A stretch of 64,000 nucleotides of DNA, taken from contig LSAX01000006.1 of the NCBI GenBank assembly GCA_001557505.1, positions 2,604,001 to 2,668,000 of the forward strand, read 5' to 3'. Source of the stretch: Reticulascus tulasneorum (Eukaryota > Ascomycota > Sordariomycetes > Glomerellales > Reticulascaceae). Position 1 is the stretch's first letter, and every line of letters begins with the position of its first letter. A program made the position numbers and the translations under genes. Below are positions 1-64,000 of this stretch, in pieces. The notes under the pieces are model-generated. The model saw only the letters and a list, made by a program, of their open reading frames with translations. It had not been told where the DNA came from and ran no database searches.

Positions 1-285
1 GCTCCGAGAACTTGCACCTCGTAGGTTATTGGTCAAATTATCAGGGTGGCTTCATACCTTTCCCAAGTCTGTGGTTCTAGATCGATAGCTGCAGCTAGAC
101 GTGGCCAGCCACGTTAGGTCTCTTGAGATGAATCCCCTTACGCCACGCCACGACCGGGAGTCTACGCGAGACCCGGGACTGTGGGCAGAACATGGGAAAG
201 AAATCTTATTTATACTTCCTATCACCCTCACTGTCTAAGTCCGACTCACTTCTGACATAGTGGCGGCCAGACACCTTAAATTTCC
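1..285. promoter_or_regulatory. Upstream region of the first gene
   Basis: No gene is visible. A TATA-like stretch (ttatttatac, 206-215) lies about 75 bases before the ATG at 286 and fits a core promoter for the FAD oxidoreductase. Nothing else stands out. Confidence 0.35.
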
Positions 286-1984
286 ATGAGACGGATGAAG
301 ATGATCCACGCGCCTTTTTTCCTATCCCTCGCCCTAGCGGTATCGGCCGTCTCGGCCGGACGCCAGAAAGACGACCCAATTTGTATTATTGGCGCCGGTC
401 CCGCTGGTCTTTCAGCTGCCAAAGCTTTGGAGGACAAAGGCCACAGCACCGTCGTCTTCGAAAAGCGCCCAGAGGTCGGTGGCAAATGCCAGGCCTACTA
501 CGAAAAGTACGTATGTTCCGTTGTGACACTGGTTTGAAAATCCGAATGCGCACATAGGCTGACGAATGTTTGTAGCGGTCAATTCCACCCCCTCGGCGCT
601 GTCATTTTCACCAAGGGGACCTACACCGAAACGTTCAAGATCGTTGAGTCCACTGGTGTGTCCTACGATAATTTCACAACCGGAGTTGGGTGGGCATATG
701 ATTGGAAGACGGGCACAACGGAGCCTTCCCCAGCGGTGTCAGCGGAGTTGGCCACCGCGCTGTTTCTGGAGCATGGGAAATATTCGCAGTTCTGGCAGAC
801 ATCATTTGCTCCCCTAAGTGCGATCGGGTATAAGGTCAGTAACCCTGCATAATGGTTTCCAGGATAGGAAATACTGAAGAAGCAACTATTTAGAACGGCG
901 TTCCGCCCGAACTAGCCATCCCTGCAGCGGAATGGCTTGCTTTGAATGGATATCAGGTTCTAGGACTTGTCATCAACGACGCAATGGTTACCTTCGGGTA
1001 CGGTGATTATAGAGAAGTTCCCATAGTATGAGGATCCTCGCTGCCACTCGCTACACTGATACTGACACGAAGCTGCAGTTATATGTTCTTCAGTTCTTCA
1101 CCCCAGACATTATTGCGAGCTCCATGAAGGTAGTGCCGCGGTATATCGTCGGTGAGTAGACCTATCGTAAGCAGCAATTGTTCGGGAGCAGGATATACTG
1201 ACACATGTAGACTTCCATGAGGTCTTTACCCGCTTTTCAAAGACTATTAAAGGACCAGTCAAGTTAAAGTCGAACATTCGGCTTATATGTAAGTTGTTCC
1301 TGGCGAAAAATTTGACTTCATGAACTAACGAACACAGCCCGCTGGGGACATTCGCCAACAGTGGTGTATCAAGAGGGTTCGGAGTGGCTTCCACGCATTC
1401 AAAAATGCTCAAAACTGGTCGTCGCTTTCCCTCCAACTCTTTCGGCGCTCTCTGGTGCAGGATTATCCCTATCGCGAGAGGAAAAGGATCTCTTCGGCGC
1501 TGTCGGGGTAATCAACTACTTTTCGTCCACTGTGCGCATGACGCAGCTGCCTCCAGGTCACTCGTTCTGGGTTAAGAAGCCATCTCCCTTCGTCCCGGCC
1601 CCACCTGAAGGCCAGCCGGTGTATTTCCAGCCACTGCACCCCGAGTCCAATATTGCCAACGTCTGGTCGTGGGATCAGTACCGCATCAAGCCGGACGAGA
1701 AGAAGGTCCGCACGTTGCTGCTTGAGACACTAAGCAAGTTGAACAAGGACCCGCGTGATGCATCGAAAAAGCCGGTCGCTGTTACGAAGAAAGATATTCT
1801 CGGTTTCAGTGGTGTGGTTGACTACTTCCCGCACGTTGATCAACCGGCGCTGGAAGGCGGGTGGTATCAAAGGTTCAACGGATTGCAAGGCAGCCAAAAG
1901 ACATACTACGCGTCTGGGTTGAACGGGTTCGAGACCGTCGAGTTTGCTGTTAGAGCTGGGAAGGATATGGCCTCGTACGTCTAA
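286..1984 (+). CDS. Secreted FAD-dependent oxidoreductase, amine-oxidase / beta-cyclopiazonate-dehydrogenase-like
   Basis: Six exons are inferred: 286-506, 576-834, 894-1025, 1079-1151, 1211-1288 and 1338-1984, giving 469 residues with all phases matching. The N-terminus is a hydrophobic signal peptide (residues 6-24, ending VSA-G). It is followed by a dinucleotide-binding fold with GAGPAG at 36-41, an acidic strand end (VVFEKR) and GGKCQAYYE, as in NAD(P)/FAD oxidoreductases of the amine-oxidase superfamily. Secreted fungal members include beta-cyclopiazonate dehydrogenase-like enzymes, which catalyse flavin-linked two-electron oxidations. The substrate here is unknown, and nothing in the neighbourhood suggests a cyclopiazonic acid pathway. 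ATG codons at residues 4 and 6 are alternative starts; the first was used because all three keep the signal peptide. Confidence 0.8.
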
Positions 1985-2934
1985 TATCTGGTCCGAGCAA
2001 ACGCTGGACAACTCGTTCGAGTGAGTTTCTGGATTGGAGTAGCAGGACTGCTTTCATATCCTCTTGCTTAATATACTGCACCCAAAAAAGCCCGGTTCAA
2101 GAAGCCAGTATCTGAGGTGAAGGAACCTGGCTAGATCGCTGTCTGGAGATCGGCCCGTTTTCCATAGCCGAGATGTGCATGGCTGACGGTCACTTCGACC
2201 ATCGGTCTCCAAGCTATGCAAAACACCACGCCGTCGCCACTTCTCCAGATCACTACTTTATTCTTCGGAGTTCGCTTCTTCATGTCCACTGTGTGATTTG
2301 CCAGATGCGACCCCCCAGACCGAATCATCCGGGTTTTCTGTATCATTGGGTTATATATGCTTCGTCATGGCCGCCTCCCCCGTTACACGTGCGACATGAA
2401 ATAGGATGTAGCTCCGCCCTAAATCCGACCGATGAGCAGCCAAGCCAGGCTTTCCCTATCTGGGCGCGGTCCGTACCAGAATGATTCTAACCGGCAGTTC
2501 TTGTTACTTCACCTTCGCTTCTTTGCATATCTTGCATCAGGGGAGAGGCTTGGATTTGTCAATATCGCTAGCATCCGGCTGAATGCAATGGTGATGGTGA
2601 GCGAGGAAATACTGCGCTTGGCAAACTTGGCGAACTTGGCATCCCCGCTTCATATCTATCTCAATGATTGCATGCTTTGAAAAAGAGAAGATGACGAGGC
2701 GCGGAAGACATTTGAATCCACGGTCTGCCCATTTGGGAGGACCGTGTAAAATCGAAAGTGGTTGTCTAGTGTTTCTGTTGACTCGCAACCGAGAACGTGC
2801 AGCATTCCTCGGTCAAGACCCCTCAAGGTCTGTTTATTCGAGACCTTCGCCCTCCTCGAAGTAACGAGCAGCAACTCCTCCCCCGGATAGCTTCGAATTT
2901 TCCGCTTTAACGAAGAACACGATCAAAATTCACC
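1985..2934. other. Intergenic region, no gene seen
   Basis: About 950 bases between two genes on the same strand. The short ORFs here show no family features or splice logic. It should hold the 3' end of the FAD gene and the promoter of the next one. Confidence 0.5.
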
Positions 2935-4604
2935 ATGTCTCCCCGAAAGCTTACCCTTGCTGGCGTCTTTGCCACACTGGCCGCCCTGCTTCCTAGTGTC
3001 GCCGCACAATGCGCCACTCTTAATCCTTCCACTGGTGCGGCTGAGATGGCGCCTGGATATCAGTCCAAGGTTGTGATGAACGGGCTGAGAAATCCAAGAG
3101 GTATCATCTTCGACACAGAGGGAAATCTGTTGATCGCCGAGCAGGGAGGTACCGGTGTCCGCTACGTCAAACTGCAGGACAACGGAGGGCTCAATGTTTG
3201 CGTGGCTTCTCAGAAACAATTAATTCCTAACGGAGCCGTAAGTTATTTCGAGGTTCTTCTTGGAGCACACTGAATAGGGAAAGAAAGATTTGATGAGTTT
3301 TGATGTTCCTCCAGTTTCTCGGGTGAGAAACTTGGCAAGGGTCTAACTACTAAGGTTGCACGGCGAACCAATCTAGAATCGAAGAGGGGTGGTGTGGTGG
3401 AAAATAGCTCTAATAGCAATAATGAAGCTAACAGATCTGGCAAAGCTCAATCACGGCATTGCTCTCTCGCGCGACGGCCTCACGTTGTTTGCTTCTAGCG
3501 CGGTTGGCGTCTTTGCCTACGCCTATGATCCCGTCGCCGGCACTGTCGGCACAGCTAGACAGCTGGTCAACATTCCCCGCCAGGGAGGTGGCCATCAGAC
3601 TAGGACACTTCTTGTCCCGCGCAGCAACCCGAATGTGGTCCTCGTCACCTGTGGATCCGACCCCAATCTCGATATGCCAACAGCGGAAGCGTCGAGCGGC
3701 CGCAGTCAAATCCGAGCCTTCAATGTGGCCGGCACGAGCGCCGTTGCATATACCTCGGGCGAACTCATCGGCTTTGGATTGCGAAACAGTGTGGGTCTGA
3801 CGGAGAATCCCGCGGACGGTGGTGTTGTGAGTACCCCCAAACTTCTCAACTCTGTCACCCCGAGCGATTGTTATTGGGGCTATTAGTTGACATTCGGAAA
3901 ACACATAGTGGTCCGTTGAAAATTCACTGGATAACATGGCACGTGGCGGTCGTGATATCCACATCGATAACCCAGGCGAGGAGCTGAACTATCATGGTGT
4001 CATGAACGATACTGCAAACAAGCTGAAGGGTGCCAACTATGGCTACCCTCACTGCTTCGCTATTTGGGACGCGGCCGGCGCCAGTGGAGTCCAAGGTGCG
4101 GCTACTGGGAAACAAATGATTCAGGGAACAGCCTCCGGCCAATTCACCGATTCGTACTGCCAGAACACGCCTATCGCCCCGCGCATTACGTTCCCTGCCC
4201 ACACCGCACCGCTGGATGTCAAGTTCAAGCCGGACGGCAAGGCGGCCTTTGTCTCCTTCCACGGCAGCTGGTGAGTAGTTTGACGATTTTCCTAACAGAC
4301 ACTTGAGAGTATCCTAGGAGTTCATGTGGCGAAACAATTGTGCAAATGCGCTAATCACGTTCTCACTCGCAGGAACCGCCAACCCCCAGATGGTTACCGC
4401 GTTAGTCGCATCGAGTTTGCGAATGGGCAGCCTGTAGAGCCGTCAACTAGCAGGACTGCTGAGGTGAAGATCATGTGGAACGCCAACAACGGCGCGTGCC
4501 CTGGTCGCTGCTTCCGACCTGTCGGCATGGCCTTTGATAAGGCAGGCCGGTTGTTCGTGGTGAGCGACTCAACGGGCGAACTATTCGTGGTGACTGGCAC
4601 GTAA
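2935..4604 (+). CDS. Secreted glucose/sorbosone dehydrogenase-like beta-propeller protein
   Basis: Four exons are inferred: 2935-3237, 3428-3826, 3909-4270 and 4373-4604, giving 431 residues. A clear signal peptide (residues 1-22, ending SVAA-Q) implies secretion. The body matches the soluble quinoprotein glucose/L-sorbosone dehydrogenase fold: a first blade with NGLRNPRGI and LLIAEQG, a middle section with LNHGIALS and GLRNSVGL, and a late blade FHGSWNRQPPDGYRV. The last motif spans the third intron and confirms the splice. Family members are six-bladed propellers that oxidise sugars with PQQ; cofactor use in fungal homologues is not established here. The 190-base first intron is unusually long for the window, and its 3' site (before CTA ACA GAT) was chosen on phase, so a few residues there are uncertain. 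Confidence 0.8.
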
Positions 4605-5498
4605 GAGAGACTGGGTTACCAGAAACATGGGATGAGCCGGGTCTGATAGTTTCCTCTTGCGAGAGTTGGGAATAGAGTGCTCGCTTATGGATGTAAATTA
4701 AAACACAGTGCCGAACAAGGGACAATATATCTTCGATTCAGCTTCTACTATTCTATATTCGTAACATATGTCTGCTGGAAATTTCGGAGCTTTCGAACCA
4801 CCAAATAGTCTCATTGCCGAAGCTCAAGTGGCTTAGCTTGAAGATACTGTTTGTTTTGGACTGAGTTGCCAAACCACATCACGAGAGCCTACAGGACGCC
4901 GAGATCAAGCCTGGTTTTTATTGTCATGTTCCTTGCCACCAAGGTTCGACTTCGTACTAAAAGGGATTTTTATTTTTTAGAAGGGTGGCATGAAGATATG
5001 CGAACGAATATCAGGTCTCTTTACTTTATGTTTGCAGTCTTAAGGCTACTTACCCAAGCTAGGTACCTTGCCTTGCCTTGTCCATAGATACCATAGCCTA
5101 GGAAGGGGCGGTCCTTTGGAACACAATTATCAGCCAGGCTGTCGCTTACTACAAACAACCGACAGTTCTAAGGCTCCCAACTATCACTAATGTGATGCCC
5201 ATTTTGAGCTAGCAGACTGCCAGCCTTGCTGTGGCTCTTACAGTACTAAAAAGTGTGCTATAGTAGGTCTTGGTTCCACGAATGCTCAGCCACCGCCCAC
5301 CAACTGCAATGCAATGCATTTATTACGGTTACCACAGCACAGCCCCAACGAGGGCTCCGAATGCCAACCAGAGTGCTCAGGCTCCGAGCTCGTCCCTTGA
5401 CTGACTATTCCGACGGCACGCAGTGTTTATTTGGTCTAGGGGAATCTCTATTATACACGAACCAGTGAATCCCATGACGCACGACAGGCTTATGCAAC
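4605..5498. other. Intergenic region, no gene seen
   Basis: About 890 bases with no supportable ORF. It includes a short CCTTG direct repeat near 5066-5082 (ccttgccttgccttg). No transposon ends were recognised. Confidence 0.45.
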
Positions 5499-7370
5499 AT
5501 GAGGCTTCTAAACGTCTGTACGCGGGAATTCGTGGATTTCCCCGCCGCGGACAACACCATCCCGTATGCGATACTCTCGCATACGTGGGGAGAGGAAGAA
5601 GTCACCTTTCAGGCCATGGATCTGTCCCCAGCGGGAGACGTGACGAGAAGGCGAGGCTACAAGAAGATTGACTACTGCTGCCGCCAAGCAGCTCAGGACG
5701 GTATTGGATGGTGCTGGGTTGATACGTAGGCTCGAGCCTTCATCCTCAACTGGCGAATGAAGAGGTGAAAGACTAATTTATTTCTGTCGCAGGTGCTGTA
5801 TTGACAAAACAAGCAGTGCGGAGCTTTCTGAGGCCATCAATTCCATGTTCCGATGGTACCAAAATGCCGTCGTTTGTTATGCTTATTTAGAGGATGTTCC
5901 CGAACCTACGACCATGGACCGCACCTTACTAATCTCCCAAAGCCGATGGTTTACTAGAGGGTGGACGCTACAGGAATTGATTGCCCCGAAGCGCGTGGTA
6001 TTCTACTCAACGAGGTGGTCTTATTGGGGACGCGGTCGAGCTTGAACCCTATCATCTCGGCTGTCACGAATATCGACCAGGGTTATCTGAACGGCGAAGT
6101 CCTGGAGCAAGCCAGCATAGCGAAGAAGATGTCGTGGTCATCCTCGAGAGTCACCACCAGGACCGAGGACATAGCTTACTACTTAATGGGGATTTTCGAC
6201 GTCAACATGCCACTGCTGTACGGAGAGGGCAAAAAGGCCTTCCAGCGGCTCCAGGAGGCAATCATGAAAAGATACCCGCGAGACCATACGCTGTACGCCT
6301 GGGGCATAATTGTGGACAGATCGTATCGGCAGATCACCAACAGGGACGAGGTATTAGGATACACGCAGATCCCTTGGGATGAGGACAAGTCCCTTGAACT
6401 CCTACCGGGTCTCCTTGCCGAGAGTCCTCGAGATTTCGCCTCATCCGGCAAGTTTGTACCTTGGGCCTTCGCAGGGCACTATTACCGCAGATCAGCCTAC
6501 AAAAGCAGTTTGCCTGCCTTCCCTTCCTCGGTTGGCAATGGCATTTGCCTCGACCTACCAAACTTCAGACATGACCCTACCAAAAAAGGCCCAACCACGG
6601 TTCATTCCACCTATCACTGGCCCCAGCCACGGATTGTGCAAATCCGGCCGATAACACTCGCGTGGCTTCTCTGCGGCTATGAGAACTCGGACGGACCGGG
6701 GATCTGTCTGGAACTGCATGGGTGGGGGGATGCTGTACACTCACGCTCAAGGAAACTGTGGTTCAAGTTTTGGACTTCGGTATAGATGAACTCTTACAAA
6801 CCGTATCAAGCTTAATCATCGAACCGCAGAGGCCATTCCCGAGAGTACAGCATGGGGATATTGTGGTGCGAAGAATAATAGATTGGACAGGCACGCTGGG
6901 GGGGGTTCAGTACGTGAACAAGGGAATGCGCATTCATACGACTGAGTTGATTTACCGGCGGGTCTCCGAGAATCAAGGGAGGTTTTTTTGCCTACATGAC
7001 GACATTCCCGGTTTCAGAGCTGAATCTAGGAATTAGCATCGTCGTGGAAAGGCTTTTGACCCCCCCAAGCTGGGTGGGTAACTCCCTCGGCCCAATCAAT
7101 GTTTCGCTAGTACCGATATTTCACGACCCGGCCAGCGACGCTACAGGGGTCACATATGACGACATCACTTGGGTCAATAGCAAAGAGTCCTTGACGGCCA
7201 AAGTGCGCGCTGCTCGCACTATGAAGTCGCCTGCCGATTTTTGGGAGATGGATGAGAAGCCGTTTTGGCCGTTTAGTATCGGTGTCAGGCGAATGCCTCT
7301 AGACGGAGAAGAAGGATTTGTTGACGTAGTTGATCTGAAACTTTTCTCTAGAGATGAACCCATGAGATAG
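5499..7370 (+). pseudogene. HET-domain (heterokaryon incompatibility) gene with three apparent frameshifts
   Basis: The start MRLLNVCTREFVDF and the block YAILSHTWGEEEVTF are classic HET-domain openings. Exon 1 (5499-5725) splices cleanly to 5793, giving WCWVDTCCIDK, and continues through RWFTRGWTLQELIAPK. The frame then has to change three times. The first change is near 6013-6021, just after the LQELIAPK block. The second is at a G6 run (6724-6729). The third is at a T7 run (6983-6989) and returns to the frame left at the second. Protein-like text continues across all shifts (LLGTRSS, DIAYYLMGIFDVNMPLLYGEG), so the gene was recently intact or the breaks are sequence errors. HET proteins trigger programmed cell death after non-self recognition. 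If the breaks are real this is a pseudogene. Confidence 0.65.
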
Positions 7371-7886
7371 TTCTAAGCAATCTTAAAAGTAAAGAGGCGC
7401 GACGTAACAATTTGATAGCAGATTTCAACCCTTAAAGTCCCATATTGCAAAGGGATGCCATGATTCACAGTCATCGTGGCTATATTGCTTGGCAACAGTT
7501 GAGGCATTCCCTACAACTACTCGACTTCGGTGCTACATCTATGAGATAGATTCACCACTCCTTATTGAAGCTCATTTCCGGTTTTCCCTGCTGGATGGCC
7601 AATCGGATATTAACTATGGAAGGCCAGTCGGGAAAAGACGACCGGGTTCCAGGCATAAATATCAAGCATACAAAACTGCCGGCTAAACGCCAGGGTGCGA
7701 TTCCAACCCTCAATTCTCAGTGGATGGAATTGTATGATTTCGCGCAAGGTGAGTCCGGCTGAATCACCATGCGTGAAATGGACAGCTTGCAAGAATGATG
7801 CCGAATCGCGACCACCTCGGTGGTATATTAATGTTGGTCCCAGTAGGGCAACCTCACGTCCCTTCTTCCAACCCACACCGCCCGGC
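7371..7886. other. Intergenic region, no gene seen
   Basis: About 515 bases between the HET gene and the GPI mannosyltransferase. An open frame runs into the next gene from 7695, but the residues before the ATG at 7887 do not look like protein of this family. Confidence 0.4.
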
Positions 7887-9904
7887 ATGGAATTAGAACC
7901 CGAACCTCCAAAAAAGAGGACTGCTGCCTCTTTAGATCCGCCGAACGGAGATGCCAAACTCCGCGTTTTGGGCGTTCTGGTCGCTATTCGCCTGGCCAAC
8001 GCTCTGTTAACGCCAACCTTTCATCCTGATGAGTACTACGACACCCTCGAACCAGCATGGCAAATGGCGTTTGGAAGAGAGAGCGGTGCTTGGATATCCT
8101 GGGTAAGTAGCCTTGAAGCATTCCGAGCATGCACTTACGCGGGCAGGAATGGGAGGAGAGGCTGCACTCGTCCCTGCGGCCGGCGTTGTTTGCAATAGTG
8201 TACACGATCGTGGATAACATCCTGTGGTGCATTCCGTACGCGTACGCGATTCGTCCACAAGTTCTCATTTGGGCTCCGAAGATTGCGCAGGCTGTATTGG
8301 CTGCCTCGAGCGACTGGTTTACTTGGCAGTTTGCGGGACAGATCTATGGTCATCGCGAGAACGTCTCATGGTTTTCGGTAGGGGATCAGCGCCACTTTTT
8401 CAAGTTTTCAAACCGTCATGCTGACTATATAAGCTGCACATGGTGGTCTTGAACCCGTACCACTGGTACCACTCTGTCAGGAGCTCATCTTCCTCCATAG
8501 AGATGGTTTTGACCGCTGCTGCGTTGAGCCATTGGCCGTGGCAGCTGTTTTCGGATCCGGACCCCATCAAAGAGAACTCCAAAGGGAGAGACTCTCTCCA
8601 GTCTCCTCAAGCTCTTGGAAGGTATTGTAGAGCCTCCGTTCGTATCTGTCTGTGTTGATGCACTAGCTGACTTTTGAAGCCTACGAGTTTCTGTTGTTCT
8701 TGCGGCAGTTTCTGCTCTCTTCCGGCCAACGAATCTGTTGATTTGGCTCACAATTTGGACTCTGAGCCTGTCAAAAGCGAACAAGCGCGATAGTTTGTCT
8801 GTTTTGTTCAAAGAGATAATCGGTTGTGTCTCTGCTACCATGGCAATCTCGCTCCTCTCGGACAGAGTCTATTATGGAACTTGGACACTCCCGGCGTACA
8901 ACTGGCTGTCTTTCAACATCTCAAAGTCGACTGCGGCCTTCTTCTGCCTCAACACATGGCATCACTATTTCTCGCTCGGACTTCCCCTGCTTTCAGCAGC
9001 ATTCCTACCTTTCGTCGTACATGGATTATACAAGTCACCTCCAGCTGCATTTGCGAAGCAGAGGAACCCACTGAGAGTAGTGGCTTCGGCTGCGGTAGTT
9101 CTTGTGACGGCGCTCACACTGCTTCCGCACAAGGAAACTCGATATATATACCCGCTTCTCCCTATCGTGACTGTTGTCGGAGCACCTCACGTCAAATCAC
9201 TCTTCACCTGGACGCCAGAAGCCACTGAGGAGAACCCGACACCAAAGTCGAGGGTCATTCGGAAAGGGATTCTCCTCATTTTGGTATTGCTGAATGTCAC
9301 GGCCGCCGGTTACTTTAGCTTTTATCACCACCGGGCTCCCGTTTCGGGTATTTCGGCTCTAAGAAAGCTATACGAGAAGTCGCACCCTACTGCATACCGA
9401 TATCCTTGGAGGAAGGACGGGGTCAAAGACGGGGAGGTCTTCGCACAATTCTTAATGCCCTGCCAGACGACACCATGGCGCTCGCAGCTCATCTACCCCG
9501 GTCTCCGGGCTAAGGCTCCAGGATGTGTTCCTCCGTTACGACTAGCTCCGAACTCGACGGAGTTTAAGGAGTACAAGCAGGAGACGGAACGCCTGTACGG
9601 CAACATTTTGACATATCTCGGCGACGAGATATGGCCGGTGTTGGAGGGCAAGCGGTTGGAGGCGGCGCAGAAGAATGGGACGGTGCCGCAGATCCCACCG
9701 TACGTCGTCGGGTTTCAGTCCATCTCGACGGGATTGAAGATCTATTTCGATCACTACGGGCGGGGCAAGGGGGAGGGGGAGGGCGAGTCGGCAAAGCCGG
9801 TCCCGGTGTGGGAGGGATGGAACGGCCCCTTTGATTGGGATTGGAGGCGAGGCGGGAAGCTCGCGATTTGGAGAACCGGCATGAATGAGAAGTGTTATCT
9901 CTAG
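7887..9904 (+). CDS. GPI10: GPI mannosyltransferase 3 (PIG-B/Gpi10 type)
   Basis: Four exons are inferred: 7887-8102, 8147-8377, 8434-8621 and 8680-9904, giving 619 residues. The protein belongs to the dolichol-phosphate-mannose-dependent glycosyltransferases of the Alg9/PIG-B family. The first lumenal loop carries the acidic motif HPDEYYDTLEP, followed by WEWEERLHSSLRP, which is split by intron 1 and restored by splicing. Later landmarks are SIEMVLTAAALSHWPW, NTWHHYFSLGLPLL and LLPHKETRYIYPLLP. The many hydrophobic segments fit an ER multi-pass enzyme. Gpi10 adds the third mannose of the GPI anchor precursor. The Gpi10 assignment rests on PDEY..LEP followed by W-E-W-x-E-R-L-x-S; ALG9, ALG12 or SMP3 are less likely. 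An in-frame stretch before 7887 was excluded as not family-like. Confidence 0.8.
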
Positions 9905-10020
9905 AAGCCTACGGGCTCGCCGACGATCGGAGTCATTCTCCGTCGATGGCGAGATGGGAGACTTACCACCAGCATCTAGCGAGTCAAGCGGCATGTGCTG
10001 GTTACGTTCCGGCTGCGCGC

Positions 10021-10035
10021 GGGGGGGGGGGGGGG
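10021..10035. repeat. Poly-G run
   Basis: Fifteen consecutive G on the plus strand directly after gcgcgc. It is likely to vary in length and to be error-prone in sequencing. Confidence 0.9.
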
Positions 10036-11105
10036 AGCTAAGGATGTTCGTGTGGACATTTGAGCCGTTGTCAGAGGTTGGGGTGACAGGTTTAGCGGTA
10101 CTGAAGTGACGGGCGCCAGTCTTTGAGCGTGCAATCTAACTTACCCTCGGGAAGGGAAGGGCGTAGTGTCGTTCTGGAAGCATTCTGTTGTTGGGCATTT
10201 TGGTATGGTAGCATTCTTAGGCCCCATCCCCTAATTCTTTCCTTGGAAGAGAAAAGAAGAAAAAGGACAAAGAATTGCATCCAAAGTTGAATCAGCCCGG
10301 CTCCAATTGTACGAGTCAAGCAAGTCACTTCTGGCCCCCTTGGCTGCTACCTGGTTAGAAGGTATGAGAGAACCTATTTTAGCGCGTCCCCTTGGCTGTG
10401 GCCGAAAATAAGAAAACCCCATACATACGCCATGCACAAAAAAAGCCAGATTTACGAGGTGCCTCATCTAGCATTAGTGCAAATTGTGCATTTCTGCTGA
10501 GACCTTATTTCCACGTGCAAGTCACATGCCAAAGATGGGAAGCTGTGTAACGGAAACGGAAAATAAATGATTCATGGACATTTCGATTGCAAGGGGCGCG
10601 GCGGCCACAGTGGAGTGGAGTGGGGGGGGTGGGTTGTGGTGGGTGCGCGGGAGAAGCGCACTCGGGAGACAACCGGGCGGGTCTGATTGGGCACACTCGG
10701 GAGAAAGACGCAATCCACAGGCTCAAGGACGTGTCTGCACTTTTTTTTGGCAGGGGTCCCGCTATCCGAAGCCCCCCATGTTTTTTCCCCCCCTTCTCCT
10801 TCAGTACTCTTTTTTTTTTTTTTTGTGTGTTTTTTCTGTACAGTATGTTCGATCCCAGAGGACAGATAATGGATGGCCCATCAAGAAAAAGCGAAGCGGG
10901 ACAAGAGGGACCCTCTCTCTCCCTCCCTCCCCCCAGTTAGAAGGGTGTGATTGCCAAACGAAGCGGCAATGAAACTACAAGGGTACGCCCGCAGTAAACA
11001 GGCCCTCTTTTTGCCCCCTCCTCCTCCCCTTCTCCTGTAGCAGGAGAAAATGTTGGGGAAAGAAGAGGGTCCATTTATTTTATTTTATTTTTGGCCATGG
11101 AACGG

Positions 11106-11152
11106 TGGATGGATGGATGGTGGTGGTGGTGGTCATGGTGGTGATGATGAGA
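11106..11152. repeat. Compound microsatellite GGAT/GGT/GAT
   Basis: Tandem ggat units pass into ggt units and then gat units, about 47 bases in all, in the non-coding region upstream of the desaturase. Confidence 0.85.
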
Positions 11153-12027
11153 TTATGATGGTAAATGCTCATAATCACTACCCATAACTCTGTGCTTCTT
11201 CGTGCATGCACACACACTACCTAACGTGCAGGTGTGGGATAAGCCTGCCCTATCGTAAGAAAGCTCAGATCAACAAAGAACGCGCCATATCATGTTATGT
11301 ACCCTCACAACCATACCCGCGGCACGTACGCAGGCGCACACAATAACTACATGACTCTAGCCTCCTATTTATATTCGTGCCAATGACTTCACACGTGGGA
11401 GAGCTGGTACCGGATCTGTTGGGGAGACAAAGGTCTGGATCTCTCTCTACATCCACTCCAGGACTCAAATTGTCTGCGCTAAGCACGTACCTATCTCCTC
11501 CCTATCTCTGTCTGTCTCTGGTCCTCCTCCTTCTTTCGGGGCGAGATCAGAGCCAGAGAGGCGCGACTCCTGCCACGCTGTACGTACTGTGGCCGATCTG
11601 AATGCTACCGAATCCGGAAGCCATGCCAAGGGACAATCGGATGACTAACCACTTTTTTTTTTTCCTCAACAGAATTGGGCTTGGAAGTTTCATTTGGCTT
11701 CGCTAGACGAACCCTGGTCCCCGACCCGGACCTGGACCCTTGCGCCCACTCACATCCACCCCCTTGGCCACCTGGGGGACCCTGCGGCTGAATGCTTGTT
11801 CATTGCACCGAGATTGGGGAAAATAATAGGGTCCAAGTCCAAGGGGTGGGGACGAAGGGACGACGGCGGAAGAAAAGATAGAGAGCGAGAGAGACAGAGA
11901 GAGACTGAAAAATGCAAGCCCACACCGCACCAGCCAGCGCAGCCGAAGCGAAGAGAAAGGGGGGCGAGAAGCTGGCAAGAGCACTACCTCAATCTGTCCC
12001 CCAGTCCCCCAGACCCATATGTACTCC

Positions 12028-12070
12028 CATACTCCCATACCCATACCCATACCCATACCCGTGCCCATAC
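12028..12070. repeat. CCCATA hexanucleotide array
   Basis: Imperfect tandem copies of cccata, about 43 bases long, lie about 180 bases before the desaturase ATG and probably within its leader or promoter. The unit is not the fungal telomere repeat (CCCTAA). Confidence 0.85.
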
Positions 12071-12249
12071 CCCCCGTGCCTCTCCTGCTCCACCTGCTAG
12101 TTAGTATTTACCAACCTCAACCTCCCCGTCTCTCTCTCACACACCTCTCGATCTCTCATCCTTCGTAAAATCAGTCACCCCGTTTACTGATAACCGCCCC
12201 TTCCCAAAGCTGACCGACGGACAACGGACCAAAGGGGACATAATAACGA

Positions 12250-13780
12250 ATGTCGTCAACTACAGCGACCGAGACGGTCGTGCTCGATGCAAAGTCGCGC
12301 AAGCAGGTGAGTGATCAACCAATCCCATGCACACCTACCGCGCGTCTGGCTGTATGTGTGTCTCACGCCACCAAACTCTCACACCTCACACACCTCACCT
12401 GGCCTCGCCTCATCTCACCTCACCCATATTCCGGCGCTGCGGCCGACTGCTCACCCCCCATCACCAACAAACCTCTGCCTGTTGCACCTGAACTGACACC
12501 CCTTGTAGCTGCAACCCGAGGTCAGCAAGTACCCGGATGTCAACACCATCCGCAAGGCCATCCCTCCACACTGCTTCGTCCCCTCGACATGGCTCTCGTT
12601 GGCTTACCTGCTGCGCGACTCGCTCATGTCCGCCGCCCTGGTCTACGGAGCCCTCAAGTTCATCCCCCAGATTCCTAACCCATGGATCCGCGCCGTTGCC
12701 TGGATGATCTACGGCTTCTGCCAAGGCCTCGTCGGCACCGGTCTCTGGATCCTGGCCCACGAGTGCGGCCACGGCGCCTTCTCCGTCCACCGCCATCTCA
12801 ATGACTTCATCGGCTGGGCCGTGCACTCGGTGCTCCTCGTGCCCTACTTTTCGTGGAAGTTCTCCCACGCTAGGCACCACATGTACACCGGCCACATGGA
12901 CAAGGACATGACCTGGGTCCCCCACACCGCCCGGGACTACGAGCGTGATCGCCTCAGCGGCTTCAAGCTGATCGACCCGGATCTGCTTGAAGATGCCCCT
13001 CTCTTCAATCTTCTCAAGCTCGTTGGCCAGCAGCTCTTTGGCTGGCAGATCTACCTCTTCCTAAACGGCTCCGCTGGTCGCGGCAGTCTTCAGCGACCCG
13101 AGGACAAGAAGTGGTACCGGGCTAGCCATTTTGATCCTTTCAGCGTTGCGTTCAAGCCCCAGGAGGCTGCCTACATCCTCATCTCCGACATTGGTCTGGG
13201 CCTGGTTGGCTACGGCCTGTATTGCGCCTCGCAAGTTCTCGACGCCGGCACCGTGTTTCTTCTTTACGGAGTCCCGTACTTCTGGGTTCACCACTGGCTG
13301 AGTAAGTATCAACTTCACAAACAAGGATGTCTTTACAATGCGGCTGTGCTAACCTCTTGAAAAAGTCTCAATCACGTACCTGCACCACAACCACCCAGAT
13401 GTGAAGCACTACGACGCGGAGGGCTGGACTTACGTCAAGGGCGCCTTGGCCACAATAGATCGTGACTTTGGCTTCATCGGCAAGCACCTTTTCCACGGCA
13501 TTATCGAGACCCACGTCATTCACCACCTATTCTCGTAAGACCCAAAATCATCAACCCCAAATTCTTGCTACCCCGTTATTAACTATTTTCCAGGCGCATA
13601 CCTTTCTACTACCAGGACGAGGCGACGGAGGCCGTGAAGCCCCTGCTCGGAGACTTGTACCAGCGCGACGAGCGGTCATTCTTTGGCCAGCTCTGGTCGG
13701 TGTTCAACGAATGCAAGTATGTTGAGGCGGACCCGAAAAACCCGGGTGAGATGAAATGGAATACCGCGCGCGTAAAATGA
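12250..13780 (+). CDS. FAD2: Oleate delta-12 fatty acid desaturase
   Basis: Four exons are inferred: 12250-12306, 12509-13301, 13366-13534 and 13594-13780, giving 401 residues. All three histidine boxes of membrane desaturases are present: HECGH at 103-107, HARHH at 139-143 and HVIHH at 333-337. These bind the di-iron centre. The block IRKAIPPHCFVPSTWLSLAYLLRD is the usual opening of fungal delta-12 desaturases, and the hydrophobic stretches around residues 50-130 and 190-280 fit an ER four-helix topology. The enzyme converts oleate to linoleate in phospholipids. The first exon encodes only 19 residues, and intron 1 is long (202 bases) and C-rich. Length and boxes are normal, so it should be active. 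Omega-3 or bifunctional delta-12/delta-15 activity cannot be excluded by eye. Confidence 0.9.
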
Positions 13781-14393
13781 AGACGGCGTTTGAAGACGGG
13801 CACGGACGATAGAAATACCCCAGTTACATAGACTATGGCGCTAGACTATAGATTGGAGCGGTAGACACGGAGTTGTTAGACTAGAGATCCATGCATAGAC
13901 AGACGATTTAGCAGGGGGCCTGGCCCACATGCTGACAATTTGTTACTAGACGCGCAGCGTCTAACGTAAATAAGTTTATTTGGTTCATCTCAATCCGGGT
14001 CTCGTTCGTGATGCCTCCATCGGGATGGTTCTCATTGCTTGTTGCTCTCTCCGGAATGTAAGGCTCTGCTCGAGTACTAGGAATTCCGCCTGTCTTTCTT
14101 GCCGGTGTTGAGTAGGCTTTGGGCATTGTATGCATGGGTGTGTATACATGGGCCTAAGTCTATGGAACTTCGGTGCCACCTAGCCGCAGCTGGTCCAAAG
14201 CGAATTGATTCGCCACTGTTAATGTAAAGCTTTCTCTAGTTGTCAAGTTAGTCACCTCCACTGTGAATGTTGGCGATACGTGTGACTTGCTCCACTCCTC
14301 GCCAAGGGTTGACTGGATTGTAGCGAAACTCATATCTAACACTGGTGAAAGCAGAATATTGAAACAATATCTCAAGTCTTATAAGTATAGTAA
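13781..14393. other. Convergent intergenic region
   Basis: 3' ends of the desaturase (plus) and the UstYa gene (minus) face each other across about 610 bases. A 71-residue minus-strand ORF (14160-14375) sits directly downstream of the UstYa stop. It reads like protein but resembles no family I know. It may be 3' UTR. Confidence 0.45.
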
Positions 14394-15443
14394 TCAAAGG
14401 TTGAAGTCCTCGTCTGGATTCGCCCCGTTGATATGATTCGGGTTCTCCCGCTCAGGCTCATAGTACTTGTAGTACCCATCCGGCGCCTTGAGCTGCTTCA
14501 CCCCCTTCGGCTTCTTCATGACCGCCTCAAACTTATCGAAATCCAGCGTGTTCTCCTTCCTCCAGTCCGTCAGCCTCTCGAAGTCCACGCACTGCCGGTT
14601 GATACTCATGTCTGGGAACGGATACTCCTGCGTCTCGACCCAGTGCATGGTGATCAGGTTCACGTTCCCGCTGCACTGCAGCGCCTGCATGAGGATGTCG
14701 ACGCAGTGGTTGACGTGGATCTCGTACATGCCCTTCTTCTTCTTCATGTGCGACTCCGAGGCGTTGTAATAGTCCGGGTAGGCCATCTCGCGCAGCGCGT
14801 TGAGGCAGTGGAGCTGGTGGTAGACGTCGAAGATGGCGACGTAGGTGTCGTCGCCGAGGCCCCAGTCGCTGTCCTCGAGCTTGGATGCCGTGGACGGGTC
14901 TTTGCCCATGGCGCGGATCTGGTCGCCGGTGACGGGGAGGAAGCGCGTGAGCTCCCATTCATGCCAGAGGGCGTCGGCGTCGGGGTTGGGCGGCTGGCGC
15001 GCGATGGAGGGCTGGTAGCGGTCTGGGAAGAGCGTGCCGTTGATGCGCTTTGTGTGCGAGTTCAAGTCGACGAGGTCATGGACTGGGCCTGGGTTTTGTC
15101 AGAGGTTGTAGGATAGGTATTGGGTTGAGGTAATAGTGGTTTTTCTGGTGGAAAGCAGCTATGGTGACTGTGACTCACTGTAACTGGATGCTTGTCTGAG
15201 TTTTGGGTTCCGTAGCATGTGAGTGTTGTAAAACCAAGTGCCAAATAGGATGGCCGATAATATGAAGATGACGATGTTGGCGACAGTCAATACTATCAAC
15301 GGGCCCATGCCTTTTGTCCTCTGAGTTCTCAGAGTCTTCTCTTCCAAGAATGTCGTCCTCTCATCCTCCCCGGAATCTGAAGCTGAGGCGCTGTCCCGAA
15401 ACATCTCGAGAGGTTTGTATCCGCCTTTCAGAAACGAAGGCAT
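14394..15443 (-). CDS. UstYa-family (DUF3328) oxidase, probable RiPP-modifying enzyme
   Basis: Two exons on the minus strand, 15443-15179 and 15088-14394, give 319 residues. The protein has a short basic/acidic N-terminus, one membrane helix (about 47-70) and a C-terminal catalytic region with two HxxHC motifs, HQLHC at 179-183 and HVNHC (followed by VD) at 213-217. Paired HxxHC motifs are the signature of UstYa proteins. Members act in dikaritin pathways (ustiloxin, asperipin, phomopsin), closing rings through tyrosine or other side chains, and some act as halogenases or oxidases in other pathways. The gene is divergent from the repeated peptide precursor 1 kb away, which is the expected partner arrangement. 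The longer open frame to 15500 begins with TTG. The ATG at 15443 was preferred over 15452 because it has A at -3. Confidence 0.85.
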
Positions 15444-16472
15444 GGTTGGCATCAGGACATCAATAATTGGTAACACATAGGGCTGCGATGTATCAAACAA
15501 ACTACATAAGCGCGCAAGGTGGGATCAAGTAGAACTATGCGTCGGGAGGGCAGGCAAAAAGGCGGCACCAGTCGCAGGGTCGAATAAAGTATTGGATCTT
15601 TTGCGACGAGAGAAATCCGGATTCTTCCTTCTACAAATGGTTAACAGGGTATCATCAAGTCGTGCATATGACCCAATTTGGCAAGTTTGCCTCATATCAT
15701 CGCCACACGCAATACGTATTGGTCTGTTCTATTCTGACCCCAGTTACGTATACTATTACGATAGCCACCATAACTCTGGAAATATGGCTGACCGATCCAA
15801 TAGGTGTGAACCACGGCAGTGGTAAATGAGTTGTCGAGATAACATGCTGATGTCAGCATGCAAAATATCCCGGATCTTTTACCACCCTGGTAGCTTCAGC
15901 CTCCCTCTCGCCAACCCACCTTCCACTTCGGCGGCCGTGGGCGCTTACGATAGGTCGGGAAACAAAGTTTTGGTACGACGGATTACTGGGCGGGCCGCAA
16001 CCATGAATCTGGAACAGGAAGGCCAGCGGAAATCCATGAACACACGACTACGACATCATTGTGCGTTTGCGCCTCCAGAGTACGAGTTCCCGGTGTTTGC
16101 CGAGCGCATAAATGCGGATCGGAGGCACAGAGTAGTGTTGAAAGGATCGGAGGAACTTTCGTGTGTGCTTTGGAAGGTTGCACGAGAGATGTGATTGAAG
16201 GGAGCAGGTCGTGATGTACGGTCGGCCGACTGGTCATTGGGCGAAGATCGGTAGTTGTACTAGCTGCACTAGGAAGCTGTGGAACATTCATTTGCGGTAG
16301 GCCTTCACTCTCAGATATGGTCAACTAGAGTTGCGGTGCCAGGCTATGCAATGCAACCAAGCTTATAACTCGCGCTCCCATCGCCGCAGTCACTCAAACC
16401 ACTTTACAACCCAAATACAACCCGAATAAACTCAAGCAAGCTCCCAAAACCCTCTTCAACTTTTTATTCAAA
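15444..16472. promoter_or_regulatory. Divergent promoter region between UstYa gene and peptide precursor
   Basis: About 1 kb with no convincing gene on either strand. The longest ORF, 15826-16194 plus (122 residues), shows no domain and is opposed by a similar antisense ORF. Both flanking genes start here and point outward, so co-regulation through this region is likely. No specific operator was recognised. Confidence 0.5.
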
Positions 16473-16922
16473 ATGCGCGGCACTTTCTTTGCTGTAGCTT
16501 TCGCGGCTGTCGCTTCTCTCGCCAACGCGGCTCCAGTTGATGTAAGTCCACAGACGCTCTAACCATGCTCGTCGACTCCCCTAACCAAGTCACAGAACGT
16601 GGCTGAGCGAGAGGCCGAGCCGGCGGAGGCGTTGTACAAGGGCGATGGGCTCTACGTCCTCCGAACGCTAGCTAAGCGGGACGCCGCCCCCGTGGCGGCA
16701 GAAGCCTTATACAAAGGAGATGGGCTCTATGTCCTCCGAACACTCGCCAAGAAGGATGCGGAGCCGGAGCCGGCGGAGGCATTGTACAAAGGTGACGGCC
16801 TTTACGTCCTCCGAACTCTTGCCAAGAAGGATGCGGAGCCGGAACCGGTGGAAGCATTGTATAAAGGTGATGGCCTGTATGTTCTTCGCACTCTGGCCAA
16901 GAAGGATGAGGGCGCCGAATAG
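16473..16922 (+). CDS. Secreted Kex2-type repeat peptide precursor (putative dikaritin RiPP precursor)
   Basis: Two exons, 16473-16541 and 16596-16922, give 131 residues. Exon 1 encodes a signal peptide (residues 1-20, ending ANA-A) and the intron falls just after it, as in known fungal RiPP precursors. Exon 2 is almost wholly four tandem units with a 25-residue period. The invariant part is ALYKGDGLYVLRTLAK plus R or K, at 35-51, 60-76, 85-101 and 110-126. The dibasic ends (KR once, KK three times) are Kex2-like processing sites. The spacers DAAPVAAE and DAEPEPAE resemble dipeptidyl-aminopeptidase trimming tails, as in yeast alpha-factor. Each unit has two tyrosines (YKGDGLY), suitable for UstYa-type ring closure. 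The pheromone hallmark WC..C is absent. The product and its modification are inferred, not known. Confidence 0.85.
16593..16919 (+). repeat. Four tandem 75-base coding repeats of the peptide precursor
   Basis: The repeat units are 75 bases long and encode an identical 16-residue segment. They differ from one another at many third codon positions, for example tacaagggcgat, tacaaaggagat, tacaaaggtgac and tataaaggtgat for Y-K-G-D. The copies are therefore old and kept identical at protein level. Confidence 0.9.
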
Positions 16923-17204
16923 GTCGATTGTCTCTGGCCTGATCAACATCCATCATTTTGAAAAGTTCCGAGTTGCCTAACAGATCAAATCGTCCTGCAT
17001 TTAAGAGTGCTATTCTATTCATTACTAGCCTTGCTGTTTTCTTTCATATTTGACTAAGTCTAAATTGTATATAAATATCATCATGGATTATCTACACTTT
17101 ATGAGCACAATCACGTTCTCCTTGCCTTTCTGCCCGCTGTTGCAACGCGCTTCTGGTATGATTTTGTAAACAGAGGCTCTTGCAAAACCAAGCCATGACA
17201 TCAC

Positions 17205-19327
17205 TCATATGACCATGAAGTAGGATCTCGTGGCCACGTCATACTCCATTACCACCTCCCCCTCCATCGCTCCCACACCAACAACAACCTGCCGCCACAG
17301 ATTGACCTCATATGACCCAGGCATTAGGCCCGGCAGCACCATTGCGCAGAGATATGCCCCTTCCCCACTATTATCCTCTTTGCTCTGATTGATCTCGTTT
17401 CCAAGGATATCTCTGACCTTAGTCGTAACTGCTCGCTCGGGGCACAGCACAACAGCCAGGTTCACATCACCCCATTTCCGATATTCCTCAGGCGGACTCC
17501 ATCTGACTATCATACCGGGCCTGATGCGCTGCTTGAATGGCACTGTATCTGCACCTGGTTCGGGATCTGCACTCCGCAACTGTTTGTCGTGCACTGGAGC
17601 AGCAACAGTTTCGCTAGCCGAAGTCGTGGGAGCCTTTCTGCGTTGAGAGTCGACATGTAGACTCCAGAACTTGATCTGGAATGATTGAGCTTGCTCAGAA
17701 GTCACACCTGGCGACTTGAGACAACGCGTTAGGAATTCTGGTGTTGGCACACGTAGTAGTTGCAGGCCGGACTCATATGGCGCCAGGATACTGGATGAGA
17801 CCGCAGGTGTTCCAGACTAAATGGTTAGCACTGAATGGATCCATTTCAGCCAACAGCGCATGTCTAGATAACTTACACTCTTCTCGATCCACTCCCGTAA
17901 TTGCGCATTTGACCACGTAGCAGGAATAGCAGCGTCATATTTCAAAGCGTCTGATGTTGGTACCACCACGCGTAGCATCTCAGCGTAGCGCAGTGTATTC
18001 TTGCTCGGCCCAACGTCCAGGAAGCTTGGATTCACGCAAGCTACAACAGCCGTCTTGCAACTTCGCTGGCCAGCCGGATCGAACACGTGCTTGAGCGTTT
18101 TCGTCAAGGCGCTTTGCCGAAATGGAATATAGGCTTTCCTAGGCTGCTTCGCCACCCCAAACGCAGCATCCAGTCCAGCACGGCCGCGAATACACTCCTT
18201 CAGGATGGATAAGCTAGTATTGATGTCGCGCGACTCTCGCATGCGCTCTGCGCTGTGGCTCTCTTTGTCACGGGCGGCCTCAGACCCGGCTAGGTCGACG
18301 AGGTACAACAGGCCATCTTCGGAATCTGGGAGAGCCTTGTTCTCAATCCGGAGCCGACAAATTGAGTGCGAGCGGGAGGACTCGTCGTTCTTCTCTGTTT
18401 GGGCTGTTGCGCGATTGCATGCAGCCAGTTCGATCTGGGAGAGAAGCCCCTCGGTGTCCAGCATATAGTGCTCGAGGGCGCCGGCAAGTTGCGTCAAGCC
18501 GAACGCATCTTCAAGGATGGAGATGCGCTTACGGTTATTGAGAAGGTCTAGTAATCAGAAGAAGTCAGCTATGATTACAACCACTGGTAGAGCTTGCTGC
18601 TACTAGTGCTCCTCTCAGCTCAGCACCAAGCCATGTCGAACGAGAAGAGACAAGCATTGACACGGTATCGAGGTTGTAGGTTCGTCGCAGAGGAAATAAA
18701 ATCTTACCAAAAGCAGTGTTCCCCGACAATTCAATAATGGAAACGTGAACCGTCCTTGTTCCCTCTTGTGCGCCGCCCATGAGCGCTTTCGCAGCAAGCT
18801 GCGTCATCTGGCTCACAGTAAAAGTCTTTCCAGAGCCTGTCTGGCCATAAGCAAACAAAGTGCTAACACCGCCTCCCCACGCCCATGGGATCAAGGGCTC
18901 CAGAAGCTCTTGGTAGACATCCTCTGTTGTGGCGTCTGGGCCAAACAGTCTGTCAAGTTTGAAGCTGAAAGACTAAGACAGAATATCAACATTAGCTAGT
19001 TTGTTCATGCAATATGAGTTTGAACCACGGAAACTGATTATGTTGGCAGAACTTCGAGATTATGCTCACATTTAGTGTTGGCAATCCCCTAACTGGTCTC
19101 TTGAGCTCATGGAGATCAACGGCACCCGGCTCGTTCTCCCGGAGAATAACACCAGGGACGTATCCTGCCGCGGCCTCCTCGGGTAAAATTGGTCGAATCC
19201 GCGCTGCAATAGCTATCTCATCACTAGTAGTTGTCTTGTTAATGTCCTTGGACTTGATTGGAGGTGGCCGGACTCTGTCGACCAGAAACTGATATCGCGC
19301 AACATTGTCTATCATGAATTGCTCCAT
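17205..19327 (-). CDS. Atypical kinesin motor protein with a C-terminal domain of unknown function
   Basis: Four exons on the minus strand, 19327-19070, 18972-18708, 18547-17877 and 17816-17205, give 601 residues. The motor has all nucleotide-binding elements: P-loop GQTGSGKT (129-136), switch I NDESSRSHS (228-236), switch II LVDLAGSE (257-264) and the late block YIPFRQSALTKTLKHVF. Motor order and the FKLDRLFG opening resemble kinesin-13 and related internal or short kinesins, which couple ATP hydrolysis to microtubule movement or depolymerisation. The N-terminus before the motor is only about 40 residues. The last 204 residues (exon 4) follow no coiled coil. They look like a globular, beta-rich domain (MIVRWSPPEEYRKWGDVNLA, MVLPGLMPGSYEVNLW) that I do not recognise. 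Confidence 0.8.
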
Positions 19328-19912
19328 GATGAATCTCAGTTGCCTGAGTATGGAGAGACCAATTGATTTGTAGTTCTGTTTTAATCGACCATCTCTTCGT
19401 TGGTCCTCAGGAATCTTTTCTGGATTTTATGGCCGTTTCATATGCGCAGTAAGTGGCTGCCTGGCTTGGTGAAGAAATGCGTTGTTGCCAGGCAACCGTG
19501 AATTGGCGAATGGGCCAAAGGGAGGATCGCAATCGAACGCCACTTAAGTTACATCTTCTTTCTAGCTCCCCAAAAAGGGCTGGTGTCAGTTTCTACAGAT
19601 GTTGTACTCCGGCTGGCCTGGCGCTGATGCAATGCTCCAAATCGATATATCGATTGAGAAACGAGGTGCGGCTGAGGTATTACTAAGCAATCCCTCCACT
19701 CCAGCCAAGCTGGCCGACGCCGAAATACACGTTCTGCGATGGCGGATTGTGAGCTGGGCGGTCGGGCAGTTGGAATCACGTGGTTTACAAAACGCAGAAC
19801 TACTTTCAGCTGTGCAGGACGAAAGAAAATCCTGTTTAAATCAAGAATCTTAAAAGCAGCCCCAAAGCTTGGCTGGCAGACTCGATTTTGGCGATGCGAG
19901 CTTTGCTCTAAC
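19328..19912. other. Divergent intergenic region
   Basis: About 585 bases between the divergently transcribed kinesin and HET genes. The HET frame stays open upstream to 19739, but that text does not resemble a HET N-terminus. A short stretch near 19655-19680 (acgaggtgcggctgaggtat) resembles one near 40275-40300 (acgaagtccggctgcgctac) and may be a repeat remnant. Confidence 0.4.
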
Positions 19913-21847
19913 ATGTCGGGTCGGCTGGCTTCCCGAATATCTCAGGCCCTCACGTTGGGTGGCGATCGAGATTCAGAGCCCCCCAGCTTTCAGTACACGC
20001 CTCTTGCACCAGAAGGATGCGAAATTCGTCTCCTAGAACTGAAACCAGGTCGCTGGGATGCCCAGATTGAATGTCGTATCAAAGTTGTGTCGCTCAACGA
20101 CTCGCCATCGTACGAGGCGCTATCTTACGTCTGGGGAGACGTGGCAGACAGCCGCTCAGTCAGGCTAGGTGGCTATGATCACAATGTGACGGCCAATCTC
20201 GAATCGGCTTTGCGTCACCTGCGTCGTCGATGGCGGTCCAGGACGCTGTGGGTTGACGCCTTGTGCATTAATCAGACAGATCTCGCAGAGAGGGCGGCAC
20301 AGGTCCAGAAGATGAATACCATTTATTCCTTAGCGTCAAAAGTGCTTGCTTGGGCCGGGGCTGCTAGCCAGGATAGCATTGAAGCGATCCAACTGATCAT
20401 GGACTTTGGTCGATGGAACGAGAGGATCGATTGGGATGATATAACAGACCCTAAAGATGATACGTTGAAGGTCAGCAGCTCTGGCCAGAGCCCGACTGAA
20501 ACGCTCTCGGCTCGGGCGGCAAGACTCGGATTCTCAATGGAGGCGCGGAATTGGACAGCGGTTTGGGACTTTCTTGAGCGGTCTTATTGGAGCCGCGTAT
20601 GGGTGATCCAGGAGCTGGCTGTCCGCAACTTTCTGGGCACGGCGAAGCCCTGTACCATCTATTGCGGCCGGAGCAAGGTGGATAAGATGCACTATGATCT
20701 GGCATGCGCCGGTCTCCTACTTATGCTGCAATCAAGTAGCATGGTGGATCCTGTGACGGGTAAGGTCGATGAACCTAGTCGGTCCTTGTTCCTTCAGGGT
20801 CGTGCACATCCGCCTGGGTTGACTATGTGTCAGACGACGTCGGCCTGCAACGGCACACGAGGAGGGGTCTCGAGCTTGAGATGGCTACTGTACGTCTCCC
20901 GTAGGTTCGAGGCCACGGACGACCGCGACAAAATATATGCATTGCTAGGCATGGCACCTGAGGCGGACCGCTTTCTCCGCCCAGACTATAGCAAGTCGAT
21001 TAGGGTGGTGCTGATGGAATACGTCAAGTATTTTGTCGAGCGAGATCGTAATCTTGATTCAATATCCTCAAATCGCCGCGAAACTTGCGCTGCGGCGCCG
21101 ACTTGGACGCCTGAAATACACAGCGGACACCATGCGGGAGACCTGTGGGGTGCGCAAGTTGTTGAAGAGTCCTTTGGCGCGTCTGGCGACAAGGAAGCAG
21201 ACGCAGAGTTTGATGACGAAACAGAGTCCATGCGTGTCAGAGGGGTTGTTATCGGGACAATCAAAACAGTCATCGGCCCTTTACGGAACGGAGAGAAGAC
21301 TGTTGGCTCTTTCAGCAATATGCAGGAGCTCTTGAAGCGCCATGGCCAGTACGAGGTCCTCGATAAGCTTGCCGGGTTTTCCCGGACGGTTCACGGGCCG
21401 GCATACGATGCATTCTGGCGGACACTCATGCTAGACCGGATTCCAAATCTCACCGGAGGAGACGGACAGACATATCCGGCGCCGCCAGAACTGGGCCGAG
21501 AAAGTCGCGTTTTCTTTAGATCGCAAGCCGTGCCACTAGACTTCCAACCTGATGCAAAAGAAGAGCGTCGGTATTTCCAGTTTACCGAGACATTCAGGCG
21601 TCTCCATTCCATAGCAATGACAAATCGTACATTCTTCAGCACTGAAGCGGGATACATGGGCCTAGGGCCGTATCTTACCCAGCCCGGAGATTTGGTGGTG
21701 GTGTTGTACGGTGCGAGGCTTTGTTTTGTTTTGCGGCCGGATGGGAGTCGGTACCAAGTTATCGGAGACGCGTATGCGCATGGGGCTATGCAGGGAGAAA
21801 TGGTCAGTCCCGGATCCGGGAAAGAAAGGGTATTTACGCTTTGTTAG
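19913..21847 (+). CDS. HET-domain (heterokaryon incompatibility) protein
   Basis: A single exon of 644 residues. The three HET blocks are present and uninterrupted: YEALSYVWGD (about 68-77), LWVDALCINQTDLAERAAQVQKM (about 112-134) with SKVLAWAG after it, and WSRVWVIQEL further on. The middle part carries RRFEATDDRDKIYALLGMA, typical of this subfamily. HET proteins act in the cytoplasm and cause cell death when incompatible hyphae fuse, or serve as innate-immunity-like sensors. The ATG at 19913 (MSGRLASRIS) was chosen rather than the upstream one at 19739 because the extra 58 residues are not family-like. Unlike the HET gene at 5.5 kb this one has no frameshift. Confidence 0.85.
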   Translation: MSGRLASRISQALTLGGDRDSEPPSFQYTPLAPEGCEIRLLELKPGRWDAQIECRIKVVSLNDSPSYEALSYVWGDVADSRSVRLGGYDHNVTANLESALRHLRRRWRSRTLWVDALCINQTDLAERAAQVQKMNTIYSLASKVLAWAGAASQDSIEAIQLIMDFGRWNERIDWDDITDPKDDTLKVSSSGQSPTETLSARAARLGFSMEARNWTAVWDFLERSYWSRVWVIQELAVRNFLGTAKPCTIYCGRSKVDKMHYDLACAGLLLMLQSSSMVDPVTGKVDEPSRSLFLQGRAHPPGLTMCQTTSACNGTRGGVSSLRWLLYVSRRFEATDDRDKIYALLGMAPEADRFLRPDYSKSIRVVLMEYVKYFVERDRNLDSISSNRRETCAAAPTWTPEIHSGHHAGDLWGAQVVEESFGASGDKEADAEFDDETESMRVRGVVIGTIKTVIGPLRNGEKTVGSFSNMQELLKRHGQYEVLDKLAGFSRTVHGPAYDAFWRTLMLDRIPNLTGGDGQTYPAPPELGRESRVFFRSQAVPLDFQPDAKEERRYFQFTETFRRLHSIAMTNRTFFSTEAGYMGLGPYLTQPGDLVVVLYGARLCFVLRPDGSRYQVIGDAYAHGAMQGEMVSPGSGKERVFTLC

Positions 21848-22031
21848 TCGTCACCAAGTGGTGTTGGAGAAGGTGCGGAAGTCTTTATGGGAGCTACGAG
21901 ATGCCACGGTCCTAGAAATGGGAGCTCGGCACGTATGTTCACAGTGACCCCGAGATAGATCCCAGCCACTAAGCAATAGAACTTAGCATATCGACTCCTT
22001 AGTTATAGCAAACTTTGTTGGTGGTCTGCCG

Positions 22032-23039
22032 TTAGGGAATAAACACATCAAACGTCTCCACTGCACCAACTCCTTGCACAATTCCTCCGCCAGGGATATA
22101 TATCTTTCCATCGATAGCCGCTGCCGAAGTCCCGTGCCTGGGTATCTTCATTGATGGCAGGTTTCTCCAAGTATTGGTCTCAGTATCGTATACTTCCGTC
22201 TGGTTAAACACGCCTTGAGTGCCTTGTGCTGGATTTCCTTCCCCACCAAATGTAAATATCTTCGTCCCAACTGCCGCTGCGGAGAGCCCACCACGTGGAG
22301 TTGGCATCTTGGCTGTGCTCGTAGTCCATCCCCTTCCCAATTCTTCCAGATCCAGAATAAACACCGTATCCCGCGTGTTTGTGAGACCACTGTCTCGCCC
22401 ACCGACGACATAAAATTTGTGGCCGATTACTGCACCACCTACGTGGTCCCTCGGTGCAGGTATTATGGCAGCGATTTCAGGCAAGGCGATCCATTGTCCT
22501 GAAGAGACGTCAAATGCAGTCACAGTGTTAACCGTACGACCGCTAGTGCCAGGTATGCCTCCTGCCACCCAAATCGTACTGTTGTAAACACCCACAGCCG
22601 CACCACCTCTCGCGACAGTGGTAGACATCCCAGCCAAAGTTTCCCAGGTATCTTTTGCGGGATCGTAAACCCAAGTGTCCGGGACGGCTTTCCAAGCATA
22701 GACCCGACCAGGGACGGTTTCGGTAAGCCCACCCAGGACGTAGATCTTTCCACCTACGGCAGCGACATTCGGGTGGTTTAAGCCAACGGGCAGCGGAGCG
22801 GCAGATTTCCAGGTGTCATTGGGAATATCATACAATAGCACGATATTTGTTGTAGCTCCGCCTTGGACCAGCCCTCCGACTACCCCGAGCTGGGTTGGTG
22901 AGATTGCAACTGTGCTATGCTCCTGTAATGTTCCAATGGGAATGGGAGCCAAGTCCTTCCATTCGCTTGCATGGCAGAATTGAAGCAATACCTGCACGAC
23001 GGCGAGAAATGATAAGAGCTCCGTGATCGAAAGCATCAT
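22032..23039 (-). CDS. Secreted Kelch-repeat beta-propeller protein
   Basis: A single exon of 335 residues. A signal peptide (1-24, ending CHA) is followed by six Kelch-type blades, each with a hydrophobic run ending in paired glycines: LGVVGG, IYVLGG, IWVAGG, FYVVGG, IFTFGG and IYIPGG. Each is followed by a ...YD....TW motif. Six blades form a complete propeller, related in shape to the galactose oxidase propeller but without its copper-ligand extension. It sits at the end of the polyketide-peptide cluster, 618 bases from the 3' end of the synthase and on the same strand. Secreted Kelch proteins in such clusters have no settled role; a binding or non-canonical enzymatic function is possible. 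Membership of the cluster is a guess from position. Confidence 0.8.
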   Translation of the reverse strand: MMLSITELLSFLAVVQVLLQFCHASEWKDLAPIPIGTLQEHSTVAISPTQLGVVGGLVQGGATTNIVLLYDIPNDTWKSAAPLPVGLNHPNVAAVGGKIYVLGGLTETVPGRVYAWKAVPDTWVYDPAKDTWETLAGMSTTVARGGAAVGVYNSTIWVAGGIPGTSGRTVNTVTAFDVSSGQWIALPEIAAIIPAPRDHVGGAVIGHKFYVVGGRDSGLTNTRDTVFILDLEELGRGWTTSTAKMPTPRGGLSAAAVGTKIFTFGGEGNPAQGTQGVFNQTEVYDTETNTWRNLPSMKIPRHGTSAAAIDGKIYIPGGGIVQGVGAVETFDVFIP

Positions 23040-23656
23040 GGCGAGTATCTTGCAGCTGTCAAGCGGTAGAGTTCAGGACACGCAGTGGGGCTGTCATTCT
23101 GTATATAGGTGACTTGGCTTGGCTTTCATGCGGGGAATAGCAGATCACTTCTTCGGTGTGAATAAGGCAGTTGACGTCCAAAAGTCGTGGTTGGTGTTGC
23201 ATTTTGCCAAATTAGGTCTGCAGGACCACGGCAGTTTAGCCCAATATCACGTCCTTGGCACGGGAATAACAATATCAAATCGCCGACCATCAGAACTTGA
23301 GAACTACTAGAAGAGCTTCTATGCAATAATAATTGCTTCGTTGCGAGCAAGAGACAGTAGACAGCTGCAACAAAGATCTGTACTTCCAGGTTCTTCAAGG
23401 TAGTATCATCCCTTGGCCGTCAAAGCAACTTCACTGGGATGCAATATGTTGCTTTGAACTAAAAGCAACGCAAGATCTCGACTGGATTCGTTTCCTACAA
23501 CACATATCGAGATATCCCAATTTGTTTCATAACTTGATCAATATACTATAATCATTTCCCCTATCCTTGGGTCTTATACGTACCCAAATAGTGACATTTA
23601 AACTCCCGTAAGTTTGCTCCTAAACATGTTGAACTACCTTATATGACACTTTCTAT
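23040..23656. other. Intergenic region between Kelch gene and PKS-NRPS 3' end
   Basis: About 617 bases with no supportable gene. It should contain the Kelch promoter and the terminator of the synthase. Confidence 0.45.
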
Positions 23657-26600
23657 CTAGGTCGCTCCTCTGTGAATACTTGGCAAAGCCAGCGACTTCC
23701 CATTTCCCAAAGACTTTATCAAGAACCGGTACATGAGCTCATTGAGCCCAGCCAATCGCGCGCTTTCCAACCAGTCCCTCGAATCGAGCTCTGTAAACTG
23801 CCCGCCTTCCGTGTTCTCCATGTATTCCCTCAAGCCTTGTGGCCGTACCTTGACGTCACTGCAATGATGCAGATATGCACTGGATGTCACGACTGTACCA
23901 TGACTTGCCTGCTCTTTCTTCTCGGTTACGGAAGAAAGTGCTGCATCCACGATACTCTCTGCTACGGTCTCAACCGCAACAAAGTCAAACGTGCCGCCTA
24001 TAGAGTCTGAAAATCGAGGCACCGCTCTCAGAGACTTAGAGTACGCACGCAAGGCAGCTACAAAATCCAGCTCTGGTGCCCCGTCCCCTATAATGCTGGT
24101 TGGTCGATGGACCCAGCCCCGCAGTCCGTAATCTTGCGCGAGACTATCGAGGAGCCCCTCACTGATCCACTTGGATGCTGTGTAGCCGTCGAGATCATCT
24201 GCCGATGGTGACTCAAAATCTTGGACAGATATCTCGGGCAGCGACTCGCCGGGATAGGATTTCGCAACCGAAGCGGTCGAGACGAAGTGGATTGGAATCG
24301 AACCTGTAAGCGCCATCTCGGCCAAATGTCGCGTCGCCAGGACGTTAGGTCGTCTAAGTGAGCGGTACGACTTCATGAAGGAGACGTCCGCACCATTGTG
24401 GATGATGACATCGGCACGCACCACGAGGCTGCCGAACTCGGAAGTTGAAAGGCCCAAGCGGTAGTCGGCAAGGTCACCAGAGTGTTCGACGATCTTGGGA
24501 CTGACAACTCCAACGTGTCTCGGCTGGCCATTGGCGTCCTCTCGTATGGCGATGCAGTGCACCTCGCCAACCTTCTCGTCCTGGAGTAAGCGATCCAAAA
24601 TGTGCCGTCCTAGAAAGCCAGTTGCGCCAGTCAAGACCACGGACAGGCCGGTCTTGGGTGTCGTGGCTTTGGCGCCTGGTTTGGAAACCGCCAAGACTGG
24701 CAACGAATGAGCCGTAGAAGAGAAACCGTCGCAGAGCACTCGTAGCTCTCTTTTCCAATCGATTTCCTGACTTGGGACCTGTTCTCCATTCGAGACTGGC
24801 TGAATGCGCGAAGCCATGTCACGAATGGTGCTTGCTTGGAAAAGCTCTGGCAGGCTCATATTGCTTCCAAACACCATTTTCAGCTCCGCCTGTAGCTTCA
24901 GTAATAAGAGCGAATTTCCGCCAATAAAGAAGAAGTCAGTGTCCGGTGTTGTCTGTGATCGCCTTGCCATATTTGGAAGAACTTCTTGCCATACAGCGGC
25001 TACCTGCGACTCTAAATCGGTGAAGTTCTCGTTGTGTCCATTTGTCTCTCGGAGTAACGGGATTGGCAACTTGTCGATCTTCATCCTATCCCGCTTACCA
25101 TTGGGGCTTCTAGGGATTTGATCGATGGAAGTGATGTAGGTCGGGCGCATGTACGTAGGGAGCGGCAGCTTGGTCCTGAGCTGATCGAGGAACGTGGCTT
25201 TGTCTCCTGTGAACTCATCCGAAAACACGACGAAGGCGGCAAGAAGATCTGAGTCGCGTAGAGACACAGTGGCATCCACAACAGAGGAGTCTGCGGTATT
25301 GATGAGTACCCTGGATATCTCCTCCAGCTCGATACGCATGCCGCGAATCTTGATTTGGGAGTCCCCGTCGAGTCGGCCCATGAATTGAAGGTGTCTGTCC
25401 TCAAGCATTCGGCCCTTATCCCCCGTACGATAGAGTTTGTCCCAACCCTTTGAAATGTCTTGCTTGGATGAGATCTTGTCTGGGACAAACTTGCGCGACG
25501 TCTCGTCGGGTCTGTTCACATATTCTATCGCATTACCGGCACCCCCAATGCAAATCTCTCCAGGAAACCCGACTGGTAGTGGATTCATGTTCTCATCGAC
25601 GACCACGACGGAGTAGTTCGGCATCACCAAACCAGCTGGACTATCGCCCTCTGTCTCGTCCGTATTATATGGGACAACACATCGTGTACAAGAAAGACTG
25701 GCCTCGGCGGGTCCGTACAGATTTATCAGGCGAAGGTTCGGAAGACCCAGCCTCTTAAACCACTGTCGTAGCTGAGCAGTTATCTTCTCACCTCCAGAGA
25801 AGGCAAGTCGCCAGGAAGAGCACTTCCTAAGGATGTCGGAACCGTAGCGCATTAGGTACAGATACTCAGAGGGTACGAACTCAGTGTACGTAACACTTTC
25901 CAAGAGTATGAGATTCGCAATCTGTATGGCATCGCCGCGGGCCTCTTTGGAAGCGACGACAAGAGTACCCCCATTTGCTAAGGCACTGAAGATCTGCTCC
26001 AAGGAAAGATCGAAGCCAAAGGAGCTCTGCTGCAGCACGATTTCCTGGCCAATCCCGTACAACTTCGAAATCGCCCAAATTTGGTTCAGTACACCGGCGT
26101 GCGTTAGCAGCACTCCCTTTGGAGTGCCAGTGGAGCCGCTTGTATATATAGCAAAGCCAGGGGCGTTGGCTCGTGCAATTGAACTAATAGGAGCTGCCCG
26201 CCTCGAATTTGTGCCTTTTAGTCTCGGTTCCAACACATTCACCATGTCAACATTGAGATTTTCTGCAAGCTTCTCTGCCAGGCTTATCGTGTCGGTATCG
26301 CAGATGATTGCGCTGGGCTTGCAGTCTGCGACTATAGCGGATAGACGACCCTCTGGGTTCCGTAAATCGAGCGGGACATACACTAGGCCTAAACGCATTA
26401 TCGCCAACAGAGCGCAGATTGCGTCAGCGGCTGGTTGCAAGAGGACTCCGACGTAAGACTCAGTTGGAAGGTCAAGTAGTAGGCTGGCGATCTGAGTTAC
26501 GCGTCGCGTCATCTCGTGGTAGGTCAATTGTTTGCCGTAACCGTCTTTTATGGCAAGTGAGTTCACGTTTAGCACTGCCATCTCCTCGATTCGATGCGCC

Positions 26601-29600
26601 AGCGTGGGAGCTTGCCACTCCACAGCGATTCGGTCGCCAACGCCCAGATTTATAGCGTGCTGGAGATCTGAATCAGATGCTAAAGGACAGTTTGATGCCT
26701 TTCGCGAACTATCAACGGCAAAACCTTCCAAAGTGCTTATGTACCAGGACATTAGCATTTTGGTGTCTGCTGCGCTGTACATATACTTCTGGGTTGTGAA
26801 TGAGATGATAGTCCCCTCCGCTATCTCTGAGATGTCGATGATGAGATCGTATGGGTTGCGAGCATCGGTTGTGGATGTCCATTCTATCTCGCAATTCCCC
26901 AGTGACAGAGTTCTCGAGCCGCCCATGCGGTAGTTGACGGCGATCTGGAACATAGGGTTCTGGTCACCGGATCGTGGGACCTTGAGGATATCGAGGATCG
27001 TATCAAAATCGACTTGCGAATTAGACAAAGCTGCTAAAGTGTTGTCCCTGGTGCGGCGAGCCAGATCGCTAAATCGCTCCTCAGCATTCATGTTAAAGCG
27101 CAAGGGTAACAGGTTGGTGAAGTATCCAATAGTCCCCATGTCTTCCACACTGGTTCGGTTAGCGTCGAGAATTCCCATTGCAAAATCATCGATACCAAGG
27201 CATCGAGAAACGAACGCAGCCATTGCCGATAGATAGAAATGAAAGGAGGTTATTCCTAATTCTGCGCTCGCCTGCTTGATTCTGCGTACCATGGGCGGCT
27301 TGATTGTAACATCAAACGCTTCTGTATCGTAGGCTTTGAGTAGCTGCCGACATTGTACTTTGGAGATCGGAAACAATGGTAACGCTTCAGGCAGAGTGTC
27401 GTATGTGTCTCTCCAAAATTGGAGTTGTTTCTCCAGTCTATCAGATGCCCTCTTCCTGCTGTGCTTATCTGACACATCAAGAGCCTGCTGGTTAGACACG
27501 CCAATATCTATACCCGCATATGCTCTGTTTAGCTCGGTGAGGAAAATGCCCCAACCTATACCGTCGAGAGCTATGTGGTGGAAGGTAAATATGATGTGAT
27601 GCTGAGACCATGACCGAGAAAGGACCTGGACTTTCATGCAACGCCCAGCCTCAAGATTAGCCTCAAAGCGCCTCATGGTGTTAACTGCGGCTTCTACTTC
27701 AACCTCATCTTGGAACTCTTTATGATCAAGAATGATGTTCGGTTCGCTACTAACCCCTTGCATGGCCTTGCCACTGACGCTGTCCAGGAAGAAAGAAGTA
27801 CGGAGACCTTCGTGCTTCATGGCAACGGTGTTAAGCGCTTTCTTCAGCCTCGATACTTGCAGAGACCCGCGAAGCTTTCCAGACATGGTAACATTGTAGG
27901 TTGATTTATCCTCCAAATAGATATGCAGGAAGTAGATTCTACTCTGTCCTGGAAACATTTCCCCTATCCTTTCGTAGATTCGTTCTTCCTTTGCACCGTT
28001 CTCTGAGATGTCATCATTTATAACAGAGACTGCAGACAGTGGCGTACCAGGTGTATCCTCTTTTGAGCTAAGGGCCTCTGTCGGCGCCGATGAAGTGTAT
28101 TTCTCATTTTGCAGGTTCAAGCGAGTTCGAAAATCTGAGATATTTTTAGTCTCTATCTCTGCACCAGGAGCCGACGCGCCAGTCGTTTGCGAGGCCACTA
28201 ACAGTTCTGGGAGCATTACCAAAGCGTCTTGGCAAATATCTGCGATAGATGCGCCGCTCAGAATCTTGAGAACCGGCATATCAACATTGACTTCTTTTAG
28301 AAACCACGATCTGATCTCCACTGCAACCAAGGAGTCGATCCCTAGCTTTAGCAATGGTGTGCTTGGATCGATGCTATCGGCAGAACTCTGCAAAATCATT
28401 GCTAGTTTGCTTGCACAGGCGCTTTGCAAGATAGCAGAAGCCTCTTCGCCATTGCTTGCTGCAGCCAGTCGCCCCTGTACGCTCTGTGAAGACTGTGTTT
28501 GATGGCCGCCAACGTCCCCCATTTCGTGCTCGTTGCGGACATAGGTGGCGAAACGAGGGTTGGTGTGCCACGGCGCATTGGCTTCCTCTCCGATGCCGAT
28601 GATGATTTCAGGATCCTCTTTGGATAGCGGGTGTCCCGCAGCAATGGCTTCAGCAAAGACACTATGGAACTCTGGCTCGGATATTCTCATATATCCAAAT
28701 TTTCTTAGGTGCTCTTCGTACTGCTCGAGATTGCGCGCGACGAATCCGACGCCAAGAAGGAAGGCAATATCGATGATCGACGCAGCCACACCTCTCTGCT
28801 TTCGCTGACGTGTCAGGGAGTGCATATACATGTTCGCTGCGGCGTAGTTGGACTGGCCTGGGTTGCCCATTACGCAAGTCAGGGAGGAGAAACAAATGAA
28901 GAAATCTAGCGGAGTCGAGTAGAACAGCTCGTCCAAATAACGGGTACCGTCAACCTTTGGTCGCAACGCTACCTCGAATTCGGACAACGACATATTGTTG
29001 AAAAGCTTGTCGTTTAGCACCATCGCAGCATTAGCCACACCAGCAATGGGTGGCATTGTTGCGGATATCTCCTGATGAACCTTCAACAATGCCTCTTTAT
29101 CCGTAATGTCAAGAGGAAGAACCCTGATGTTGACACCCTTGCTTTTGAGATCCTTCAGTACTTCCTCATCAGCCTTCGGGTTCCGGCTAGTGACTACAAT
29201 ATGCCTAGCTCCGTGCGTGACCATCCAGTAGCAGATGGAGAAGCCGAGTTCCGAAGCCAGACCTACCAGAAGATAGGTCTTGTTCTCCGAGAAAAGACTG
29301 AATGCGTTGAGAGGGTTGATCTTAGTCTTCACTGACTTGGCATCTTTCCAATCGAGAACCATGGTGGGATGTACCAATCCTGAGAGCTTCGCAACCTGGG
29401 TTACGGAAATGGGTTTGTTAAGAGAATCAGTGCAGCCGATGGTAACATCTGTCGAAGAAGGAGAAGAAACGTAACGCGTAGCGATGGCGACCATTTCCTT
29501 GTGGCTGTAACTCAGCAGTAGCGAGGTTGCATCGTGTGCTTCAGATATCCTTCGCAACTCGACCCCATGTCCAAATGTCTCCACGACATGATCCAAGACG

Positions 29601-32600
29601 GTACTGGATTCGCCAAGATTAACAAACGCTGTAATGCTTTTCGGAATGACAGACAGTAGTTCTCTGTCTGTTGCATATGGATGTATATACGTCTGAGTCG
29701 GGTCAGAATTGCCTATCGAAGCCGAAGATGTGCTAAAGAAAACGGCAACTCCTCGGTTGGCGGCCTCAACAGTAACGAACTTGGCCAGTAGAGTTTCTGC
29801 ATCATGGACCCAAACATGGCCTTTTACACCAAATAAGATGCTTTCGGTAATTAGGACGGCCAAAAGTGTCTGCAAATCTTTCGCATTACCAATGCTGTTG
29901 TCAAGAAGCAAGACATCCTTTGAAGGCACGCTGAGAAGTGACCGGTTCGATGGGGAGAACGCAAGTACCTCACGTTCAGATCCGTCTACTGAGCCGAAGG
30001 ATATAAAAAAAGGTTCACTATTGCCTGCTCTGAATGAGGAGTACGACGAAGCGTGGATTTTGACCTGGATGGCATCGACAGCAACAGGCGCTGTCAATGG
30101 TTGCTCCACCTGCTGGAACGCACGTGAGCCGTTCGTATGTACCAACTCCAGGCAAGCATCTGTAGAAGACGCAATACTGTTAATGTCTCTTCTTCCAGAG
30201 TTTAGCCTGTTGTTCATTGCTTCGTTAGGAAGAATCCTTGGGATGTAAATACCACCTCCTTCGACTGCTAGCTCCCATTCGTCGGCCCACAGTATATCGC
30301 TGAAATCGGCCGAATCCAAGCAAATGGACCGAACAAGAGTCTCAACAAAAAGCTGGGGCTCTGGCATATGAGTCTGCAAGGTATCCAAATCTAGAAACTG
30401 CAGGCGGAGATGAGGTAGTTCGTGCATAATAGCCCGACCAAGGCCGACGACCATATTGGAGAGCGGGTTGAAAGCTCGACACCCTTGCGTCACCCAAAGG
30501 ACATGTTTAGCATCTTGGAATACTGCTTGTGCTCCGCTAAATCTCTCGGAAGTAATGTCCTTGAACATAGGCACCTCCAGCTCGGAGAGGACAACCACAG
30601 CTGATCCGTAGGGGACATTTTCAACTTCGTCCAGCCTTTTGACGACAGTCACGTTCGATGCAATCGGTTGAAGCAAGCTTCGGGTTTTGTTGACAAGCTT
30701 AGCAATGCGCTGTGACTCTCCACCGACAATGATCAGGTTGCCGAGATGTGGCATGTAGTTCGGCCATGAGAGAGGGTCGCGCAGGACCTCAATGCGATCG
30801 TCGACGGCCTGGCTGACAATGAGTGAAGCCAAATACTTTTTGGGATCGTCGTGGTCTCTGTACGCCGCGTCCACGCCAGAGAAACCGGTTCCCAACAACT
30901 CCTCATTCCAACGAGCCTCGTCCACGGTGGGATGATACATACGGCCATCATCACGGCCCAACCACCAACCTGGCAGATGGGAAGAGATAAACTGAGGTAG
31001 AAGTCCATCATTGGTGACCTCATTAAGGATCATAAACCCTCCAGGCTTAAGCAGACTTCTGCAGTGGACCAAGGTCTTGGCTAGAGACTTGGTGGCATGT
31101 AGAGCATTCGAGGACATGATCACGTCGTAAGAATGCTCTTCAAAACCCTGATCGAGTGGGCTGCGCTCTATATCCAGGACGGCGTACTCCATCAACGCCG
31201 AATAGTCTATAAAACGGGCTTGGGCGCTCTCGAAGAAACCAGCCGAGATATCAGTATAGGTGTACGAATGGCAGTGGCCAGCAAGACCCTTGAGCATGTG
31301 AACGGACGCACCACCTGTGCCGGCGCCGATCTCAAGGACTTTCATGCGGGGATAGCGATGTGCCAGTTGATTGGTCACGGTGACGAGGTGGCTATATGTC
31401 TGGCGGAATGGAACGGCGTCGGCGTAGAGTCTAGTGAGCATATCGTTCTGCATCATGACCTGCAATGCTGGAAGCTCGCCCCGGACAATGGAGGGCTGAA
31501 CTTCGCCAAGTGCCGATATCATCTCTAATTCCACCTTTCCTGGGTACATGGCCTTCCACTCCTCCACTTCCTCACGCGTATCATTCGCCCACTCCTTCAT
31601 AATGCGTGGGTGACGCCCAGCTTCGATCTTAGGAAGAAGGTAATTCAGAATCCAGTCAATCTGGATTTGAAAGTGGCCGTCCAGGTTGGGAATCTCGCTT
31701 GGCGAGATTGCATCACGCAGCCTCCGGTGGTAAAAGTAAGCAACTCGCTCACAAATATCGCCAAACTTGACCTCCTCGGGGGTCAAATATTGGATCTGCG
31801 CGGGTTCAACACCACTTCGTATGTCTCGTTTCCAAACTGTGTTTGCAAAGAGCTTTCGGTCATTCTGTGGTGTGGCTTTGGTGAACGAGGAACATGTCAA
31901 TGCATGTAGTTGAATCTGCGGGTGTCCGTTTGCGGACGAGGTAATGTCCACATCTCCGCAGATGACCTTCGAGTTGGCCACTCTGAGATAACAGTCAGCA
32001 ACCAACTCGTCACTTTCCTTCATGGACACCGAGGCTTCTAGGGCCGCGGGATTGATTCGGATTCGCTGCACATTGGTGGGCAGATACGGAGTCCACAGCC
32101 GGCCATCGCCGGGAAACGCCAATGCGGTAAAGAGGCCGTGAAATGCAGCATCGAGCGTTGCTGGATGTAGTCGAAGTTTGGAATTGTCAACATGTTTGAG
32201 TGTGACTGTGGAAACATTCAGTCTTCTCTGAACCGAGTCAACCGTGAAGTCACCGGTGTATACCAGGCCGACTTCCTCCATATAAGAATAGAGTCGGTCC
32301 ACACTGACAGGTTTCATTGGCAGTTTTGGGGCAATTCGGGCAGGCAACGCGTCAGTTGCTGGAGTTCCAAGATGCACAGCCGCACGTCCCGTGAAATTTG
32401 TACTCTCAAAGTCCTGGTCGTCATCAACCTTGCAGCTGTAGCACGAATACTCTGCCGTGATCCGCTCCTGAGACCGGTCCGTGACCCGGATTGTAAAAGT
32501 CACTTCGGTGCCCGTCGAATCGTTTTCGAGCGTGATGGCACGATGGATGAAGAGGTTCTCGAGCTCAACAAGTCGCACCTCGTCGTCAGCCGCTACTAGG

Positions 32601-35600
32601 CGAATTGCTGCCTCATAGGCCATGGACACATAGCCGGCGGCAGGAAAGAGAACCTGGCCCTGGAATACATGACCCCGCAGCCACTCCATCTCCTGTATTT
32701 TCATGACATTGCGCCAGGTCACCTCTCTGTTATTTCCATATGATGTCGCTGACCCGAGGAGCTCATGGACTGGATCCTCTCGTGTTCGATATTTCCGAGA
32801 TTTGCGTGACTCCTTCCACAGACGGCTGGCATGGTCCCATGGGTAGGGTGGGAGACCCTTAAGGACTGTCTCTTGATTGTATTTATCTCCAAGACATGCC
32901 TTCCTGAATCCGTCAAAGTCGACGACAGGCAGGGGGGAGAGGAAGTTGGACCAAACGAAGCCAAGAGCGTCTGAAAAAGATTCCATATCACCTTTGCCTC
33001 TGTTAAGAACACCAGAATACGGTATGTCCAATCCCGTCAGCGTCTTCAGACTCTCCACCACAGGGGATTTTAGCGCAAAGTGCGGTCCAACCTCAAGCGC
33101 AATGTCGTGGCAATGCTCCTCAGTCACCGCTCTGTCGATCGCCTGAGAGAATAGCACTGGCTTTACCATGTTGTCTACCCAGTAAGTGTTCTCTAACACA
33201 GTCCTATCATCTACACTCCGTCCGTTCGATCCGTATACGCTCGAATACCATTTGCAGTTCAGTTGCCCCTTCCGGACTTCAATGTTGCACTTTCGGAGCG
33301 ACTCGAGGTACGGCACCGCGCATGGATTCATATGATGCGAGTGGTAAGCCTTGTCCACTTTGAGAACTCTTGCAAAAGTCATTTCTTGATCCAAAAGATC
33401 CTTTGCTTCATCGATGGCATCCTCGTCGCCGGACACGGTAACACTGGATCTGGAGTTGCCTGCTGCCACATGGATCCTACCGACAAACCGATCCCGAGCG
33501 CAGAAAGAACGTGCCTGCTCAAGATTCATGCCAACCGCCATCATCTTACCACGCTGACCGCCCGGTGCGCCGGCGAGATGTGTGTGCACACCTCGGTAAT
33601 AGGCGATGCGAATCGCATCTGACGCCTCCAGGTAGCCAGCAGCGTAGGCTGCTGCAATCTCTCCGGAGGAATGACCGACAACGGCACTAAATGTGATGCC
33701 TGAAGCATGGAGGAGATCGACAAGCGCAACCTGGAGAGCGGTGCACAGGGGTTGCGAAATCTCTGCCTCATTTATCCTTGACTTCTCGGCCGGCGCTGTG
33801 AGCTCTGCTACTAACGACCACGTCGGGGGATCAGGCAACGCTCGCAGTGATTCTTCGAGATTATGGATCGATCTTCGGAAGGCGGCGGACTTCCTGTAAA
33901 GACCAGCACCCATTGATGGCCACTGTGCGCCTTGGCCTGTGAATATGCCCAGGACCCGCGCAGGAAGATCCTTTGTAACGTGTATCCCCTTTGTCGCTAT
34001 AGTGGCTTGCGAGTTTTGTGAGGCTTTAGCAACCGCGTCATCCAGCTTCTTCGCCAGTCCCTCGGCTGTTGATGAGGATACATATGCCTTGTATGGAAAC
34101 TCTGTGCGGCGTGTTTGCAGAGTCCATGCCAACCTCGCGAGTTCTTTAGTCTGTCCATTTTTTAAAGTCTCGGAAAGTGACCGGGCTGCGTCCACCAGGG
34201 CTCTTTCCGAGTTGGCCGACAATGTGAGCGGGCCACATGGGAACTGTGGACCTTGAGGATGAGAGGCGGACGCAGCTGTACTAGATGGCTTCGGCGTCCA
34301 GCCCTCAAGGATTGCGTGAGCGTTGGTCCCTCCAAAGCCAAAGCTGTTCACGCTGACACGGCGTGGGACGCCAGGCGGTAGTTCCGGCCATGGAGTCGCC
34401 TCTGTTGGGACGCAGAGGTGGGAGTAGAAAGGGGCGACTTTAGGGCTGAGTCGGTTAAAGTGCATGTTGGGAGGGATGATGCCGTGTTGGATTGCTAGGG
34501 ATGCTTTCAACAGCCCTGCTAGTCCTGCGGCCCCTTCTAGGTGGCCAATAATCGTCTTTACGGATCCTACGTAAAGATTATCGTCTGATTTGCTGCCTTC
34601 TCCGCTTGCGGTGTTGTCTTCTCCATCGTCTTCGTCATCTTCGGCAGGAAAAAATGCATTTCGCACAGCCTGTGCCTCGATTGCTAGAAGAAATGTGAGC
34701 AATGATAATGAAAGAATCCTTTGTAGTGGCCATGAACTTACGGTCTCCGGCCATGGTCCCTGTACCATGGGCTTCGAAATATTGGCAGCGGTCTTCCTTT
34801 TTCTGGCAGTCTAAGCCAGCTTTGGCGTAGGTAGAACGAATCAACGCTGTTTGTGATGTGGCACTGGGCATGGTGATTCCAGATGTGCGCCCGTCTTGGT
34901 TTACACCTGTTTCTCTGATGATACATTCGATATGATCACCATCAGCAATGGCCTGGCTGAGTGTCTTGAGAAAGACCGCAGCAAAACCCTCACCTCGCCC
35001 ATACCCGTCTGCAGCAGAATCCCACATCCGTGACCGCCCAGCTGGAGATAACATGTGGAGCTAGAATAGAGAGTCACGGTTAGTCAATGCTCCTCTGTTC
35101 TCATTCTTGTCTGCGGGGTTGTACTTACCTTGGATTCAAGAATATACGGGTCAGGGCTGAGAATCAAGTTCACGCCAGCTGCCACTGCAAGTTTAGACTC
35201 GCCTGCCCTAAGAGTCTGCACCGCATGGTGCAGGGCCACCAAACTCGACGAACAAGCCGTATCTATAGTGGTCGAGGGACCTTTCCAGTCGAAAAAATAT
35301 GACACTCGGTTAGATAGAATGGCTCTCGAGATACCAGTCGCGGCGTACTGAGGCGCACTGTCTATGTCCCGCATGAGCAAATCTGAGTAGTCCTGTGTCA
35401 TCTGCCCTACAAAAACAGCTGTCTCTGAGCCCTTAAGCTCCTCAATGGCGTAGCCCGCAGAGTCCATGCCTTCATACACTGTCTCCAATAGCATGCGTTG
35501 CTGTGGATCCATTGATTCCGCCTCCTTGTGGTGGATATTGAAAAAGTTGTGATCGAATACGCGGTGGTCCTCCTCAAGGAGGTAGGACTGAAGAACGTTG

Positions 35601-35851
35601 GTGCTCTAAATTCCGTCAATAATCGCCTCACAGCCATTTATCGTATTGAGTAGTGCTCTTACTCCATGATATTCTCCATTCGTGTTGTAGAATCCGTGTG
35701 GATTAAAACGACTGGACGGAATATCTACCAACACATCCTTAGGGTTTTTCAACAACTCCCAAAGTCTCGATGGAGAGTTTGCACCGCCAGGAAACCGACA
35801 ACTGCTTCCGACGATCGCAATTGGTTCTGTCTTAGATCGAAATTCGGCCAT
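23657..35851 (-). CDS. Hybrid PKS-NRPS (KS-AT-DH-MT-ER0-KR-ACP-C-A-PCP-R)
   Basis: Four exons on the minus strand, 35851-35663, 35605-35129, 35060-34742 and 34683-23657, give 4003 residues. KS: Cys181 (DTACSSS), His320 (EAHGTGT) and His376 (IGHLEG). AT: GHSSG, Ser667. DH: His1000 ([10 protein letters not shown]) and Asp1173. Methyltransferase: GAGTGG near 1448. A degenerate enoyl-reductase stretch follows (about 1770-2000), then a KR with Tyr2275 and an ACP with Ser2446 (GIDSL). Condensation: HHIALDG at 2697-2703. Adenylation: [11 protein letters not shown], ending at about 3186. PCP: Ser3586 (GGNSL). Terminal reductase: TGATGFLG from about 3680, Tyr3829 and Lys3833 (YTASK). All catalytic residues I checked are present outside the ER. 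The retained YxxxK suggests release of an aldehyde rather than Dieckmann cyclisation. The enzyme should build a C-methylated polyketide and join it to one amino acid of unknown identity. Confidence 0.95.
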
Positions 35852-36437
35852 ACTGATGTACTCGTGGCTTAGATGTAGGAATTAATTGTGATGGTGTTGT
35901 TAGGAGACCTTCAAAAGAGACTGCTCAAAGACATATGTACATCGATTATAGGTGTGGCACGTATCTGCATAAGATCAGATCTTGGGTATCCTATCTAGAA
36001 AATAATGGATGTTGTCTTGTTTGGTCTAGATTGTAACAATGCATTTGAGCCTCCTGGCTGCCGTGTCATTCTGCATTCGCAGGCTCAGTTTCGCCACGGA
36101 GGAGGGAGATATTTTGCAGTCGGTGGTTTTTACTGTTCGGATTAGTCCATGTTGGCCGATTATACGCTATTTTCTTTCTAGTTGTCGGTCTAATACGCTT
36201 ACTATACCTCCACAGTTGGTATGACAGACCATTTTGAGTAGCGCAGTTTATATGTGTCGGTGAATTAGGCTTACAGTGGATTTCATAATGACACTCGCTA
36301 CCAAAATACTTACCGATCTTGTCGATGTGTCCTGAACCTGAATATTCAAGGGAGATGGATAAGACCCTTGTGAGTAGTGAGCTTGTAGTCCGGTGACCCG
36401 TGGTTATGGAACTGTGAACCGAACACAGATATCGAGA
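35852..36437. promoter_or_regulatory. Shared divergent promoter of PKS-NRPS and trans-enoyl reductase
   Basis: A gap of 586 bases with both start codons pointing outward. CGG/CCG half-sites of the kind bound by Zn2Cys6 proteins occur at 36121-36123, 36138-36140, 36156-36158 and 36186-36188. The middle two form an inverted pair with 15 bases between them. Whether the cluster regulator binds here is inference. Confidence 0.5.
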
Positions 36438-37616
36438 ATGCCAAGCGTTGAGAAGATCACGGTTCGAAGCGCGCTTATTGGGAAAGGTGTTGGTCAGTAT
36501 GAACTGGTCCACGATGCTCCGTTATACCGCGCAAAGCCTGAGCAGGTCATCTGCAAGGTTGTCGCCATTGCACTGAATCCTACGGATTGGAAGATGGTGG
36601 ACTTCTCTGTGGTACCCGGGGCGGTTGGCGGGCACGACTTCGCCGGGGAGGTGATCGACGTCGGAGAGGGAGTAACGCGATTGAAAAGAGGGGACCGAGT
36701 ATTCGCGCTGGCAATCGGCTTCAATGGGGAAGACAGCACGACTGGAGCATTCACCAACTATGCCATCACTTACGCTCACGGAGCTTGGAAGATACCGGAC
36801 TGGATGCCGTTTGAGGAGGCATCCACATTTGGTGTGGGAATTGGCACGGCGACATTGGCACTCTACCAAACATTAAGATTACCTCCACCGGAAATCGATA
36901 GCGTCGCAACAGGCAAACGAAAGAACAAGAAACCAGTGTATGTGCTAGTCGCTGGAGGAGCCACGGCGACCGGTACTATTGCTATTCAGCTCTTGAAAGC
37001 GTAAAGTTACCCTACTCATTCCTTGAAAGAATATAAGCAGGAGTATTGAGGTCCAAGAGGAGAAGAAGACTAATTGACCATCTGCAGCTCCGGGCTTGTC
37101 CCCATTGCTACATGCTCTCGCCAGAACATGGACATGGTCAAGTCTCTTGGCGCTGTCGCTGCTTTCGACTACAGCTCAGCGCAATGTGGCATAGAAATTC
37201 GCAAATACACTGGCGACACGCTCGAGTATGCCTTGGATTGCGTCACAGAAGCAGGAACGATGAAGATGTGCTACGAGGCAATTGGCTCTGCTGGAGGACG
37301 ATACGTAGGACTTGAACCCCTGGCAACGCATGTTCAATACACGCGACGACAGGTTCGAGCAGACTGGGTTATTGGAAGAACGCTCTCTGGGATGGCTGTA
37401 CGATTGGACGGAGCTTATGGCCGGCCGGCACAACCAGAGGATCGTGCGTTCGCTGAAAAGTTCTTTCCTGTGGCTGAACAGCTCATTGCAAAGGGCTTGT
37501 TGAAGCCACATCCAATAGAAGTGCGAACTGGGGGGCTAGCAGCACTAGTAGATGGCATCGATGATCTCCGAAAGGGCAAGGTAAGGGGGGGAAAGCTTGT
37601 GTATCCGCTTGGATAG
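36438..37616 (+). CDS. Trans-acting enoyl reductase (LovC-like MDR)
   Basis: Two exons, 36438-37000 and 37088-37616, give 363 residues, the usual length for LovC-type enzymes. The medium-chain reductase fold is clear: LNPTDWKMVDF and GHDFAGEVIDVG in the N-terminal half, and the nucleotide loop VAGGATATG (about 171-179). There is no zinc-binding cysteine set, as in other trans-ER proteins. It is divergent from a PKS-NRPS whose own ER is degenerate, so it should dock on the synthase and reduce chosen enoyl intermediates with NADPH. An ATG at 36393 in the same frame would add 15 residues without family resemblance; MPSVEKITV was taken as the start. Confidence 0.92.
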
Positions 37617-38308
37617 TTAAGCTAGCCTTGCCTATCAACAAACACCTCACATCAGCTATCGTTCTCTACTGCTGCTCGACTCATACATAGAGTAGATGGA
37701 GGCAGTGTGATGGAGTCAAGGGGCAGAACACGGGCTAGGATGTTATGCAAATGGGGGTGATTAGCAGTGTACAATGGCTGAATTCGTCTTGTTAGGAGCG
37801 ATTAGACTGTCAACATCTGAACGTTACAGAGCCTGTTCTGTGACATTTTATAAAGTGCAGTCAGTCAGTCGCGTGCAATTTCTGAGTAGCAGCCAAGTTT
37901 GGAACAGAGACAGGCCTGCAAATTGCGCAATCCTTCACGATTCGATTTCTTAATTTCAGTGCTCAAAAGTGCAAGCTATCGATGAAGTGAGATGCACGAT
38001 GCGGCATGCCCTTCAGTCATGCTATTTCGAGGCAGAGCACAGTTAGGTGCAAACATTTTTAAGCAGTTTGGCCAATGGGCGGCAGTGAAATTGTGACAAT
38101 TTAGTCACATATCACACAATTTCACACCGTAGATGGCAGTTTAGTATACTTCTCATTAGTCGATGGAAAAAGATGATTGATTCAAGTGACTTGAGATCAA
38201 TGCCTCCTGATAACGATGTCCACACCGACTCCTGTGCACCTTAACCTGGAGACATCCAACCTTGCAAACACAAAACCCATTGTTTCTCTCAGAGCAGGCC
38301 CAACACCC
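37617..38308. other. Intergenic region, no gene seen
   Basis: About 690 bases between the convergent ends of the enoyl reductase and the carboxylesterase. No ORF is supported; the small plus-strand ORF at 38216 overlaps the end of the esterase in antisense. Confidence 0.45.
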
Positions 38309-40012
38309 CTACCATCTCAATTGAGAGATCTTAGAGTAAAAATATTCAAAAGCCTCCTGGCGGAAATCATCTTTCCCGAGTTGCACCCCCTGGTCCGTGA
38401 ACTGTAATATGGTCTTGTCTTTCTTACCGTAACTTGGCCAGTCAGGAAGCCCTCTCGCTCCACCATCTATCTTGCTAATGACGTTGGGATCGAGGTGGTG
38501 TACGAAACTTATGAGATACTGTGCCATGGCTTGATACAGTGGGTCTGGGAAGCCTGTAGCTAGGAGAGCAACGTCCGCTCCATGAAACGTACCTATAAAC
38601 GGGGTCTGTCGTCCGTACGCAGACAGGTAGCTCCACGAGGGGACGATGTCAGAGACAGCCTCGAGGAGCATACGGTGTTGAAATGTGATACACAGGTCTC
38701 CCGCGATGGCAGCGTTCCGCTTGTAGCCAGGATAAAGCTCGTTGGCGGCGCCTGTGCCAAACGGCGAGCCATGGGTAGGGTCATCTGAATACAACGAAAA
38801 GAGCGTCTCAAAAACGGATCTCGGGCAGTCCGGAGCTATCCCATGGATTACATCAACTAATGCGTCCTTGGTCTGGGCTCTGTATAGCGCTAGGGCAAAC
38901 AATGTACCCTCATCTTCTGTAGTGCCGGCCAGGATAGGCACATGAGCCACTTTCGGTGGGCTAAACTTTAGAGCTTCATCAGGTGAGATCGGGAAGAAGT
39001 CGTCGGTGGGATCTGGTCGCGGCGTGAAAGCAACGGCTATACCGTCTTGATTGAACATGTTGGGAATCAAGTTTGAAGCGTTCAAGAAGGTCTCATATGG
39101 CACGTCCCTAAGACAAGCTAGCGTGTCTTTCGATGAGGAGCAGCCAGCGGCATCGACGATAGTGTCGTACGTCTTTTGCGCCATCGCGGAGTCTACAGGT
39201 ACTGTGGGTCCGACAGCACCGGAGTTCAGCATGGCACCGCGGAACAGCGGCTTCCCCTTGTATGTGTGGTCACCACCGTTGATCATGGTGTGGTCGAAGA
39301 CTGAAATGCCACCGCCGGACTCGCCCCAGATGGTAACCTTGGATGGATCACCACCAAACGCGGCTATGTTCTCGGCAATCCATTGGAGAGCGAACCGCTG
39401 GTCATGCAGACCAAGATTTGTGCTGCCGTCCCGCTGAAGCTCCTTTCCGGCTAGGAACCCGAATGCAGACACCCGCCAATTCATCTGCACCACTAGAATT
39501 GGGTGATCAAGTGCCGCCGACGTATTGACAAGGCGAGCGAAGTCATACTGCTGGGTAGAGCCTTGTTCAAAACCGCCACCGTAGATCCAGACAAGAACAG
39601 GAAGCTTGGAATCGGCAGTTGCAGAGGCTGGTCTCTGGATGTTCAACGTCAAGCAATCCTCGCCGATGAACGTGGGCTCTACAAAATAGGCTGAAATAGC
39701 GCCTACGAGCTGTGGTGGGAGCTGTGCTAGCATCTGCGGGTCGCCTTTGATCTTGAGCGGTGGACAGGCCCTGGGAATGGACGTCGCTTGGACAGTTCCG
39801 AATGTGCTTGTCAGCGGCTGGGGGCGTTTGAGGCGCAGAGACCCAATTGGTGGCTGAGCAAAGGGAATGCCTAGGAAAGAGTCGACTCCATCGGAGCTTG
39901 TGCCAATGGCAGTGCCATTAGCGATGCTAGCACGAGGTGCTGACGCTGTGCTTCGTGCGAAGATTGCGCCTAAGGCTGCGACGGCGCTGATTGCAATAGC
40001 TGTAACATACAT
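38309..40012 (-). CDS. Secreted type-B carboxylesterase/lipase
   Basis: A single exon of 567 residues with an N-terminal hydrophobic leader (about 1-24). The alpha/beta-hydrolase fold shows the standard order: FLGIPFAQPPIGSLR, EDCLTLNIQRP, VLVWIYGGGFEQGS (oxyanion hole), the nucleophile elbow IWGESGGG with Ser232, the acidic TTEDEGTLF and a late histidine in TFHGADV. The elbow reads GESGG where most relatives have GESAG, a tolerated change. Such enzymes hydrolyse esters or lactones, and homologues in secondary-metabolite clusters can de-acetylate products. It lies between the enoyl reductase and the Zn2Cys6 regulator, so it is probably part of the cluster. Confidence 0.88.
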   Translation of the reverse strand: MYVTAIAISAVAALGAIFARSTASAPRASIANGTAIGTSSDGVDSFLGIPFAQPPIGSLRLKRPQPLTSTFGTVQATSIPRACPPLKIKGDPQMLAQLPPQLVGAISAYFVEPTFIGEDCLTLNIQRPASATADSKLPVLVWIYGGGFEQGSTQQYDFARLVNTSAALDHPILVVQMNWRVSAFGFLAGKELQRDGSTNLGLHDQRFALQWIAENIAAFGGDPSKVTIWGESGGGISVFDHTMINGGDHTYKGKPLFRGAMLNSGAVGPTVPVDSAMAQKTYDTIVDAAGCSSSKDTLACLRDVPYETFLNASNLIPNMFNQDGIAVAFTPRPDPTDDFFPISPDEALKFSPPKVAHVPILAGTTEDEGTLFALALYRAQTKDALVDVIHGIAPDCPRSVFETLFSLYSDDPTHGSPFGTGAANELYPGYKRNAAIAGDLCITFQHRMLLEAVSDIVPSWSYLSAYGRQTPFIGTFHGADVALLATGFPDPLYQAMAQYLISFVHHLDPNVISKIDGGARGLPDWPSYGKKDKTILQFTDQGVQLGKDDFRQEAFEYFYSKISQLRW

Positions 40013-41460
40013 CTTGTGTCAATCTCTAAGTGATGTCTCATGGCGTTGCACTCGCTGGGGACCAACATGTTACATAGACCTTGCGAAAACCCCGGTATGA
40101 GCGTATAGACCTCGACAGACGCTGGCGGTGTCTGTCGTCGGGGTGAAGACTGAAACATGCCGACGCCGACGCCTGCGAAACCTGCCGGTATATGGCCCAT
40201 CAAAGTGATGCTGTTACCTTGGTGCCATGATTACCGGGTTAGGGATATCCCGCCGATCCAGTTCGCTGTATATTACAAAACTCACCGCAACAACGAAGTC
40301 CGGCTGCGCTACTGTGGTACTTCTGCAGCGGCGAAGAACCTAAGGCGAGCAAGCTCTCACCTAAGCTGGACTCCACAATTGCGCGTTATCGTTACTTCAA
40401 TATACTGGGGCGTAAGCTTGGTACAGTCAACTTTATATTCAACGGCACACAGGGGTAGCGGGCCGAGACGATGTTGGGGCATCTGCCAGTCAATAGTAAC
40501 GCCTGTGGATCAGCACCTGCCGGTGTACTTGGCGCGCTTAAATTTAACCTGCACACCCAAGAAGTCTATTGTAGAAATGATTGTCCGCAAACTAAGAACC
40601 GATAGAGGCTTGTCCAATGACTCATCAGTGTTTTACTAAGCTGACATGGGTCATGGACCTCAAAACCGAGGAATACTTCGTCAGATAATAGGCCGTATCA
40701 CAAGTAAGATGAGGTTAAATTCGAGGTAGCACTGGGTGTTGGTTGTAATACCGATTATGTTATCATGTAGCCGGAGCGGAAATCAACTTTCATAGACGAT
40801 CTCGCCAATTACTCTGAAACTATACTCGGGATGCCACGTCGTGTTCATATATAGATGTGGAAGTCGTCTCTGCATGCCAAGCCCCCGCTGACATGATCTG
40901 ATCAGCAAGGCACCGGATACGGCACAGTGAACCCGATGATGGGTCGACCGTTAGACGGCATGCAATACTTGGATTTTTGTACCCTGCTAGTTAATATCTT
41001 GCTTGTTCTACCGCCCACTACCTACTGCCCAAATAGTAAATCCAACACTGTTTGTCAGAAATGGCAATTTCGCTCGATCCACTTCGCCTGCATCAACGAA
41101 TGTAACTCTGCACTCGAGCTTGCATGTCCGGTTTCTTTCGTAAAGGCATGCGTCATACAGTGGACTCTTAGCCAATCTACAACATGGTCCATTGGACATG
41201 CCGTGTCAGAATAAAGCAGCCATGCCACCAAGCTCACTGGCACTGTGGTATAAGATTCAGCAACAAGATTCTCAAGCTTTAGCGCTGACAACGTGGTCAC
41301 CGATCTTACCTACCCCACAATTGATATACCCCTGAGTGAACAGTTCCTAGATTCGAATCTAGAATTGCCTGTGAGTTCAGTGACTCCAAGTCAAAATGTC
41401 CGTCGTTAGTATCAGCTCAGCTCTCCTGGGTTGAGACGGCCATTTCGTCGCTCTCTAACT
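40013..41460. other. Intergenic region, no convincing gene
   Basis: About 1.45 kb between the divergent esterase and regulator genes. A 160-residue plus-strand ORF (40157-40639) has no domain or signal features and is not called. A short stretch near 40275-40300 resembles one near 19655-19680. Confidence 0.4.
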
Positions 41461-42966
41461 ATGCCATTTTACACGGCCCCTGAAGAGACTCCTTTGCCTC
41501 TTCGTCAGTCGTGTGACCGCTGTCATGACCTGAAAGTTCGATGTATTCGAAACCAAGAAGCCGGCCTCGAAGCATTACCTTCCGAGGCATGTGTGCGATG
41601 CAAAAGAGCTAGCTCCGTATGCATTTACAGTCCACAACAAAAGCCAGGGCGGCCTCCTGTAGGAAGCGAGGGCCGAGACACAGCAAGTACTTCAGCATCG
41701 TACTCTCGAAAGAGACTACGACAATCACCTCCGTCAACGTATCCGGCATCCGTGGGCTCGCTAAGCGGTTCAGCTCCCGAAAGTAGCTCGCTTGCTCTCG
41801 ACCCGGCGTTATTTTCGTCTTTCATGGTGGCGGATGAGTTAGGGGACAATAATGTCTACGATACTGATTTCATGAATTCCGTTCCGCATATGCCACAGGG
41901 CGAACCTTTCACATCTCAGTCCCATACGTCCCCCTCAGATGCATTTCTGGCGGCGACTATTCCGGACAACCCAGGACTGGAGGCGGTGGCAAAGCAGCCT
42001 TCTGCGGATGGCATTGAGAGAGACATGGAGGAGATTGCCTCTCTAAACCTCAGAATATACCGCTCCACAAAAGCGCTCTCGTCGTCTTACCCGACATCGT
42101 TGTTGGTATCCTCGCCATGTCTCAACGATATCTTCGCCGCTACTGAGGCTCTCGTTGGTGTCGTCAATCGCTGCATAAGTGGAAGCTCTATTGACACTGT
42201 ACACTCCCAGTCGTATAACGTCGATACTGCTGAGCTTGGGGCCCGCACAGATTGGGACGATTTTGAATGGTTCCGTGACCGGCGGCATGGTAACGGACTC
42301 CCGGCAGTGTCTTCATCTACCAGCAGGAACCCGGATACCGGTATTGTGCTTATGATCCTAGCTTGCCACCAAAGACTTCTTGCCACTTTTGAGAGCATTC
42401 TATTCTCCGTCTCCCATCTTCTCAGGCACTCTAGCCAGCACAAGCAAGCACTTTATTCCTTATACGACCGAGATAGGGGCTCATTGAGCACTTCTCTCAG
42501 TGACAGGCAATCCCTTTGTTCTCCAGAGTCCCAAGGAGCGCAAGGCCTGCCGGTGGGTATGTCGTCATTCCTAGAAATGCCAACAACGCAAGGTGTCATA
42601 ATCGTGAAACTTGTCACGCACCGACTCCATCGATTAGACCGGGCAATTGGCCTGCTGGCGGAATGCGGGACTGTGCCAGGACCTCAGAGTACGATGGCAC
42701 GGACGACTCTGCCACGTCGTATTTCTCCTTCCTCCTCGGAGTCTTCTTGGGAGCAACCACTGGCTCAGTCATCAAGTCGCAGACAACAGGTTGGGCTAGG
42801 GGATGAGAGCAGTGAGCCCAGTTCTGATGGAAACATTGGCGGTTCATCAAGCGGATCTCAAAGGGCCATTAAGTCCGCCATGGACGTGATGAAACGTCGT
42901 CAAGACCGATTGTACGGACAGATTAAAACAGTGAAGCAGCTGATTAGAACACTAGACTCAATATAA
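41461..42966 (+). CDS. Zn2Cys6 transcription factor, AflR-like cluster regulator
   Basis: A single exon of 501 residues. The binuclear zinc cluster is at residues 18-54 (C-x2-C-x6-C-x15-C-x2-C-x6-C, CDRCHDLKVRC ... CVRCKRASSVC), followed by a basic, proline-rich linker. The rest lacks the long fungal-specific middle homology region and ends in a basic segment, MKRRQDRLYGQIKTVKQ. This overall form matches AflR-type pathway regulators, which bind CGG-type sites upstream of cluster genes. The open frame extends to 41431 only with a TTG start; the ATG at 41461 is the natural one. It most likely activates the PKS-NRPS genes around it. Confidence 0.88.
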   Translation: MPFYTAPEETPLPLRQSCDRCHDLKVRCIRNQEAGLEALPSEACVRCKRASSVCIYSPQQKPGRPPVGSEGRDTASTSASYSRKRLRQSPPSTYPASVGSLSGSAPESSSLALDPALFSSFMVADELGDNNVYDTDFMNSVPHMPQGEPFTSQSHTSPSDAFLAATIPDNPGLEAVAKQPSADGIERDMEEIASLNLRIYRSTKALSSSYPTSLLVSSPCLNDIFAATEALVGVVNRCISGSSIDTVHSQSYNVDTAELGARTDWDDFEWFRDRRHGNGLPAVSSSTSRNPDTGIVLMILACHQRLLATFESILFSVSHLLRHSSQHKQALYSLYDRDRGSLSTSLSDRQSLCSPESQGAQGLPVGMSSFLEMPTTQGVIIVKLVTHRLHRLDRAIGLLAECGTVPGPQSTMARTTLPRRISPSSSESSWEQPLAQSSSRRQQVGLGDESSEPSSDGNIGGSSSGSQRAIKSAMDVMKRRQDRLYGQIKTVKQLIRTLDSI

Positions 42967-44569
42967 AATATAGCACCGTCGTTCGCAATGAGATATTGAA
43001 AGAGCAAGATCGCAAAGTTATTATACTTTCAAGAATGCCAAGCAGAGCAGAAAACTTTCACGCGGCGGGCTTACTCCCGACGCAGTTCCACCCGCTTCAC
43101 CCACACCACTCCATTGCCTAGCGGTTCAATATCTTTCATATTTCTATCATGCGGTCCGAGATAACTTTTCGCCTCGCCTCAGTCTGATATGCCGAGTTGT
43201 GTTAATGAGAGCCCAATATTCTGCTCTTTTACTCTTTAAAAACAGATAAATTACTCGCGAGTTAACCTAAGTTGCATAGCCATCTGAAGCGCGGAGATAA
43301 TTACTTGCCACGAGCCTACATACAATCTACTGTAGACGTGATCCAATTCGACTATTCTACCACAGTCTGGTTAGATCAGTCAGTCGGTGGGTTTTCGAAA
43401 AAGGCTATTAACCATCGGAGGCTTCGTTTATAATCACGCCGAGATTCCATTATTTATTTTCATTTTCATTTCATTGGCTTTTCCGGGCCAAACCAAGGTG
43501 CATTGTCCTACCACACCAACAAATGGACCGAAAAGACAAGGATCGGAGTTGTATATTTGGCCAAATATAGGGATGCCAATTGTGAAGAACGAATAGGCTG
43601 CCAGAAGAGGCAAGCCAAGATTGAAGACCTTGTGCTATTTACCTCGTACGCCGGACGAGAACAATCGATGATGGGATCATCATAGAACAGGACAGTTAAT
43701 TGCAAGGCGAACATGACACCATTAGAAAAGTAGCGTAGAATGCGACGGGAACAGTGTAAAAGGCTCTGGTGTGTCAAGACAGCGTGGTGATGAGTCAGTT
43801 CGGTTTGTTTTCCATCCATCGTTATTGACACCCTTCTCTATTCTACCCATATATAAAGATACACCAACTAGGTTCTGTTGTTTGGGCTCCGTGGTCCGTT
43901 GCATGTAATTATGTGCCGAGTACGTACGGGCTTCCGGTTTTGTGCCCCGATAAAGTCGTTACCGCTCTCGCAGCGATCGAGGAAGTTGTTTCCCAGTGTT
44001 GGCATTCCGCTTGGTATTCGTGACTATCTCTTCCACAATAGGAATAGGATTTCTTCTTCCACTCATGGGAATATAGTGCAATTATACGTAGAAAGGCATG
44101 ACGATGAGCATCAAATCACAAGTCAGCTTGGCTGACGTCAAATACATAATTTGTAAACTGTATTGCCTGAGCGTCCTGACCAGGTTTGGATGCAATCTTG
44201 TGATTCAACGGGTCGATACATGTATAATGGCCAAGCCCATGTGAAGACTCCTTAAGACAACGTGTGAATATTTCGATAAGTATGATGCATCCACTTCTTT
44301 CTCACAACATTGTGGGTATCTCTATACGACTCAGGCAAGTATAGCGTCCGGATGTACGGTCCTGAAAATACCCGCCGATGCGGCTCAGCTCACATGAATA
44401 AATCCAGCGCCGGTGTGTTTTACAGTGATTGGTTGAAATACACCATCCCAGTTCACAACCTTCTCTTTATAAAGCACATGGCTCACAGCACTAACAGTCG
44501 TGAATGCTGGCGCTTCTAATCGTAGAACTTTGTATTCATGCAATAAAGCTCATAAGGCTCCTGTACAAT
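42967..44569. other. Intergenic region, no gene seen
   Basis: About 1.6 kb. Only short ORFs without family features occur. The 3' part holds the promoter of the SDR gene, including a TATA box at 44468-44473. Confidence 0.45.
44468..44473 (+). promoter_or_regulatory. TATA box of the SDR gene
   Basis: TATAAA lies about 97 bases upstream of the ATG at 44570, a reasonable distance for a fungal core promoter with a short leader. Confidence 0.5.
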
Positions 44570-45826
44570 ATGGCAGCATCCGCGGACCAAGCATCAGCAG
44601 CAAGGGACAAATTTGTGTACCATCAATTGTTCACACCAACCTTTCACCATGATGTTTATTCTTCAATTGACCCGACAAATCCTAAATTGAAGCAGGACGG
44701 ACGAGTCATCTTAATCACAGGTGCCAGCGGACCAATTGCTGCAGTAAGTACTGTCAACTGTTTGGAATGCGGTTCAAATCAAGCATCGCCGAAGACACTA
44801 AGGCGTCATCATCGAGTAAGAATAAGTGCTCATATTTAGGCAGGAGCACGCACGATTCTTCGCCAAGGCATCCGCCAAAGCCATTGTCTTAACTGCTCGT
44901 CGAATCGAGATACTAGAAGCATTGAAGAATGAGATTGAACAAGCATACCCCGCCACGGAAGTCGTTGTCGCTCAATGCGACTTGACTTCTGAAGCCGATG
45001 TCGCTGATCTCTGGAATGGCACTGTCGCCAAATTCGGTACTATTGACGTTATTATCAGCTGCGCAGCGTCACGTTCGCAGATGAAAAAGATTGGAGACAC
45101 AGACGTTAGTGACTGGTGGGGAGATTTTGTGGGTTTCCCTACTCAACAAGGTTGCGATCGGTATCGCAAGCATATTTGACGAAGAAGACCCTGACTCTCT
45201 GTGCAATTGACAGGAAACTAACGTGAAGGCCCTTTACTTGTTGGTAAGGCACGCCGCAAACTTGAAATCTGACTCACCAGTCACCTTCATCAACCTAACC
45301 AGTGGGTTGGCGCTGGAAACCGTTCCTACAAGATCGAGTTACGCCATCACTAAGTCGGCAGGTTGTCGGCTCATGGAATATGTACATGCAGGTAAGAATA
45401 CTCGGGTCACTTTGCCCTGGCCGCTGCCATGCCGTTCTCAAGATTTCTAACCTGATACCCCGTTAGAACACCCAAACATTCGGGCTTTCAGCCTTCATCC
45501 GGGCATCGTTCCTAATGCAGTGCAGTTCGCCATGCTTGCCGGAGCGAACGTTGACACCGGTATGTGTTGTGTCTAGATCCCGGAAGGCCTTTTTCCTTCA
45601 GATCGTGGTTACTCACTAACACGACGGCTTGTCAGCTGCACTTTCCGCCGGTGTTTCTCTGTATCTATCCAGCCCCGAGGCCGACTTTCTTCGAGGGCGG
45701 TGGATCTCGTCTAACTGGACTGTGGATGACCTCGAGGCAAAGAAAGAGGAGATTTTAGCCCAGAATCTGCTCACTACGCATCTGAGAGCCAAACTCGGGC
45801 CAGGCGGACATTTCGCACAGAAGTAA
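44570..45826 (+). CDS. Short-chain dehydrogenase/reductase (SDR)
   Basis: Five exons are inferred: 44570-44743, 44844-45128, 45214-45391, 45467-45559 and 45636-45826, giving 306 residues. The SDR fold shows VILITGASG at the nucleotide site, VVVAQCDLTSEADV (the D of strand 3), IDVIISCAA, the serine in FINLTSG and the catalytic pair Tyr196 and Lys200 (YAITK), then LHPGIV. The glycine motif reads TGASGPIA instead of the usual TGxxxGIG, so the second and third glycines appear altered. The frame-consistent acceptor for exon 2 (cag at 44841-44843) gives EHARFFA. It probably reduces or oxidises a carbonyl or alcohol on the cluster product. Confidence 0.8.
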
Positions 45827-46470
45827 TGGAGTTGGCGCACCCTGCTTTGACTTGCAGAACCATAACCCTACTCAGGAGATCTAGTCACTGTTCCCGCGTG
45901 CCTAATCGGCAGCACCTCAGGCTACGGTTAGGAAACAATACATATTATTGGAAGCTAAAGAAGCCATACGCACAAGTATATCCGCCTGTGTTTAAATTTC
46001 ACCTTAACAGTGAAGCTCAGATCTGACTTTGACTATGAATTATCAACACTATGAGAGAACTTTAAACTATGACAATTTAGTACAGTTACTTTGAAATCGT
46101 AGACATTTGCGGCTATGACCATTGTAAGTATTCCCAACTGTGAAAGTCGAGAATAAACTACAATATATTGAGTAAAAGCAACAACGTTCGGTCTTGCAAG
46201 TTCGCCGCGGCGTCATGGTCAGCGTTGCGTTTGTTTAAACATAGTACCTTTGCTACGCGATACTCACTGAGATTGAAATCGGTCCGCGCAGAACATCGTG
46301 CTCTGAGTTGGTAAACGTCCGCATAAATCCGCCGACGAAATGCACCGACGCCGGTATCCAACACGGGTAAGCATGGATTAATGACTTTTTCACACAAGCA
46401 TGTGTTATAAACAACCTGCCGGATGGAATCGAGAACAGCAAAGTAAACAAGATAGAGCTGGTAATTCAAT
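45827..46470. other. Intergenic region, no gene seen
   Basis: About 640 AT-rich bases between the SDR and hydrolase genes. No protein is supported on either strand. Confidence 0.45.
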
Positions 46471-47760
46471 ATGCAAAGAATAATCTCATCCGAGTTTTTC
46501 AACTTCGAATATCTCCGGGTTCTCGGCACAGCTCCCTTTCAGGGGGCCGAGGTCGGAGAATGCCTCGAGGCTGCGAAAAGGATCAAGAGCAATGATCCCG
46601 AGAGCTGGTATCGGGCTTGGTCTGATGCGGCGGCAGTAAGTGAAGATATTGCGGCGTCTGCGTTGCTATCAGGAGATCGAGATACAGCACGATGGGCGTT
46701 CCTGCGCTCGTCCAACTACCGTCGCGCCAGCGAGTTTCTTTTGCACCATAATCCCAACGACTCGCGGCTGGTAAAGACCATCAGTCTATCTATCAGCAAC
46801 TTCAAGAAGGCATGCCAACTTTTCGACAGCCCTGTGCACTTCCTCGAGATACCATATGAGCAGGATGCAAAGCTGCCGGCGTACCTGTTCATGCCGACGG
46901 CGTCGTCGGTCCGTCCTGGCAAAATACCAGTTGTCATCAGCACCGGAGGTTTCGACTCTATCCAGGAGGAGCTTTATTATTTCACCGCCTCAGGCGCTAG
47001 GACTAGAGGATACGCAACGTTGTCTTTCGAAGGGCCGGGCCAAGGGATAGTTGTCCGCCGGGATAAGCTCCATCTAAGGCCTGACTGGGAAGTCGTTGTT
47101 GGGGCGGTCCTCGACCAGCTTCACATCATCACCCACGAGCATCCGGAGTGGAACTTGGACATGTCCCGCGTCGCAATAGCCGGCGCGTCTATGGGGGGCT
47201 ATTTTGCACTTAGGGGTGCGATGGATCCACGCATCTCTGCCTGCATTTCTATTGATGGCTTTTACGACCTGGGAGTGTTGACAAGAGCACGTGTTTCGGG
47301 GCCCTTGATGACGGCCATAGAACAGCGATACCTTCCTGATAACGTCTTTAACACACTGCTGAGAATAGCTCTCGCACTCGATTTCCAGAAGCTTTGGGAG
47401 ATGGGACACGCGATGCTGGCAACCGGCATCACGACACCAGCGGAGGTGATGCGCACCTGGGTCGACTATACTATGGCGCTTCCGGATGGCAAGACGCGTC
47501 TAAGTCAGATCAAAGGTCCTGTACTGGTAACAGGTTCTCGAGATACGATGTACGTTCCGCTAGACGCCGGGCCACAGCGGATCTACGATGATTTAGTCCG
47601 ACTCGGGAGCTCGAAGAAGCACGAGTTATGGACACCGGTTGGCCCGGGTCAAGGCTCCTTGCAGGCAAAAGTGGCAGGGCTAGCGAGTCTACATGCAAAG
47701 AGTTTTGGGTGGCTCGATGACGTGTTTGGGATCAAACGAGACGCAATTATTTTAGAGTAA
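46471..47760 (+). CDS. Alpha/beta-hydrolase of the PKS-NRPS-associated family, lacking the usual catalytic His
   Basis: A single exon of 429 residues. A helical N-terminal part (about 1-130) precedes an alpha/beta-hydrolase core: IPVVISTGGFDS, LSFEGPGQG, the elbow GASMGG with Ser240, and the acid in SRDTMYVP with Asp358. Relatives sit beside PKS-NRPS genes in fusarin, cytochalasan and myceliothermophin clusters, where they are linked to steps after release of the aminoaldehyde, such as pyrrolinone ring formation. In this family the third triad residue normally lies in a G-x-H-C-Q motif before the last helix. Here the matching stretch reads GPGQGSLQAK, with Ser396 where His is expected. The only nearby histidine is in ASLHAKSF. 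The protein may use another residue or not be a hydrolase at all. Confidence 0.85.
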   Translation: MQRIISSEFFNFEYLRVLGTAPFQGAEVGECLEAAKRIKSNDPESWYRAWSDAAAVSEDIAASALLSGDRDTARWAFLRSSNYRRASEFLLHHNPNDSRLVKTISLSISNFKKACQLFDSPVHFLEIPYEQDAKLPAYLFMPTASSVRPGKIPVVISTGGFDSIQEELYYFTASGARTRGYATLSFEGPGQGIVVRRDKLHLRPDWEVVVGAVLDQLHIITHEHPEWNLDMSRVAIAGASMGGYFALRGAMDPRISACISIDGFYDLGVLTRARVSGPLMTAIEQRYLPDNVFNTLLRIALALDFQKLWEMGHAMLATGITTPAEVMRTWVDYTMALPDGKTRLSQIKGPVLVTGSRDTMYVPLDAGPQRIYDDLVRLGSSKKHELWTPVGPGQGSLQAKVAGLASLHAKSFGWLDDVFGIKRDAIILE

Positions 47761-48269
47761 AAATCTTCTTTCATGTTCCCATACAAGGATTGCTTGGTTT
47801 CTGATGCCGGATCCTTTGCCCCTATCATAGAATGAGAAGCCAGCGGTGCCGGCACATCCAGGATGTAGATCACTACTAATGGTCTATTGGACGTTTTAAA
47901 AATGACACACCAGTTGACTTTGTATCTTGGACCTGCGTATCAGTGCATGCAAGCATAATTTCGTGCAGTCCTTTTCCTTTTCCACATTGGGAAAACCCTA
48001 TTATCCGTCTCACCCTCGTCTTCGGAGTGGATGCCGGTGGATTCTTTTGGCCCATGCACCACATCGCAGCCCCGGCATTGTAAGCTTATGAGATGCCTTT
48101 ATTAGTACTATGGTCGGTGGATATCTCGACGGGAGTCGTTGGCACATATTTAAGACCGGCAAGACCGGCTCCGTGCTGTATAGACTACAAAGAGCGCCAG
48201 CCAGCCCTGGCAAACTCCACAAACATCAGCCCAACTGGCAGAACCAAGACACACTTAATGATCACAAAC
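47761..48269. promoter_or_regulatory. Intergenic region with promoter of the small membrane protein gene
   Basis: About 510 bases with no gene. A TATA-like run (atatttaa, 48146-48153) lies about 120 bases before the ATG at 48270. Nothing else was recognised. Confidence 0.35.
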
Positions 48270-48770
48270 ATGTCGTCATCTTCTCAAGCAACCATGCTAC
48301 TGCGTATCGCCCCCCTGGTTACATCATCCTTTTGTATCTGGTTCTCCTGGGATCAGTACTACTTTCTGCATTTGTTCAGAAAACCAGAACTCAAAACAAA
48401 GTCCGTTCCGGTTCTCCCGCCTTACCTCAAGCGTTTCTACCGTGACGCCTCTGCGCGTGTCTTTGTCGTCTGGGCCACCACTCTGGCCACATCTATCGCC
48501 AACCTAGTTTCGGACAAGGAGGTTCTGGAGGCAAATGGGTCGCTGGCGTGGTACAAGGCAGGTCTAGGGATGGCCGCGGGCCACGCCGCCTTTGCACCGA
48601 TTATAGTGCCCACTATTTGGGCGATTCTTCATTTGGATGACGGCCCCGAGGGCGAGAAGGCTGGCATGCCGCTCCTGAAGAAATGGTTACAAATCCATGT
48701 TGTGCGGTCTCTAACCGTCGATCTGGCGGCGTGGATCTGCTTCATTGTGGCTGTCACACGCCAAAATTGA
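48270..48770 (+). CDS. Small four-helix membrane protein, DUF1772/anthrone-oxygenase-like
   Basis: A single exon of 166 residues. Four hydrophobic segments are visible, around residues 8-28, 65-85, 95-118 and 140-162. The last is preceded by LLKKWLQIHVVRS, similar in place and style to the W...N..R stretch of DUF1772 proteins such as anthrone oxygenases. The family match is by topology and a few residues only. Small membrane proteins of this size are often found at the ends of polyketide clusters, where some carry out oxygenations or assist ring formation. Alternative in-frame starts exist at 48093 and 48258; MSSSSQATM was chosen because the upstream text is not hydrophobic or conserved-looking. 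Confidence 0.65.
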   Translation: MSSSSQATMLLRIAPLVTSSFCIWFSWDQYYFLHLFRKPELKTKSVPVLPPYLKRFYRDASARVFVVWATTLATSIANLVSDKEVLEANGSLAWYKAGLGMAAGHAAFAPIIVPTIWAILHLDDGPEGEKAGMPLLKKWLQIHVVRSLTVDLAAWICFIVAVTRQN

Positions 48771-49514
48771 GGACAGAAGGACTACTCCTGATTTAGAGCC
48801 ATCCAGCTTCGAAACACAAGCACTCTTTGCTTTTGATCTGACCGGGCTGCCTGGGAAAGGCTTTTATCCCGTGTCGAGTAGCGGGGTATTGGACCATCGT
48901 CAGAAGTCACCATCGGGTATATGAAGTAGTCTTGCAATTTATAAATATGGCAAGCGCCTCAAGCATGGGTCTCGTATCCCGGCGATACAGTAGAATCTAA
49001 AGAATATGTTAGTATAAAAGACCAACCCTGACCTCCAACCAGTATGCTATATCAACACTCCCTACACACCACGCTACACAAGACTTTGACTTGCCAGCAG
49101 CGGCCTGACTGAGATAAGGTGATGGTATGGCGGGAGGACACGGATTAACCTTGACTGGGAAAGAGGTCCCGCTGCAGATTCGAAACAGGCCGTCAAATAA
49201 CGGCGTACAGTCCCACGACGCGCGAAGCGAGAGTGATACCAGCCGTGACGTCTCGCGGAGTTCCCCTGTGTGAGGCATCGCATTACCCAGTATCACGGAT
49301 GTACAAGTTGACTCTCTCACGTGATTTTGGAGGGTTCAGAGTCCCAGCAAGGAAACCAGACCTCAAAAAATCAAGTGGCCGGAGCTTTTGCAGGCGGTGA
49401 ACTCTTTACCCGCGATTGTCTCCTCGTGTGGGACTGGGAAAGTTCAAGCGTGCTAGGAGACCCTGATGCTCAGCGGCAGTTTGGTGCCGAAGCAGCAGCC
49501 CAAGGCAGATATAT
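48771..49514. other. Intergenic region, no gene seen
   Basis: About 740 bases between the cluster and the ankyrin relic. Minus-strand ORFs near 49009-49320 have no recognisable features. Confidence 0.4.
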
Positions 49515-50215
49515 CAGCTATGGCGACGAGGGTATGGGACGCGGCGCTGGCAGCAGGAGATGTAGGACAGCATGAGGAGGCCGGAAGGATGATCCAAGAA
49601 GCAGCAGAAAGCTACAAGACTATTTTTGGACTGCTTCGTTCGCATGACCTCTCGGGCCGGTACGGTCTAACGCCGCTATCATGGGCTGCAGAGAACGGTA
49701 TGACACGATAGTAGCCCAACTGCTGGGGAAGGCCAATCCGGACCTGATGGACTCCTGGGCAGCGGCTGGAGGGCATGAGGCTGTAGTCAAGCTGCTGCTC
49801 GAAACGGACGGGGTTGGGGGTGGATGTACAGATGTGAATGGCCATACTCCTCTCACTTGGGCCGCCATGCGAGGGCATTTGGCCGTGGTCAAGCTGTTGC
49901 TAGCATCGAGCAAGGTCGACGCTGACCTGGTAGATGTGAATGCAGGCGGTCGCCGCCCTGGTGGGCTGCGGCCGGAGGACATGCGCCCGTGGTCAAGTTG
50001 CTCCTGGAGAGACGTGAGGTCGAAGCCGACCGAAAGGATCGGAACGGCCGAACGGGGCTCTCGTGGGCGGCCATGAGTGGGCACGAGGCCGTGGTCAAGC
50101 TGCTGCTCGCGTCGGCAGAGCTGAGATAGATTCGAAGGATCCGGAAGGTCGGACGCCTCTCTGATGGGCTGCTGATAGAGGGCAGAAGGCAATGGTCAAA
50201 CTCATGGAATCGAGC
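49515..50215 (+). pseudogene. Decayed ankyrin-repeat gene
   Basis: Ankyrin units can be read one after another but in changing frames. GRYGLTPLSWAAENG occupies one frame to about 49696. HEAVVKLLLETDG and NGHTPLTWAAMRGHLAVVKLL follow in a second frame to about 49945. HAPVVKLLLERREVEA and NGRTGLSWAAMSGHEAVVKLL follow in a third to about 50120. A last unit (DPEGRTPL, then a TGA stop, then WAADRGQKAMVKLM) is reached after a further shift. At least three frameshifts and one nonsense codon separate units that would otherwise be contiguous. Intact relatives are fungal ankyrin proteins, often fused to NACHT or other sensor domains. No such domain is left upstream here. Confidence 0.75.
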
Positions 50216-51195
50216 ACTACATGGCCGTGTCTGCGTCTATATAAAACACCTGGAACAACATGCACGCTGAAGAAGCATCATGATTGGAAATGTGGACCGT
50301 ACTCGGATGCAGCAATGGCGCACTCCTGGATATCAGCAATCTGTCGGCACTTCCAAAAACACTCGTTAATGTGCAGCCTGCTCCCAGAAGCCACGGAGAT
50401 TCAGAGCCTGGCGGCCTTCAAGGCAAACGGATGCCTGGAGGCTCCCCTCATTATCGTGAGGACAGATTCGAGGAACGCGTCACGGCGAGGGGTTAGTGCC
50501 AAATAGGTTGCGATATTAAGCATAGAAGCAACGTGTCCCGTCACCCGAAGAAAAAGTATTTGTAGCGGCGTCAAGAATTATCCTGATTGAGCTCCGAGCT
50601 CTACAGATCTGTTGTTTGGCTGTGAACTGATCGTCGACATATTGACTGCTCTGGGACTGTGGCGACAAACCGGGTTTCAGCGGGGCTATATCGGTTAACA
50701 AAGAAGCTTACCCCTGTAAGGCTCCGTCATATCGACCTCAGTACTGACGTACTGAAGCCGACCGCCCATTCCCCCACAGTACATACAGCGCCCCTACCCC
50801 AGGTACTACGGAGTAAGTACAGTACCTTGAATCCTTGAATCACTTCCAGTTGGTCCCAGCGTCGGCACTCTAATCATTTAGGGCGTGATAGGCGATAAGC
50901 ATGATGTTGGTTAGTGTCTGATTCCCTTGCATCCTGCGCTAAAGTTAGCTCTCGAACCCGCCAAGGCTCATCTGCTCTGTCCTCGTGCCTCTCTCTCCGC
51001 GACTCTCGACCCCACCAAGTTTGAACGCTGACTTTGGACCCTTTAACCCGGCACCCCAGCCTACACCTCAGCTACACCTACAATCGCAGCCTCCTCCATG
51101 CTCACAAACCTCCCTTCTTCCACCGTCTCTTTCCATTTACTTACCCTGGCCCGCGTAATAACACCAGCCTACAGTTCATTTTCGCCATCATCATC
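50216..51195. other. Intergenic region, no gene seen
   Basis: About 980 bases. ORFs at 50192-50506 have no domain and may be the eroded tail of the ankyrin gene. The stretch ggtactacggagtaagtacagtacctt near 50801-50826 is rich in short GTAC-type palindromes. The last 250 bases are CT-rich and look like the promoter and leader of the REEP gene. Confidence 0.45.
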
Positions 51196-52452
51196 ATGTT
51201 CGACATCTTCGCCAAGGTCTTATCGTGAGTCCGCAGATCCCCAGCCTGCCCCGCCATGGCCTCAGCTTGTACCCCCCCGTGCTAACGATGACGAAACGCG
51301 CAGCTCCATCACGTCGTTCCTCTTCCCGCTGTATGCCTCGTACAAAGCTTTGAAGACGTCAGATCCCGCACAGCTCACACCATGGCTTATGTACTGGGTT
51401 GTTCTGGCGTGTGCGCTCTTGGTTGAGAGCTGGGTCGACTGGATTCTCTTTTGGTATGTCACTCTACCCGTTTGCAGCAATCCGAGCCAGGCCGGAGGCG
51501 CTTGTTGAACTTTGACGTCACAAATCTTTTACATATTATACAACACCACCCAGATGAACCTTGTCTAACGGAGTATCGCAGGATTCCCTTTTACGCCTAC
51601 ATCCGCCTCCTCTTCCTCCTCTACCTCGTCCTTCCCCAGACCCAAGGCGCCCGAATAATCTACCAAACACACGTCCACCCCTTCCTCGAAGATAACGAGG
51701 TCCAAATCGAAGAGTTCATCTCCGAAGCCCACGAACGCCTCAAGGCCGCCGGCATCTCTTATCTCAAGCGCGCCATCGAGCTGCTTAAGACCAACGTCCT
51801 CGGCCTACCACCGGGCGAGCCTTCGCCAGCACCCGAGCCGGCGGCTGCGAGCCCACAAAGCTACACGCAGAGCCTACTGGCTAGGTTTAGTGTACCTACC
51901 GCAAGGTGGACAGGGAGTGGAAACTCGGGCACGGACTTCTACAACCTCCTGGGTAGTGCCGTCTCTGCTGTTAGCGCAGCGGCTGGAACCGGTGCGCAGC
52001 AGAACTTGAGTGCCAGCGGCACTCTGATCCCGCCCCATTTGACCGGTGCGGGCGAGAAGCTGAGTTTCATCGCGGCCCAGCGGGAACGATTGAACTTCGT
52101 CCTGGGCGCACTTGATCAGCAGGCCAAGGAGCTTGAACGGACCGAGGCGCTGCGGGCGCAGAACGTGGAACAGCACCCCCGCGCAACGAGCCTGAACCTG
52201 GACGGCAGCGAGGAGGAGACACAACGTCCCGCAAGCGGACTCAGTGGTCTCAGCGGGCTCAGCGGTCTGAGCAAGAGCCGTAGCGAGGTCGACTTCGAGA
52301 AGATCGATGCCGAGAGCGGCGCCGAAGATGAGGGTAGCATAAGGAGACGGGCGCAGGCTAATACCGGCGGATCTTGGCTCCCGTGGGGATGGGGGGCCGG
52401 AGGCGCAACACCGACCCAGGAAAAGGGGTCGAGTTCGGGATTTGAGCAGTAG
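51196..52452 (+). CDS. REEP/Yop1-like ER membrane-shaping protein (TB2/DP1/HVA22 family)
   Basis: Three exons, 51196-51224, 51304-51453 and 51582-52452, give 349 residues. The first 110 residues form the TB2/DP1/HVA22 domain: FLFPLYASYKALKT, WLMYWVVLACALLVESW, IPFYAYIRLLFLLYLVLPQTQGARIIYQTHVHPFL. These are paired hairpin helices that bend ER tubules, followed by an amphipathic helix. The long C-terminal tail is polar and low in complexity, with a run of GLS triplets (SGLSGLSGLSGL) and an acidic/serine segment. It is longer than yeast Yop1 (180 residues) and closer to fungal REEP-type paralogues. The tiny first exon (29 bases) is supported by phase and by the conserved FPLYASY block. Confidence 0.88.
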
Positions 52453-52856
52453 ACGGGCTCGTAGACCGATAAGACAAGGGGTTGGAGTTAACGGGAATTG
52501 CTAGATTTGGCCGCAAGGGATGGGATGGCTAAGAGCACGCCTTTTGACGTGTGTTCGAGTCCCAGGTGCTGCTGTCACGCAGCGTGTATGCTTTAGGAGG
52601 TCTTGGACTTTCCCCCTCTGTCTCTTCCTCGGGTCACAATAGACGCCGTTCTTTTCATGAGTAAGGGACGTTGTATAGGTCCCTGAAACCAAAACCTTGA
52701 GCAGCACACTCCAGGTATATTAAATTTGTATGCCAGCCCTCCTTGACCATCACGATATATAGTACAGTAGAGGTTATATCACCCCAGCAATCCCATCACC
52801 CATCTATTCTTTCTATTGCCCCTGCTCCATATCTCACAGCCCGCTCCCACTCATTC
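52453..52856. other. Convergent intergenic region
   Basis: About 400 bases between the 3' ends of the REEP and MGM101 genes. No gene seen; it should hold both terminators. Confidence 0.45.
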
Positions 52857-53790
52857 TCAGCCACCCTTCGAGAACCCCGGGCCAGACTTTTGTATAACGT
52901 ACGGGTAGGCAACGTCAACGTCCTTCCTCCTCCAAATCTTCCTCACCTTCTTGGTGGGCGCGTGCTCGACCCATATCTCCTCAGCCACCTTCTTCTTGTA
53001 TGAGCGGATGAAGCCGGGGTCCCAGAGCTCGGAGGCGATGCCCAAGTCTTTGCAGCAGCGCATCAGGGCGTTGGACTTGCAGCCCTCAACTGCGGAGGGG
53101 AGAGATTCGAGGCCGAAGTAGTTGTTTTCGCCTTGGGCTTGGGAGACGAATCTGGCAAGTGTGTTAGTTTGCGTGGGTCAGGTTTGTTGCTTGGGTGTCT
53201 GCAGAGCAGGGTAGAGTAGAATCGAGCAGAGGGCAGGGTGCGTACCGTCCTTCTGCGATGAGAGCATACTCCCGCGTCACGACCTTATCCCCGACCACAA
53301 CCTCTCCCTTCGGAACCAATCCCCACCCCCCTGGCCCGAACGCCTGGTTCAAGATTCTGCGGTACTTGATCTCGGGCAGGTAGAGGATGCCGTCGGGCTT
53401 GACTTCGATATCATCGGGGGTAAGGGGTGCCATGAGGATGGCGGAAACGGTCTCCGAAAACCGCTGCATCCCCAAGCCGTGGTAGGATGTGGACCAGTCA
53501 TGGCTGTCTTTTGGAGGAGCGGGCAGCTCTGAATCTTGAGCCTGGGCGGGTATGGCCAGGGCCTCTGGTTTTAGGGGTTGTTTTGGGAGTGGCTTCGGGA
53601 CTAGTCTCGGGGCTGGTCTCTGGATTGGCTTTGGAGCTTGTGCTGGAGCTGGTGGTGCTGGTTTTGTCGCCTCGTCCTCTGCTGGTTTCGACCGTGGCCA
53701 TGAGTTGGACACAAATCTGAATATGGGGCGTGGTTGGAGCGGAAGCTTCGTTGCTCTTAGGAGCGGCCGTAACGTTGTGCGGGACGCCAT
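52857..53790 (-). CDS. MGM101: Mitochondrial genome maintenance protein Mgm101
   Basis: Two exons on the minus strand, 53790-53246 and 53151-52857, give 279 residues. The N-terminus ([19 protein letters not shown]) is basic and lacks acidic residues, fitting a mitochondrial presequence. It is followed by a proline/lysine-rich linker. The core is the Mgm101 fold: [53 protein letters not shown] and [22 protein letters not shown], ending in the basic [11 protein letters not shown]. The protein is a Rad52-like single-strand annealing protein of mitochondrial nucleoids, needed for mtDNA repair. The frame is open to 53880 only through a GTG start, so the ATG at 53790 is used. Confidence 0.92.
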
Positions 53791-54218
53791 TCTGGCTCTG
53801 ACTTGAGAGAAGGGAGGGGTTTCGTGAGCGAGCGTGGGGAGTCGGGCTTTCCGAAGCGACGATGCGATGGAGCTTTTCACGAATTCACGATATGAGCTTG
53901 AAGCTTTTCCGCGATCCAGCAGATTAGAGCGTGGAGGCTGGCGACGCTTGGACCACGTACTGCTCCGAGCGATAACTGGTGGGCTTGATAAAAAAGCACT
54001 GTGTTATACGTGGTGTTTTCCCTCATATGGACAGTGCGAAATCAAAGAAGTCATATCAGCTCCAGATTATTAGTGTAGCTCCCAATACTTCGTACGCCTG
54101 TGAGAATATTGATGGAAGAGATGGGATTTCAGTAGCCTTTCGAGTAGGTATTATACAATCGATATGCCAATCGCAGAGCAGGCCGGCCCATAAGAAGCAG
54201 CATAATTACACGCAAACC
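53791..54218. other. Intergenic region between MGM101 and COA4
   Basis: About 430 bases between two minus-strand genes. No gene seen. Confidence 0.4.
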
Positions 54219-54802
54219 TCATGCGTCCTTCGTATCGGTCCTGGAGTCATTCCCCCTCCGTTTCCAGCAGGTCCTAAATGTCGCCATCTAGAGACCCGAA
54301 CAGACGCAATTCATCAGTACGACTCGGAAGCAGACGTGGAAGAGTAGACGGCACCACTGGGTCCTTAAATAGTCACGACAAAAGAAAAATAGGGGAACAC
54401 ACCTCCTGCGTACACTGCCTCCAATCCTTCTTCTCAAAGTAGCAGTCCGTCAACTTTGCATTCTCATCTACGAAAACGTCCCCAAAGCGCTCGTCAGCGT
54501 CTCTACGCCCCAAAACCCAACCTCCGGTGTCCGGCGGAATCTGACAGGGGGAGGGAGAGATGCTGTAAGTTGTGCAGAGGGAGCGACGCTACCTGCGCAG
54601 CCAGTGCTGAATATTCGCTTGTCCCTGCCGAGAAACGTCAGCCTCGGTGGGTAATCCCGGCTTTCAAGGGCGGTTGGAATGGAAAAATTTGGGGGATCCG
54701 AATGACTGAGTAGAAAATCTCGGAGAAAAAGACGCACCACTCGTCCGGCTCATCGTCGTTTGATGTCGTGTTTTGAGCTGCGTTGCTCTCGTCTTTAGAC
54801 AT
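54219..54802 (-). CDS. COA4: Cytochrome c oxidase assembly factor 4 (twin CX9C)
   Basis: Four tiny exons on the minus strand, 54802-54738, 54624-54593, 54467-54403 and 54287-54219, give 76 residues. All junctions have GT..AG ends and matching phases. The spliced protein reads DEPDEWDKRIFSTGCA, DENAKLTDCYFEKKDWRQC and QEMATFRTCWKRRG, the pattern of Coa4/Cmc3. Four cysteines are spaced exactly nine residues apart (C-x9-C-x9-C-x9-C), giving two CX9C pairs for disulfide folding in the mitochondrial intermembrane space through Mia40. The protein helps assemble complex IV. It is divergent from biotin-protein ligase with only about 160 bases between the starts. No single exon would stand out as an ORF. 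Confidence 0.88.
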
Positions 54803-54961
54803 CTTCCTCTAGAGTTCCCTGTTCTTGTTATGGACTCCTGTTGTTGAGTCGACTTTTTCTCGGTGTTGGTGAAGTGGAAAGGTTCGGCTGAGCAGTGAGA
54901 TTTCTGTTGGGGGCTCTCGGTGGAAGCGGCCCTTCCCACTGAAAAATCCCGGTGAGCGAAG
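54803..54961. promoter_or_regulatory. Bidirectional promoter COA4 / biotin-protein ligase
   Basis: A compact gap of 159 bases between two divergent start codons. No TATA box is evident, as expected for housekeeping genes. Confidence 0.5.
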
Positions 54962-57195
54962 ATGGCATCGCGAAAGCTGAATGTCCTGGTGTACACGGGT
55001 AAGTCTCTCGGGATCAAAATATTCTTGCATTTCTTTTTGCGAGGCATATTTTAACACTTCTCAAAGGTACTGGGACGACTGTTGAGTGTGTGCGGCACTG
55101 CATTTACTCACTCCGTCGGCTGCTCTCACCAAACTATGCCGTGATCCCCATCACGGAGTCCGTCATCTTGAAAGAGCCATGGTCCCCGACTTGTGCGCTC
55201 CTCGTCATCCCCGGCGGCGGCGACTTGGGCTACTGCCGTGTGCTTAACGGCGAGGGCAACCGTAAGATCTTCGACTACGTCCGTCGCGGCGGGGCTTACC
55301 TCGGCTTCTGCGCCGGGGCATACTACGGCAGCCAGCGCTGCGAGTTCGAGGTCGGGAATCGCAGTCTGGAAGTCATCGGCAGTAGGGAGCTGGGCTTCTA
55401 CCCCGGGACATGCCGCGGATGCGCCTTCAAGGGCTTCGAGTACCATAGCGAGGCCGGAGCCCGGGCGGCGAAGCTCAAGGTCTGGGTGGATGCGTTTGGG
55501 TTGGACATTGCCGTGCCTGAGCAGGTCGTGTCTTATTACAACGGCGGCGGCACCTTTGTCGACGCAGAGAAGTATAAAGACAAGGGAGTCGAGGTTCTCG
55601 CGAGCTATGAGGATGCAATTGACGTGGATGGCGGCGATGGCAAGGCTGCGCTGGTGTACTGCAAGGTTGGCGACGGCGCTGCTTTACTGACAGGCCCGCA
55701 CCCAGAGTAAGCTCCCAATCCTCATCCCGAATATCATCTACTAACACGCCCAAGATTTGCCGCTGCCAATCTGCACTCCCAGCCAGGCAACGCAAGCTAC
55801 GACAAGCTCATAGACAGTCTCGCCGAAGGCGACGAGGCTCGCATCAGCTTCCTCAAGGGCTGCCTCGCCAAACTCGGCCTGGAAGTCAGCCAGGACACGG
55901 CATCGGTCCCGTCCTTATCAAGCATTCACCTCTCGTCGCGAAGCCATACTGAAGTGGATGAAATCCTCCACTCATGGGAGGAGGTCATGACGAAAGAAGA
56001 CGGCGAGGAGTACATCAAGGGCGAGCACGACGTCTTCCACATCGAGAAGAAGGAGTCGCGGTGGTCCGTGTCCGAGCTGTCGAAGAGCCTCGTCTCGGAT
56101 GGCGCGGCGACGGCGGATAACAGAATGGTAGACTACGACGCCGTGGTGAAGAAGATCGTGACCCACGAGCAGGGGTGGCCCGATAACAAGGCCACGCCGT
56201 GCTTCCACCACGACCTGTTCTACTCCAGCCTGAAGGCATACCAGCAGACCGAGCAGGATGCCGAGGAATGGGGCAGCATCCTGATGTACGGCGAGGTTGT
56301 GACGAGCACCAACACTCTCCTGGAGAAGTACGTATCACCTCCACTGCACAACCTGAACCGCAATTAAGCAAACCCTTGTAGGAATCCGAAGCTCCTGGCG
56401 AAGCTCCCCACCGGCTTCACGCTCGCAGCAACTACCCAGGTGGCAGGGCGCGGCCGGGGCACCAACGTCTGGGTCTCCCCCGCCGGCTGCCTGATCTTTT
56501 CAACCGTCATCAACCACCCCGCGCACCTGGCAGCCTCGAGACCTATCGTCTTCATTCAATACATCGCCGCGATAGCGATAGTAGAGGCAATCCAGTCCTA
56601 TGACCGGGGATATGGGGATCTGCCCGTCAAGCTGAAGTGGCCGAATGATATCTGTGAGTTTTTCTGTCCACGGCCTATAATACACTGTTGCTGACTTGAT
56701 CCAGACGTGCGCGATCCTAAGAAGCCCGCGTCCCCGCCCTCGTATGTCAAGATCGGCGGCATCCTCTCAAACTGCGCCTACTCTGCCGGCTCATACCAGG
56801 TCGTTCTCGGCATCGGCATCAACACCACCAACGGCCGCCCCACCACCTCCCTCGATGCCCTCCTCCCTTCCCACCTGCCCCCTTTCCGCATCGAGAAGCT
56901 CCTCGCCCGCATCCTCACCCGCATCGAGGCGCTGTACGCCCAGTTCCGCCGTGAGGGCTTCTCCTCCGACCTCGAGGGCCGCTACTACGACCACTGGCTG
57001 CACTCGGGGCAAAATGTCACGCTGGAAACGGAGGGCGGCGCCAAGGCGAGGGTGCTGGGGATCACGACCGACTGGGGCATGTTGAAGGCGGAGGAGCTGG
57101 ACGACGAGGGGAGGAGGACTGGCAAGGTGTTTGCGCTGCAGAGCGACGAGAACAGTTTTGATTTCTGGAAGGGCCTGGTTAAACGGAAGGTTTAG
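54962..57195 (+). CDS. BPL1: Biotin--protein ligase (holocarboxylase synthetase)
   Basis: Five exons, 54962-54998, 55067-55706, 55755-56327, 56382-56653 and 56705-57195, give 670 residues. The N-terminal third is the glutamine-amidotransferase-like domain of eukaryotic ligases (IPGGGDLGYCR, GGAYLGFCAGAYYGS). The catalytic domain has the biotinyl-AMP loop GRGRGTNVWVSP (GRGR at 439-442), KWPNDI (502-507), KIGGILSN and GIGINTTN, and ends with a small C-terminal beta domain (ARVLGITTDWGM). It attaches biotin to acetyl-CoA and pyruvate carboxylases in the cytosol. The 12-codon first exon is supported by the start MASRKLNVLVYTG, typical of the family. Confidence 0.95.
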
Positions 57196-59318
57196 ACGGG
57201 GACACGCAAGTGGTCTGCACGGACTGGTTTGGGCCTGAGCTACGATGGGCTTACTCCCGTGTTCAGATATGAATAGGAAAGGAGCAGGCTTCTGTAACCC
57301 GGGAATCATCACGAGTGCGTAGGACAGGCGAACCGTATCGTGACGAGTTCGATATTGGCCAGCAGCGGTACGTGAGTGCAGCCGATGAGAGGGAACCTCG
57401 GCATCGTGGCTCCGAACACCCATCGTATCCCCATCGTAGCCCGTTCGCAAAGATGCCTCCAGTCTCCAGTCCATGCGCACCTCCACCGCCACTCCAAATC
57501 CAGACTCTGGGTAGAACCAGATACGGTAATTCAAATTTCCTATACCAGCCCATTCTATTCCCAAAGCAAAAATATCGAGAGCTCGTTTCCAGAAAGCTGC
57601 TCCTCGGAAACTACCGTCGCAACCGCACGGATCAACCGCTCGCACCACCGTGCAGTTCGCGACAGCTGCATGGCGTCGTCAACAAGCCACGCACACAGAC
57701 CGCGCGAGAGGGTCAAAGTCCCGATAAGCTTGTTAGGGTCCCAAGGTTTTCCTCGATTCTCCCCCCAACCGCATTCGGTACTGCTACTACCAAAAAAGAA
57801 AACTCTGCCAAATAGTCAGGAAATATCTATCAAAATGCGACGGTGTCATTCTCAGCATCATGCCTTTTCCCACTAAACTAGAGTTATCTGTCATCCTCAG
57901 TTCGTGATGTCAGGCAAAGGCATTTCGCACGGCTCGCATTCCCCAATCCGCAACGACGGCCCGGCGCCCACCCTATCTACCCCATTAATAGGCGCTCCCA
58001 GCAAGGAATAACGGCTTTTGTATTGCCCGTCATGTCGTTAATAGAAATGCCGTATTCTAGAATCCTTTTGCAAATGACGAGTCCCGCGACAATATCCAGT
58101 TTCCCGCTCCCAGCTTTTTCCTTCGCCAGTTCTCCCATTCCGGCATAAGGACGCAAATTCGCTGATGGAGGGCAAACGCACCAATCGGTGGGGCGGGCCT
58201 GTATATTCTGTCTCGATCGGGCAACTCCCGGACGGCATTCCGCTGGGGGGTATGGTCCAACTGCGTATATGGACGAGGGTATACTGGGGGTTGTTGTGGG
58301 AGCGGGATGGATGGGTGGTGATGGAAGTGGGTGCACACATGCTTTTACCCCACCATTTGGACCGTGTGGCATTGTTGACGCTGGCGATGGCGGGGTTGGC
58401 GAAAAAGCTGGGGGATGTGCGGTGCGAGAGAGCCTTGCGGTGTGAGATTTAAGTGTGCGCAACACCTGTGAGTTCTCTCCATCTGCCAACTCGGGAGATG
58501 CCTTGATAGCCTGCCTTCCTTGCCTTGGAAATCGTTGGCATGGAGCATGATGAGTGTAGACGTGCAGAAGAAGCAGGTCAAAGTCAAGCACGTAGAGTGC
58601 GTAGGCAGCTAAAAGCATGCACAATAAGCAACAACCTTAAAACGATAAGCGACACATGATCGTGACCTAGTCCAGATACCGCAGGCATACGGCACGCCAA
58701 CAAATACGCGCACGTACAAACCGCCTTCGCGGACGGCACACACACTCTACTATACCCAGCTCTGCAAAAGCCCTTACCCCCCAGCTCCGGGCCGTAAACA
58801 CACTCCCACGCACCACCAATCACAAAATGCCCTACCCCGTCACCTGCAGGCTAAACGGATGCAGAGCAGCTGCAATGACAGATTGCCCACCTACCACCCG
58901 CCCCGCGAAGCAACGGTGATCTACGCTGTCATGGACAGTTGGGTGAGTGCGGGGCAGAGGGAACGACCACACGGCACGACGTGCGCTGCGGTGTGGATGG
59001 GTGCTTGTTTGGATTCATATGTGGACTGGGGCGGGAATGTGCGTTTGTGTATGTATGTAAAGGCGGTTGCGCCGGGCCCCAGATGGCCAGGTTGCTCGTG
59101 GACCTCTTCCGTTCAAGTCTGTTCTTTTGTGAAGCTCGGCCGATTGGAAAAGACGACCATAATTCAGGAGAAGGAAGTAATAGCTTGGGATTCGAGACCA
59201 TCAAGACTGCTTGATACGAGGCAGTCCTTCGGCAGGTCGATGGTTCGGTAATACACAAAAGGCGAACAGATCATAGGACAGCATCGCAATTCTGCGACCT
59301 CGGACTGGAGGCGACATC
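57196..59318. other. 2.1-kb intergenic region, no gene supported
   Basis: Many overlapping ORFs occur in several frames on both strands, the mark of non-coding GC-rich sequence rather than of a gene. None has a domain, signal peptide or splice pattern. The 3' end should contain the promoter of the receptor gene. Confidence 0.5.
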
Positions 59319-60936
59319 ATGGCGGATGCAAGGCTGAACCTCCTCAACTTGACAGACACGCCGCCGTCGTCTGTCATTTCAAGTAACCCGGATGATCTCG
59401 TGAGCGATCCTGCCCCGAATGTAATCCTCACCGCTCTGACAGCCCCCACAGCAGGTAGATGACACGGCCATGCCGGCCATCCTCGCCGGGATTCTAATTC
59501 CGCACATCGTCTGCACCTTCTTCATTCTCGCCAGGGTCTTCTCGCGAGTCTTTCTCCTGAGGAAATGGTTCATCGACGACACGCTCATCATTGCTGCGTG
59601 GATCTTCTCGACAGCTGTTTGCGTGGTGTACAGTATAGCAGCAGAGTCACCGGAGATCCTAGGCGCGCCAGATGAATCGGCACTGCAAATCAGTCTAGCA
59701 GCCGAAGGGCTGGGTGGCAATATACACCCGTACATCATGAGGACCTACCTGGGCCTCATCTTCTACCAGCTCTGTCTCTGTCTAACGAAGCTGTCCATTT
59801 TGGCATTCTACCTACGAATGTTCAGCTCGCGGCCGAGGGAGCGAGTGCTGGCATGGGGTACCGTCATTTTTGTGTTACTGTACGGCATCCCGATGCTATT
59901 TATCAGTGTCTTTCAATGTCACCCAGTCGCAGGGCAGTTCTTTGGAAAGCCGATGCAATGCTTTGGCTTCCCGGAACTGCTGATTGCAAGCGCCAGCCTA
60001 CACACAGCAACAGATGCATGGCTGATCATCATGATTGTGCCGTGCATCTCCAGATTGGACCTCCCACCCCGGCAGAAGATCGCGCTTGCAATTGTGTTGA
60101 GCCTCAGCATCTTCGTCATTGCGGCTAGTTTGGTTCGCCTACAGCTAAGTCTGCACCGTCACTTTAGGCCAACCAGCGCGGGAGTCACCAACACGCTAGC
60201 GTTTTTTGTCATGACCATCTTGGAGTGCGACATTGCATTGATCTGCGCCAGTGCGCCAACGCTTCGACCACTATTGGTGCTGCTATTCCCGCGCATGATG
60301 AGTGACCCAAAAAGAAGATCAATCGAACACATAGAAGCCGGGAGCATCGACTTGACCAGTGTCGTCAGCTACCATGGATACCCGTGGACGGAACCGAGCA
60401 CACCAATGGCGCGGAGCAGGAACGGCAGCTTTGCAAGCCATCTTAATAGGCTAGCGCAACGAATGCCAGCGCCTCCAATCCCGGCACTGTCAATCAGTCA
60501 TCGCACACCAACCACTCTGAGCTTGCGGAGCATGTTGACCAGCGTGGCTCCACGGAGTCGAGGACGAACACTGACTGGGGACGGCAGGCCTATACTCGAC
60601 AGAGGCGAGGAGAGTAGGAGAAACTCGGAAGGGTTTGAAGGCTACCACAACCAATATGAGGGCTACGGAGATGCTAAACTAGGACGAAGTATGTCTGTCA
60701 AGACTCGAGGGTTGGGACAAGAACGATGGGGGGAGAGCCAAGAAAGCTTTGTTCTTGGATTGAACGACCCTATGAGTCCCAGCAGACTCAGTCCAGTTTC
60801 CGGGTTGAGCGGCGATACCTGCGCTGACCTGGATGACGCAGGCAGCGTGATAGGAGAGAGCATAGACGGGAGGATAGAGATGGCGGATGCGCCCGCTAAA
60901 CAAGAGCCGGATAGGAAGGAAGAGACGGAGCATTAA
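59319..60936 (+). CDS. Seven-helix Pth11/rhodopsin-like (SAT4-type) membrane receptor
   Basis: Two exons, 59319-59399 and 59455-60936, give 520 residues. Exon 1 encodes an extracellular-looking N-terminus of 27 residues; the intron is 55 bases with a gtgagc donor and a cagcag acceptor. Seven hydrophobic helices follow: PAILAGILIPHIVCTFFILA, DDTLIIAAWIFSTAVCVVYS, LGLIFYQLCLCLTKLSILAF, VIFVLLYGIPMLFISVFQC, LHTATDAWLIIMIVPCIS, KIALAIVLSLSIFVIAAS and NTLAFFVMTILECDIALICA. The ending of helix 7 (SAPTLRPL) and the DDTLI..AW block are typical of the fungal rhodopsin-domain/Pth11-like family, putative surface sensors. A polar, serine-rich cytoplasmic tail of about 230 residues ends in an acidic segment. 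Starting at the internal ATG (59470) would cut into helix 1's lead, so the spliced start is preferred. Confidence 0.82.
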
Positions 60937-63900
60937 AAGGCGATAATATCGTTGCTCAAACGGTCGGGCGACTCCTCCCTCGTTCGATCCAAACAATCGA
61001 GTAGAACGGGTGTCGAAGGTGCCCAGCATCAGAGTGGGCCTGGTCCGAAACGTTCGAGTCGATGAACAGCACCTCGCTCTTGGCAAAAAGACAACCAGCT
61101 CGACCGCTTCTTTGATTCCACCCGCCGGGCTACTTGGCCAAGCCGTCCGCGGGCGAGAGCACACGAGCAGCGGGCCACTGGAGTTACAGATAAATGTTTG
61201 GTTCGGGAGTCTGCCCATCCAGCCGCGACGGCAATTTTCTTGGGACGTCATCAAGATACCACATGTTTTGCTCAAATTGGGCATCGTTTGACAGTAATGA
61301 TGGGTATGGTAGAATGCCTGGGGAAAGGAACAGGTGCATAGGGGGGTTGGATGACATATCGCAGCATAATACATATTACAGACTTGTACATAAACACCTG
61401 GATATCATAACAGAGACAAGATGAGAATTCGAAAGCGCTGCCACGGGTACCAGACTGCCAGAATCCCGACAAGGAGAGAGAAGTGTTGCCCGGTATGCAG
61501 GACTGTGTCCCCGAGTTAGAGCTCGGTTCTTGAAAATGGAGCATCTCTGGTTGTACAGTGGAGTTTTCTGAAACCACGACGAACCGCTCACAGCTGACCG
61601 GGCAGGCCGAACGATGCAGCTGGTAAGAGACATTGCATACTCGATGAACCTAGCCAAGACGGATAAAGTGAAGGCATCGAAGGAAGATAGAAAATGTGGG
61701 GAGGAATTTCAAATACCGTCTCGGGCAGCCCAAGACCCAGGGATCGGTAGAGGCAGGGTAGGGCAATGTTGAATGACGACAGACCCAGACAGACCCGACG
61801 GTAGGCAGACCATGGTAAGGTCGTGAGGACAAGAATAGAGACATGCTCTTGAACTTCCGAATTGAATCGCATCATCGTGGATTTACCAGTTCAGCCAGAC
61901 GGCTGCAGGTTCATGCGATTTGCCGGGCAGGGGAACCATGACATGCCATACCCTGCCCTACTTGTGCTGACCAGCCAGGCGGACCAGACGAGGTGGGAGA
62001 ATGGGTCATGGAAGACAGAGAGAATTTCAGACACGCGGCTGGACTGGAGATCATAAGATTGCTTGCGTTTGCTATATCCCCAAAGAAGAAGGCTGCAGGC
62101 GGGTTGAGCTCGGATGGATGGGGTTGACGCTGGTGAGCTGTCCGAGTCGGTGGAGGGCTTTGAGGAGGAATGGGACGTTGCAGTGGGAAGGGTTCAGGCG
62201 GAGAGTCTGGGGGAGTTTGGTGCACGGATCCATCGGGACTCGCTGGATCTATTAATCCAGCAGTCTTGAGTGGACCGAGCCCGCTGCTGTAACCTGCAGT
62301 ACATACCGCTGCCATGTCCACCAACAACGCCCTGCAAGGGTCCGGGCACAGGTCAAGGATGCCCTGTGCACATCAGTCAGCCCCCTCAAGCCACTGAAAG
62401 AATGATCTCCCACACCACTGTCCTTGCTCATCTCCTCCATCTCTTCCATTCTTCTTCTCCCTCGCTCCGGTCTCAAAGAGACCCCCGCATGACGAAGTCT
62501 GAGCGCAACCATAACTCACCATGATCGGTTGGTCTCAACTTTTTCGCTCCCCATCATGCATGCAAGAGCAGCTACGCGAACCTTCGCTGCCGACAGAAGT
62601 CCATCAGATCCCTCCGTCGAAGGCCGACAGATGGCACCACGATGGACGGGAAGGGGGGGCAGCGAACGTCGGGGTACAGCTAAACTCTGCAGCCTGCAGA
62701 CTAACGAGACTTCACCAACAGCAGCAACACTCGGACGTGCGGGAACGAAGGTTTACGCACGCTTCGACATCAGATGTTTAGTATGGTAGCATCTCAGCCC
62801 GCGAGAGACGGTGAATCAGTTGGATCCAGAAATGATGAGCGGGAGCGTCCTGATTAGCTTGCACATGCTTTGCGGGGAAGCCCAGCTTCAAGTACTGTAC
62901 CGCTGCTTGGGTTGGGACCACCACCACACCCGAGCCAACATGCCCGAAGTCTGTAAAGGACTAACCGAGTATTGAATGTTGGCACTCGTCGTGCCCAGTG
63001 GCAATGTATCAATTTGACTCCTGGCTTACTTTCCATGGCGATGCCATGAATTGAAAACTTCTTCCCAACAGCCGTGCCGTCCCTCCATGATTCTGATAAG
63101 GTAGGACGAAATGGGATGTTGAGTAGGACTGCTCAGCAGCATACTCTCTCTTTTGGTTCGTCCGATTACCACTTTCTTGGTAGTCGTCTCTTCCCTTCTT
63201 CTATGCACTGGCCAGGCATAATCCACGCTCCCTCCACCCCTGCACACCATCTTTCTAGATTCCGCCCCAAGACTCCGGCTGCCGGTCAGGGTTTGACAAC
63301 CTCTACCAGGAGCAATCAATGGAGTCGATTCCTACTGGCCGGCATGGGACCTGGCTACCGACAGGGTTGCCCCACAACTTATCCCGACATCATGCCTTGT
63401 CGACTGATGATGCTTGAGCCCGAGTTTAGCTACCCTGGCTGCTGACTTGCCACTCAGCGTGTTAGTCGTCATCCGAACTCTTGGGACGAAGACAAGATGG
63501 CCGTGGCCGAGACAGCAAATCTTCAACCTCTTTGTACCAGGGCCAGTACCCTCGAGCGCAGGGCAAAGGACGGTTCGGAAGTCGAGCCCATCCTGGTCCC
63601 GTGTGGCCGACGATGCCATCCACCTCCAGCCTTGGCACTCTGAGGACGGTGGCCAGTTCACTTTTCTTTGATCAACATCCCCGTTCTCTACACATGACTG
63701 GTTATGGTCTTGCCATCTCTTCCATTCTTTCATCACACCCGGTCAACTGTACCAGACGATCTTTACAGGCACGTTTGCCATCCACTCCTTCGATTCGCCT
63801 TTCTTTACTGCCTTCCTTCCCACTTCCTGATCTTTCCTTTTCTTCCAAGCCGACGTTACATGCCGTCTGGCTTTTCCATTCTTTTCGACTCAACTTCCTT

Positions 63901-63968
63901 TCACTTACGCCGGCTGTTCGTACTCGACCAGAGAAGCTTTTGACAGGATGAGAACAGGTCGACCATTA
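60937..63968. other. 3-kb region without a convincing gene
   Basis: ORFs are short, overlap on both strands and show no family features; the longest (60679-61374, minus) is partly antisense to the receptor. The last 200 bases (63740-63940) are strongly CT-rich, as in fungal promoters and leaders, and point to a gene starting at or beyond the right edge. Confidence 0.5.
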
Positions 63969-64000
63969 TGTTGATACCGTGGGGTTTGAGTGCCCTTCTC
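63969..64000 (+). CDS. Possible gene start cut by the window edge
   Basis: An ATG at 63969 opens a frame reading MLIPWGLSALL to the end of the window. That is hydrophobic, as a signal peptide or signal anchor would be, and it follows a CT-rich leader-like stretch. Only eleven residues are visible, so identity cannot be judged. A nearby ATG at 63949 closes after eight codons and could be an upstream ORF. Confidence 0.2.

Follow-up and report, generated by a model that had tools for sequence, protein, structure and literature searches.

A repeat peptide precursor encoded divergently from a UstYa-family protein in Reticulascus tulasneorum: a candidate dikaritin-like locus

Within a 64,000-nucleotide stretch of the Reticulascus tulasneorum genome (the window), a gene for a small secreted repeat protein lies divergent from a gene for a UstYa-family protein, with an intergenic region between the two start codons that could act as a shared promoter (Table 1). 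The coordinates and features of both genes in a preliminary description were re-derived from the window and are correct. Antisense ORFs across the repeats and the UstYa gene were judged to be mirror frames of the real genes.

Table 1. Coordinates of the two genes, of their neighbours in the window and of the related pair on contig C17.
Feature	Position	Strand	Remarks
Precursor gene	16473-16922	+	131 aa; one predicted intron
Precursor exon 1, signal peptide MRGTFFAVAFAAVASLANAAPVD	16473..16541	+	ATG 16473; signal peptide judged by eye; phase-0 donor GTAAGT directly 3'
Precursor intron	16542..16595	+	54 nt, phase-0; GTAAGT...TCACAG; predicted
Precursor exon 2, four units (X-A/X-P)2-3-(A/V)E-ALYKGDGLYVLRTLA-K(R/K)	16596..16922	+
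Core 1, ALYKGDGLYVLRTLA	16629..16673	+	translated; cores 2-4 start 75, 150 and 225 nt further on
LYKGDGLYV in cores 1-4	16632, 16707, 16782, 16857
UstYa gene	15443-14394	-	319 aa when spliced; two exons
UstYa exon 1, N-terminal tail and single transmembrane segment	15179..15443	-	ATG 15443
UstYa intron	15089..15178	-	90 nt; GTGAGT...ACCCAG; predicted; acceptor picked by family alignment
UstYa exon 2, luminal domain with HQLHC and HVNHC	14394..15088	-	PF11807, E=2.7e-54
Intergenic region between divergent start codons	15444..16472	.	1029 bp; possible shared promoter
Fatty acid desaturase	12509-13357		upstream; Pfam
Kinesin	17820-18554	-	Pfam; adjacent exons predicted
HET-domain protein	19676-21844		downstream; Pfam
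Kelch protein	22035-23072		downstream; Pfam
PKS-NRPS hybrid	23660-35605	-	Pfam
Carboxylesterase	38.3-40.0 kb		Pfam
Zn2Cys6 regulator	41.4-43.0 kb		Pfam
C17 UstYa gene	ATG 191827	-	divergent from C17 precursor, 953 bp apart
C17 precursor	192781-193083	+

Unspliced, the reading frame of the precursor runs into a stop. The predicted signal peptide ends in ...AAPVD and is followed by four units, each repeat spanning 25 residues (75 nt). The cores are 15 residues long, all identical, and carry two tyrosines each; the block that is invariant across the units is EALYKGDGLYVLRTLAK. As in dikaritin precursors, the cores are repeated within a secreted protein and Kex2 dibasic sites lie between them. The four identical, dibasic-ended units noted earlier are thus present, with the refinement that unit 1 ends in KR and units 2–4 in KK, which has been described as a lesser Kex2 site (PMC6339444). 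A search of the organism's own genome with the precursor protein matched the window gene alone and revealed no second copy.

At the nucleotide level the cores are far from identical. The six pairwise comparisons gave 8–13 synonymous differences over 12.3–12.7 synonymous sites and 0 non-synonymous differences over 32.3–32.7 sites, and in random-mutation trials with three of the six pairs the protein was kept in 0 of 40,000 trials each. The repeat is not a chance repeat. As the cores have stayed identical despite nearly saturated silent sites, strong purifying selection must act on the peptide; the core copies are therefore old, and the peptide has been preserved by selection. The core contains a hydrophobic stretch, GLYVLRTLA, and KEPs with structural, surface-active or effector roles exist (PMC9769878, PMC7329392), so that peptides acting in such a way (like the Rep1 peptides of Ustilago), with no part for the oxidase, can be envisaged. 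We regard this as the least probable of the alternatives considered here, since there are just four copies of one short peptide and the adjacency of the UstYa gene would be left unexplained.

The partner gene was assigned to the UstYa family by Pfam (Table 1). Its splice acceptor at 15089 was preferred to one at 15083 because it restores the YSPxxD stretch of the family. The product is strongly hydrophobic in a single stretch, which begins at residue 49, and has HxxHC motifs at residues 179 and 213 and two N-glycosylation sequons, at 105 and 197; the Pfam match, the motif positions and the single hydrophobic stretch bear out the earlier account of a divergent one-helix protein with two HxxHC motifs. 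The locus thus has, like dikaritin loci, a nearby UstYa/DUF3328 gene with HxxHC motifs. In the protein database 199 homologues were found at E<=0.001; among the matches listed, the best near-full-length ones, from Bisporella, Apiospora and a member of the Xylariaceae, are 56–59% identical, and shorter matches to part of the protein go up to 71% identity. Aligned with 27 of the 120 listed homologues, the window protein shares with all of them the H, H and C of each motif, and in a tree of 28 UstYa domains it sits in a 15-row fork with no finer placement. The best AlphaFold model of the luminal domain (mean pLDDT 85.4, pTM 0.77; the remaining four models average 65.7–77.0) places the motifs on two helices, at 86–101 and 119–138 in the numbering of the modelled piece. 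The one sequence match in the PDB, to an alkanal monooxygenase chain (E=0.0069) and covering part of the profile only, was taken as chance, and of 23 pattern matches in viral contigs none was confirmed as a UstYa relative.

A six-frame UstYa search of the genome (42.8 Mb in 35 contigs, the window lying on C32) gave at least 33 matches, grouped into about 21 regions including that of the window, within which this gene alone was matched; these counts are lower bounds. By a simple estimate, only ∼0.1% of genomic positions are 1030 bp or less from one of these regions, and adjacency of precursor and UstYa gene by chance is unlikely. The neighbourhoods of 13 of the 20 other regions were compared. 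By two repeat detectors, one of the 13, on C34, has a Kex2-type precursor; counting a gene on C17 that was found by inspection, repeat precursors lie beside UstYa in two of the 13, and a search for secreted ORFs took in 15 UstYa spans in 12 of them (all but C5). Because the detectors overlooked the C17 gene they may have missed further precursors too. Most of the UstYa regions examined are not visibly paired with a precursor, a proportion in which pairs may be undercounted.

The C17 region and a second region on the window's own contig, C32:473k, were inspected as those with the two UstYa genes closest to the window's among those examined. The C17 protein is the most similar, with 65% identity over residues 90–253 of the window protein; its match shifts frame past the PDM motif, where an intron is therefore likely. 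Divergent from it lies a small gene for an 83-residue secreted protein with two repeats, TPQVYNPxDPVYSGKELRIYE, which have diverged at silent sites (9.5/14 synonymous against 1.5/49 non-synonymous). Its predicted 51-nt, phase-0 intron falls directly after ...AAPVQ, matching the position of the intron in the window gene. The two pairs are thus alike in the divergent UstYa gene, the secreted repeat precursor and a phase-0 intron right after AAPV(D/Q); they differ in the number and sequence of the repeats, and no dibasic sites lie between the two C17 repeats. A likeness between the cores (Y-x-G-x-x-L) is not significant, since 2093 and 2662 of 20,000 shuffles were as good and 2046 of 34,609 21-mers in a six-frame control did as well, and alone it is no proof of common descent. 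Nor do the two intergenic regions have words in common above chance (observed against expected: 9 nt, 5.0 and 7.4; 10 nt, 2.0 and 1.7; 11 nt, 0 and 0.38). Nevertheless, to judge from their common gene structure, the pairs of the window and of C17 seem to have arisen by duplication of a single pair.

The UstYa gene on C34, whose product is 38–40% identical to that of the window, faces a Kex2-type precursor of seven units, which is divergent and starts ∼1 kb from the UstYa match. Its units are of AEAYG type (AEAYGPPLNPH...), and X-A/X-P spacers were found at none of the seven sites tested. This pair (C34:2246653-2248835) is a further candidate dikaritin locus. With C17, and with C34 facing a different repeat precursor, the divergent pair recurs in this genome. 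The C32:473k protein is 49% identical to the window's over residues 20–319, and the ORF divergent from it has a signal-peptide exon and no clear repeat. UstYa matches on both strands were also seen at C32:2554120-2556694, about 62–65 kb upstream of the locus, and an antisense-frame stretch recurs unchanged in the UstYa match of C12 and in that of C5, a small contig whose end thus seems to carry a duplicate of part of the UstYa gene on C12.

Pfam scanning of 22 window proteins (20 chosen from 80 ORFs, plus the precursor and UstYa proteins) named no tyrosinase, P450, transporter or stand-alone methyltransferase among them. It did reveal a PKS-NRPS hybrid with ketosynthase, acyltransferase, dehydratase, methyltransferase, ketoreductase, condensation, AMP-binding, carrier and NAD-binding_4 domains, which together with the Kelch, carboxylesterase and Zn2Cys6 genes probably forms a secondary-metabolite cluster ∼7 kb from the locus. 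UstYa proteins act outside RiPP pathways as well. The UstYa gene could in principle belong to this cluster (hybrid at 23.7–35.6 kb), given that the hybrid, the carboxylesterase and the regulator are about 7–26 kb off, and its closeness to the precursor would then be incidental. We consider this very unlikely: kinesin, HET and Kelch genes intervene, and the arrangement of a UstYa gene with a small secreted gene recurs at C17, although a PKS or NRPS may lie in the flanks there too.

The spacers of the precursor raise a different possibility. Ahead of all four cores run X-Ala/X-Pro dipeptides, in register (n = 2, 3, 3 and 3), the first run following ...ER, which is not dibasic, and the others KR, KK and KK. 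The unit-2 spacer, DAAPVA, differs from DAEPEP at three positions with the dipeptide register intact. Permutation within spacers gave probabilities of 0.018–0.2 per spacer; as the spacers are related copies, the product of these values is not itself a probability. In alpha-pheromone precursors of ascomycetes, such dipeptides follow the Kex2 site and are removed by Ste13 (PMC6339444), and they have been treated as a mark of pheromone-type peptides (PMC6339444, PMC9769878); according to Le Marquer et al. (2019), the toxic cyclic peptides of ascomycetes and the epichloecyclins come from precursors that lack the Ste13 signature (PMC6339444). The window precursor resembles the pheromone precursors in its signal peptide, its repeats and its Kex2 sites followed by X-A/X-P dipeptides. 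It differs from them in a core that has neither Cys nor Trp, and hence is not of the WC...CW type, and in its UstYa neighbour. The canonical alpha-pheromone precursor of the same genome is a separate gene (C1:4302983-4303702, minus strand), with seven WC[RTV]KPGQPCW cores and X-A/X-P spacers (e.g. DADPEP) at five of the six cores directly after a KR run; with that gene on C1, a canonical mating pheromone is ruled out as the identity of the window precursor.

Since Ste13-type spacers are tied in ascomycetes to unmodified pheromone-type peptides, a linear-peptide reading stays alive, in which Kex2, Kex1 and Ste13 would trim the precursor to an unmodified, pheromone-like signalling peptide and UstYa would act on something else. 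The in-register dipeptides before the four cores and the shared spacer style of the organism's own pheromone precursor favour such a reading, as does the survey of Umemura, in which only 3 of 216 putative fungal pheromone KEPs had a UstYa gene nearby (PMC7329392). We think it unlikely, though worth keeping in mind, because the canonical pheromone gene lies elsewhere, because the UstYa gene is unlikely to be adjacent by chance and because a UstYa gene lies near 17 of 76 Basidiomycota KEPs that are homologous to Ste13-type ones (PMC7329392). Those KEPs near DUF3328 genes show the same pairing of Ste13-type spacers with UstYa vicinity, but in another phylum, and the likeness is one of description. 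Among ascomycetes, a pheromone homologue of Rutstroemia is reported to have a UstYa gene two genes away (PMC7329392).

UstYa-family proteins cyclise or desaturate peptides of repeat precursors (PMC7329392, PMC10512285). In 1461 fungal strains a UstYa gene was found near 1758 of 7878 KEPs, its frequency peaking immediately beside the KEP gene, and tyrosine occurred in the repeats of 65.6% of UstYa-linked KEPs as against 38.2% otherwise (PMC7329392). A 2022 review gives the number of reported dikaritins as only five (PMC10512285). Ustiloxin and phomopsin share with the window locus the Kex2 repeats and the UstYa family. Their Y-x-I core (EDYxI motif) is not present in the window core, which has YVL and YKG; and the window differs from both in the Ste13-type dipeptides of its precursor and in having no tyrosinase among the ORFs scanned. 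Asperipin-2a, with the core FYYTGY, has a transporter and a reductase, and neither turned up in the ORFs scanned around the window locus. Both systems have a secreted Kex2-type repeat precursor, a single UstYa gene, few genes and no regulator near the precursor (PMC7329392, PMC10512285), but the asperipin-2a repeat is 8 residues long (PMC7329392), against 25 in the window, with a core of 15–17 residues and Ste13-type spacers. In YAIG and YVIP of ustiloxin and phomopsin, as in YVL of the window, an aliphatic residue stands two places past Tyr (PMC7329392).

In the protein database, none of 85 word-sharing candidates was related to the precursor at E<=0.001, or at E<=10, in a search that relies on exact 5-residue words and would therefore miss diverged cores. 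A degenerate core pattern had 0 matches in viral contigs, and the core strings had no match in the full text of 5.39 million papers, as distinct from the supplementary tables that give survey cores. The earlier statement that no characterised product has this core agrees with these limited searches.

Against a dikaritin-like reading stand the Ste13-type spacer, the KK after three of the four cores, the absence of tyrosinase, P450 and transporter genes among the 22 proteins scanned, the low share of visibly paired UstYa regions (two of 13), the C17 paralogue lacking dibasic sites and the non-significant likeness of its core. Nevertheless, we regard a two-gene, dikaritin-like peptide pathway as the best, and probably the correct, explanation of the locus, judging from its sequence. 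The proposal that a modified peptide is made is supported in part, a UstYa-linked repeat precursor being the best-supported reading (adjacent intact UstYa gene, two tyrosines, selection on the core, paralogous pair). It had missed the Ste13-type spacers, by which the predicted N-terminus becomes (A/V)E-ALYKG and not ALYKG. In such a pathway the precursor would enter the secretory pathway by its signal peptide and be cleaved by Kex2 after KR or KK; a Kex1-type carboxypeptidase would strip the basic residues and a Ste13-type dipeptidyl aminopeptidase the leading X-Ala/X-Pro dipeptides, yielding four copies of (A/V)EALYKGDGLYVLRTLA. Predicted monoisotopic masses of the linear forms are 1852.009 for AEALYKGDGLYVLRTLA, 1880.041 for VEALYKGDGLYVLRTLA, 1780.972 for EALYKGDGLYVLRTLA, 1651.930 for ALYKGDGLYVLRTLA and 2490.264 for untrimmed DAEPEPAEALYKGDGLYVLRTLA. 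The membrane-anchored UstYa protein, its HxxHC motifs in the lumen, would then oxidise the released peptide, most likely by forming a bond between the side chain of a Tyr and another close by; YVL, as the nearest approach to the Y-x-I of ustiloxin and phomopsin, would be the likeliest site, and the modified product would be secreted, perhaps to act in defence, signalling or host interaction. The outcome need not be a ring, since desaturation of residues is a further activity of UstYa proteins (Sogahata 2021, as summarised in PMC10512285) and might occur here without cyclisation.

Since 1758 of 7878 KEPs are UstYa-linked and 2560 KEPs had no homologue in the same survey (PMC7329392), the window locus adds to a large predicted class. 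Two features are less usual: for an ascomycete, a Ste13-type spacer beside a UstYa gene; and a divergent pair that recurs. With two genes and a 15-residue core that is strongly conserved, the locus lends itself to expression and testing, and the C17 pair, lacking dibasic sites, could reveal how UstYa recognition behaves when the core changes. It has been proposed that cyclic peptides arose from linear, pheromone-like precursors (PMC7329392), a view to which the Ste13-type spacers are relevant. We suggest tentatively, as a conjecture that may well not hold, that maturation here is hybrid, with alpha-pheromone-like processing by Kex2, Kex1 and Ste13 followed by cross-linking by UstYa, and that UstYa/precursor pairs have duplicated and diverged within one ascomycete genome. 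If true, the product would be a cyclised peptide hormone, or the pathway a step between a linear pheromone and a cyclic toxin.
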